A stretch of DNA of 45,147 nt, from contig QWPB01000120.1 in NCBI GenBank assembly GCA_003671275.1, positions 1 through 45,147 of the forward strand. Reading direction: 5' to 3'. The notes beneath the pieces were generated by a model that worked only from the letters and a program-made list of their open reading frames with translations, was not told the DNA's origin and ran no database searches. Shown here piece by piece: positions 1-45,147 of this stretch. Each line of letters begins with the position of its first letter. Positions within the stretch are counted from its first letter, which is position 1. The translations under genes were made by a program, and so were the position numbers. The DNA is from Planctomycetota bacterium (lineage in GTDB: Bacteria; Planctomycetota; Planctomycetia; Planctomycetales; Planctomycetaceae).

Positions 1-282
1 TCATTTCCTTGGAATCACAGACATCGCACTTCCGAAGGATTCCGCTGTGAAGCGAGGCTTTTCCCCTGTCGCAATAAGCCCCCATCTGTTGGGGACACTA
101 CACTAGAAATGCACTTCAGGAAAGGCAGACAGGAATGTCTGCCCCACTGAATCAGTGGCATCGAGGTTCCTGACTGTTCGAGATGAAGGCGAATTCGCGG
201 CACTGCTCTAGCGGAGAGCCGGGAATAAGACCGGGCTGATCAGTCAGGGCCGAGAAGACCTCAATTGAGGGATGCGTATGGC
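1..282. other. intergenic stretch, no gene seen
   Basis: No reading frame here has protein-like composition, and the short frames are broken by stops. It lies 3' of the VWA gene on the minus strand. It contains two back-to-back inverted repeats (124-158, listed separately) and a 12-bp perfect palindrome at 259-270. No intrinsic terminator with a T-run was seen. Confidence 0.6.
124..158. repeat. paired short inverted repeats (REP-like)
   Basis: Two perfect inverted repeats abut. The first is GGCAGAC-6nt-GTCTGCC (124-143). The second is CCACTGA-1nt-TCAGTGG (144-158). Either could fold as a hairpin in RNA. Their intergenic position downstream of a convergent gene end fits a REP-type element. 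Whether the GGCAGAC element is repeated elsewhere in the genome cannot be seen from this window. Confidence 0.5.
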
Positions 283-1242
283 TTACGGGCGGGCGGCAGC
301 CGTCTTTTCCGGTGTCCCCGAGCCCGGAGGCTCCGGGATGAACTGGTATCGGCCACGGCTGTCGGTGGCGATTTCTTGCAGGTTCTGTTCCCCTTCGCGC
401 CCACCGAAACCGATCGTGTGGATTGGGATCAGCCGATGATTGGCTTCCCGAACGGCTCGTACACTGCGATACGAGAAGTCCCCGTCCGTCAGGAAATAAA
501 TCCGGTCCGGGTTCAACTGCAAAGCCATGAGCAATGCCCGCTCGGGATCGGTCTGACCTGTGGCCTTAGTCTGAAACACCCATTGCATCAAGGAACGAAC
601 GACCGAGGGATTGGCCTTCATCAGCCCCGGAGCGGGCATCGGGATCGGCTCCGTGTTAAAGAAGATTACGAAAAACTGCTGCTCGGCGGTCATCTGACCG
701 ACCGCGTGGAGTAACTCAATCTTGACGCGACCGAGGCGGTTTTTGGCCTCGCCGGGATAGGGGTAGTTCATACTTCTCGATGCGTCGACCACGAAGACGA
801 ATTTTTCTCCAACCAGATCCAGCCCAAAAAAACCTTCTTCGGAACCATCGCCCACCCCGGCACCATTTCCCGCTCCCTCCCCGGTTCCGTTACCCAATTC
901 ACCGATCAATTCGGTGTAATTCAGCGCCTCGCCCGTTCCCAGCGAGACGCCTTCGAAGGTCGCCACCGACGGTTGGGGCAGTTCAGACGAGTCGACCACC
1001 ATGGAGGGAGCAGCGGACGACACGGTGCCGCCGCCGCGATCCGGATTCCATTCCGCCTGGACCAGCGTCGTCGAGAGAATCTCCACGGGTTCCGCCACTT
1101 CCGTGGAGATCCGCAACCCGGAATCGAGGGGGTGGACTGAGGGAGCGACCCACACGATCGCGGCACAAACCCCGATCAAGACCGCATGGCTCACTAGTGA
1201 CACCCCCAGCGCCCCCCAAGAAATGGAGGCGGCGATCTTCAT
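283..1242 (-). CDS. membrane-anchored von Willebrand factor A domain protein
   Basis: This is a one-span protein of 319 residues from ATG 1242; a GTG at 1263 would add 7 residues. An N-terminal segment (about 8-34) is followed by a Ser/Pro/Gly-rich linker with a Gly-Asn-Gly tract near 117-133, then a VWA domain to the end. The metal-ion-dependent adhesion site is visible as DASRS (153-157), with a later TDP-type segment near 231-233 and TDGD near 252-255. The domain should therefore bind Mg2+ and a protein ligand outside the cytoplasm. The anchor contains S15-x3-H19 (SLVSH), the same spacing as the functional Ser/His pair in the TonB and TolA membrane helices. It diverges from the coiled-coil genes at 1745. 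The ligand is unknown. The VWA call is firm; the TonB-like role is inference. Confidence 0.85.
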   Translation of the reverse strand: MKIAASISWGALGVSLVSHAVLIGVCAAIVWVAPSVHPLDSGLRISTEVAEPVEILSTTLVQAEWNPDRGGGTVSSAAPSMVVDSSELPQPSVATFEGVSLGTGEALNYTELIGELGNGTGEGAGNGAGVGDGSEEGFFGLDLVGEKFVFVVDASRSMNYPYPGEAKNRLGRVKIELLHAVGQMTAEQQFFVIFFNTEPIPMPAPGLMKANPSVVRSLMQWVFQTKATGQTDPERALLMALQLNPDRIYFLTDGDFSYRSVRAVREANHRLIPIHTIGFGGREGEQNLQEIATDSRGRYQFIPEPPGSGTPEKTAAARP

Positions 1243-1744
1243 TGATGAGGGAACAGCTGTCACGAGGTCCGATTGTCTCCCGATATCTGTCGCAGCGGGT
1301 GAACGACCTATATACTCTTCGGATCAAACCCCCGAGTCACGCGATGGGTCGCGTCACATGCGACAAATTCGCTGCAATCGGACCACTCGATGACACGGCC
1401 CCGTGTCGCAGCCAGAAACGGCGAGTGCCGTAAAATCGGCGAATTCGGTCGGTTGCAGCGTCTGGCGCATTCCGAAAAGTCGGCTCAGTCCGCACGCGAC
1501 AACGGGAACGCCGACTTTGCACACGCCAATCACGGCAGATGTCACGTTGTCGCGGTAGTGGAACCGACAACCTGAGACGACGGGTCGTTTCGGGTGTGGT
1601 GGCGTTTCCACGCAAACTTTACCTCACCGGAAAACTCGCTGATTGACATGGCGGATGGCTGCCGTACGATCAGTGAACGACTTTTCACGATCCCATTCTG
1701 GGATTGTTCCGCATTCCTGTCCCGCATTTTCGAACCAGACCCCG
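1243..1744. other. divergent intergenic region, about 500 bp
   Basis: No convincing coding sequence. Frames on both strands here are Arg/Thr-rich and lack family features or ribosome-binding sites. The region separates the VWA gene (-) from the coiled-coil operon (+) and holds a well-matched sigma-70 promoter for the latter at 1643-1670. Confidence 0.6.
1643..1670 (+). promoter_or_regulatory. sigma-70-type promoter for the coiled-coil/DUF58 operon
   Basis: TTGACA (1643-1648, perfect -35), a 16-nt spacer and TACGAT (1665-1670, 4 of 6 matches to the -10). Transcription would start near 1677, about 68 nt before the ATG at 1745. This supports that start over upstream in-frame codons that would lie at or before the promoter. 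Confidence 0.6.
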
Positions 1745-2401
1745 ATGACACGATTCGGCAAAATCCTGGTCGTCCTGATTGCAGTCGCCAGCCTGGCATT
1801 TGCAGGGTTTGCGATTGTGGTCTTCCAGGGTGGGCCCAACTGGCCTCAAATTGCGTCCGATATGACGGACTACAAATTCACGTATGTCCCCGGTGAAAAA
1901 CCGGTGTGGACCGTGGTTCTCGCACGGGGCGATGAGCAGATCGCCTCCGACCCCAATCTGGCCAAATGCATCGATCTCGCGCTGGCCGACAGATCCAAAC
2001 GCCTGGAGACCGAGATCAAGGATTTCCAGGACCGCAAATCCCCACTGGAAGTGGAATTGGCCTCCCTGCAGGGGGGGATCAAGGTGGACGTCCCAGCCTT
2101 GGATAGCTACATACTGGGTGAACGGAAACGGTTAGCCGATCTGAACACTCAGTGGGACACCCTGAACAAACAGTCGCTGACCTTGACCGGCCAGGCGCAG
2201 GATGCCGAGAATCTGACCGCTGACAGGCGGAGCGAGGTCTTTCAGTTGACCGTTCAGCTGTCGGAAGTGCGGGCCGATGCCTTCCGGTTGGAGGCACTGA
2301 AACGCCAGATTTCAGAAGAGTTGGAGCAGGTGAACGGGAACTTGGAGCGGGCGGAAGAGCGTCGGCGCCAGCTTGAGTACAACCCACCTGCGGAACAGTA
2401 G
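1745..2401 (+). CDS. membrane-anchored coiled-coil protein
   Basis: 218 residues. It starts with an N-terminal membrane anchor (about 4-26, opening MTRFGKILVV), followed by a short segment and a long charged helical region (about 65-212) rich in Glu, Leu, Gln and Arg, typical of a coiled coil. No enzymatic motif was seen. The opening resembles that of the next gene (MSFVGKMLVV), so the two are probably paralogues, but this one lacks the C-terminal globular part. I chose ATG 1745 because the protein begins cleanly with the anchor and a good promoter lies at 1643-1670; no strong Shine-Dalgarno sequence precedes it. The gap to the next gene is 117 nt. A structural or scaffolding role at the membrane is inferred. 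Confidence 0.8.
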   Translation: MTRFGKILVVLIAVASLAFAGFAIVVFQGGPNWPQIASDMTDYKFTYVPGEKPVWTVVLARGDEQIASDPNLAKCIDLALADRSKRLETEIKDFQDRKSPLEVELASLQGGIKVDVPALDSYILGERKRLADLNTQWDTLNKQSLTLTGQAQDAENLTADRRSEVFQLTVQLSEVRADAFRLEALKRQISEELEQVNGNLERAEERRRQLEYNPPAEQ

Positions 2402-2518
2402 CCACTCGGAACCATCCACTCGCCGAGCGAACACTACGCCCGGCGGTTCATCCACCTGCATCGAGTTCATCACGCCCTTTGAGCCATCGCGAGACGCCGG
2501 GAAACCGGAGGGACTACC

Positions 2519-3385
2519 ATGTCATTCGTTGGAAAGATGCTTGTTGTTGTTCTGGTTGTCCTGAGCGTGCTGTTTATGGCACTCTCGGGCGGCGTGCTGG
2601 CGGTCCACAACAACTGGCGGACGAAGCATGACACGGTGCTGGGTCAACTGAAGGGAGCCCAGGAAGACTTTGCAGCGGCTCAGGCAAACGCCACCGCAAT
2701 CAAACAGACTTCCCAAAAGGAAGTGGATGACGCCAAGAAATCCGCGGATACGGCGAATGCGGCACTCGCCACCCAGACCGATGAACTCGTCGCCCTGCAG
2801 AAGCAGGTCAACGAACTTCAGTTGCAGATGCAGACACAGACCGCCCTGGCGGAAACCAACTCCAAAGAATCCGATTTCCGTAATCAGGAGTCACTGAAAC
2901 AACGGGCCGCCAATCGGACGTTGCAGGCCGCCCTCGATCAGTCCGCAGCCGATGTCCGGCAGCTGGAAGACGACAAGTTCGGACTCCAAGTCGAATTTGA
3001 CAAGCTGAAAGCAGCGTACAACGAAGCCCAGGTTCGCACGACATACTTGGAAGGCGTTGCCAAGAAATACAAATGGGAAACCGACCCGCACAAAGTCGCG
3101 CGAATGGAAACCCCGCCCCCCCCCGTCGAAGGTCTTGTGAAGGTGGTCACCAAGGACAAGACCAACCGTCCCAAGTTTGTTGAAATCTCGATCGGGGCCG
3201 ATGACGGTCTGATCAAGGGACACAAGATCGATGTCGTGCGGCTGGGCCTGGACGGCAAAGACTCCCAGTACATGGGCAAAATCCAACTCACCGATGTCGG
3301 CCCGGATCATGCGGTCGGGATTGTCATCGAAGCAGCCAAGAACGGCATAATTGAGGTCGGGGACAATGTCACCACAAAGCTCTGA
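2519..3385 (+). CDS. membrane-anchored coiled-coil protein with MreC-like layout
   Basis: 288 residues. A membrane anchor (about 5-28) is followed by a long Gln/Ala/Glu-rich coiled coil (about 38-175) and a C-terminal beta-rich domain (about 195-286). The C-terminal domain has segments such as VEISIGADDGLIKGHKIDVV and a later YMGKIQLTDV. This order (TM, coiled coil, small beta domain with a 'G-x-x-D-G-hh-x-G' turn) matches the plan of the shape protein MreC, although overall identity looks low and no mreB or mreD lies in the window. GGAGGG at 2506-2511 sets the ATG. It overlaps the 44-residue gene that follows by 20 nt. MreC homology is a hypothesis; the coiled-coil anchor is directly visible. 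Confidence 0.85.
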   Translation: MSFVGKMLVVVLVVLSVLFMALSGGVLAVHNNWRTKHDTVLGQLKGAQEDFAAAQANATAIKQTSQKEVDDAKKSADTANAALATQTDELVALQKQVNELQLQMQTQTALAETNSKESDFRNQESLKQRAANRTLQAALDQSAADVRQLEDDKFGLQVEFDKLKAAYNEAQVRTTYLEGVAKKYKWETDPHKVARMETPPPPVEGLVKVVTKDKTNRPKFVEISIGADDGLIKGHKIDVVRLGLDGKDSQYMGKIQLTDVGPDHAVGIVIEAAKNGIIEVGDNVTTKL

Positions 3386-3500
3386 GGATCCGCAGCCCGA
3401 CGTTTACGTGGGTCTGCTGTTTGTTGCCGTTGCTGCGGTCATCACTGGGATCGTGTTTCTGGTCCTGGAATTGAACTCCTACGGCTGGCAATTCAAGTAA
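3366..3500 (+). CDS. 44-residue single-span membrane protein
   Basis: A small gene that overlaps the end of the coiled-coil gene by 20 nt in the +1 frame. The product has a polar, acidic, Pro-rich N-terminus (MSPQSSEDPQPDVYV), one hydrophobic helix (about 16-36) and a short tail ending in GWQFK. Purine-rich GAGG and GGGGA stretches lie just before the ATG. The hydrophobic helix preserved after an overlap, the tight 78-nt spacing to the next gene's preferred start and the shared direction support a real gene. Function is unknown. It may be a small partner of the coiled-coil or DUF58 proteins. Confidence 0.65.
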   Translation: MSPQSSEDPQPDVYVGLLFVAVAAVITGIVFLVLELNSYGWQFK

Positions 3501-3565
3501 TCGATGCGGGTGGCCCCGCGCGGACTGGACAACCGAGGTATTCCCGGAAACACTGGGATCACCCT

Positions 3566-3570
3566 GGAGG
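3566..3570 (+). promoter_or_regulatory. ribosome-binding site that sets a GTG start
   Basis: GGAGG, 8 nt before an in-frame GTG at 3579. The upstream in-frame ATG at 3504 has no Shine-Dalgarno match, so the GTG is the better start for the DUF58 gene. Confidence 0.6.
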
Positions 3571-3578
3571 TTCTCCGC

Positions 3579-4997
3579 GTGCCCGTCCCCTCTCCCGCTC
3601 CCCACATCTTGCGACGGGTCTCCATTGGAGGCCTGCTGGCAATGTCCGTGGGTATGGGGATCTGTGTCATCGAGTTGCTGACGGAGTTTATCCGGCTGCG
3701 GCTGGGCGCTTTTGGGCACTACACGATCCTCGGCTGTGGCGTTTTATTCTCCATCTGGGGTATGAAGGAACTGCTATCGCACGGGTGGCCGCGGCTGGGG
3801 AAAAACGGCTTTGTGCGGAACCGATTCCATATCCCGACCGAGGGATGGGCATTTCTGCTGATTATGTTCGTACTGTTCGTGGGCTCGCTTCTGGGCCGGT
3901 CGAACCCGCTGATGCTGGTCTTCTCGATGATGGCCGGGGCTTTTGTCATCAATGGATGGTTGACGTTCACCTTCCTCAAGGGAGTCACCGTTCGCCGCGA
4001 GTTGCCCGAACGGGCCATGGCCGGCGAAACTTTTTCGGCGGGTCTGGCTCTGATGAATCGCAAGCCGTGGCTTTCTGCCTGGCTCATGACGGTTGAAGAC
4101 ATCATCACCGGACCGCAGACCGAGCTGCACCCCGAAGTGGTTTTTCTGCGGGTTCCGGCGGGACAGGAACAACAGGGGCACTATCAGCTGGTCCTGGCCA
4201 ATCGGGGGGTCTACAGCTTTGGCCCCATCCATGTGGACACCCGGTTTCCCCTGGGGCTGGTCGAACGAGGACTCAATCTGACCCATCCCGGCACAATCCG
4301 GATCTACCCGCGTCTGGGGCGATTGTCCGCCAGCTGGCGGCGTCAGCTGGACCAGGCCAACGAGCAGTCCAACTCCCAGACAGCCCGTGGGGGAATCTTC
4401 CACGACGAGTTTCACAGTCTGCGCGGGTATCGGGCCGGGGACGATGTGCGGTCGATCCACTGGGCCACTTCCGCCCGACGCAACGAACTGATGGTTCGCG
4501 AGTATCGTGACAGCCGCGATCAGAGCCTGCTGATTCTGCTGGATGCCTATCTGCCGGTACGATTGTCGCCCCTGCAGCGAACCGAGTGGGAACGGGCATT
4601 GGGGTTCGCCGCGACGGTCTGCGTCGAGTCGGCCCACGCGCATCGGGACAGCCGCGTCACGCTCGCGGCCCACGGCCAGGAGTTCACCATCTGGCGAGGC
4701 GGGTCCGGAGGCCAGCGGATCGAAGAACTCCTGGACCGACTCGCAGAGCTGCAACCGACACTCGATAGCTCACTGAATCCTCTGTGGAATCAGACTGTCA
4801 GCGACCGCTGCCAGCAGCCCCGCATTTTGCTGCTGACAACGCGGGCCCGCGAAGTACAAATCCAACTGACGCAACAGGCCGCCCATGACCACTCACTAAG
4901 TACGGTCCAGATCCTCGATATCAGCGCGGACAGTTTCCGGGCACTGTTCGAGCCCCACGACTCTCCGTCCCCAATGGAACCGAGCCTCACGACGTGA
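3579..4997 (+). CDS. DUF58 domain-containing membrane protein
   Basis: 472 residues from the GTG at 3579 (an ATG at 3504 would add 25). Hydrophobic segments near 10-30, 45-65 and 85-125 anchor it. Residues 130-235 form the beta-rich middle typical of the family. The DUF58 signature GYRAGDDVRSIHW lies near 282-294, followed by a VWA-like fold containing the LLILLDAY strand. DUF58 proteins are usually coded beside MoxR AAA ATPases, and sometimes transglutaminases, in putative envelope assembly systems. Neither partner is seen here. The gene follows two membrane coiled-coil proteins and a tiny membrane protein, which suggests a role in the same envelope process. It converges with the ABC ATPase gene, 30 nt away. 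Family assignment is firm; function is not known. Confidence 0.88.
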   Translation: MPVPSPAPHILRRVSIGGLLAMSVGMGICVIELLTEFIRLRLGAFGHYTILGCGVLFSIWGMKELLSHGWPRLGKNGFVRNRFHIPTEGWAFLLIMFVLFVGSLLGRSNPLMLVFSMMAGAFVINGWLTFTFLKGVTVRRELPERAMAGETFSAGLALMNRKPWLSAWLMTVEDIITGPQTELHPEVVFLRVPAGQEQQGHYQLVLANRGVYSFGPIHVDTRFPLGLVERGLNLTHPGTIRIYPRLGRLSASWRRQLDQANEQSNSQTARGGIFHDEFHSLRGYRAGDDVRSIHWATSARRNELMVREYRDSRDQSLLILLDAYLPVRLSPLQRTEWERALGFAATVCVESAHAHRDSRVTLAAHGQEFTIWRGGSGGQRIEELLDRLAELQPTLDSSLNPLWNQTVSDRCQQPRILLLTTRAREVQIQLTQQAAHDHSLSTVQILDISADSFRALFEPHDSPSPMEPSLTT

Positions 4998-5027
4998 GAC
5001 TGCCATGGGATTGAGGCGAACGAGTGC

Positions 5028-6560
5028 TCAACGGCCCACCAGTTCCGCCTGCATCGTGGCCAGTTCCATAATCCGGTGCTCGGTGAACTCGTCCCGTTGC
5101 AGTTCCCCGGTCAGGCGGCCTTCGCAGAGGACCAGGATGCGATCGCACAGGGTAATCAGCTCCGGCAGTTCGCTGCTGGTCACGATCACTCCCAGGCCGT
5201 CACGGGCCAGCTTATCGATCACCCGGTAGAGTTCTGCCTTGGCTCCGACATCGACACCACGCGTCGGGTCGTCCAGCAGCAGCACATCGGGCTTCGTTCG
5301 CAACCAGCGACCAATGATGCACTTCTGCTGGTTCCCACCGGAAAGAGCGGTGATGAGTGTTTCGGTACTGGCGGTCTTCACGCCGAGCTGCGTGATCGAG
5401 TCCTGGGCAGCGGCGGTTTCGCGGCTGGAACTGATGATTCCGGCGGCGGTCGATTCCTCCAGGGTGCAAAGCGTAATGTTCTCGCGAACGGTCATCTGCG
5501 AAAAGATGCCGACGCGTTTGCGGTCCTCGGTGACCATGGCGATTCCAGCCTCGACGGCTTGCGAGGGGTGCGAAAACCGGACCTCCTTCCCGTTCAGCAG
5601 GATCGTCCCCTGAGGCGAGATCGACGAGGCTCCGAACAGGCACTCCAGCAACTCAGTCCGACCAGCTCCCATCAGGCCAGCGATCCCCAGAACCTCTCCG
5701 CGCTTCAACTCCAGAGAGATGTTCTCCAGTCGCCACTTGCGGGCGTGACCATATCGAGGGAGTGACAGCGAGCGGACTTCCAGAATCGTCTCGCCAAACT
5801 TTCGCCCGGCGGACAGATCAGTGTTCTCGATCTCGCGTCCCACCATCAGGTGCGTAATCTCGCGCGGGTTGGTCTGCGTGCGGTCGAGGGTCTTCACGAC
5901 CTGGCCATCGCGCATCACAGTGATCCGGTCCGAGAGCCGGAACACTTCCTCCATCTTGTGCGAGATGTACAGGATCGTGACCCCACTGGCCCGCAGCTTC
6001 TGGATCACGCGAAACAGCCGCTCGACTTCGGTTTCGGTCAGCGCGCTGGTCGGCTCGTCCATGATCAGGATTTCGGCCTTCCGCGAGAGGGCCTTGGCGA
6101 TCTCGACCAGTTGTTGATCGCCGACCCGCAGCTCGCGGACGAGTTGGCGGGGTGAGATCTTGGAGTCGAGCTGGGCGAACAGTCCATCGGCCTCGACCTC
6201 CATTTGATGGTCGTTGAGCAGCCCCCAGCTACTGGTCATTTCACGACCGAGGAAGATGTTGGCGGCCACGGTCAGTTCTTCAACCAGATTCAGTTCCTGG
6301 TGGATAATGCTGACGCCTTTCTCTTCGGCGTCACGGGTTCCCTGGAAGTGAACGACCTGGCCGTTCACGAGGATGTCGCCTTCGTAATCCGGATAGACCC
6401 CCGACAGGATCTTCATCAGCGTACTTTTCCCTGCTCCGTTTTCGCCACAGATCGAGTGGAACTCGCCGCGGCGGACATCGAAGGAGACATCCTTGAGCGC
6501 CACCACGCCGGGAAACCGCTTGGTGATTTGTCGAATTTCGATAAGCGATGCATCGGACAT
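5028..6560 (-). CDS. sugar-type ABC transporter ATPase, RbsA/MglA/XylG family
   Basis: 510 residues with two tandem ATPase domains, as expected for the energising subunit of ribose/galactose/xylose-type importers. Domain 1 has Walker A GENGAGKST (39-47), signature LRVGDQQ (144-150) and Walker B ILIMDEP (164-170). Domain 2 has the degenerate P-loop GLMGAGRTE (295-303), signature LSGGNQQ (406-412) and LLLDDPTRGVD (427-437). The degenerate second P-loop is normal for this family. The frame is open for 47 codons upstream, but homology begins at ATG 6560. No permease or periplasmic binding protein gene lies within this window, so the partner must be coded elsewhere. The substrate cannot be told from the sequence. 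Confidence 0.9.
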   Translation of the reverse strand: MSDASLIEIRQITKRFPGVVALKDVSFDVRRGEFHSICGENGAGKSTLMKILSGVYPDYEGDILVNGQVVHFQGTRDAEEKGVSIIHQELNLVEELTVAANIFLGREMTSSWGLLNDHQMEVEADGLFAQLDSKISPRQLVRELRVGDQQLVEIAKALSRKAEILIMDEPTSALTETEVERLFRVIQKLRASGVTILYISHKMEEVFRLSDRITVMRDGQVVKTLDRTQTNPREITHLMVGREIENTDLSAGRKFGETILEVRSLSLPRYGHARKWRLENISLELKRGEVLGIAGLMGAGRTELLECLFGASSISPQGTILLNGKEVRFSHPSQAVEAGIAMVTEDRKRVGIFSQMTVRENITLCTLEESTAAGIISSSRETAAAQDSITQLGVKTASTETLITALSGGNQQKCIIGRWLRTKPDVLLLDDPTRGVDVGAKAELYRVIDKLARDGLGVIVTSSELPELITLCDRILVLCEGRLTGELQRDEFTEHRIMELATMQAELVGR

Positions 6561-6733
6561 GAGCGTTCCGTTCTCTTCAGACCAAGTGGGCGTCCGCCGG
6601 AGGTGGCCCGCCGGACACTCGCAAATCGTCGTGTGCTTCCGAACCAGGAGCAGCGGAATCAGTCTATTCCACTCGTGGAAGGGTTGCACGGGTGTCACCA
6701 CTTCTAGCCAGCTGTGCTGGTGTCACCGCCGGT

Positions 6734-7690
6734 TCACCGGGAAGCCTCCGAATCGGTGATGGACTGGTCCTTCCCCGAGAGCCAGCGGGCCAGCATCGTC
6801 GCACTGCACACGCACAAAAAAGCATACAGGGTACAAGGCACCGTCGCCCCAGGTTTGTCAGGGAACAGATCACCCGCCAGTTTGGCCCCGAGACCGGCGT
6901 TCTGCATTCCAACCTCGATCATCAGGGCTCGTGACATGGCCTCATCAAACCGGAGGACTCGCCCGCCCCAGTAACCCGCCAGATACCCTCCCACGTTGAC
7001 CAGCAACAAGGCTGTCAGCACACCGAACGTCACCTGGCTGAACTTGTCGCGACTCAATGCCACAAACGTTGCGATCAACCAGATGATCGTCAGATTGGCG
7101 AGGACCGCCGCCGTTCCCCGGACGCGTACGCCGAATGCGGGCCACTTCTGGCAGATTGCAAATCCCAACAACACCGGGATGACAACTTCTCGAAACAATT
7201 GACTGCTGGCGGACAGCAACAGCTTCTGGGAAGCGAAATCCCCCAGCGTCAGACGCAACATCAGCGGCGTCACCAGCGGACAGATCAGGGTTGCCATGGT
7301 CGTCAGACCAACCGAGAAGCTGACGTTCCCCCGGGCGGTCATCGTAATGACATTACTGGCCATCGCTCCGGGAACACACGCGGCCAGCATCAGCCCGATG
7401 TACTGCTCCTCGGGCAATTGTAACAGCTTACCGATCGACCAGCCCAAAAGGGGCATCGACAGGTACTGCACCGCCGTCCCCATGAGGATCGTCGGCCAGC
7501 GTTTCCCGACCTGGATCACTTCATCGCGGGGAAGCAGGCATCCGACACAAAACATCACCCCCGAGATCATAACACTCAGCCAGGCCTTGGTGGCGACAAA
7601 CGGATCGGCCAGCCCGCTGGCCAGCTGGGGCCAGAAGTAGGCCACCGCCGAGCAGAGCAGAAGCCATATATGAAGCCATCGCTGCAGCAT
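6734..7690 (-). CDS. bile acid:sodium symporter (BASS) family carrier
   Basis: 318 residues, hydrophobic throughout, with about nine or ten membrane spans. The family motif CVPGAMASNVIT (105-116), followed by a second broken-helix segment (about 125-145, SVGLTTMATLICP), matches the sodium-dependent BASS/SBF fold. Bacterial members carry organic anions and some have been linked to vitamin precursors such as pantoate. It starts 42 nt after bioA ends, on the same strand, so it may be co-transcribed with nadB-bioA. Import of a cofactor precursor is a reasonable guess only. It sits 173 nt before the ABC ATPase gene. Confidence 0.87.
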   Translation of the reverse strand: MLQRWLHIWLLLCSAVAYFWPQLASGLADPFVATKAWLSVMISGVMFCVGCLLPRDEVIQVGKRWPTILMGTAVQYLSMPLLGWSIGKLLQLPEEQYIGLMLAACVPGAMASNVITMTARGNVSFSVGLTTMATLICPLVTPLMLRLTLGDFASQKLLLSASSQLFREVVIPVLLGFAICQKWPAFGVRVRGTAAVLANLTIIWLIATFVALSRDKFSQVTFGVLTALLLVNVGGYLAGYWGGRVLRFDEAMSRALMIEVGMQNAGLGAKLAGDLFPDKPGATVPCTLYAFLCVCSATMLARWLSGKDQSITDSEASR

Positions 7691-7732
7691 GATGAGTTAC
7701 TCAATCGAGGGGAGTGTTCGCCGAATCCAGAA

Positions 7733-9100
7733 TCAGGCAACCGCTTCGTCGATGGCCTCGCGTGCCACGTGGCACAACTGCCGAACCAGTTCACTGGGCA
7801 TGGCGGGGGCGGGAACCAGTGTCACAACATCGCCGATGGGACGAATGATGGCCCCCAACCTGCGGGCAGCCAGAGTGACTCGATGGCCGGTACGACGTGC
7901 CGCCGGGAACGGCGAGCGCGCATCGCGGTCCTGTACCAGTTCAATCCCCACCAGGACGCCCTGCTGTCGCACCTCTGCCACGTGGGGGTGATTCGCCAAG
8001 GGAGCCAGCTCCTCTTCGAGAACGCGGGTGTTCGCCGCCACCTGGTCCAGCACGCGGTTGTTCTGAAACATATCGAGTGACGCCACAGCGGCCGCACAGC
8101 CCAGGGGATTTCCGGTGTAGGTGTGTCCGTGATAGAACGTCCGACCTTCCTGCGGGGCTCCCCGAAAAGCCTCTTCGATTTCGTCCGTACACAGCGTTGC
8201 GGCCAGCGGCAGATACCCTCCGGTCAGTCCCTTGGCGAGACAGAGCAGGTCCGGAACAATCCCCGCCTGTTCACAGGCAAACATGGTTCCCGTGCGGCCA
8301 AATCCGACGGCAACTTCATCGGCGATCAGCAACACGCCATGCCGCGAGGTGATCTCGCGGGCCTGCCGCAGATAATGGGGACTGTGAACAAGGATTCCCG
8401 CAGCCCCCTGAACCAATGGTTCCAGGATGAACGCCGCCAGCTGATCGCGTTCGGCAGCAATCACCCGCTCCAATTCCGTCAGACAATGAGCCTCCCATGC
8501 ATCGCGAGTCCCGGCCCAACCGACCGACGGCTGTCCGGGGTTGGGAACCATCCGGGTCGGAAAGAGAAGCCGGTCGTACATCGCGTGAAAACGGGGGACG
8601 CGACCGACACTGACCGATCCCACCGTGTCTCCGTGATAGCCATCGGCCACGGCGGCGAACAACGTTCGTTCCGAGGCACCGGATCGCCGCTGACGGTGGA
8701 ACTGCACCGCAATTTTTAACGCTGCCTCGACCGCCGTGGCTCCACTGTCCGAGTAGAACACCCTGGTCAACCCCCGGGGGACGATCCGCACCAACCGACA
8801 GGCCAGTTCAATCGAGGGAACCGACGACAATCCCAATAACGTCGAGTGCCCGATTCGATCCAACTGGTCACGGATCGCCTGATCGATGGCGAAAACGCGA
8901 TGCCCGTGGACGTTGCACCAGAGAGACGACGTTCCATCAAGGTAATGCCGTCCTTGGGTATCGATCAGTTCAAAGCCCTTGCCGGACTCAATGATCGGAG
9001 CCTGCTCGTCCTCATAGGCCGGCATCGGCGTAAACGGATGCCACACATGGGCATTGTCCCCGTGACGCAGGATCGCATTAGATAATCGAGGCGGGAGCAT
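7733..9100 (-). CDS. bioA: adenosylmethionine--8-amino-7-oxononanoate aminotransferase
   Basis: 455 residues. It is a PLP-dependent class III aminotransferase that converts 8-amino-7-oxononanoate to 7,8-diaminononanoate in biotin synthesis, with S-adenosylmethionine as amino donor. The N-terminal HVWHPFTPM (18-26) and SSLWCNVHGH (58-67) are typical of BioA. Asp261 (IADEVAVGFGRTG) and the Schiff-base Lys290 (LAKGLTGGYLP) are present, as is the later HGHTYTGNPLGCAAA. The ATG is 5 nt after the nadB stop, so the two genes are almost certainly co-transcribed. No other bio gene is in the window. BioK-type enzymes with lysine as donor share the fold; the N-terminal motifs favour BioA. Confidence 0.92.
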   Translation of the reverse strand: MLPPRLSNAILRHGDNAHVWHPFTPMPAYEDEQAPIIESGKGFELIDTQGRHYLDGTSSLWCNVHGHRVFAIDQAIRDQLDRIGHSTLLGLSSVPSIELACRLVRIVPRGLTRVFYSDSGATAVEAALKIAVQFHRQRRSGASERTLFAAVADGYHGDTVGSVSVGRVPRFHAMYDRLLFPTRMVPNPGQPSVGWAGTRDAWEAHCLTELERVIAAERDQLAAFILEPLVQGAAGILVHSPHYLRQAREITSRHGVLLIADEVAVGFGRTGTMFACEQAGIVPDLLCLAKGLTGGYLPLAATLCTDEIEEAFRGAPQEGRTFYHGHTYTGNPLGCAAAVASLDMFQNNRVLDQVAANTRVLEEELAPLANHPHVAEVRQQGVLVGIELVQDRDARSPFPAARRTGHRVTLAARRLGAIIRPIGDVVTLVPAPAMPSELVRQLCHVAREAIDEAVA

Positions 9101-9105
9101 GGTGG

Positions 9106-10737
9106 TCAGGAAACCATCCCCCGTCGGACGACAACATGCGACTGCGGCGCGTACTCTGACTTGGGAAAATCGCTGCGGAAGTGGACTCCCCGGCTCTCAC
9201 ACCGGGCCCGCGCCGACTGAACCATCAGCTTGGCCACCAGAAGCATATTCTGTAGTTCCCAGCCATCGACGGTATGGAACTCACGCTGGGTTACATACCG
9301 GTCCCAGAACTCAACCTGCTCAGCCGCTTCGGCCAGTCCCTCCTCATCGCGGCGAATCCCCACATGTCGCCCCATCAGGCTGTTGAGGGAGTTCCGCAGG
9401 TCGGTCAGATTCAAGTCATCCGCTTTGGTGGCCGCCAATGCAGGAACCTCCGACACCAGGGGAGTGACGCTGAAGTTATCGGGAATTGCCAGCGCGGCGG
9501 TACTGGCTCCACGACCGCAACGGACACCGTAATAAAGTCCTTCCAGCAAGCTATTGGAAGCCAGGCGATTCGCCCCGTGAAGCCCGGTGCTGGTAACCTC
9601 GCCCGCCGCCCACAGACCGGGCAACGAAGTCCGCCCGTCGTGGTCGACGGTCAGTCCACCGATCATATAGTGTGCTCCGGGACGAACCGGTATGGGATCG
9701 CGGGCCAGATCGAGACCGAACTCGGCACACACCTGTCGGATATGGGGGAACCGCTCGATCACCATCGCCTCGGGCAGATGTCGAAGATCGAGATAGACAC
9801 ACGAATGCCGCGTCTTCTCCATCTGATCGGTGATCGCCCGGCTGACGATGTCGCGCGGTGCCAACTCCTTCAGCGGGTGATAATCCGGCATGAAACGATG
9901 CCCGCGACTATCGATCAGATAGGCCCCTTCGCCCCGCACAGCCTCCGAGATCAAGTGCCGCGAGCCCCCGGCGATGTACAGCACCGTCGGATGGAACTGC
10001 ATCATCTCCATGTCGCGAACGGTCGCCCCGGCGCGGAAGGCCACCGCGTGGCCATCCGCCGTGGCAATCTCGGGATTGGTGGTCTCGCGATAGAGTCGGC
10101 CCGCCCCGCCGGTGCAGAGAATTGTCTGCTTGGCCCACACGAAGGTCTTGCCGTGCCCCTCGTGCGAGACCAGGGCTCCGCGACTAGCGGTCCCGTGCGT
10201 CAACAGATCGATCGTGAACGTCTTCTGCCAGATCTCGCAGTTCCGCTGCTCGCGCAGCCGCTCGATCAGCGCCCGCATGACCTCCTTACCGGTCGCATCA
10301 CCGAGGGCATGTGCGACGCGGGCGTGACTATGTCCGCCCTCGGTCGTCAGCGCCAGTTCGCCGTTGCGTTCGTCAAACCGGGCTCCCAGCTGGGCCAGCT
10401 CTCGAATCAACTGGGGGGCGGACTCGACGACCGCATCGACCACAGCGCGATCACAAAGCCCGGCCCCGGCGGTCATCGTGTCCTCGGCATGATTTCGGAC
10501 ATCATCCGTCGGGTCCAGGACGCCCGCGATGCCGCCTTGAGCCCAGGCACTGTTCGATAGTTCGAGTTTATCCTTGGTGACGATCACCACCCGCAGCCGG
10601 GGATCGACTTCCAATGCGGCCCGAACTCCGGCAATCCCGGAGCCAATGATCAGCACGTCGGTGAACCGATGCGGTACCCGCTTGGGATCGAAGCTGACGA
10701 GATACCGCCGCCGGGGTGTGGATTCGAGTTCGAGCAT
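9106..10737 (-). CDS. nadB: L-aspartate oxidase
   Basis: 543 residues, close to the usual length of about 540. It oxidises L-aspartate to iminoaspartate with FAD, the first step of de novo NAD synthesis, and passes the product to quinolinate synthase. The FAD-binding GSGIAG is at 32-37. Family features include the SNSAWAQGGIAG segment, the TEGGHSHARV active-site region, the GAHYMIGGL segment and HGANRLASNSLLEG near the C-terminal third. A GTG or ATG further upstream (10785) is in frame, but a good promoter at 10784-10812 would start transcription near 10777, so ATG 10737 is preferred. nadA and nadC are not in the window. Confidence 0.93.
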   Translation of the reverse strand: MLELESTPRRRYLVSFDPKRVPHRFTDVLIIGSGIAGVRAALEVDPRLRVVIVTKDKLELSNSAWAQGGIAGVLDPTDDVRNHAEDTMTAGAGLCDRAVVDAVVESAPQLIRELAQLGARFDERNGELALTTEGGHSHARVAHALGDATGKEVMRALIERLREQRNCEIWQKTFTIDLLTHGTASRGALVSHEGHGKTFVWAKQTILCTGGAGRLYRETTNPEIATADGHAVAFRAGATVRDMEMMQFHPTVLYIAGGSRHLISEAVRGEGAYLIDSRGHRFMPDYHPLKELAPRDIVSRAITDQMEKTRHSCVYLDLRHLPEAMVIERFPHIRQVCAEFGLDLARDPIPVRPGAHYMIGGLTVDHDGRTSLPGLWAAGEVTSTGLHGANRLASNSLLEGLYYGVRCGRGASTAALAIPDNFSVTPLVSEVPALAATKADDLNLTDLRNSLNSLMGRHVGIRRDEEGLAEAAEQVEFWDRYVTQREFHTVDGWELQNMLLVAKLMVQSARARCESRGVHFRSDFPKSEYAPQSHVVVRRGMVS

Positions 10738-10783
10738 GCCAACCTGGACGCCAGTGAAGAAAACGTGACGGCAATGTCGACTC

Positions 10784-10812
10784 ACTGTACGCCGTTCACG
10801 AAGCGGTGTCAG
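10784..10812 (-). promoter_or_regulatory. sigma-70-type promoter for nadB-bioA
   Basis: Read on the minus strand: CTGACA (10812-10807, 5 of 6), a 17-nt spacer and TACAGT (10789-10784, 4 of 6). The predicted start near 10777 gives a leader of about 40 nt to ATG 10737. It lies back to back with the cluster 1 promoter at 10849-10877. Confidence 0.5.
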
Positions 10813-10848
10813 CTATGTGCCCGATGTCCATCCTCCGGGCGTAGCTCG

Positions 10849-10877
10849 TTGACACCTCCATCAGGCAGCAATAGCAT
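10849..10877 (+). promoter_or_regulatory. sigma-70-type promoter for ExbB/ExbD cluster 1
   Basis: TTGACA (10849-10854, perfect), a 17-nt spacer and TAGCAT (10872-10877, 4 of 6). The predicted start near 10884 leaves about 79 nt before ATG 10963 and excludes the long upstream in-frame extension to 10669, which is antisense to nadB. Confidence 0.6.
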
Positions 10878-10962
10878 GCCGGAGAGCGTTTTCTTTCGCG
10901 AACCTGCGAGCCTGTCTGGCTGGCTGGCACTCACACTTCCTCAGTCTGGTTTCCGGTCCCTC

Positions 10963-11856
10963 ATGGCTGTGTCGTTTCCGACCCGATCGAGTGCGCCCAA
11001 CCTGCCACCTGGCGTCCAGCTGCCGTATTTGCGTGTCACCCGCTTTGACACATCCAGCTCGTTTTTGATGGCCACGGCGATCGCGATCATCGTGGGTGTG
11101 ATCTGGGCATTTACGCAGTTCTGGGCGACCCGTCCGCCGCGACAGCCAGACCTGGTTCCCATGGAAGTCATTCCGCTGGGCGGGGGCGTGGAAGACGGTG
11201 ACCCCGACGACACACTGGAGATTGAAAGCCCGGAAGATCCTGTTACCGAGTCCCAGGAGCAGGAGCCGATCGACGAACTGGAAGCTGTCGTCCAGATGTC
11301 GGATCAGGTCATCGAACAGTTCGAGCTGAAAGAACAGGTGGCCATCTCGGACAAGACCGGCTCCTCGCAAGGTACGGGGAAACGTCCGTTGGGTTTCGGC
11401 CCCGGCAATGCCGGTGGCGTGGCCCCTGAGCTGAGATGGTTCATCCGGTTTGCGGATGGTGCCTCGTTGACAGAGTACGCAAAACAGCTGGACTTCTTCG
11501 GGATCGAACTGGGAGCCATCCTGCCCGATGGACGATTGGCCTACCTCTCCGGGATGAGCGGAGCCCCGAAAGTTCGGTATTCAATGTCCGGCAAGGACGA
11601 GAAACGGTTGTACATGAAGTGGGAAGGGGGCGAACGGCGGAGTGCCGACGAAAAGCTCTTCCAGAAGGCGGGCCTGCAAGTGGGCAAGGCCGTGATCTTC
11701 CACTTCTATCCGAATCAGACGGAGCAATTGCTGCTCAACCTGGAGTTCAATTACGCGAAGCGGAACGTGAAGGAAATCCGTCGGACCTACTTCCTGGTGA
11801 ACACCCAGGGGAAGGGCTACGAGTTCGTCGTATCGCGGCAGTTGTACCTGAGGTGA
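10963..11856 (+). CDS. one-span protein of TolA/TonB topology, first gene of ExbB/ExbD cluster 1
   Basis: 297 residues, not assigned to a named family. It has a short cytoplasmic N-terminus, one membrane helix (about 33-54), a Pro/Asp/Glu-rich linker (about 58-125) and a folded C-terminal domain (about 145-297) ending in RQLYLR. This layout is that of TolA or TonB, which span the periplasm and are driven by ExbB/ExbD or TolQ/TolR. The helix lacks the TonB-like S-x3-H motif and the C-terminal domain shows no TonB or TolA signature that I can recognise. It sits 48 nt before exbB in a same-strand run of seven genes. ATG 10963 is chosen because the promoter lies at 10849-10877. A linker or energy-transducing role is inferred. 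Confidence 0.75.
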   Translation: MAVSFPTRSSAPNLPPGVQLPYLRVTRFDTSSSFLMATAIAIIVGVIWAFTQFWATRPPRQPDLVPMEVIPLGGGVEDGDPDDTLEIESPEDPVTESQEQEPIDELEAVVQMSDQVIEQFELKEQVAISDKTGSSQGTGKRPLGFGPGNAGGVAPELRWFIRFADGASLTEYAKQLDFFGIELGAILPDGRLAYLSGMSGAPKVRYSMSGKDEKRLYMKWEGGERRSADEKLFQKAGLQVGKAVIFHFYPNQTEQLLLNLEFNYAKRNVKEIRRTYFLVNTQGKGYEFVVSRQLYLR

Positions 11857-11904
11857 ACCCGTTGGGCGGAGGTCGCACCGCCAGCGAACTGTTGAGAGAA
11901 CGTC

Positions 11905-12573
11905 ATGTCAAATGCCAAAATTGATGCCCTGATTAACTGGCTGCTGCAGCTATCCGGGCCGGGTTGCTATCTCGCGCTGCTGGCGAGTGCCGTGTACGGG
12001 CTGTACTGCGCGATCCTGTTGTGGCGCAAGGTGCAACAGAAGCGGTTCCGCCCGGCAGCGGCCGATCAGTTCATGGAAGAGGTCAAGAAGTTCCTGGAGA
12101 ACAAGGATTTCGATGGTTTGGCAGCGCATTGCGATCAGCCCAAATACTGGTCCAAGGCCTTCGCCCAGTTGGTTCTCGTGGCCTTGTCACAACGTGATCG
12201 GGGCCTGGCCAAGTGCCGTCAGTTCACCGAAGCCAAGTTCGAAAAGGAGATCCTTTCGGAAATCGACCTGCGGTATTCCTGGGTCATTGCGATGATCAAG
12301 ACCGCTCCGATGCTGGGGTTGCTCGGAACGGTGACCGGAATGGTGCTGGCGTTCGGTAAGCTGACGAACGCCACCGGCAGTGGGGCCGATCCGCAGGCTC
12401 TCGCCGGTGACATCTCGATCGCACTCTACACGACCGCCGACGGACTGATTATCGCCATCCCGCTGACGATTATCGGGGGGATGATCCAGGTGCGTATCAC
12501 GAAACTCGTGAACGCCACCCAGGAACACTTGGAGGAGTTCTTCTTCCTCCTCCAGGCGGCCATGACGAAATAG
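11905..12573 (+). CDS. MotA/TolQ/ExbB proton channel family protein (cluster 1)
   Basis: 222 residues. ExbB/TolQ proteins form the ring of an inner-membrane proton channel around an ExbD/TolR dimer. Three membrane segments are visible: near 18-38, 128-150 (IAMIKTAPMLGLLGTVTGM, the family signature) and 170-193 (LYTTADGLIIAIPLTIIGG). The large cytoplasmic loop lies between spans 1 and 2. GAGAGAA (11894-11900) precedes the ATG. The two genes after the next 47-nt gap code for its ExbD partners. It cannot be told from sequence whether it works like ExbB, TolQ or AglR-type channels. Confidence 0.9.
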   Translation: MSNAKIDALINWLLQLSGPGCYLALLASAVYGLYCAILLWRKVQQKRFRPAAADQFMEEVKKFLENKDFDGLAAHCDQPKYWSKAFAQLVLVALSQRDRGLAKCRQFTEAKFEKEILSEIDLRYSWVIAMIKTAPMLGLLGTVTGMVLAFGKLTNATGSGADPQALAGDISIALYTTADGLIIAIPLTIIGGMIQVRITKLVNATQEHLEEFFFLLQAAMTK

Positions 12574-12620
12574 GCTGCCCGGATTCACTTCGCCCCACCC
12601 CCAGTCGCAGGTGACCGACC

Positions 12621-13070
12621 GTGAAAACACGGGAAATCCCCAAAGACAACGAAATGGACATCACGCCGATGATCGACGTGACGTTCCTGCTGCTGATCTT
12701 CTTCATTCTGACCAACAACATGTCCAAGAATGCGAAGGTCGAACTCCCGGCGACGCGCATGAGTTCCAGCGTCAACACAAAAACATCGGTCACCCTGTCG
12801 ATCTTCAGGACCGATGGAAGTGACGGGGAGGTCTATCTGTCAGAAGGGACCATGGAAAATGGCCCCGCGTCGATGGCCGAAGTGACGCAGTATGTCCGGC
12901 AGGCGATCCAGGATGATCGCAAAACGGTGATTCTGATGTGCGATCAGGGGGTCTCTTCCGGATTCGTGGAAGAGGTCGCTCTGGCAGCCTCCGAAGCCTC
13001 CGAAGAAGAGCTGCTGTACTTCACCGGTGTTCTGGAAAACGCCAAGAGTCGCAAGAGCAAGAAGCCGTAG
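12621..13070 (+). CDS. ExbD/TolR family protein (cluster 1, first copy)
   Basis: 149 residues with a GTG start; AGGTGA lies about 6 nt before it. The short cytoplasmic N-terminus leads into the family signature MDITPMIDVTFLLLIFF, with the channel aspartate at Asp19. One membrane span (about 16-36) is followed by a periplasmic domain of about 110 residues with a C-terminal Lys/Ser-rich tail. It pairs with the ExbB 47 nt upstream. The conserved Asp should take part in proton flow that drives the complex. Confidence 0.9.
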   Translation: MKTREIPKDNEMDITPMIDVTFLLLIFFILTNNMSKNAKVELPATRMSSSVNTKTSVTLSIFRTDGSDGEVYLSEGTMENGPASMAEVTQYVRQAIQDDRKTVILMCDQGVSSGFVEEVALAASEASEEELLYFTGVLENAKSRKSKKP

Positions 13071-13109
13071 TGACGATCGCAAAGGGAGTTCCTTTCAGGA
13101 AGTGGTGGC

Positions 13110-13766
13110 ATGCCGATTCAGTTTCGATGCAAACATTGTGGCCGGGTGCTGAGCATCTCGTCCCGCAAAGCGGGAGCGACGGTGAATTGCCCCGCCTGCA
13201 CCGAGCCGATTCTGGTTCCCGGCGAGGTTCCGGAAACAGCCATCGTCGACAAGGTGGCCCCGACGCAGGCCCCGCTGGATCCCGCCCCGCGATCCCCGAA
13301 CACCGCTTCGCTCTGGGAAGACTCGGAAGCTCCTCCCGAGCCAAAGCCCAAGCGCAAGGCGCCGGAAGATGGCCTCGACATGACCCCCATGGTCGACGTG
13401 ACCTTTCAACTGCTGATCTTCTTCATGATCACGGCATCATTCGCCGTACAGAAGGCGCTGCAAACCACCGCTCCGGAACCGAATGAAGATCCCTCTCAGC
13501 AGGTCGTGCAGGTCGAACAGATTCAGGAGGAGTCGGTGGTGGTCTCGATCGACGCCAACGACGCGATGCTGGTGGACGACGAACCGATCGAGGGGATCTA
13601 CGCCCTGGTCGAAGTGCTCCAGGGCAAGATGGGTTCCGAGCAGAAGAACAACCTGCTGATCGAGGCCGATTACAAGGCGAGTCATGGAGCGGTGGTGGCT
13701 GTGATTGATGCCGGGATTACCGCCGGGATGCAGGGAATTCGCAAGAAACAAGCCGGAGAGGAGTGA
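13110..13766 (+). CDS. zinc-ribbon-ExbD/TolR fusion (cluster 1, second copy)
   Basis: 218 residues. Residues 1-33 form a cytoplasmic zinc ribbon with Cys7-x2-Cys10 and Cys27-x2-Cys30. A Pro-rich linker (about 40-85) joins it to a standard ExbD: LDMTPMVDVTFQLLIFF with the channel aspartate at Asp96, one span (about 93-113), then a periplasmic domain to 218. The ribbon is on the cytoplasmic side, where ExbD normally has only about 20 residues. It could bind metal, nucleic acid or a protein partner and gate the channel. The stop overlaps the GTG of the next gene by 4 nt, which points to coupled translation. Confidence 0.88.
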   Translation: MPIQFRCKHCGRVLSISSRKAGATVNCPACTEPILVPGEVPETAIVDKVAPTQAPLDPAPRSPNTASLWEDSEAPPEPKPKRKAPEDGLDMTPMVDVTFQLLIFFMITASFAVQKALQTTAPEPNEDPSQQVVQVEQIQEESVVVSIDANDAMLVDDEPIEGIYALVEVLQGKMGSEQKNNLLIEADYKASHGAVVAVIDAGITAGMQGIRKKQAGEE

Positions 13767-16700
13767 CGCCACCGTCCCTTCGGGGACTGGCCGGCAACCA
13801 CAAACTTCCGCTTTCCATGGGACGACACCAGAGTATGGCCCTTCTCGAAATCATCCACCTGACCGGTGGTATCGAACGGCGTGACCTCTACAAACGCCAA
13901 CCGATGTCGATTGGCAGCCACCCCTCCAACGATCTGCGGATCGATGAAGAGGGCGTCGAGGTCATGCATGCCCGCGTCTCTTGGAACAAAGACTCCTGGG
14001 AAGTCGTGGCGGCGGGTACCGCTTCCATCGAACTGAACGGGACCGAGGTCCATAAGGCCCGGCTGAGGTCGGGAGACACGATGCGATTCGGGGCCATCGA
14101 TGTCCGCTTCATGGACCCCGATGCCCCAGTTCCCCAGGAAGAACCAATCGGACTGAAGGCTGACTCGGAGGAAATCAAGGTCGCCCAGAAGGTCTCGAAA
14201 TCGGTGCCTGTGAAGTCCCCTCCCGTCAAGAAGTCAGACGCGGAATTGGCGAAAAGCCTGGAACTGCTGGCTCACGAGGCTCCGGCAACGGGGAAGAAGG
14301 CCAGCAAACACGATGAGCCACTTGAAGTCGTCGACGACGAGGAGCGGCCCCCCGCCCGATCTTCCAAAACACCCCCCAAAGCCGCGCGCGCCACCGCCGA
14401 CGACGAAGTATTCGAGGAAACCCCTGAAGACGACAGCCACGCTAGTCCGGCCCGCCCGGGAATTCTTGACAAAGTGAAGGACGCCATCGGCTCGAAACCT
14501 CAGCGCCCCGGCGACATGGACCCGGTCAAATCACCGCTGGTCCTGGGCCTGCTGGGGGGAAGCATCCTGCTGGTGCTGATCGGACTCACTTTCTACTTCA
14601 TCGCCGATCGACGAACGACCATCCAGATCTATGATGAAGCTGTCGGACTCGTTGACAGTCAAAAATACAACGTCGGCATCAAGGCGTTGGAAGAATTTGT
14701 GGAGTACTTCCCCGAACACGAGAAGACCCCCGAGGCCCTTGCCAAGATTGGGCTGGCGAAAGTCGACCAGGCCGCCACCGCCAACTCCAATTACCCGGAG
14801 GGACTCAAGCTGTTGCGGGAGTTCGTAGGCCAGCAGCGGGACATCCCGGGCTTTGACGCTCTGAAGGACCAGGTGGCAACCCGGGCCGGTGACATTTCCC
14901 TCGCAGCTGCGACACTGGCAGGCAAGCAGACGAATCCCGGTCTATTTGCCACGGTGGATTCCGCCCGCACGATGCTCGTGACCTACAGCTCCGAGTCCGT
15001 CCCTCCCACTCAAAAATTACGAGAGATCGACGATGCCCGGCGGGCTGCGGAACGGGCGATCAACAAGACCAAGGATTTCCGCACCAAGACGGAAGCGATC
15101 AAGCAGGCGATTGCTGGAAAGCAGCCGATGATCGCCCTCGCAATTCGGCGTGACCTGCTCTCCAACTATCCGGACTTCATGACGCATAAAGAAGTCCGGG
15201 ATCTGATGGTACAGACGCTCGAACTCGAGCGTTCACTCGTCACTTCCGAGGAGCCGGCGACTGCGGCCCAGACGGCGGATTCTGAGATTTTACCGGCTCC
15301 TAAGGTACTGGCATTCAATGCCCGGTCGCGTACGGATCAGGTGTCCGAGAATCAGGTGGTCTGGTCACTGGCCAAAGATTGTCTCTACGGGGTCGACACA
15401 GTCACCGGCCTGCCGGTATGGCGACGGGCCGTGGGAGCCGACCTGCCTTTCTTTCCGCTGGAGGAAAGTTCTCTGCCCAGCCTCATCGTCTACGATTCCG
15501 AAAGAGATGAACTGTTGCGGTTGAATCGACAGACCGGGGGCCTGGTCTGGCGGCAAACCATCGGCGTACGCGTACAAGGCCAGCCCCTGCTCGACGGAGG
15601 CCAGATCTACCTGACCACCGAGGATCACTCACTGCTGAAGATCGACATGCAGTCGGGTACCATTATCAGCCAGGTAAAGTTCTCCCAGCCAGTCATTGGC
15701 CCGGCCGTTTCCGGTGACGAACATCTGGTCGTGATCGGGGATCAGGATGTCAGTTATCTGCTCTCACGCCGACCGCTGGCCTGTGTGGGTGTCAGCTATC
15801 TGGGACAGAAAGCTCAGTCGGTCCAGGCCCCTCTGGTTTCCATGGGGCCGTATGTTTTGTTTGTGGAGAACCAGTCCGAACAGGCAGCGACGCTGCGACT
15901 GCTGAAACAAGACTCAGCGACCACTGTGGGTGAAGTGGCCCAGGCTCCTGTCGTGGGAATGGTCGTGGATGAGCCGGTCATTCGGGGTCGCGACTTGTTC
16001 GTCCCCTCGTCCGTCGAACGGGTCAGTGCCTTTTCGGTCTCGGACACCACCGGGGAAAAGCCACTGACCGTGGGGCCCACTTTCCAGGTACAGGGAGCCC
16101 AGGGCAGCCCGATCTTTCTGACACCGGGCCCCGAGGGTCAGGTCTGGATGGCGAGCAGCGCCCTCCGCCGCCTGCAACTGGTCGCGGATGTCATTCAATC
16201 CGACTCGAATGTGGCTGCGGTCGGGCTCTCCTCCCAGCCGATCCAGTCGCAAGGAGAATACCTGTTCAACGCCCGCCGTCGGCCATTCACCGATGCGGTC
16301 ACCCTGACGCAGACCCTCCGGGAAAAACTGACCAGTGACTGGCAAGTCATTACGGGAGCCCAACTGCTGGCAACCGCAACCTTTGAAGGTGAAACCCCTT
16401 CCCTGATTGCCGTCAATGAGGCGGGGGCCACTTTCCGTCTGACGCCCGCTCAACTGAGTGAATCGGGGTTCCAAACCGAGGCAGCCACGCGGCTGCCGGT
16501 GGATGATGCCACCAAGGACCGGCTATATGGGGGAGCCCTGGCCGATTCGCAGATTGCGGTGGCCTGCAGTGAGCCCCAGGCTCGAATGTGGGTGATCAAT
16601 CGACTGGGACTGGTCGACCGCCAGGCCCCCCTGCCCGCCAACCCACAAGGCCGCCCCATCCCCCTCGGCAAGAAGATCGTAGTCCCGTTGGTCGGACGGC

Positions 16701-17371
16701 TGCATGTGGCTCGCACGGGGGCGGGGGATACTCCGGTACAGGACTTCCAGTTCCCCGCCGGAGACCAGGTTCCAACCTGGAAGCAGCTGCTGCCGGTGGA
16801 TACCACCAACCTGATCGCCCTGACCGTTGATGGAACGCTGCTGCAGATCCGACAGCAGCAAAACCCCAGCCCGCATTTGGCGGAAGTGACCCGCATCACC
16901 CTGCCCGGCCCCACGATCGGCGAAGTGGCCATGTTTCAGGGACGCTTCGTTGTCGCCTGCGGAACGGGTGATGTTCAGCTGTTCGACGCCACCAAACTCG
17001 AACCGATCGGGCGGAGGGTGATGACGCCGGCACCGAGCGGGCCCGCCTATGTCACAGAAGCGGGTGTGCTGATCGAAACCGGTAGCGACACGCTGCATTG
17101 CCTGAACCCCGACGAGGGGCTGACGACCAAGTGGAAGCGTCCGACGGAGGGCGGTACGCTGTCAGGCCCGCCATTGATGTGGAATGGCCAGCTGATCCTG
17201 ACCTTCCGCGATGGGCAAATCCTGACCGTTGACCCCCAGACCGGCGAACCGGCTTCTGAGCAGTGGGCCTCCGGACGGCTCGACTCCGGTCCGTTCCTAT
17301 TCTCACAACAACTGTTTGTGCGAACCTGGGATGGAGGGCTGCAACGAATCACCGGCCCTGCGGCTCCGTAG
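13763..17371 (+). CDS. FHA-TM-helical repeat-beta-propeller envelope protein
   Basis: 1,202 residues. A cytoplasmic FHA-like domain (about 28-117) is followed by an acidic, Pro-rich linker and a membrane helix (about 256-280). The extracytoplasmic part has a helical TPR-like region (about 283-490) and a PQQ/quinoprotein-type beta-propeller (about 515-1200) with repeated 'D-x-x-T-G-x-x-x-W' blades such as VDTVTGLPVWRR and LNRQTGGLVWRQ. FHA domains bind phosphothreonine, but here the usual GR is Gly51-Ser52 and the usual S-x-x-H is V-x-x-H (His69), so binding may be altered or lost. The GTG start is coupled to the previous stop (GTGA overlap) with GGAGAGGA just before; ATG 13817 or 13835 are alternatives. 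The propeller could play a TolB- or BamB-like role. That is inference. Confidence 0.82.
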   Translation: MTPPSLRGLAGNHKLPLSMGRHQSMALLEIIHLTGGIERRDLYKRQPMSIGSHPSNDLRIDEEGVEVMHARVSWNKDSWEVVAAGTASIELNGTEVHKARLRSGDTMRFGAIDVRFMDPDAPVPQEEPIGLKADSEEIKVAQKVSKSVPVKSPPVKKSDAELAKSLELLAHEAPATGKKASKHDEPLEVVDDEERPPARSSKTPPKAARATADDEVFEETPEDDSHASPARPGILDKVKDAIGSKPQRPGDMDPVKSPLVLGLLGGSILLVLIGLTFYFIADRRTTIQIYDEAVGLVDSQKYNVGIKALEEFVEYFPEHEKTPEALAKIGLAKVDQAATANSNYPEGLKLLREFVGQQRDIPGFDALKDQVATRAGDISLAAATLAGKQTNPGLFATVDSARTMLVTYSSESVPPTQKLREIDDARRAAERAINKTKDFRTKTEAIKQAIAGKQPMIALAIRRDLLSNYPDFMTHKEVRDLMVQTLELERSLVTSEEPATAAQTADSEILPAPKVLAFNARSRTDQVSENQVVWSLAKDCLYGVDTVTGLPVWRRAVGADLPFFPLEESSLPSLIVYDSERDELLRLNRQTGGLVWRQTIGVRVQGQPLLDGGQIYLTTEDHSLLKIDMQSGTIISQVKFSQPVIGPAVSGDEHLVVIGDQDVSYLLSRRPLACVGVSYLGQKAQSVQAPLVSMGPYVLFVENQSEQAATLRLLKQDSATTVGEVAQAPVVGMVVDEPVIRGRDLFVPSSVERVSAFSVSDTTGEKPLTVGPTFQVQGAQGSPIFLTPGPEGQVWMASSALRRLQLVADVIQSDSNVAAVGLSSQPIQSQGEYLFNARRRPFTDAVTLTQTLREKLTSDWQVITGAQLLATATFEGETPSLIAVNEAGATFRLTPAQLSESGFQTEAATRLPVDDATKDRLYGGALADSQIAVACSEPQARMWVINRLGLVDRQAPLPANPQGRPIPLGKKIVVPLVGRLHVARTGAGDTPVQDFQFPAGDQVPTWKQLLPVDTTNLIALTVDGTLLQIRQQQNPSPHLAEVTRITLPGPTIGEVAMFQGRFVVACGTGDVQLFDATKLEPIGRRVMTPAPSGPAYVTEAGVLIETGSDTLHCLNPDEGLTTKWKRPTEGGTLSGPPLMWNGQLILTFRDGQILTVDPQTGEPASEQWASGRLDSGPFLFSQQLFVRTWDGGLQRITGPAAP

Positions 17372-17424
17372 TCCCAGCCAAGATGCGGTAGACCAAGTCG
17401 GCACGGTTGTGAGGAGAAAGCGCC

Positions 17425-19884
17425 ATGGGGCGATGGGCGCGACAATTTGTACTGGGTGTGGCCGTAGCGCTACTCGTTTTGAGTCGCACCACGGGCCGGG
17501 CCACGGGCCAGGAGGCCCCTCCGGCGGAATCCACCCCGGCAGCAGCTCCTGCGGCGGAGCCGAAGCCCACGATCAGTGAGGACCAGCTGCCAATGATCGG
17601 GGACATGGCCGTGCCCGACGCGAAGGCATTGCTGACCGGTCCGCTGCGTGACTGGGTAGTTCTTATCACCGACAAGGTTCTGGTCGTTGAATCGATCGTC
17701 CCCCGGCCCGACACACTGGCGAAACGTGTTCTTGAAATCGAAGCCAAGCAGAAATCCAAACAAGGCCTGACGGGCGATGACCTGGAAAAGGTCAAACAGG
17801 AGTACGACGATCTCCAGTACCTGTACTTCACCGTTCCTGAACAATCCGCCGCCCCCGAAGTCCGCATTCCCCTCAAGAACATTCGGCAGATCATTCACCA
17901 TGAAGATCTGATGCTGAAGCGAATGCAGCTACTCGTCGAAGAGGGGAACATCGATCTGGCCCTGGAGTTCCTGAATTGGATGCTCGACAAGGTTCCCACG
18001 TGGCCCGGGTTAAGCGAACAGACCAATGCGCTGCTGATGGCCGATGCCAAGCTGCGCATCGCGGCCGGACGCCTGGAGGACGCGCTGGTTCCTCTCCAAG
18101 AGATTCACTCCCGACAGAGTGACTACGTGGGAGTGACTGAAGCCGTTGGCAATGTCCTTCAAACGATGTCACTGGCTGCGGCGGAGCAGGAAGACTATCC
18201 CCAGGCCCACCACCATCTGGAACGGCTGCGAGCGCTCTACCCAAACCATCCGCAAGTGACTTCGATTTCCAGCGGACTGGAACAGCGAGCTGCGGAAATG
18301 CTGACTCGGGCAGAAGAAGCCTACAAGGCCGAACGCTATGACGAAGCTCCCGGATACGCGGAACAGGCGGCCGTAATCTGGCCCAAACTGAAGAATCTTA
18401 AAGAGCGTCACAAACCGATCGTCGAGCGATTTCAGCGACTGCATGTGGGAGTGGTCCGCCTGACCGGAGAGCCGACGGCATTCCCGGTGCCAATCGACGC
18501 TGAACTGCGAGAAGAGCGACTGCATCGCACGCCGCTGTTCTCGCTGGACCGGATGGTGAATGGCACCGCTCAGTACCGCACCCGATACTTCAGTGAATGG
18601 GAACCGTACGATCTGGGACGGCGAATTCGCTTTGAACTTCGTTCCTCCCGCCAGCCCTGGGAGTCCCAACCCCAATTGGAGGCTCCGCAAGTGGTGGCCC
18701 TGCTCCAGGCCAAGATCGATCCCGCGAGCGATCAGTTTGATGATCGACTGGCCGATTCCATCCGGACTATTGAACTGAAGTCCCCGCGAGAATTTGTGGT
18801 CTCCTTCCAGCGCGTTCCGGCCCGGATCGAGGCCCTGTTCGCGTCGATCTACCCGGCAGCTCCGACCGATCCGATGACCGAGGGAACCGGCTTCCGGCTG
18901 GCCCTCCATGAAGCGGATCAGGTCATCTTCCGACGAGCCCGCCCCGAACCTCCCAAGCTGCCCCAATATCATGTTGCCGAGGTCGTGGAACACAAGTATC
19001 AGAACTACGACCGGGCGGTGCAGGCTCTGCTGCGGGGAGAAGTGTCGCTGATCCCGAACTTGCCCGACTGGTACATACGCCGGTTGCAAGCGGACGACGA
19101 TGCGAAGAAAGAGTTCGACATTCTCAAATACAGCCTGCCTCACACGCACGTCATCCTGTTCCACCCCGACAGCCCGGCGGGGAAAAGCCGTGACTTGCGG
19201 CGGGCTCTGGCCTATGCGATTGACCGCGACACCCTGCTCAAAGACACCGTTTTACGTGATCCCACGTCCGCCCATGGCCGCCTGATCGAGTCCCCCTTCC
19301 CCAGCTTCAGCTATGGCAACAGTCTTCAGGCCCGCAAGGTACAGTTCGATCTGTCGGCGGCGATTGCCATGGCGGTGGCTGGCGGTCAGCAGCTGGGGGG
19401 CACCGCCCTGCCAACACTGCGAATGGTGGTTCCGCCTTCCCAAGTAGAACGGGCGGCGGCGGAGGAGCTGGTCCGGTCCTGGAAGCGAATCGGCATCACC
19501 GTGGAGATCGTTCCCGATGATGCCGGACCGCAAACCAAGTACGACCTGCTCTACCAGTCCGGAACATTTCCGGAGCCCGTCGTGGACTGGTGGCCGCTGG
19601 TCACCCAGAGCAGCCGCCCGAATCTCAGCGACCTGTTCACAAAGCCGGACTGGCTGCGGCAGCAGATGGTCGACCTGGACCGAACTGCGGACTGGACACT
19701 GGCGACCAGGCAGTGCCAGGAACTGCATCGGCGACTGTCCGTCGAGGCGGCCTACCTGCCATTGTTCGAAGTCGATGGCTATCTGGTGATTCGCAAAAAT
19801 ACCCGGGGTGTTCCCCAGGAGCCACTGCACGCGTATGACCAGCTCGACCGCTGGTATCTCGAGGCCATGCTTCCCACTCCCTAG
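17425..19884 (+). CDS. extracellular solute-binding protein family 5 with N-terminal helical-repeat region
   Basis: 819 residues. A signal peptide (about 1-28) is followed by an Ala/Pro-rich stretch, a TPR-like helical region (about 150-310) and a family 5 solute-binding fold (about 320-815). The fold is shown by FSEWEPYDLGRRIRFELR and the family hallmark DLRRALAYAIDRDTLL near 590-605. Family 5 proteins (OppA/DppA type) bind peptides or other ligands for ABC import and are normally 500-550 residues. The extra 300 N-terminal residues and the absence of any Opp permease nearby suggest a binding or structural role within the ExbB/ExbD cluster. GAGGAGAAA at 17411-17419 gives a strong start. Confidence 0.82.
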   Translation: MGRWARQFVLGVAVALLVLSRTTGRATGQEAPPAESTPAAAPAAEPKPTISEDQLPMIGDMAVPDAKALLTGPLRDWVVLITDKVLVVESIVPRPDTLAKRVLEIEAKQKSKQGLTGDDLEKVKQEYDDLQYLYFTVPEQSAAPEVRIPLKNIRQIIHHEDLMLKRMQLLVEEGNIDLALEFLNWMLDKVPTWPGLSEQTNALLMADAKLRIAAGRLEDALVPLQEIHSRQSDYVGVTEAVGNVLQTMSLAAAEQEDYPQAHHHLERLRALYPNHPQVTSISSGLEQRAAEMLTRAEEAYKAERYDEAPGYAEQAAVIWPKLKNLKERHKPIVERFQRLHVGVVRLTGEPTAFPVPIDAELREERLHRTPLFSLDRMVNGTAQYRTRYFSEWEPYDLGRRIRFELRSSRQPWESQPQLEAPQVVALLQAKIDPASDQFDDRLADSIRTIELKSPREFVVSFQRVPARIEALFASIYPAAPTDPMTEGTGFRLALHEADQVIFRRARPEPPKLPQYHVAEVVEHKYQNYDRAVQALLRGEVSLIPNLPDWYIRRLQADDDAKKEFDILKYSLPHTHVILFHPDSPAGKSRDLRRALAYAIDRDTLLKDTVLRDPTSAHGRLIESPFPSFSYGNSLQARKVQFDLSAAIAMAVAGGQQLGGTALPTLRMVVPPSQVERAAAEELVRSWKRIGITVEIVPDDAGPQTKYDLLYQSGTFPEPVVDWWPLVTQSSRPNLSDLFTKPDWLRQQMVDLDRTADWTLATRQCQELHRRLSVEAAYLPLFEVDGYLVIRKNTRGVPQEPLHAYDQLDRWYLEAMLPTP

Positions 19885-19944
19885 TGCCACACTCACGACT
19901 GCCACTCATCCGGTGGTTCCCGCATCCGGGTGACCGAAAGATCC

Positions 19945-21558
19945 ATGAACACTTCACCCCGGTATCCACTGGCATCATTCCGCAGCCTGGCGGTGTTTCT
20001 GGTATTGGTTTTCATTCTGGGAGCCAGCCCGATCCTGGCCCAGAAGGCCGCACCGGCCACAGCCCCGACGGCGGCCCAGCCGATTACGGCCCCAGTCACA
20101 ACGCCCCCGGTCACAACGGCCCCAGTCACCCCCTCGGCGTCATCCGTTTCGACAGGCCCTGCTCCGCTTAAAATCACCAAGCCCAATCTCTCCAAACCGG
20201 CGGTAATCCCCTACGACCAGCAGCCCTACCGGATCTCGATTACGCTGGGAATTGATCCCGCACTAGGAATGCCCCCCCGGGAATCCGACCGGCTGGTGGC
20301 CCAGCTGCGAGATCAATTACTGGCTCGCGTGGGAGCCGCATGGAATGCTCAGGTCACGCTGGCGGAGCCCCGCGATCCGACATCCCATGATACTCTGGCC
20401 CTGCGTTCGGCGACGGACTGGACAGCAGCCATCGGAGCTTCCCCGATTGATAAGAAACTGGCACTGACGTTGGATCGCGTGGGAACCAAGTATCGGCTCG
20501 CCGGAATCGAGTGGGACCGTACGACGGAGCAAATCACGCCGGTCATGACGCGGGAGGCGTTCGACCGTCGCCGCCTGAGTGTCTTGGCCACGGACCTTTC
20601 GCTGGCCCTGTTCCGTCCGCTGGTCTCCGTGACCGCAGTGACTGAGAACGCTGTGGAATTAAGGATTCGCGGCGGTGACTTTCTGCCTGCGGATGCGACA
20701 GCCACCCCGTTTCAGGTGGGCGACCATCTGACCACGTATATCCGGCACTACGACAAGAAACATGAACTGCGACGAATTCAGGAGATCCCCTGGAGCTACC
20801 TGCAGGTCGATCTGGTCGATCGGGGCTTCATTCGAGCCACCCAAATCACCCCTTTCAAATCTCCCCTGGCTGCCAGCAAGCGTCGAGCGGAGTCCTTCGC
20901 CATGAAGGTCAATCCCTATTTTCCTTCGAGTACCGTGACAATTATTCCTCGCGGGAAGCCCGATGCCCCGCTGGCAGGTTACCGAATCGAGTTGCTGAAT
21001 CGCGACGAAAGCAAAACCGACCCGGTAGCCGACCGCCTCAAGATTCGAACCAACCGGGCCGGACAGGTCGTCCTGCCGGTAGACGCCGCCCACCGGCTCC
21101 AGACGTTGATCGTCTACAGCGGAGCGTCACCTCTGGCTCGGGTCCCGATCATCCCCGGGCACGCTCCAACGCTGCAGCTGAATGTTCCAGATGACACCCC
21201 CCGCATGAACGTGGAGGCGGAAACCGAACTGCTCCAAAGCGAACTGGTGGACACCGTGGCTCGGAGGCATGTGATGATGGCTCGGGCTCGGGCTGCTGCT
21301 CAAAAAGGCAACTTCGAACAGGTTACCGAATTCCAAAAGCAGATCAGCGAACTCCCCACCCTGGAGCAGTTTCAAAAGCGAATCGAGAACTTGCGTCTAC
21401 CGGGAGTCCAGGCCGCCCGCAACAAGAAGGACAAGACGCAGGAAACTCGGATTACCAAGCTCTGCGATAAAATCAACAAGCAAGCAATGGAACATCTGGC
21501 TCCAACCACCTTGGTGGAGTTCGAGGCCGAGATGAGTGAGCTGAAAAAGGCGAATTAG
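19945..21558 (+). CDS. secreted protein of unknown function, end of cluster 1
   Basis: 537 residues from ATG 19945 (a GTG at 19930 would add 5). A signal peptide (about 1-36, ending near ILAQ) is followed by a Pro/Thr/Ala-rich tract (about 38-75), a mixed beta-rich middle (about 90-430) and a charged helical C-terminus (about 425-537) that may be a coiled coil. No family was recognised. It is the last gene of the same-strand run, 60 nt after the solute-binding gene, so an extracytoplasmic role with that cluster is likely. The next gene (sthA) follows after 74 nt and may or may not share the transcript. Confidence 0.7.
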
Positions 21559-21632
21559 TCTCAGCAGATCTCATTGGATTCGGCGTTCCTTCTGGAAGAG
21601 CGGGTGTCTACGATTCCCCCGGAGTCCCGCGC

Positions 21633-23069
21633 GTGGTGGAGTCGCGCCCTGTTCCTCTGGAGGCAAGCCCCGTGGCAGCCGACTTTGAGTTTGATGTCGT
21701 GGTCATCGGATCTGGCCCCGGCGGCGAAGGCGCCGCCATGCAGGCGGTCAAGCATGGCCTGCGGGTGGGCCTGGTCGAACGCATGCCCCAGATTGGGGGG
21801 AGCTGCACTCATACCGGGACGATTCCGAGCAAGGCACTGCGGTTTGCAATCTTCCAGGCCATGGAGTTCCGCTCGAACCCATTATTTCGTTCACTGGGTA
21901 CAGCCACCGATATCACGCTCCCCCTGCTTCGCCGCTCCGCCCAGAAGGTGATTGACCAGCAGGTCAAGATGCGGCAGAGTTTTTACGACCGCAATGATGT
22001 GTCGATCTTCGGGGGTGCGGCCCGCTTTCTCGATGTCAATTCGGTCGAATTGCAACTGCCGGATGGGGGCCGGACCGTCTTGTCGGCGAAGAATTTTGTG
22101 ATCGCCACGGGAGCCCGCCCCTACCGTCCGGAGAGCGTCGACTTTTCACACCCCAGCATCTTCGACAGCGATACGATCCTGTCACTCAATCACGACATCA
22201 AGTCGATCACTGTCTACGGGGCTGGGGTGGTCGGTTGCGAATATGCATCGATGTTTCGCAACATGGAGGTGAAGGTCAATCTCGTGAATACGCGAGATAA
22301 ACTGCTCGATTATCTGGATGAGGAGATCATCGACGCCCTGAGCTACCATTTGCGGGAACGCGGCATCCTGATTCGCAACCGCGAAGAGTACCAGCAGATT
22401 GAATGCTGTTCCGATGGGGTCATCCTGCACCTGAAGTCGGGTAAGAAACTCAAGACCGATGCCCTGCTGTGGGCGGCCGGACGGACGGGTAACACTGAGG
22501 ACATGGGCCTGGAGAATGTGGGCATCCAGCCTGACCAACGCAGCAACCTGACCGTGAATGCCCAGTATCAGACAGCGGCGCCGAATATCTATGCGGTCGG
22601 GGACGTGATCGGCTTCCCGGCACTGGCCAGTGCCGCGTACATGCAGGGGCGGGCTGCGGCCAGCCACATTCTCGGCGAAGGGGATTTGAATCAGATCTGC
22701 GACATACCAACCGGTATCTATACCAGTCCGGAGATCAGCTCACTTGGCAAGACCGAGAAGGAATTGACTGAGTCCAAGACTCCCTACGAAGTGGGGCATG
22801 CGCATTTCAAGAGCCTGGCCCGCGCCCAGATCACGGGTCAGACCGCCGGAATGCTGAAGCTGCTGTTTCATCGCGAGACGCTGGAACTGCTGGGCATTCA
22901 CTGCTTCGGCGCAAACGCGAGTGAGATTATCCACATCGGCCAGGCCATCCTGATGCAGCCCCGACCGTACAACACGCTCAAATACTTCGTCACGACAACG
23001 TTCAACTACCCAACGATGGCCGAGGCGTACCGCGTCGCGGCCCTCAACGGGCTCAATCGGTTGTTCTGA
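21633..23069 (+). CDS. sthA: soluble pyridine nucleotide transhydrogenase
   Basis: 478 residues. It is an FAD enzyme that exchanges hydride between NADPH and NAD+ in the cytoplasm. The FAD site [10 protein letters not shown] is at 26-35 and the NAD(P) site [12 protein letters not shown] near 190-205. In the active-site segment [13 protein letters not shown] the first redox cysteine position is Cys58 but the second is Thr63, which separates SthA from lipoamide dehydrogenase and glutathione reductase. The C-terminal [19 protein letters not shown] is nearly identical to that of E. coli SthA as I recall it. It starts at GTG 21633 with GGAG 8 nt upstream. Confidence in the function is high. Confidence 0.95.
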
Positions 23070-23161
23070 GACTCATGCTCGCGACGCTGATTCACGACCG
23101 CTACTGTATGTGACAGCCACTCACGTGGCAGTTCTGTTCTGCACTTTCCGGCACGTCCTCC

Positions 23162-24052
23162 ATGTCACGCATGCCCCTGCTTCAATCCGAAATCCCTGGA
23201 ATCCCGGTCCGTCGCGGCAAAGTGCGAGACGTTTATGATTACGGAGATCGGTTGCTGCTGGTCGCATCCGATCGGATCAGTGCTTTCGATTGGGTTCTCC
23301 CCACGGGCATCCCGGACAAAGGCCGCGTGCTCACCAAGATCAGTGAGTTCTGGTTTGCCCACCTAGGTATGCCACATCATCTGCTGAGCATGGACCCCCG
23401 AGTGGTACCGCTTCCGGCGAGTGTCGACCCCGAGCCCCTTCGGGGCCGCAGCATGGTCGTTCGCAAGTCGAACGTCGTTCCCATCGAATGTGTGGTACGC
23501 GGTTATCTGGCCGGTTCCGGGTGGAAAGAGTACCGGCAATCCCAATCCGTCTGTGGTGTTCCACTGCCCTCGGGACTGGTGGAATGCAGCCAGCTGCCCG
23601 AGCCCATCTTCACCCCTGCGACCAAGGCGGAAGAAGGGCACGATGAGAACATCCCGTTTGCCCGGATGTGCGAAATTGTCGGACGGGAAGTTGCCACAAC
23701 GCTCCGAGATCGCAGCCTGGAGATCTACCGCCGGGGCTCCGAACATGCCCGAACGCGGGGCATTATTATTGCCGACACCAAGTTTGAATTCGGTGTCGTC
23801 GACGGAGAAATCATCCTGATCGATGAGGTGCTGACGCCGGACAGTTCCCGCTTCTGGCCGGAAGACCGCTACATGCCCGGAAAGGGGCAACCCTCGTTCG
23901 ACAAACAGTTTGTCCGTGACTGGCTGGAATCGACTTCCTGGGACAAGAACTCACCGCCGCCCGCCCTGCCGCCGGATGTGGTGACACACACACGTTCTCA
24001 ATACATCGAAGCGTATGAGCGGCTGTCTGGGCTGACATTCGAGTGGAAGTAG
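23162..24052 (+). CDS. purC: SAICAR synthase (purine biosynthesis)
   Basis: 296 residues. It joins aspartate to carboxyaminoimidazole ribonucleotide with ATP to make SAICAR. The signature [20 protein letters not shown] starts near residue 19, and the later [20 protein letters not shown] and DSSRFW segments are typical. It is longer than the enteric enzyme (about 237) and matches the longer form also found in yeast and several bacterial phyla. It follows sthA by 92 nt, with a short hairpin (GCCAC-tcac-GTGGC, 23114-23127) between them. It converges with the small membrane protein gene, 7 nt apart. Confidence 0.95.
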
Positions 24053-24059
24053 CGGCCCG

Positions 24060-24590
24060 CTACGAGCGAGGCTCACGATGGGGCTTCGGATGAAACGTCG
24101 CTCCGGGTCGATACGGCTCGGTCCGAAGGGGAGCGGCATTCCTTCGAGAGTCATCGGCGGCCACGGAGGAGGCGGGAGTGCGCGGTTCGTACTTGGAACG
24201 GGCCGGCCCCAACCCGCCGGTTTTACGGACATACGAGCGGTCACCCGGGGCCACCTCACGATAAATCCGACGCAAGTACCCATCCAACCCGCCATCGGCA
24301 CTGCGCAGTGGGTTCGCAAAGACGCCGCGAGCCCGGGGAGCGGACAACGTTCGGGGAGCGGAGTACGGCTCGTCGGAATCGATCGTTTCAAAAAACCGCT
24401 GAGCGACGACAATCGCCAGAATCGCCATTGCGATCAGGGCCAGACAAGTCAACAGGACAATCAGAGCCGCCTGCACCGGACGGTCAAAGCCGACCCAGTC
24501 CGCCAGCAGATAGGTCAGTGTGAACGCAGCCCCCGTCAGCGCCACAAAGATCCGTACGGTCCGCCGAATGGCTTCCAGTTCTCCGTCCAT
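24060..24590 (-). CDS. small two-span membrane protein of unknown function
   Basis: 176 residues. Two close hydrophobic helices (about 13-33 and 38-62) are followed by a long polar tail (65-176) rich in Arg, Pro and Ser that looks disordered. No family was recognised. The N-terminus MDGELEAIRRTVRIF is well formed and its frame is far more protein-like than the Arg/Gly-rich frame on the other strand. It ends 7 nt from the purC stop. The two helices with a cytoplasmic-looking basic tail could serve as an anchor, but no partner is evident. Confidence 0.7.
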   Translation of the reverse strand: MDGELEAIRRTVRIFVALTGAAFTLTYLLADWVGFDRPVQAALIVLLTCLALIAMAILAIVVAQRFFETIDSDEPYSAPRTLSAPRARGVFANPLRSADGGLDGYLRRIYREVAPGDRSYVRKTGGLGPARSKYEPRTPASSVAADDSRRNAAPLRTEPYRPGATFHPKPHREPRS

Positions 24591-24866
24591 AGTTCACCGT
24601 CCCTGGCGTACTTTGAGGCCCGCCCGTCCTCTGAGCTTTCCGAACCTCCCCACACTGTCACGCGGCGGGACGTTATCGCAACCGGATGGAGCATCGCAAG
24701 ATGGATTCGGCGGTGGCCCTCCTGCGCGGGAGGATTCACCCGATCGGGGAAGGCAATTTCCGCGATGTTGACCGTTAGCTTCCGATCCGGGGATCAGTAT
24801 GATGGCGAACTCGTACTGGCTGGGGCCGGTGCGTAACCCGATGAACTGACGGACGGCATCCACTCC

Positions 24867-25520
24867 ATGATCGTAACCATTGACGGCCCCGCCGGAGTGG
24901 GCAAGAGCACCGCTGCCCGGCGGCTGGCTGAACGACTGGGATACGACTTTCTCGACACGGGAGCCATGTATCGGGCCGTGGCAGTCGTTTGTCTGGAACG
25001 GAACTGGGATCCGGCGGAGGTTGAACTGTCGGCCCGGGTGGCCCGCGAGGTGCGGATCGAGACGCTGTCGGGACAGGTTCTCTGCAATGGCGTCGATTTC
25101 GCGGACCGGATTCGAACCCCTACAGTGAGTCAGGCCGCATCGATCGTCGCTCAGAATCCCGACGTCCGGGAGGCCCTCGTTCGCCAGCAGAGAGATGCCG
25201 GATGCAATCGCGACATCGTCACCGAAGGCCGGGATCAGGGAACCATTGTCTTTCCCCATGCCGAGTGCAAGTTCTTTCTGACAGCCGAGGCCCAGGAACG
25301 GGCGCTGCGGCGGCATCGGGAGCTATCGGTAGCGGGTCATGAAATCGAGATCGCGGAACTCATGCGGCTGCAAAAGGAACGAGACGACCGCGACGAGATG
25401 CGGTCCGTGGCTCCCTTGAAGCCCGCGGACGATGCCGTGATCGTCGATACCACGGGAAAAACACCGGACGAGGTGCTGGACGAACTGGTCCAGATCGTTC
25501 GAACCCGGCAGCCCCGATAG
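24867..25520 (+). CDS. cmk: (d)CMP kinase
   Basis: 217 residues. It phosphorylates CMP and dCMP with ATP in pyrimidine nucleotide metabolism. The P-loop GPAGVGKST is at 7-15, LDTGAMYRAVA follows near 31-41, and the CMP-binding EGRDQGTIVFP segment lies near 115-125. It ends with a typical LDELVQIV helix. A TATGAT hexamer at 24798-24803 could be the -10 of its promoter, with no good -35. The TVP38-family gene follows 58 nt downstream. Confidence 0.95.
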   Translation: MIVTIDGPAGVGKSTAARRLAERLGYDFLDTGAMYRAVAVVCLERNWDPAEVELSARVAREVRIETLSGQVLCNGVDFADRIRTPTVSQAASIVAQNPDVREALVRQQRDAGCNRDIVTEGRDQGTIVFPHAECKFFLTAEAQERALRRHRELSVAGHEIEIAELMRLQKERDDRDEMRSVAPLKPADDAVIVDTTGKTPDEVLDELVQIVRTRQPR

Positions 25521-25578
25521 GCCACGGAAAGCACCGTCGTAATCTTCGTGTTCCAACATCCGCAGATTGGCTTCGGAC

Positions 25579-26340
25579 ATGCCCTCCTCGCCACCTGATG
25601 TTGTCCGCACTGGCTGGTCCCGTACCCGGATCGTCTTGCTCCTGATGCTCTGCGCGGCTGGGGCCACGGCCTTTTATTTCCGATCCGCGATCCCCTGGCA
25701 AGCCCTCATCGATCGCGAGTCCCAACTGCGGAGCGGGTACCGCGAGAGGCCCCTGCTGATCGCAGGGGCCGCATTTCTGGTGTATGTCCTGATGACAGGA
25801 CTGTCGATCCCCGGATCGACAGTCCTGTCCCTGACCTATGGATGGTTATTCGGTTTCTGGACTGGGCTGGGGGTCGTGAATTTTGCCTCAGCACTGGGAG
25901 CGACCATGGCGTGTGCCTTGAGTCGAACTCTGTTTCGAGAACAGGTCACTCTTCGCTGGGGAGCCCGACTGGCACCGATCGAATCGGCCCTCCACCGGGA
26001 GGGCAGCTGGTATTTGCTGACACTGCGACTGTTGCCTACCGTTCCGTTCTTTCTCGTCAATCTGGCGATGGGGCTGACACAATACCCCCTGCGACGTTTC
26101 TATTGGATCAGCCAACTCGGGATGCTCCCAATGGGGGCGATCTACGTTTATGCCGGATCTCAGACGGTTGACCTGCGAACGATCGTGCAGCAGGGCCCGA
26201 GAGCAATCCTCTCCCCGCAGCTGCTACTCGCTCTGGGGCTGCTGGCCGTGTTGCCGCTGGCTGTTCGATGGGTTACGAACAAGATTGCCAGGCGGTCGGA
26301 CCGCTCGGTCCGAGTCAGCGTTTCCGTTTCAAAACAATGA
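25579..26340 (+). CDS. TVP38/TMEM64 (VTT domain) membrane protein
   Basis: 253 residues from ATG 25579 (TTG 25567 is in frame). Five or six hydrophobic segments are present. The VTT core is recognisable from GLSIPGSTVLSLTYGWLFG and LGATMACALSRTLF to the re-entrant region LRLLPTVPFFLVNLAMGLT. DedA/VTT proteins act in lipid scrambling or undecaprenyl-phosphate recycling and membrane homeostasis; the exact substrate here is unknown. Its last 26 nt overlap the end of the convergent DUF2079 gene. Family call is strong, function general. Confidence 0.87.
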   Translation: MPSSPPDVVRTGWSRTRIVLLLMLCAAGATAFYFRSAIPWQALIDRESQLRSGYRERPLLIAGAAFLVYVLMTGLSIPGSTVLSLTYGWLFGFWTGLGVVNFASALGATMACALSRTLFREQVTLRWGARLAPIESALHREGSWYLLTLRLLPTVPFFLVNLAMGLTQYPLRRFYWISQLGMLPMGAIYVYAGSQTVDLRTIVQQGPRAILSPQLLLALGLLAVLPLAVRWVTNKIARRSDRSVRVSVSVSKQ

Positions 26341-28444
26341 AATACCCCCGAGTGATGTCTGGCAACAATTCCCATTGATCGGGAGCCTGTTGCAGTTCGC
26401 GAACTTCCTCAGCATAGCGAATGCGGGAGTATGGCCCTCGCGTGTCGATCACGATGTAATTGCAATCCGCCGGTACCACACGACGATAATCACTGTAGTC
26501 GTAAGAGCGTTCGCAATGGGTCAGGCGGGTATGCACGTAATCCGTCGAGGCCACGCGGGCGGTTGCTGGAATCAGGGCCGCCACTTGGGCGAACTGCTCG
26601 ACGCGTTCATCGGGCCGATAACGACTGCGCCAATACTCGGGGCGGCCGCTGTCCCAGAACCGCAGCCCCAGGGGACTGTTGTCGTGAACCAGACCCGTCC
26701 ACAGACAGCATCCCAAACCGAAGGCCAGGCTGCCATTGGCCCAGCTCATCGTCAGCCACCGCCCGATCCCTGGTAACAGCGGGAGGGGAGTGAGCGGCCC
26801 CTCGGCGACGAGTCGCCGGCGAGACAGATTTCCCAGTCCTGCGGCAGCGGCCCACAACAGCAGCGGCATGATTGGTGCGTGAAAGTGGTGAAACGGCCCC
26901 GGGGGACTGAGTGCCAGTTCATTCATGCACAGCAGGCCAAACAACGGAGCGGCAACCAGCAACCGCGAGGGCGACGCCAGCGGCAAGAACCCCAGCGGCA
27001 CCAGCAGACACAACGCGTGAATCAGACTGGTCGTGGTTCCGACCGACTCCCAGACGAGAGCGGGCTGAGTCAGCATCCCCCACAGCACGCGAACCGGCGT
27101 ATCACCGAACTTCTCGAAGTACCGGGCATAATGAATCGGCACACCGTCCCGAAACCACGGCAGCACAACATTCATCACGGTCCACAGGTAAACCGCCGAA
27201 CCAACTCCCAAGGCAAGACCGGCTCGTACCGCGCGGTGTTCCTTTTGACGCCAGGCGTCCCACGCAAACCACAACCCCAGTGGCCCCAGCACGAGAGTAA
27301 AATCCTCTTGAATCGTTAGTGTCAGCAGCACCCACACCGCGAGCAGCTTCCAGGCCCGGCGTTCGAAGGCGTCAATGGCCGCCAGCACGATGACGAAACC
27401 AAAGGCCGTCGGACGGAACGTCTTACCATCAATGGCAATATCCAGGTAGTGAATTGGAAAGGCCAGAAGGGCCAGGGCGGCCAGCCCTGCGGCTTGCGAG
27501 GGAGACCCGGTGTGTCGCTTCACGATCGAATACAGGGGAAAGACCAGTGATGCGATCCCCAGCGTCTGCGCCAATTCCATCATCAACTGGGACGGCCACA
27601 GGACATGGAACGGCAACAGACCCAGGTGGATCACCTGAATGTGCTCCCCCAGAAACAGCCGGTAGGTCGGGGCGGCCGGGGGATCGGCAGCCGGGGTGAT
27701 GTCGAGGAAACTGCGAAACCCCTTACCGTGGGTCAGATTCCAGAGGTGCTCTTCATACATGGCGGAATCGCCATGCGGAATCCGCATGTTGCTCCACATC
27801 CCCCAGTTCATGGCGGTGTAGATCACGGTGTATGTCAGGAAAGCTCCCCACAACAGTCGCCGGGCCCAGCGCTCTTCGCAGGTTCGAGCCAGTTCCTCAT
27901 CAATCACCGGCGGGTTCAATGGCTGCGCCAGGATCCACCATTCCCGAACTACCAGCCCGCAAACGACCGCTGCGACAAACTCAGCCGTGGCGGCCAGCAG
28001 CAGGTCGAGCCAGGTAACTCCCAACAAATACCCGATTAATCGGCCTTGCGAAAAGGGGAACAGGACCAGCATCCAGCGGCCCCCGGACACTGCCCAGCGA
28101 CAGGCCGTGTCATACCATCGTGCCCCCGAACGCCAGGCGGCCAGCCCGGCCCCGCCACACCCGACCAGCAGATAAACCGCGATCACGGCCCACCAGATCG
28201 GCAACGGGTTCCCGATAACGGCCCCAATGGTCGCCCCGTCGTCGGCCTGTTGCAACTGTCCTTCGAGGGCAAACACGAGCGACTGCCACGTGGATTGCGC
28301 CAGGTACGCCGCCGCATAGAAATAGTCGGACAGGAGTTCCGTGACAGCCAATCCCAGCGACAGCACCGCGACGATCGAAACACCCGCCACCGCCGCCAAT
28401 GCCGGGACCGGTCGATGGGAAGTCATAGCCATGTGATCGACCAA
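26315..28444 (-). CDS. DUF2079 multi-span membrane protein
   Basis: 709 residues (or 705 from ATG 28432), with about twelve to fourteen membrane spans. The DUF2079 core is clear: Asn-Met-Arg-Ile-Pro-His-Gly-Asp, LWNLTHGKGFRSF, FLGEHIQVIHLGLLPFHVLWPS (each seen around residues 220-300) and TIQEDFTLVLGPLGLWFAW. This family resembles the GT-C glycosyltransferases that use polyprenyl-linked sugars at the outer face of the membrane. No catalytic assignment is possible. An extra N-terminal block of about 200 residues with four spans precedes the core. It lies 94 nt after pyrH on the same strand. Confidence 0.85.
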   Translation of the reverse strand: MVDHMAMTSHRPVPALAAVAGVSIVAVLSLGLAVTELLSDYFYAAAYLAQSTWQSLVFALEGQLQQADDGATIGAVIGNPLPIWWAVIAVYLLVGCGGAGLAAWRSGARWYDTACRWAVSGGRWMLVLFPFSQGRLIGYLLGVTWLDLLLAATAEFVAAVVCGLVVREWWILAQPLNPPVIDEELARTCEERWARRLLWGAFLTYTVIYTAMNWGMWSNMRIPHGDSAMYEEHLWNLTHGKGFRSFLDITPAADPPAAPTYRLFLGEHIQVIHLGLLPFHVLWPSQLMMELAQTLGIASLVFPLYSIVKRHTGSPSQAAGLAALALLAFPIHYLDIAIDGKTFRPTAFGFVIVLAAIDAFERRAWKLLAVWVLLTLTIQEDFTLVLGPLGLWFAWDAWRQKEHRAVRAGLALGVGSAVYLWTVMNVVLPWFRDGVPIHYARYFEKFGDTPVRVLWGMLTQPALVWESVGTTTSLIHALCLLVPLGFLPLASPSRLLVAAPLFGLLCMNELALSPPGPFHHFHAPIMPLLLWAAAAGLGNLSRRRLVAEGPLTPLPLLPGIGRWLTMSWANGSLAFGLGCCLWTGLVHDNSPLGLRFWDSGRPEYWRSRYRPDERVEQFAQVAALIPATARVASTDYVHTRLTHCERSYDYSDYRRVVPADCNYIVIDTRGPYSRIRYAEEVRELQQAPDQWELLPDITRGYFIVLKRKR

Positions 28445-28538
28445 GTCAGAAGGAACAACACACGCGGAGAATGTTCATTCGCAGTCCCCGCGTGAACAAC
28501 TTCCAGAGAAGCCCGTTCCTCGGCAACTCGCCGTTCGC

Positions 28539-29261
28539 TCAGTGAACGATCGTGCCGATCGGTTCCCCTGCGGCGGCTCGCTGGATATTCCCTTCCTTGC
28601 GGTAGTTGAACACCAGAATCGGAATCTTGCTTTCCATGCAGTGCAGAATCGCCGTGGAATCGAGAACCTGCAGTCCCTGGCCGATGAAATCCTTATAGCT
28701 GATTTCCGAGTATCGAACGGCGTGCGGGTTCTTCTCGGGATCCTCGGAATAGATCCCGTCGACTTTGGTCGCCTTCAGCAGGACATTGGCCTCAATCTCA
28801 CGGGCCCGCAGGGCTGCGGCGGTATCGGTGGTAACAAAGGGGCTGCCCGTCCCTCCCGCCAGAATGACGACGCGGCCCTTTTCCAGATGGCGGATACAGC
28901 GACGACGAATGAACGGTTCAGCGACGACTTCCATGCGAATCGCCGTCTGCAGGCGAGTGGGCACTCCCTCGAACTCCAGGGCGTCCTGCAGCGCCAACCC
29001 ATTGATACAGGTGGCCAGCATCCCCATGTAGTGGGCGGTGGCCTGCTGCACGGCACCGCTGTTGGCCGAAAACTGCTTACCCCGCAGAATATTTCCGCCG
29101 CCGGTGACAATCGCGACCTGGACTCCCGCATCGACGAGCGACTTCACCTGCTTGGCGATCACGGTCACTTCCGGCATCGAGATGCCGCCTTCGCGATTCC
29201 GGCAAAAGCTTTCACCGCTCAGCTTCAGGACCACACGGCGGTAGGCAGGTGTAAACGACAT
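28539..29261 (-). CDS. pyrH: UMP kinase
   Basis: 240 residues from ATG 29261; a TTG directly before it is also in frame. The enzyme makes UDP from UMP with ATP and belongs to the amino-acid-kinase fold. KLSGES (13-18), GGGNILRG (54-61), the [21 protein letters not shown] region near 130-150 and the [10 protein letters not shown] segment are diagnostic. GGAGAG sits a few nt before the start. pyrH normally sits with tsf and frr; neither is here. A 7-bp hairpin lies in its leader (29276-29298). Confidence 0.95.
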
Positions 29262-29275
29262 CAAGACTCTCCACT

Positions 29276-29298
29276 CCTCCGATTCACTGAGTCGGAGG
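29276..29298 (-). promoter_or_regulatory. hairpin in the pyrH leader
   Basis: CCTCCGA and TCGGAGG, separated by 9 nt, form a 7-bp stem about 15 nt before the start codon. In the mRNA the 3' side of the stem borders a purine-rich GGAGGAGTGGAGAG run, so folding could affect ribosome access. A weak promoter may lie further upstream (TTGCAC-16-TATCTT on the minus strand). Confidence 0.3.
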
Positions 29299-29371
29299 CG
29301 AATTGCGAATGGGATGAGCCGGTGAAGATAGCGATTGCCTCCATGGGTGCAAACGGCGGTTCCGAAATGAC

Positions 29372-29403
29372 GCTAGCCGGAGAGTAGTCACACTCCGGCT
29401 GGC
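29372..29403 (-). terminator. stem-loop downstream of the peroxidase gene
   Basis: AGCCGGAG (29375-29382) pairs with CTCCGGCT (29393-29400), and the stem extends by about 3 pairs including one G-U. It begins 26 nt after the peroxidase stop on the minus strand. There is no U-run after it, so it may be a 3' end stabiliser or a weak terminator. Confidence 0.35.
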
Positions 29404-29428
29404 GGAAACGCATCCGGGGCATCCAGGA

Positions 29429-30673
29429 CTACTTATCCGCTGGCAAACGCCCCGCCTGAACCTTGGGAAACGGCCCCGTGCAGGCTTTCATGAACTCGAC
29501 GAGATCCAGCTTCTCCTGATCGGTCATTTTGATGGGCTTGATCTTGTCGCTGAGGTTCTGATTCGGCGTTCCGCCCTTGGCATAGTGCTCGACCACATCC
29601 AGAAGCGTAGCCAGACTGCCATCGTGCATGTAGGGGGCCGAGAGCGCGACGTTTCGGATTGTCGGAGTCTTGAAGGCTCCGAAGTCCGCGTCCTTCCGGG
29701 TGACTTCCATCCGCCCGACATCGGGCTTCTCGGCGGTCATCCCGATCCCCAGGTTATGATACTTTTCATCGGCCAGATTTGCCCCGACGTGGCACGCCGC
29801 ACAATTGACCCGCTCACTAAAGAACAGATCACGCCCCCGCGCTGCAGACTCCGAAAGTCCGTGACGTTTGGACAGATCGAGAGCGGCCACAGCCTTGGCG
29901 TGGGCGGCCGGATCGTCTTCCTTGAGATCCGCCAAGTCTTCAGCACTGAGGGTCCGCACCGGGCGGGCCGCCTCGTCGATATCGAACGGCGAAGTACCGG
30001 TCACGATCACGCGTTCGAAGCTGGCGATCGCCTGGCCGACTTGTTCGATGGTCACCTGATCGCTGCCGAAGACCGCTTGAAACTGCTTGGCATAGCCGGG
30101 GATCGCTTGCAGCGTCTTGACACAGGCTTCATGCGTGTTACCCATCTCGATGGGGTTTTGAATTGGGCCGATCGCCTGGGCCTCGACGGAATCGGCCCGC
30201 CCGTCCCAGAACTGCAGGGAGGAAAGAATGCGGTTGTAGCTCACCGGTGAGTTGCGGCCCCCGGTCTGACCACCGATGCCGACTCCGGTCTTGGTGTGGC
30301 GGGCGTAACCTTCTTCAGGATGATGACAGGTCGCGCAGCTCACCGTGTTATCCGCGGACAAGCGGGTGTCGAAGTAGAGCTGGCGACCGAGTTCGATCTT
30401 GGCTCGTGTGAGGGGATTTTCCTGAATCCCCGTGATCTGCGAGGCGCCCAAGGAGAGCCCTGCCGGGAGCACAACGTCCAACACTTCATGGTTCTTGGGG
30501 TTGGCCAGCCACTTCTCAATCTCAGCGGCACTAACCGGCCCGTTGCCGGGAAGTCCGGCGACCAGAGAGTCATTGGGCAACTGGATTTTTTCAGCCTGTA
30601 CAGCTGCCGCCAGCGGGGCGATCAAGAACGCGGTTGCAACCAAAGCCCGAGGCAGAGATGAGGAGCGAAACAT
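29429..30673 (-). CDS. di-haem cytochrome c peroxidase family protein
   Basis: 414 residues from ATG 30673; a longer frame to 30763 lacks signal-peptide character. It has a signal peptide (about 1-27) and two haem c sites, CATCH (113-117) and CAACH (291-295), with the family segments FDTRLSADNTVSCATC, FWDGRADSVEAQAIGPI and APYMHDGSLATLLDVVEHY. Members reduce periplasmic hydrogen peroxide or, in the MauG branch, oxidise protein substrates. Length and motifs fit either. GAGG lies about 9 nt before the ATG. A candidate promoter lies at 30728-30755. It diverges from ExbB/ExbD cluster 2. Confidence 0.92.
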   Translation of the reverse strand: MFRSSSLPRALVATAFLIAPLAAAVQAEKIQLPNDSLVAGLPGNGPVSAAEIEKWLANPKNHEVLDVVLPAGLSLGASQITGIQENPLTRAKIELGRQLYFDTRLSADNTVSCATCHHPEEGYARHTKTGVGIGGQTGGRNSPVSYNRILSSLQFWDGRADSVEAQAIGPIQNPIEMGNTHEACVKTLQAIPGYAKQFQAVFGSDQVTIEQVGQAIASFERVIVTGTSPFDIDEAARPVRTLSAEDLADLKEDDPAAHAKAVAALDLSKRHGLSESAARGRDLFFSERVNCAACHVGANLADEKYHNLGIGMTAEKPDVGRMEVTRKDADFGAFKTPTIRNVALSAPYMHDGSLATLLDVVEHYAKGGTPNQNLSDKIKPIKMTDQEKLDLVEFMKACTGPFPKVQAGRLPADK

Positions 30674-30727
30674 GACACAGACCTCAGTGAGACAGGAGAG
30701 GGTACCCACACACGCTAAGTAATTCGT

Positions 30728-30755
30728 AGTGTAGATCACACCGCAGGAATGCCAA
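30728..30755 (-). promoter_or_regulatory. candidate promoter for the cytochrome c peroxidase gene
   Basis: Read on the minus strand: TTGGCA (30755-30750), a 16-nt spacer and TACACT (30733-30728). The predicted start near 30720 gives a leader of about 47 nt. A perfect TTGACA at 30775-30780 on the plus strand lacks a matching -10 for cluster 2. Confidence 0.35.
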
Positions 30756-30953
30756 GTTATCAAGCTTCATTGAATTGACAATCCCGGCAGATGGTTCGTT
30801 TTTCGAGCGGAGTCCACTTAGGAGAGCGGGCAATCAGCGACGATGGGTGTCTCTTTGGATTTGTTGCAATCCGTCGAACATCGCGTTAGTTTGGGCGGTG
30901 ATATCCCGTCGCTTTCGAAGTTTGTGGCCTTCCTGGCTAAACCCGTGGGACTG

Positions 30954-31799
30954 ATGATGACACAGCGCTGGTTCTTGTGGTCGTGCTTGGCAATTCTGGG
31001 TTTGGCGGTGGCCTGTGACTGGGGCTCCCAGACAGTAATGGCTCAGGAAGCTGCTCCCGCAGCCCCAGCGGCAGCTGCCCCGGCACCCGCTGCCGCTGCC
31101 GCCCCCGCGACGGAAGGGCACGCCAAGGAAAGTCAATTGATGTGGATCATCAAGACCTCCGGTCCCATTGGAGGTTTTCTGCTGATTCTGTCGATCTACT
31201 TCATTGCCACCTGCGGGCGGCTGTTCACGGAACTAAAAAAAGACAAGGTGTCGCCGCCGTCAGTCGTCGAGCAGTGCAACAGCAGCCTGGAAAAGCGAGA
31301 CCTGAAGGGGATGTACGCTTCCGCCAAGGGTAATGAGTCGGAGTATGCCCGCCTCGTTCGGACTGGCATCGCGGAGTTGCCGGCGGGACTGCCGGAAGCT
31401 CGCTCGGCCATGGAGCGAACCTTCGAAGTGATTCATTCCGAGGGCGAACGTAAGATCTCGATGCTGGCTGTGCTGGGAACCCTGGGGCCGATGATTGGAC
31501 TGTTGGGAACCCTGAAAGGGATGATTGGTGCGTTCGGTGAAATCGCCCAGAGCGATGGCACCGTCCTGAAGGCCAGCGCCGTGGCGGGAGAAATTTCGGA
31601 AGCCCTGCTGCTGACTTTCGAAGGTGTGTTGCTGTCGGTGCCCGCCATCTTCCTGCATGCTGTTTTCCGCAACAAAATCACCAAGCTGAATGACGAAGCC
31701 TTTACCGAGGCGGAAGAACTCGTTTCCAAGGTGGCCAGCATGGCCAAACGCCCCTCCGGTGGTTCCACCGCAAACCCACCGTCCACTCCGTCGGCGTAA
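30954..31799 (+). CDS. MotA/TolQ/ExbB proton channel family protein (cluster 2)
   Basis: 281 residues from ATG 30954; the frame is open to 30843, but those residues do not look like protein start sequence. A signal-peptide-like segment (about 5-30) and an Ala/Pro tract (31-53) precede the usual three ExbB spans: near 70-88, 175-200 (LAVLGTLGPMIGLLGTLKGM signature) and 220-245 (LLTFEGVLLSVPAIFLHAV). The added N-terminal periplasmic extension is seen in some ExbB branches. It is followed 52 nt later by two ExbD genes, so the set makes one proton channel unit. The start choice is uncertain. Confidence 0.88.
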   Translation: MMTQRWFLWSCLAILGLAVACDWGSQTVMAQEAAPAAPAAAAPAPAAAAAPATEGHAKESQLMWIIKTSGPIGGFLLILSIYFIATCGRLFTELKKDKVSPPSVVEQCNSSLEKRDLKGMYASAKGNESEYARLVRTGIAELPAGLPEARSAMERTFEVIHSEGERKISMLAVLGTLGPMIGLLGTLKGMIGAFGEIAQSDGTVLKASAVAGEISEALLLTFEGVLLSVPAIFLHAVFRNKITKLNDEAFTEAEELVSKVASMAKRPSGGSTANPPSTPSA

Positions 31800-31851
31800 T
31801 CACGTCTCTTCCGTGCTCCTGCTCTGTCCCTGCACTTTTTGAGGCATCGTC

Positions 31852-32301
31852 ATGTCTGGATCGTCGTCGGAAGGGGGTGAACCGGATCTCACCCCGATCC
31901 TCGACATGGTGTTCCAGCTCATCACCTTCTTCATGCTGGTGATGAACTTCAAGGCGGCAGCGCTGGACCTGACTCTGAAGTTGCCCGTGATCGGATCGGC
32001 GATGCCCGTCGACACTCAGGGGCAAGAAGAGTTGCTCGTACTGAATTTGTCGACTACGGGTGACCTGACCGTGTATGGCAACAAGGTGGAGCTGGACGGT
32101 TACATCGCTGCCGAAGCCGAAGTCAGCCGACTGGCCGCAAAACGCAAGGGCGAGGAAATCGAGCCAGGCGGCGAACTGCCCACTACGATTGTCATCCGAT
32201 CGGATGAAGCCTCGGCCTTCAAAGACTTGTACCGTGTCATCAAGGCTTGCCAAGATCGCGGTTTTCGCAAATTCGCCCTCAAAGCCACGCGGCCGGAGTA
32301 G
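31852..32301 (+). CDS. ExbD/TolR family protein (cluster 2, first copy)
   Basis: 149 residues. The family signature PDLTPILDMVFQLITFF carries the channel aspartate at Asp18 in the single span (about 15-35). The periplasmic domain follows and ends with a short helix (YRVIKACQDRGFRKFALK). GAGG lies 7 nt before the ATG. It pairs with the ExbB upstream and with the second ExbD 3 nt downstream. Confidence 0.9.
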   Translation: MSGSSSEGGEPDLTPILDMVFQLITFFMLVMNFKAAALDLTLKLPVIGSAMPVDTQGQEELLVLNLSTTGDLTVYGNKVELDGYIAAEAEVSRLAAKRKGEEIEPGGELPTTIVIRSDEASAFKDLYRVIKACQDRGFRKFALKATRPE

Positions 32302-32304
32302 AGC

Positions 32305-32832
32305 ATGTCCCGCCGACGCGGAAAGTCCAGCGAAGTCAAGCTGAATCTGGCGGCCATGCTCGACATGGCATTCCAGCTCCTGGCGTTCTTCGTGTTGACC
32401 TTTAAGCCAGACCCTGCCGAAGGTCAGATCCTGCTGCGATTGCCGCCGCCGGAAGCCGTGGCGATGGTAAAAACCAATCAGCAGGCGGGCCAAGACGCGA
32501 ACAACACCAATCCTGTGGAAGGGATCGAATCTCTTATTATCACGATCGACTCGCGGAACGGTTCGATCGACACACTGAAACTCGGGGACGGCATGATCGG
32601 CGGCGCGGGCAGCCAGGAAAAACTCGGAGCCCTGTCGGCCCGACTGGGCGTGATCCTGGAACCCAAAGACTCCACCTTCAAGCAGGTGATCCTGCAGGTG
32701 GGCTCGAAATTGCGTTATGATGAACTCATGCGGGTCATTGATGTCTGCACTCGACAGACCTTGCCGACCGGCGAGAAGCTGACCAAGTTGAGTTTTGTCG
32801 AATTGCCCGATGGAGCGGCGGGAGCCCCCTAA
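32305..32832 (+). CDS. ExbD/TolR family protein (cluster 2, second copy)
   Basis: 175 residues. A basic N-terminus (MSRRRGK) leads to LNLAAMLDMAFQLLAFFVL with the channel aspartate at Asp20. The usual Thr-Pro of ExbD is replaced by Ala-Ala, so this copy is more diverged than the other three in the window. The periplasmic part includes a Gln/Asn-rich insertion near 55-70. It starts 3 nt after the previous gene, with GGAG 7 nt before the ATG. The two ExbDs may form a heterodimer in the channel. Confidence 0.88.
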   Translation: MSRRRGKSSEVKLNLAAMLDMAFQLLAFFVLTFKPDPAEGQILLRLPPPEAVAMVKTNQQAGQDANNTNPVEGIESLIITIDSRNGSIDTLKLGDGMIGGAGSQEKLGALSARLGVILEPKDSTFKQVILQVGSKLRYDELMRVIDVCTRQTLPTGEKLTKLSFVELPDGAAGAP

Positions 32833-32833
32833 C

Positions 32834-33763
32834 ATGCCACCCTCCGGCAGTGGATCAACGGGATTCTTTTCGTCGCGTGAGATGATGCGACTGATCTCAG
32901 GGATTTTCCTGATCGGGATCGTGGGTCTGTTGTATGTCCAGGCCCGACAGAGTTCGACATGGAGATCCATTGCCTCGGAATCCCAGGAGGAGGCCGAAGC
33001 GACCATGGTCGATCCCGCGACCTGGACAGAATGGGTTGTCCCTCACCCGGGACACACTGATCCAGAAGAGATCGACGCAATTAAAGAGGAATTTCAGGCC
33101 GTCGAAGACAAGGCCCCCCTCAAGGGAGAGGAGATGCCCTCCCAGTGGCGGCTTGCCAAATGGGCGCATGCGATCCCTGCGACAGACCTCCGAAAGCTGG
33201 CTCGTAAGGACATTCTCTTCACCCACCTGCAACAGGCCCCGGGGAAGCACCGGGGAAGCCTGATTGAGCTGAATTTGAATATTCGACGCGTGCTTTCGCA
33301 CGATGCCCCCAAGAATTCCGCCAACGTAAAAAAAGTCTACGAGGCTTGGGGAGTCACTGAGGAATCGAGTGTCTTCCCTTACTGTGCCGTGTTCTTTGAC
33401 CTGCCTCCCGGTGTCCCCGTTCAGGCGAATGTGGATTTCCGCATGCGGTTCGTGGGCTTCTTCTTCAAACACCTCCCCTACGATGACGGACTGGGGGTCA
33501 AGCGGTCTTCGCCCATGCTCGTGGGACGACTTATTTACGATCCCCTCGCCCCCCCGGCCTTATCCCGCGAGGATCGCGGTCTGAGCGTTCCGTGGATTGT
33601 GGGCATTGTCCTCCTGCTAACCACGTTGGTATTGCTCACCCAGTGGTGGGGCAAGACATCTGGCAAGCTGCGACAGCGCCCCGCAACGCATGACGAAGCC
33701 ACCATCGACTCATTTCTGGATGACATCGAGGCAACCGAAAGTTCCAGCCAAAACCCGCCCTGA
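32834..33763 (+). CDS. two-span envelope protein of unknown function (cluster 2)
   Basis: 309 residues. A first membrane segment (about 17-36) is followed by an extracytoplasmic region of about 210 residues, a second span (about 252-273) and a short acidic cytoplasmic tail. No family was recognised. ATG 32834 lies one base after the exbD stop, with GGAG 9 nt upstream. An in-frame start at 32795 would overlap exbD by 38 nt and is less likely. Position inside the ExbB/ExbD cluster makes a structural or coupling role plausible. Confidence 0.75.
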   Translation: MPPSGSGSTGFFSSREMMRLISGIFLIGIVGLLYVQARQSSTWRSIASESQEEAEATMVDPATWTEWVVPHPGHTDPEEIDAIKEEFQAVEDKAPLKGEEMPSQWRLAKWAHAIPATDLRKLARKDILFTHLQQAPGKHRGSLIELNLNIRRVLSHDAPKNSANVKKVYEAWGVTEESSVFPYCAVFFDLPPGVPVQANVDFRMRFVGFFFKHLPYDDGLGVKRSSPMLVGRLIYDPLAPPALSREDRGLSVPWIVGIVLLLTTLVLLTQWWGKTSGKLRQRPATHDEATIDSFLDDIEATESSSQNPP

Positions 33764-33859
33764 CGGTCACGACCCGATTGACGGGACAGTTCCCTTCGGG
33801 GAAAATTCACGGATCATTTCTGCGGGTCTTCGCAGCCCCATTCTACTGGGATCTCGTTC

Positions 33860-35524
33860 ATGTCGACGGCACCTGCTCAATCACCTTTTCAAAAGATGCT
33901 GACCGATTTTACGGTCGAAGCCAAGGCATGGGTCAAGGAACAAGCCAAATGGTGGGGGATGGCGATCCTGATCCATGGGCTCGCTCTGTTACTGATCGGC
34001 CTGCTGGCGGGTACCGTCGCCATCGTCTCGAACAACGGGGAAGTCCCGCTGTTCGACGCGGTCATTGATACGGTGATCCCCGATTCCGATCTGACCCAGT
34101 TCGATGTGACGAACGCCCCGATCGAAGTCTCGGAACTCTCCGCCGAAAGCCTGATGCTGACCGAGGCACCGGCCATCGCTCAGGACGCCCAGTTCAACGA
34201 CGACTCAGCTACCTTCTCCGAAGCGGGCGGCGGGATCGCCTCGACAGCGACTAATAGTGAATTCGGGGGGCTGGGTGGTTTTACCGTGAGTGCGACCGGT
34301 CCCGGGGCGTTGGTGACCGGTGGCGGCGGAATCGGAACCGGTGTGGGGACCAGCAACAAAGCGGGCAGTGGCGGTTCGGGAGCTGGCTTTGGAGGTCGTG
34401 GAACCGGTTCACGCCAGGCGATGGTCGGCTCGTCCGGCGGTACCAAGGCCAGCGAACGATCGGTGGGGGGTGGTCTGAACTGGATCGCCCGGCACCAGAA
34501 TCCGGACGGTTCCTGGAGCTTTGACGGTTATAACCGGCACTGTAAGGACGCCAGCTGCTCCTGCCAGGGAGAAAAGAAGACGAATGCCGGTGCAACCGCG
34601 TTCGCCCTGTTGCCTTTCCTCGCTGCCGGCCAGACCCACAAGTCACGGGGCATCTACCAAAAGACTGTGGCCAGCGGGCTGGATTACTTCAGCAAGATTG
34701 GTAAGCCGGATGGCAGCCTGCACGGGGGACAAGGTGACCCGATGTATGTGCAGGGGGTGGCGACGATCGTGCTATGCGAGGCATACGGGATGACGAACGA
34801 CCAGCGACTGCGAATCCCCGCACAACGGGCGGTGGACTACATTTGCAAAGCGCAGCATCCTCAACTGGGTGGCTGGCATTACTACACCCCGGGCAGCACC
34901 CCCACGGCAGGAGACCTGTCGGTGGTGGGCTGGCAGTTGATGGCTCTGAAGAGTGCGATGATGTCGGGCTTGGAAGTGCCTCCGGCTGTCCTGGAAAACT
35001 CAAAGAAGTTCCTGACTTCCGTGTCCAAGGGAAAATCCGGTGGACTGGGTTCGTACATGGTGGCCTCCGCCCCCACCCCCACGATGACCTCGGTGGGCCT
35101 GCTGAGCAAGCAGTTCCTCGGTGTGAAGCGATCCGACCCGGCGATGGCAGAAGGGATGGCCTACATGATGGGCAACCTGCCGGGCAAGACGGCCCGCAAC
35201 TCGTACTACTTCTACTACGCAACACAGGTGATGCATAACCTGCCGGGGCCGGAGTGGGACGAATGGAACCGGGCGACCCGGCGTCACCTGATCGAGACGC
35301 AGGAGAAGGAAGGCTGTGCAGCGGGCAGCTGGAATCCTGAACTGCCGACCAAGGATGCCCACGCGGACGCCGGGGGGCGGTTGTTCGTAACATCGGTGAA
35401 CACATTGAGTCTTGAGGTGTATTACCGATTCCTGCCGCTGTATAAGCTCGACAAGACGGGCGAGGCCATGGATTCCGAGAAGCCGAACTTCGGTTCCGAG
35501 ATGAAGCCTGACGCCAAGAAGTAA
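33860..35524 (+). CDS. membrane-anchored terpenoid-cyclase-like (prenyltransferase/squalene oxidase repeat) protein
   Basis: 554 residues. One membrane helix (about 32-56, containing His39) is followed by an acidic stretch and a Gly/Ser-rich linker (about 123-198). An alpha/alpha toroid domain (about 203-540) follows, with QW-like turns NPDGSWSF, KPDGSLHG and HPQLGGWHYY. The catalytic DxDD motif of squalene-hopene cyclases is not present, so terpene cyclisation is unlikely. Cys228, Cys233 and Cys235 form a compact cluster in the first repeat. The plan (anchor, flexible linker, folded domain) is that of TonB-like proteins, and the gene lies 96 nt after the ExbB/ExbD set. A protein-binding role driven by that complex is inferred. 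Confidence 0.85.
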   Translation: MSTAPAQSPFQKMLTDFTVEAKAWVKEQAKWWGMAILIHGLALLLIGLLAGTVAIVSNNGEVPLFDAVIDTVIPDSDLTQFDVTNAPIEVSELSAESLMLTEAPAIAQDAQFNDDSATFSEAGGGIASTATNSEFGGLGGFTVSATGPGALVTGGGGIGTGVGTSNKAGSGGSGAGFGGRGTGSRQAMVGSSGGTKASERSVGGGLNWIARHQNPDGSWSFDGYNRHCKDASCSCQGEKKTNAGATAFALLPFLAAGQTHKSRGIYQKTVASGLDYFSKIGKPDGSLHGGQGDPMYVQGVATIVLCEAYGMTNDQRLRIPAQRAVDYICKAQHPQLGGWHYYTPGSTPTAGDLSVVGWQLMALKSAMMSGLEVPPAVLENSKKFLTSVSKGKSGGLGSYMVASAPTPTMTSVGLLSKQFLGVKRSDPAMAEGMAYMMGNLPGKTARNSYYFYYATQVMHNLPGPEWDEWNRATRRHLIETQEKEGCAAGSWNPELPTKDAHADAGGRLFVTSVNTLSLEVYYRFLPLYKLDKTGEAMDSEKPNFGSEMKPDAKK

Positions 35525-35573
35525 CCCACTCGCCCTCACCGATGGCCCCTGCTTGCCCGTGAAGGACCATTTG

Positions 35574-38462
35574 ATGTCGCGTCGTTTCTCCGGTTGGTTT
35601 CTGGCCTTGGTCTGTGCTGCCTCGGCAGTTCCGGTCTCCGCAGCTGAGTTCCACTTCCAGTACTTGGACGGACTGCGCAAGCAGGGGCTGGGCGATATCG
35701 GGGCGCAATACCTGCGAAAGCTGGACGCCGAGAAAAAGGTACCCGCCGATCTGGTCGAAACATTCGATCTGGAGCTGGCCAGGTGCCTGCAGGTCGCCGC
35801 TCAATTTACGGAAAACGTGGACGAAGCCAGCCAGCTGCGACTGGACACGCGGGCCCAGCTCGACAAGTTCCTGGCCGGGCATGCCGAGCACGAAGAGGCG
35901 GCGTCTGCCTATGACACGTTTGGCGTGTTGTCACTGTCGATCGGCCATTCGCATCTGAAGCAGGGCAAGGCCCTCAAGGATGCGGAGCGGAAGCAGAAGC
36001 TCTATTTGGATGCGAGAACCGCATTCGAGGAAGCTCGTCCACGATTCGAAGAAGCCGTCAAACGATTCAAAACGCAATACGATACCTTGCAGGCCCAGCA
36101 ACCGACCGGTGATCTGAAGAACGTCAAGGTCCGGAAGGCGATCAACCAACTCGCCGAGAAGAAGCTTCTGGTCGAGGACAATTGGCTGAATGCCCGATTC
36201 AATCTGGCGATGGTCGATTATCACGTGGCCCAGACCTATGCCGATCCGAAAGATCCCGCAGTGAAGCCGCTCCTGGAAAAGGCGGACAAATCGCTGGACT
36301 CCATCTGGCAAGGTTATCGCGGCCTGTTACCCGGACTGCTGGCCCATCACTGGACCGCCCGTGTCAACGAGCAATTGGGAAAGACCGACAAGGCTCTGGA
36401 CATCTTCGAAGAAGTCACTGGAAACGAACCGGAAGAGGGCGACAAACTCGACCCCTATCTGGCCGAATTCTTTGCCGAAAATTTCCTGCAGCGTATCAAA
36501 CTGCTGAACAAGCTAAACCGCCGCGCAGTGATGCTGGAAGACGCCGAAGCATGGCTTGACGAGAACAGCCTGCGGAAGACCGATGCCTACTACGGAGTCT
36601 ACCTGGAGGTGGCTCGGGCCTATATCACGGAAGCCGAAAAGGACACTCCCGAAAATCGCCAGAAGACCATGACCAAGGTGGTCCGCGGGTTGCGGGATGT
36701 CACCAAGATCGACAGCACTTACAAGAGCGAAGCGATCCTGATGTTCCGGCAGTATGCCAAGAGCGCGGGTGAAGAATCCGAAGAAGCCAAGACCTTTGCT
36801 GAAGCCGTGGCCCTGGCAGATTCCGCAGCCCAGAATCGCGACTTCAAGGCCGCCGCCGAGTCGTATGCCAAAGCCCTGACCATGAAAGATCAGGAGAAGA
36901 ACGCCGAGCGAATCGATGCCGTGGAATACTACCTGGCCTACGCCCGACAGCAGAGCGGCGACACGGCAGGCTCACTGGCGATTGCAGAAAAGTTTGCTCG
37001 CGAGAAACCGACCTCTAAGCTGGGGCCCCAGGCGGCGGTTCTGGCGATCAATTCCGCGTATTCGCTGTGTGCCGTGGCTAAGCCGGAAGAGCGGGCCAGC
37101 GCCGAGAAGGTCCTCAACGGGATCGTGGCCTTCACGATCGAGACATGGCCCAACCATGCCGAAGCCGACGATGCCCGGATCGCATTAGGCAAACTGAAGT
37201 ACGTTCAGAACGACATTCCATCCGCGATTGCCGCACTGGAAAAAGTCAACACCGCCTCGACCCGCTTCCGCCAGGCCCAGAGCCTGCGAGGCCAGTATCA
37301 CTGGCGAGCTTACAACGACGCAAAACGGGTTAATCCGAACGACGAAGCTGCCAAACAGCAGCGGCAATTGGCCCAAACGCAGTTCGAAGAAGCCCTTCAG
37401 GCCACGGGAACCTCGGTGATTCCCGCAGACGAACTGGTCGCCGACGAATGCCGACTGTATCTGGGTGAACTGCACCTCGAAGGTGCCCAGCCGCAACTGG
37501 CTGTGGCGATGTTCACACCACTGGAAGCCAAGATCCGCGCGACGAATCCAGAGGCCCTTGATGTGCCTCAAATGCGAACACTCATCGGAATGATTCGGGC
37601 CCAGAGCGGCCTGAACGCCGCTGCCGCCGTCCAGGCCAGCGGTGAGATCCTGCTGGAGAAGGGCCAGGACATTGCTCCCGTAAACGCGGCATTGAGCTTG
37701 GTGTTTCGCAATCTACGGGATGCCCACAAGGCGAATGCCGCACGCGTGATTGGAGCCATTGGTGCCATGCCAACCGCTGAAGAAGCGGCCCGGCTCGAAG
37801 GGGATGCCGCTACGCTCTACGCCGAAGCCGCCAAAACCCAGTCGGTGCTGGCCAACTTCCTTCTGAAGTTCTCCCCCCGGCAACAACTCCCCCTGACGGA
37901 GCTGATCCTGATCGGGGACACCGCCAGCGAGATCAATGAATCGGGACTGGCCAAGACGGTTTATCAGCGGGTCCTTGATTCCGCGCAGAAGGCAACCAGC
38001 AAGACGCCCCAGATGGAGCAGTCGCTGATTCGCGTGAAGTCCGCCCAGATTGGTCTCCTGCGAAACGAGCAGAAATATGACGAAGCACTGACTCTCGTCG
38101 ACGAACTGATCAAGTCCGTGCCGAATGCCCTGGACCCGCAGATCGAACGGGCCCGGATTCTCCAAGGGCTGGGAGCGACGGACTCGGCCCGATTTGCGGA
38201 AGCAGCCACCGCATGGAGTAAGCTGCGGAACGCGTTTCAGCGGTCTCCCAAGAAGCCTGCGGCCTACTACGAGATCGTCTACAACCTCGGATTCTGCCTC
38301 CACGAGCAAGGCAACTATGCCCCCACGCAGCAGGCCAAAGCCGACTTCAACAAGCAGGCCACACAGCTTCTGAAGGCGACTCTGGCCCTGGCTCCGGATC
38401 TGAATGGTCCCGACATGGTGGCTCGCTACAACAACCTGCTCACCCAACTGCAGAATCCGTAA
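35574..38462 (+). CDS. large secreted TPR-like helical repeat protein (cluster 2)
   Basis: 962 residues from ATG 35574; a TTG at 35553 is in frame but GAAGGA at 35561-35566 favours the ATG. A signal peptide (about 1-24, ending VSAAE) is followed by helical repeats over nearly the whole length. TPR-like pairs are visible, such as FKAAAESYAKALTMK, TSKLGPQAAVLAINSAY and YDEALTLVDELIKSVPNALD. No enzymatic motif was seen. Helical scaffolds of this kind bind partner proteins in the periplasm. It closes the ExbB/ExbD cluster 2 run, 49 nt after the toroid gene, comparable in place to CpoB (YbgF) at the end of tol-pal operons. That comparison is only by analogy. Confidence 0.82.
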   Translation: MSRRFSGWFLALVCAASAVPVSAAEFHFQYLDGLRKQGLGDIGAQYLRKLDAEKKVPADLVETFDLELARCLQVAAQFTENVDEASQLRLDTRAQLDKFLAGHAEHEEAASAYDTFGVLSLSIGHSHLKQGKALKDAERKQKLYLDARTAFEEARPRFEEAVKRFKTQYDTLQAQQPTGDLKNVKVRKAINQLAEKKLLVEDNWLNARFNLAMVDYHVAQTYADPKDPAVKPLLEKADKSLDSIWQGYRGLLPGLLAHHWTARVNEQLGKTDKALDIFEEVTGNEPEEGDKLDPYLAEFFAENFLQRIKLLNKLNRRAVMLEDAEAWLDENSLRKTDAYYGVYLEVARAYITEAEKDTPENRQKTMTKVVRGLRDVTKIDSTYKSEAILMFRQYAKSAGEESEEAKTFAEAVALADSAAQNRDFKAAAESYAKALTMKDQEKNAERIDAVEYYLAYARQQSGDTAGSLAIAEKFAREKPTSKLGPQAAVLAINSAYSLCAVAKPEERASAEKVLNGIVAFTIETWPNHAEADDARIALGKLKYVQNDIPSAIAALEKVNTASTRFRQAQSLRGQYHWRAYNDAKRVNPNDEAAKQQRQLAQTQFEEALQATGTSVIPADELVADECRLYLGELHLEGAQPQLAVAMFTPLEAKIRATNPEALDVPQMRTLIGMIRAQSGLNAAAAVQASGEILLEKGQDIAPVNAALSLVFRNLRDAHKANAARVIGAIGAMPTAEEAARLEGDAATLYAEAAKTQSVLANFLLKFSPRQQLPLTELILIGDTASEINESGLAKTVYQRVLDSAQKATSKTPQMEQSLIRVKSAQIGLLRNEQKYDEALTLVDELIKSVPNALDPQIERARILQGLGATDSARFAEAATAWSKLRNAFQRSPKKPAAYYEIVYNLGFCLHEQGNYAPTQQAKADFNKQATQLLKATLALAPDLNGPDMVARYNNLLTQLQNP

Positions 38463-38519
38463 CACTGCGGGCCAATGCCGGGGACGGTTTCAGGCAAGCG
38501 ACAGAAATGAAAGTACCCT

Positions 38520-38590
38520 GTAGAACGGCCTTTTCAGGCCGTTTGAGATCGATAATTCCCGACTGAGACGACCTGGAAAGGCCGTCTTAC
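38520..38590. repeat. REP-like pair of inverted repeats in opposite orientation
   Basis: The left element (38520-38547) has AACGGCCT-4nt-AGGCCGTT (38524-38543). The right element (38566-38590) has AGACGACCT and AGGCCGTCT with one mismatch. The right element reversed reads GTAAGACGGCCTTTCCAGG, matching GTAGAACGGCCTTTTCAGG of the left one in 16 of 19 positions. Two copies facing each other between convergent genes are the layout of a BIME/REP doublet. Confidence 0.65.
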
Positions 38591-38734
38591 GGGGAGACGC
38601 CGCTTGCTGTGAACTGAACTCCGGACAAGGCACCCCTCCGGGACCGCAGGTGGAACGCGACATCCAGCCGCCTGTCCCAGCGTGAGCCACCAGTGTCAGT
38701 CACGCGGGTGGGAACGTCATTCCCTGGCGGGCGT

Positions 38735-39667
38735 TCAGCCTCGGTGGACAAGACTGGGGATGAAGTTTCGAAGGTAGGCATGGCTTTGCACGAGCGAGGC
38801 CTGTCGCAATGCGAGACTGCCTTCATAGGCCCGATCCTCCACTTCCACGCAGACGGCTCCGCGATAACCACAATCGGTCAACGTGGAAAAGAATTGCCCC
38901 CAGTTCACGTCCCCGAGTCCGGGCAGCTTCGGTGTGTGGAATTCGGCGGGATGCGCCATGATTCCGACCTGATTCAACCGGTCCCGATCGATGCGCACAT
39001 CCTTGGCGTGGACATGAAACAGCTTGTGCTGAAACTCGCGCATCGCGGGCAGATAGTCCATCATCTGCCAGACAAAATGAGACGGGTCGAAGTTGAGGCC
39101 GAAATGCTCGCTGGGGATGTCCGCAAACATCCTCCTCCAGAGGGCGGGAGTGGTCGCCAGATTCTTGCCCCCCGGCCATTCATCCTGGGTGAACGACATG
39201 GGGCAGTTCTCGATCCCGACCTTCACATCAAGCTTTTCAGCATGCTCGATCAGGGGTTTCCACGTCGTCAGAAACTGCGGCCAGTTATCGTTTACGGACC
39301 GGGTCCAGTCGCGCCCGACAAACGTATTCATCCGCCTGATTCCCAGCAGCCCGGCAGCGGCGATCACCTTGTGAATGTGAGTCACCGCAGCGGCAGCTTC
39401 GTCGGAACGCGGCGTGAGCGGGTTGGGATAATACCCCAGCCCGCTAATCCCCACCCCGGAGCGCACAATCAGCCGTTGCAACCGCTCAACATCCCGGGAT
39501 CCGAAATCGGTACAGTCCACATGCGTTACCCCGGCGTAGCGTCGCTCGGCCTGGCTAATCGGCCAGCACATCAGTTCGACGCAGTCGAATCCGACATCGG
39601 CAGCAAACTCAAAGACCTGCTCCAAGGACTGATCCGCCAGGATGGCGCTGACAAAACCGAGTTGCAT
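38735..39667 (-). CDS. sugar phosphate isomerase/epimerase-like TIM-barrel protein
   Basis: 310 residues from ATG 39667 (an in-frame upstream extension of 16 residues does not look like protein). It has the AP-endonuclease-2/xylose-isomerase-like barrel. Metal-binding positions are visible in [29 protein letters not shown] and VEVED, and MNTFVGRDW lies in the middle. Such enzymes move keto or hydroxyl groups on sugars or inositols. The substrate cannot be named. It lies 48 nt after the PIN-TRAM gene on the same strand and ends toward the REP-like pair. Confidence 0.88.
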
Positions 39668-39715
39668 GGGAGGATTCCCGATGGGGACGGAGCATCCACA
39701 AGCGAGGGGGACCAC

Positions 39716-40747
39716 CTACGGGCGGGCCTCCGCCAACCGCGTAAACAACATTCGTCCGGCACTGTTCTGGAGAACGCTGGTCACCACGGTATCGACTTCG
39801 TTACCGATTTCCTTGGAACCGGCCTCGACAATGACCATGGTGCCATCATCAAGGTAGCCGACGCCCTGATTGTAGCCTTCGCCTTCCTTGACGACCCGAA
39901 TTCGGACCGTTTCGCCGGGAATGAACCGCGGCTTGAGCGCATTGGCAACATCGTTGAGATTCACCACCTGAATCCCCTGGATCGTGGCCAGCTTGTTCAG
40001 GTTAAGATCGTTCGTCACCAATCGGCCATTGAACTGCTTGCAGGCCTCGATGAGTCGCTGATCGACCGACTTACCCTTGCCGGCATCGGTCTCGACGACT
40101 TTGACCTCGGCCTTAGGATCCTGCTGAAGCTTCTTCAGGATGTCCAGACCGCGACGCCCGCGGGTACGACGGACTTTGTCATGACTGTCGGCGATGTCTT
40201 GCACCTCCTGCAGAATGAACTGCGGCACAACCATCTGGGAATCGACGACATAGGTTTCAATGATGTCGGCAATGCGGCCATCGATCAGAGCGCTGCTGTC
40301 CAGCACCAGCGGGCGGCCCCCCTTGAGCTCCCGTTGAAATTCCACGTAGGGGATCACGAAACGGAACTGATCCTTGGTCTGCATCATGAACGTGATGCAC
40401 AGATAAGGCAGTATCAGCAGAGTCAGCATGGTGACACCGGACTGAAAGTTCTTCCCTTCAGATCCCAGGCTGTTAAACATCGGCCCGAGCGCCAAGTTCA
40501 GCAAGTGTGACAGCAGCACTCCGATCAGCAATCCGAAGTAGATGACCGAAATGACTTCCACTCGTTTCCGGGGCAGCAACACATCGATCAACAGGATTGA
40601 CAGCGAAAGCAGAGTAATCACAAAAAAGGCAGGCACCTGATGCTGTAAAACGACTTCTGGAGCGGCGCTGTTGGCACTAAAACAAAACGCAGCGGTCGCC
40701 CCGATGCACACGAAGGCATAGAGCAAACGAATGATGAGCAGTGCCAT
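39716..40747 (-). CDS. membrane-anchored PIN and TRAM domain protein
   Basis: 343 residues. Four membrane spans (about 3-23, 38-57, 65-88 and 104-123) are followed by a PIN nuclease domain (about 146-265) and a C-terminal TRAM RNA-binding domain (about 270-338). PIN acidic residues are in place: Asp150 and Asp156 (VLDSSALIDG), Glu181, Asp229 and Asp247 (TNDLNLNKLA). This is the YacL-type layout known from Gram-positive bacteria. It may cut or bind RNA near the membrane. An upstream palindrome TTCATT-cc-AATGAA (40902-40915) may be an operator. Family call is strong. Confidence 0.92.
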   Translation of the reverse strand: MALLIIRLLYAFVCIGATAAFCFSANSAAPEVVLQHQVPAFFVITLLSLSILLIDVLLPRKRVEVISVIYFGLLIGVLLSHLLNLALGPMFNSLGSEGKNFQSGVTMLTLLILPYLCITFMMQTKDQFRFVIPYVEFQRELKGGRPLVLDSSALIDGRIADIIETYVVDSQMVVPQFILQEVQDIADSHDKVRRTRGRRGLDILKKLQQDPKAEVKVVETDAGKGKSVDQRLIEACKQFNGRLVTNDLNLNKLATIQGIQVVNLNDVANALKPRFIPGETVRIRVVKEGEGYNQGVGYLDDGTMVIVEAGSKEIGNEVDTVVTSVLQNSAGRMLFTRLAEARP

Positions 40748-40901
40748 GGCGGCAACCTTGATAAAAAGGCGGGAAACATCCTCGGGCCCGAGGGTGTTTT
40801 CAGGAGGGGTGCTCGAAAATCGTAAGACACCGACCTCCAGAAATCCACCACGTGCCGTCCTGATGACGGCTCAAATGGCCCCGGTGTTCGTCACAATTCG
40901 T

Positions 40902-40915
40902 TTCATTCCAATGAA
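40902..40915. promoter_or_regulatory. palindrome upstream of the PIN-TRAM gene
   Basis: TTCATT-cc-AATGAA is a perfect 6-bp inverted repeat in the intergenic region between the PIN-TRAM gene start (40747) and the end of the GlsB-like gene. It may be a regulator site or only a chance palindrome. A second, GC-rich palindrome (CCTCGGGCCCGAGG, 40780-40793) lies in the gene leader. Confidence 0.25.
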
Positions 40916-40962
40916 TTGCACAAAAGTCTTGCAAACATCCCGCAAAATCCGCCGTCCTTGAA

Positions 40963-41352
40963 TCAAGCACTACGACGAACGGTTTCGCGGATCTCACTTT
41001 GACGTTGTCGCCCCTGGGCCATCGGACTGACCCAGACATCGATTTGTTTCCGCTGCCCCACGGAAAGGACGCGATACATCGCCAGCAACAGAAACGCACC
41101 ACTGGTCCCGGCGATGAATCCCCCCAGGCTGATTGGTGTCACTTTCGCCTGAGGCATGAAAAATCCCAGGGTTCCGCAGCCAATCACCGTCCCGATAATC
41201 CCCATGAGCAATGTCGCCACCGCCCCACCGGGATCTTTGCCGGGCATAATCGCCTTGGCAGTAAGTCCAACCACCGTACCAAACCCCACCCACTCCAAAA
41301 ATTCGTGCAGACTACGCTCCACCATGGCTGTCCATTGCGGGTCAATTGTCAT
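40963..41352 (-). CDS. GlsB/YeaQ/YmgE-like small membrane protein
   Basis: 129 residues from ATG 41352, with AAGGA about 8 nt upstream. Three hydrophobic segments (about 22-38, 44-65 and 75-95) are present. The first two contain the family's Gly-rich pattern: GLTAKAIMPGKDPGG, then LLMGIIGTVIGCGTLGFF. The polar C-terminus (97-129) is basic. Related proteins are stress-induced inner-membrane proteins whose function is unclear. The frame continues open to 41457 without start-like features. Family membership is likely, not certain. Confidence 0.72.
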   Translation of the reverse strand: MTIDPQWTAMVERSLHEFLEWVGFGTVVGLTAKAIMPGKDPGGAVATLLMGIIGTVIGCGTLGFFMPQAKVTPISLGGFIAGTSGAFLLLAMYRVLSVGQRKQIDVWVSPMAQGRQRQSEIRETVRRSA

Positions 41353-41806
41353 CAGGGCATCCTTGCCGGGAGCAACTTGCGCGGACAGAAAACGTTCTGC
41401 CAGAGAGCCGCGAGAACTCTGCTGATCTGGAATCGGCAACCTGCATGCCGCAACCACTGCATCTTCCCACCAACACGAACAATCCGGCTAACCCGCATAG
41501 CTTTTGCCGCCAGTCCCCACTCCTCCCGCTTCGGATCAGCCGCGATACCAGGCTTTCCCTTGTCCTGTCACGGCAGCCAATTGAGCCCGCCCGGTACCAC
41601 CCCGAAGGAAGCATCCAGAACTCTGTCCGCCGTGGTGACAGTTGTCAGGTACGTCTCAATCCCGCGAGGTCAATCGTCAGATTCCTCACAATCGCTCGGA
41701 GCGGCGGCGATCTCCTGGGTGAAGAACCACAGCTGGGGGATGTGGCGTTTGTGCGGCCTATGTTTACGGGAAGAACACTGGGTGGGATCGATCAGGGGAA
41801 TGCGTC
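41353..41806. other. intergenic region, about 450 bp, no gene seen
   Basis: Between the GlsB-like gene (-) and the 52-residue membrane protein gene (+). Open frames on both strands are Arg/Ser/Pro-rich with no family feature. No strong promoter match or structured RNA was recognised. Confidence 0.5.
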
Positions 41807-41965
41807 ATGTCAAATCTGTGGGACACAGTACAACAATACCTGTACGTCTATAAGAAGTCCGCGACTCGTCTGTGGAATCAAATGACCCCCCAGGAATACC
41901 TGACGATCATGATCGTGGTGGCCTGTGTCGGTTTTTACTGGATGGGCAGCAAAAAGCGGGCATGA
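41807..41965 (+). CDS. 52-residue single-span membrane protein
   Basis: The product has an amphipathic, aromatic N-terminus (MSNLWDTVQQYLYVYKKSAT), a Trp/Gln/Met segment, one hydrophobic helix (about 33-46, LTIMIVVACVGFYWM) and a basic end (GSKKRA). AGGGGA (41794-41799) lies 7 nt before the ATG. The good ribosome site, the single clean hydrophobic helix and the positive end support a real gene. No homologue can be named. It stands alone between the GlsB-like gene and the rpoD leader. Confidence 0.6.
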   Translation: MSNLWDTVQQYLYVYKKSATRLWNQMTPQEYLTIMIVVACVGFYWMGSKKRA

Positions 41966-42314
41966 GCTGCTTTCGATTGCGGACCGAGTTAACAGGAAAC
42001 CAGTAAAACTACGCAATTCACGGAAACCGGATTGCGATCTGACATAACAGGCCGCTTGCGACGAGTGGAGGACACGGTTCTTGGGGAACGCTTCGAGTTC
42101 CCGTCGAATGGTGTCGAGTGCCGAAAGAGATGCCGATATTGAACAGCGATCGTCGGCCCGCTCGCCGCGCCCCGCCTGGCATCTCCTCGGATTTCTGATC
42201 CTGAACCCTCTTGAAAGCCTGATGTTGAGAAAAAGCCGCATGGCGTCACGACAGATGGAGTTGTCGAGCCTGACTTCAAGTGTCAGTGAGATTCCAAAAC
42301 TGGCACAAGACTCG

Positions 42315-42343
42315 TTGACTCTGTGAGTTGGCGCGAGTAGGAA
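42315..42343 (+). promoter_or_regulatory. candidate sigma-70 promoter upstream of rpoD
   Basis: TTGACT (42315-42320, 5 of 6), a 17-nt spacer and TAGGAA (42338-42343, 3 of 6). A weaker alternative lies at 42402-42431 (TTGCAT-18-TGATAG). Either would give a very long rpoD leader. Confidence 0.3.
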
Positions 42344-42682
42344 TAGGGAACAGAAAGGGGGCTTGAGCTTTTTTCGACGATTTTCATCGTCGATGAAGAA
42401 ATTGCATGGACGAGAGGGGGGGCTGTGATAGGATGGCCGCCCGATTCGCGGGTTCTGCGAGTCGTTTTCGCAAGCAAAAACGCATCACAACACGTGATGC
42501 AACAATGGCTTGCGATGAGGCGTGAATTCGCGACGACCGCGAGTTCGAGAGGTCTTCGAGAGAGGACTCTCACGGGGTCGGCACGGACGCGGGGGGACTC
42601 TGGATCACTCATCCGGCAGGCCACAGCGCTCTATTCACCGTCCAGGGTGAGCACGTTTCGGGGTAATCACCTTCGCGGTGAT

Positions 42683-42738
42683 GCCACAGAGGCGTTGTCG
42701 CCACGGAACAGCGGTGTTGCCACAAGAGGTATCGCCAC
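42683..42738. repeat. four spaced GCCAC motifs in the rpoD upstream region
   Basis: GCCAC occurs at 42683, 42700, 42719 and 42734, with spacings of 17, 19 and 15 nt. Three are followed by A/G-G-A or A-A-G-A, giving a GCCACAGA-like unit. The uneven spacing is unlike a CRISPR array or a simple tandem repeat. Confidence 0.35.
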
Positions 42739-42970
42739 AGAATCGGGAACTGCGGGCCAGGGCCGGGTTCTCAATCGTCCGAGCATCTGAAGGTTTGTCG
42801 ATGCAGGTTGGGGGACCTGTCCGCGACAAAACAGATTTGTCATCACCAATCGGTTGTCAGCGGAATTCGATGCGATCCCGATTGCTCTCCGCAGTGTCCT
42901 CTGTCATCCCCCATCGATTCCTCCGAGAATCGGATCCGACCGAATCTTTCGGTCACCCACAATTCACATT

Positions 42971-43013
42971 TGGCAGCTTGGCTGCCATTCACACATTGGC
43001 AGCTTGACTGCCA
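42971..43013. repeat. tandem pair of hairpins before rpoD
   Basis: TGGCAGC-ttg-GCTGCCA (42971-42987) is followed by TGGCAGC-ttga-CTGCCA (42997-43013). The two units agree over their whole length except one base and are 26 nt apart. They lie 77-119 nt before the rpoD start, in the probable leader RNA. Confidence 0.55.
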
Positions 43014-43089
43014 GCGGACTGGGCTCCCAACTCAATGGAGTGGAATTGGGAGTCGAATTCGTTCGAAGTCATTTTGAGGAGATTGCACG

Positions 43090-44844
43090 GTGCATCGTCT
43101 CGATTCCGCACTGAAGGCGTTGATCGATCAGGCCGTTGAACGGTCCTACCTGACCTATCAAATGGTCGATGACTATTTGCCCGATGAAGGGGGCGAACCG
43201 GCGATGGTCGAACAGATCATCCTGGCCCTTGAAGAAACCGGGTTGCCGTTGATCAACGATCCCTCGGCCCCGAAATCGGTCGCCGACAAGACCCGTGCGG
43301 AGCAAGCGGCCAAGGACAAGGAAGACCGGCCTGTCGCGCTTCCCAACGATCTTGCCCGCGCCCTCATCGAGCCTGAAAGCCCGATGTCGTCCCGCGATCC
43401 GATCCGGATGTACCTGTCCCAGATGGGCAACATCCCCCTGCTCTCCCGCGAAGATGAAATCTTCCTGGCCAAGCAGATCGAAATCACCCGCAAGCGGTTC
43501 CGTCGCTCGATGATGGAGTCGGACTTCGCGATCAACACTGCCCTCGACATCCTGGAAAAGGTCAACTCCGGCGAACTGCCGTTCGAGCGGACCCTGCGGA
43601 CCTCGGATACCGAGAATACTCAGAAGGACCAGATCCTCGGGCGGATGCCGATCAACCTCCCGACCATTCGCCAACTCGTGGCGAAGAACCGGGAAGACTG
43701 GCAGATCACCATTTCCGAAACCGCCGCAAAGAACGACAAACAGCAGGCCAAAGACCGGCTGGTGATTCGCCGTCGCAAGCTCTGCACACTGTGCGAAGAA
43801 CTCAGCGTCCGTACCCACCGCCTGCAACCCGTCTTCAAGAAGATGGAATTGATGGCCACGCGGATGGTTCAGCTTGAGCGGGACATCAACGCGCTCAAGC
43901 ACCGGGTGGCTGCCCAGCGCGAAGTCGCTTCCATGCAGCGGGAACTGGCTGAATACGTCGATCAAGTGCAAGAGTCAGCGACCGAATTCAAGACCCGTCT
44001 CGACGAGACCCGCGCCCGGTTCGATGCCTGGACCGATGCCAAGCAACAGCTCTCCGGCGGTAACCTGCGGCTGGTGGTCTCGATCGCCAAGAAGTACCGC
44101 AACCGCGGTCTGTCGTTCCTCGACCTGATTCAGGAAGGGAACGCGGGGCTGATGCGCGGTGTGGAGAAGTACGAATACCGCCGTGGGTACAAGTTCTCGA
44201 CCTACGCAACATGGTGGATTCGGCAGGCGATCACTCGGGCTGTGGCTGATCACGCTCGCACGATCCGCATCCCAGTTCATATGTTCCAGAGCATCTCGAC
44301 GCTGAAGGCGAAGAGCGAGCAGATCCGCCAGGAAACCGGACGGGAACCGACGATCGAAGAGCTGGCCGAAGCGGTCAACCTCTCGGTCGAGGAAACCGAA
44401 CGGATCATGAAGACCTGGAAGCACCCGATTTCGCTCGATACTCCCGTCGGCGAAAGCGAAGACTCCAGCTACGGCGACTTCCTGCAGGACGACAGCGAAA
44501 GCACCCCGGCTGATTCCGCGATGCACCAGATGCTCCGCGACAAGATCAACCATGTCCTCAAGAGCCTGACCTACCGCGAACGCGAGATCATCAAGCTCCG
44601 CTACGGTCTGGGCGACGGCTACAGCTACACCCTCGAAGAGACCGGACGGATCTTCAAAGTCACCCGCGAGCGTATCCGCCAGATCGAATCGAAAGCCCTC
44701 CGCAAGCTCCAGCAGCAAACGCGGGCCGAACACCTCAAGGGGTTCGTCGAATCGATCTTCCCCGGCCAGGACGCGACGCTGCCGGTTGAGTCTGAACCCG
44801 TGGACCACGCCGACGATGACATGGAAGTGGCCGGAGCGTACTAA
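43090..44844 (+). CDS. rpoD: primary RNA polymerase sigma factor (sigma-70)
   Basis: 584 residues from a GTG, with GAGGAG (43076-43081) 8 nt upstream. Region 1.1-like sequence is at about 5-55, region 1.2 at about 100-135 ([11 protein letters not shown]), and a non-conserved insert of about 185 residues follows. Region 2 is at about 325-395 ([30 protein letters not shown]), region 3 at about 400-460 and region 4 at about 490-545 ([24 protein letters not shown]). The full region 1.1-to-4 layout and the standard DNA-binding helices point to the housekeeping sigma. The C-terminus has a 35-residue tail past region 4 that is acidic at its end. It ends at an intrinsic terminator. A second group 1 or 2 sigma is possible, since the rest of the genome is not seen. 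Confidence 0.94.
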
Positions 44845-44912
44845 CCACTTCGCTCTCCAAGTCCCGTGATTGGACTGTGGCTTGTCGGTCCTCCCGAATC
44901 AAAGCCCGTTTC

Positions 44913-44946
44913 AAAGCCCGAGGGGTCGCCCCCTCGGGCTTTTTTA
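44913..44946 (+). terminator. intrinsic terminator of rpoD
   Basis: AGCCCGAGGGG and CCCCTCGGGCT form an 11-bp GC-rich stem with a 4-nt loop (44915-44940), followed directly by TTTTTTATT. It lies about 70 nt after the rpoD stop. Confidence 0.92.
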
Positions 44947-45142
44947 TTGACTTCGGATGCTCCAATCCCCCTTCCGCCCTGCGGGATTCCCAAGTAAGAC
45001 TCCTGCCGGCTGGGGACATCCAAGGCTGCAATCGCCGGGATTGAGGTAGATATCCGAGGGTTGACCGGTAGAATAGTTTGAGGAACCGTTGCGGCCGGGC
45101 TCCGCCGCCTGTGGGCCGGTTCAATCCCTGTGAAAGGGGAAA

Positions 45143-45147
45143 TGCCA
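45143..45147 (+). other. possible start of the next gene, cut by the window end
   Basis: An ATG three to five bases from the right edge follows AAAGGGGA, a good ribosome-binding match. A TAGAAT hexamer at 45069-45074 could be a -10 element. Nothing of the product can be read. Confidence 0.35.

Follow-up and report, generated by a model that had tools for sequence, protein, structure and literature searches.

Seven adjacent genes in a planctomycete genome probably encode one machine, driven by the proton-motive force (PMF), that reaches across the cell envelope and is conserved throughout the class Planctomycetia. The genes lie in the 45,147-nucleotide stretch analysed here (the window; Planctomycetota bacterium, contig QWPB01000120.1), and their cluster is an old, vertically inherited system, not a local grouping. 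What the machine might be for is a more tentative matter: by analogy, a Tol-Pal-like role in envelope housekeeping is conceivable while falling short of probable, and the two propositions taken jointly, PMF-driven machine with housekeeping role, deserve the same reserve.

Gene order and its persistence

All seven open reading frames are on the plus strand, between 10963 and 21558, as the initial annotation had it, and Pfam searches confirm the domains. They encode a one-span linker protein and proposed force transducer, LINK (10963..11856); an ExbB/TolQ-type channel subunit (11905..12573); an ExbD/TolR protein, ExbDa (12621..13070); a second one with a cytoplasmic zinc ribbon, ExbDz (13110..13766); FHAP, an FHA-TM-helical-propeller protein (13763..17371); SBP, a TPR/SBP_5 protein (17425..19884); and a secreted protein, SEC (19945..21558, in a reading frame open from 19930). 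The gaps between them are, from 5' to 3', 48, 47, 39, -4, 53 and 45 bp. The cluster had also been credited with one good promoter. A site matching 10 of 12 consensus positions, TTGACA-N17-TAGCAT (10849..10877, plus strand), does stand about 85 bp 5' of LINK; it is only suggestive, because the scan found five sites, weakly above the 2.1 +/- 1.4 in shuffled sequence.

The comparison of loci took in up to 20 kb on the contigs around each orthologue of FHAP, which has a match in 59 of 59 relatives searched and a long orthologue in about 50. The complete order LINK-ExbB-ExbDa-ExbDz-FHAP-SBP-SEC was found at 24 whole-genome loci and at 30 named loci or contigs, two sets that overlap in part, some coming from the same genomes; most remaining loci are interrupted by contig ends or belong to split-locus lineages. 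Loci with the full order range over Planctomycetaceae, Pirellulaceae (Blastopirellula marina) and Thermoguttaceae, and among the named hosts are Thalassoglobus, Gimesia, Schlesneria, Planctomicrobium, Fuerstiella, Thermogutta and Blastopirellula marina DSM 3645. ExbB alone, as the query in a first scan of genome contigs, gave no match. One might suppose that unrelated envelope genes had come together by chance, as planctomycete genomes are rich in ExbB and ExbD (nine ExbB-family matches in this one). Gene order and orthology are kept across families and orders, however, which is far beyond chance grouping, and sthA and purC, the two downstream neighbours tested, are not conserved beside the operon in relatives; the probability left to chance is negligible.

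With broad profiles, LINK was found in 216 of 248 class genomes (194 of 222 among good genomes) and SEC in 212. Both are present in 205, LINK only in 11, SEC only in seven and neither in 25, counts that are not independent, as the genomes are related. Each is usually single copy. LINK and SEC are not indispensable throughout the class, since some members lack one or the other. The C-terminal domain of LINK was matched 40 times in a phylum sample of 392 genomes, each time within the class.

Two lineages depart from the seven-gene layout. In one (f2, probably Isosphaeraceae; the named locus L155 has the identical layout), LINK, FHAP, SBP and SEC adjoin, and ExbB, ExbDa and ExbDz form a separate three-gene locus. 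In an ExbB tree with long branches and many open forks, these split-off ExbBs group with the operon ExbBs of family f4 (98/96), and f2 and operon ExbBs together stand apart from own-genome paralogues (99/100). In the other (f3, which we suspect to be Gemmataceae), LINK is divergent and encoded on its own, and SEC is represented by a weak relative.

The search for a canonical Tol-Pal set elsewhere found TolB_N in none of 59 genomes (this one and 58 relatives), with E. coli, Caulobacter and Bacteroides positive as controls. The idea of a lineage-specific energised envelope machine, put forward in the initial annotation, gains from this result and from the cohesion of the gene set. Pal had been reported missing, and no OmpA-domain lipoprotein of that kind lies inside the cluster; a single OmpA-domain lipoprotein is encoded elsewhere in the genome, alone on its contig (C1; L184 8344-9270). 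The operon encodes no known outer-membrane component.

The motor and the linker protein

ExbB matches the superfamily model PF01618 (MotA_ExbB, 75.7 bits), and both ExbDa and ExbDz match PF02472 (63.8 and 79.8 bits). The equivalog models are not reached: ExbB scores 48.8 bits against a cut-off of 221 for TolQ (TIGR02796), and the two ExbDs 47.7 and 42.8 against 127.3 for TolR (TIGR02801). Among 35 orthologues, the channel threonines of ExbB (LLGTV; TTAxGL) vary little or not at all; the transmembrane aspartate is present in 35 of 35 ExbDa sequences (here in TPMIDVTF) and 32 of 32 ExbDz sequences (TPMVDVTF). ExbB5-ExbD2 and TolQ5-TolR2 are known 5:2 motors, and by analogy with them the conservation of these residues points to a working proton channel. 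The pairing of two unlike ExbDs suggests a heterodimeric axle. The zinc ribbon recognized earlier in ExbDz is borne out by four cysteines (CxxC...CxxC) invariant in a 19-sequence alignment; it was found in 32 of 35 operons.

An AF2 model of LINK, built with 61 sequences, has a short N-terminal tail, a TM helix (27-55) and a disordered Pro/Glu/Gly linker of about 95 residues that includes one weak helix; the C-terminal domain (155-297) is alpha/beta and modelled with confidence. Hydropathy also gives one TM segment, as it does in FHAP. The topology so modelled, membrane helix, disorder, globular end, is of the TonB/TolA type. At the level of sequence profiles, a plain TonB or TolA homologue is rejected: Pfam and NCBIfam searches give no significant family for LINK (nor for SEC), and hhalign, a comparison of sequence profiles, gives its C-terminal domain a probability of 0.1-0.2% against planctomycete TonB C-termini. 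A PDB sequence search with that domain found no significant match, and Pfam no domain at all in LINK at E <= 1, vWA included. With the whole model, Foldseek returned nothing at E <= 0.001, and a second look turned up chiefly matches of the TM helix and loose ones. Searched in this way, as part of the whole model, the C-terminal domain may have a known fold as well as a new one.

TolA and TonB bind their motor through the histidine of an SHLS motif. In operon LINKs the TM helix has no such histidine of the S-x3-H type, and the conserved motif is YDxVSS instead; this counts against the proposed machine. Most of the standalone f3 LINKs sampled do carry S/T-x3-H in the helix (SLLVH, SILIH, TVFLH), in the spacing of true planctomycete TonBs (SAVVH, SGLLH), a point in its favour.

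The periplasmic proteins and the proposed machine

FHAP (FHA 36.4 bits; PQQ_2 65.9 bits) consists of a cytoplasmic FHA domain, one TM segment, a periplasmic helical or TPR-like region and BamB/PQQ-like propeller repeats; translation may begin further downstream, at an ATG near 13835. The phosphothreonine pocket of the FHA domain retains its His and Asn-Gly; in most sequences Ser stands in place of the arginine of Gly-Arg, and SxxH has for the most part lost its Ser. With these two residues mostly gone, a phosphothreonine reader is disfavoured, and a scaffold, as in YscD-type FHA domains, is the likelier role.

The presence of FHAP beside such a motor brings Myxococcus to mind. An Agl-Glt-like device would move FHAP/LINK complexes along the envelope, in the service of surface polymers, adhesins or motility. 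Its AglR-AglQ-AglS motor has the same make-up and goes with GltG, an FHA-TM protein, and with TPR proteins (PMC3169522); moreover, GltG is an NCBIfam match of FHAP across the FHA region (NF033760, E 4.1e-6). That match reaches 25.6 bits against a cut-off of 650, however, and covers the FHA domain and linker only; GltG ends in a TonB-type domain and FHAP in a propeller; and near-universal single-copy presence suits housekeeping better than motility. Agl-Glt-like transport is the strongest rival to housekeeping, although itself rather improbable.

SBP has an apparent signal sequence and a weak TPR region (TPR_14, 19.1 bits, under the cut-off) joined to a solute-binding protein family 5 fold (SBP_bac_5, 72.3 bits). 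Such a domain invites an account in terms of uptake: LINK, which has the topology of TonB, would replace it and power an outer-membrane importer, with SBP binding the imported peptide or sugar. The scarcity of TonB_C is in keeping with this, as it is absent from most relatives (present in 14 of 59 genomes overall, with none in this one). Yet the conserved set includes no receptor, ABC permease or ATPase gene; LINK and a true TonB coexist in some genomes (for example G008, G026, G040 and G049); and in SBP the solute-binding domain is joined to a TPR region, in a protein whose gene belongs to a structural operon. Uptake is accordingly unlikely, more so than transport of the Agl-Glt kind.

The initial annotation called the last gene product a secreted protein. 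SEC does have a signal peptide, seen in hydropathy as in the AF2 model (pLDDT 87.7), and it is not featureless: the model continues with an alpha/beta domain (95-241), a beta domain (to 322), an Ig/CnaB-like domain (about 325-415) and a helical bundle (418-536). It is residues 94-322 that are predicted to contain a FlgT/TolB-N-like fold. Foldseek ranks Vibrio FlgT (3w1e) first, at E 2.8e-9, and TolB (7mx5) second, at E 2.4e-7. With a second aligner (VIA), 8z5n, an LPHT ring chain, scores Z 9.1 over 200 residues and FlgT 3w1e Z 7.9 over 203; the rmsd is 8-9 A for both, so the two domains probably differ in their arrangement. For the TolB N-domain the figures are Z 8.1 over 110 residues and 3.1 A. 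The model matches the fold of FlgT M+C. At the level of sequence, no FlgT family model in Pfam or NCBIfam matches SEC at E <= 1, and a PDB sequence search found no FlgT match. CsgG, LpoB and other such periplasmic proteins have folds of the FlgT/TolB-N type too, so the fold of SEC identifies a structural class rather than a function.

The likeness to FlgT could be taken to mean that the operon serves the flagellum, SEC being an H-ring protein of the FlgT kind and ExbB/ExbD the stator. No flagellar rod proteins (PF00460) were found in this genome, which is 99% complete, or in seven sampled f2 genomes, and all eight retain LINK and SEC. SEC is therefore not a flagellar part; a flagellar accessory is ruled out by these genomes and is left with scarcely any probability.

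From these parts we infer how a PMF-driven trans-envelope machine would be assembled, which way force would pass and what it would serve. Five copies of ExbB would make up the channel, and ExbDa and ExbDz would occupy its pore, as in other 5:2 motors. LINK would stand beside this motor by its single TM helix and span the periplasm by its flexible linker, so placed that the C-terminal domain could pull on a periplasmic partner or be moved against it. FHAP, anchored in the inner membrane, would extend a helical arm and its propeller into the periplasm, and SEC and SBP would form the outer part, facing peptidoglycan or the outer membrane. As a stand-in for Tol-Pal, the machine might hold the outer membrane or draw it in while cells grow and bud. 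Housekeeping of this kind is the best guess because the set is near universal, is usually single copy, comes without nutrient-uptake partners and is present where TolB is absent.

Planctomycetia are known to divide without FtsZ. That, together with the lack of TolB in the genomes tested, raises the question of how these bacteria hold or constrict the outer membrane, and a class-restricted PMF-driven operon with its own linker is a concrete candidate. The boldest form of the proposal makes the operon a replacement for Tol-Pal throughout Planctomycetia, in which an undescribed transducer domain draws in the outer membrane during FtsZ-independent budding; we regard this as doubtful.

Comparison with known systems

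Tol-Pal was the comparison first offered, as a system of similar parts built from unrelated components. The types of part are indeed similar: a PMF-type ExbB/ExbD channel, a one-span linker that is flexible in the middle and globular at the end, a compact operon, and also a TolB-N-like fold (SEC), a propeller (FHAP) and weak TPR repeats (SBP). 'Unrelated' goes too far for SEC, whose predicted fold is of the TolB-N/FlgT type and makes one part related. The LINK domain has no detectable kinship with TonB, operon LINKs are devoid of the SHLS histidine, and the operon has no Pal. There are two unlike ExbDs, and FHA, zinc ribbon, SBP_5 and Ig domains are additional. TolB joins TolB_N and propeller in one periplasmic protein; here the TolB-N-like fold and the propeller are in two separate ones.

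The likeness to Tol-Pal is moreover not exclusive, as motor and FHA-TM protein resemble the Agl-Glt core (aglR, aglQ, aglS, gltC, gltD, gltE and gltG, the last with FHA; PMC3169522) equally or more. Shared with this system of Myxococcus gliding and sporulation are one TolQ-like and two TolR-like proteins, here ExbB, ExbDa and ExbDz encoded side by side, an FHA-TM protein and TPR proteins, the TPR matches in SBP being weak. No FHA-TM-TonB protein of the GltG type was found, the periplasmic part of FHAP being helical and propeller-like; in place of a TonB-type domain, the operon has propeller, SBP_5 and TolB-N/FlgT-like proteins. Unlike Agl-Glt, it is restricted to one class and nearly universal there.

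A 2025 survey described clusters in the PVC group that combine paired TolR-like genes with vWA transducers (PMC12204202, Fig. 4a), so the broader notion that ExbB/ExbD drives further transducers is already in print. Those clusters likewise occur in Planctomycetes. Their transducer has a vWA end and an SHLS motif, whereas LINK has a different end domain and, in the operon, no SHLS; FHAP, SBP and SEC are not described as members. No description of the LINK/FHAP/SBP/SEC operon was found in the literature searched, and the main text of the Planctopirus limnophila essential-gene paper (PMC10632474) does not name Tol, ExbB, ExbD or TonB. Vibrio FlgT, which aids stator assembly at the outer membrane (PMC7990780), shares with SEC the predicted fold of its two domains (94-322); SEC differs in showing no detectable sequence similarity, in its added Ig and helical domains, and in occurring in genomes without rod genes.

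By the defining features tested, then, the operon is no member of the Tol-Pal, Ton, Agl-Glt or FlgT families; by analogy, its mode of action may well resemble that of Tol-Pal or Agl-Glt. If it does form a single machine, TolA/TonB, the vWA proteins and GltG would be joined by one more kind of force transducer for an ExbB/ExbD motor.

Second motor cluster and a lone OmpA/Pal-domain lipoprotein

Besides the main operon, the window holds a further ExbB/ExbD motor cluster (30843-40510). Its genes encode ExbB (30843-31799), a first ExbD (31852-32301) and the next (32305-32832), and a protein without assigned identity (32795-33763); the cluster encodes three more proteins, one that resembles squalene-hopene cyclase, one of 969 aa with TPRs and one of 605 aa, the last likewise without assigned identity. 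The ExbB falls in the paralogue clade of the ExbB tree; the cluster may belong with the vWA/TPR type of PVC clusters.

The sole OmpA-domain match in this genome is the lone gene of a lipoprotein with an OmpA/Pal domain, a lipobox (LSSTGC) and a coiled coil (L184, contig 1, 8344-9270); such matches are present in 56 of 59 relatives.

Operon borders and layout

Downstream of SEC, the secreted-protein gene that ends the main operon, the same strand carries SthA, the soluble NAD(P) transhydrogenase (21633-23069; NF003585, 700 bits). It starts 74 bp beyond SEC, and was not conserved as operon neighbour in the loci of relatives compared.

Layout varies among those relatives: in L055 and L142, ExbB-ExbD-ExbD is inverted, divergent from the linker gene (LINK), FHAP, SBP and SEC. 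The second ExbD ORF reaches about 500 aa or longer in some genera (L064, L065, L057, L129 and L143-L145); the zinc-ribbon signature was looked for in that of L057, L064 and L065 and not found. A 1613-aa TPR-like ORF with weak similarity to FHAP, the FHA-propeller protein, lies divergent from another ExbB/ExbD cluster in the same genome (L093:9882-14720).

LINK variants

LINK occurs as a tandem pair, one copy divergent, in L132, L139, L165 and L171. In family f3, LINK homologues stand alone (L190-L198); most have a TonB-like S/T-x3-H motif in the TM segment, and these standalone proteins are possibly an evolutionary bridge between LINK and motor binding of the TonB type.
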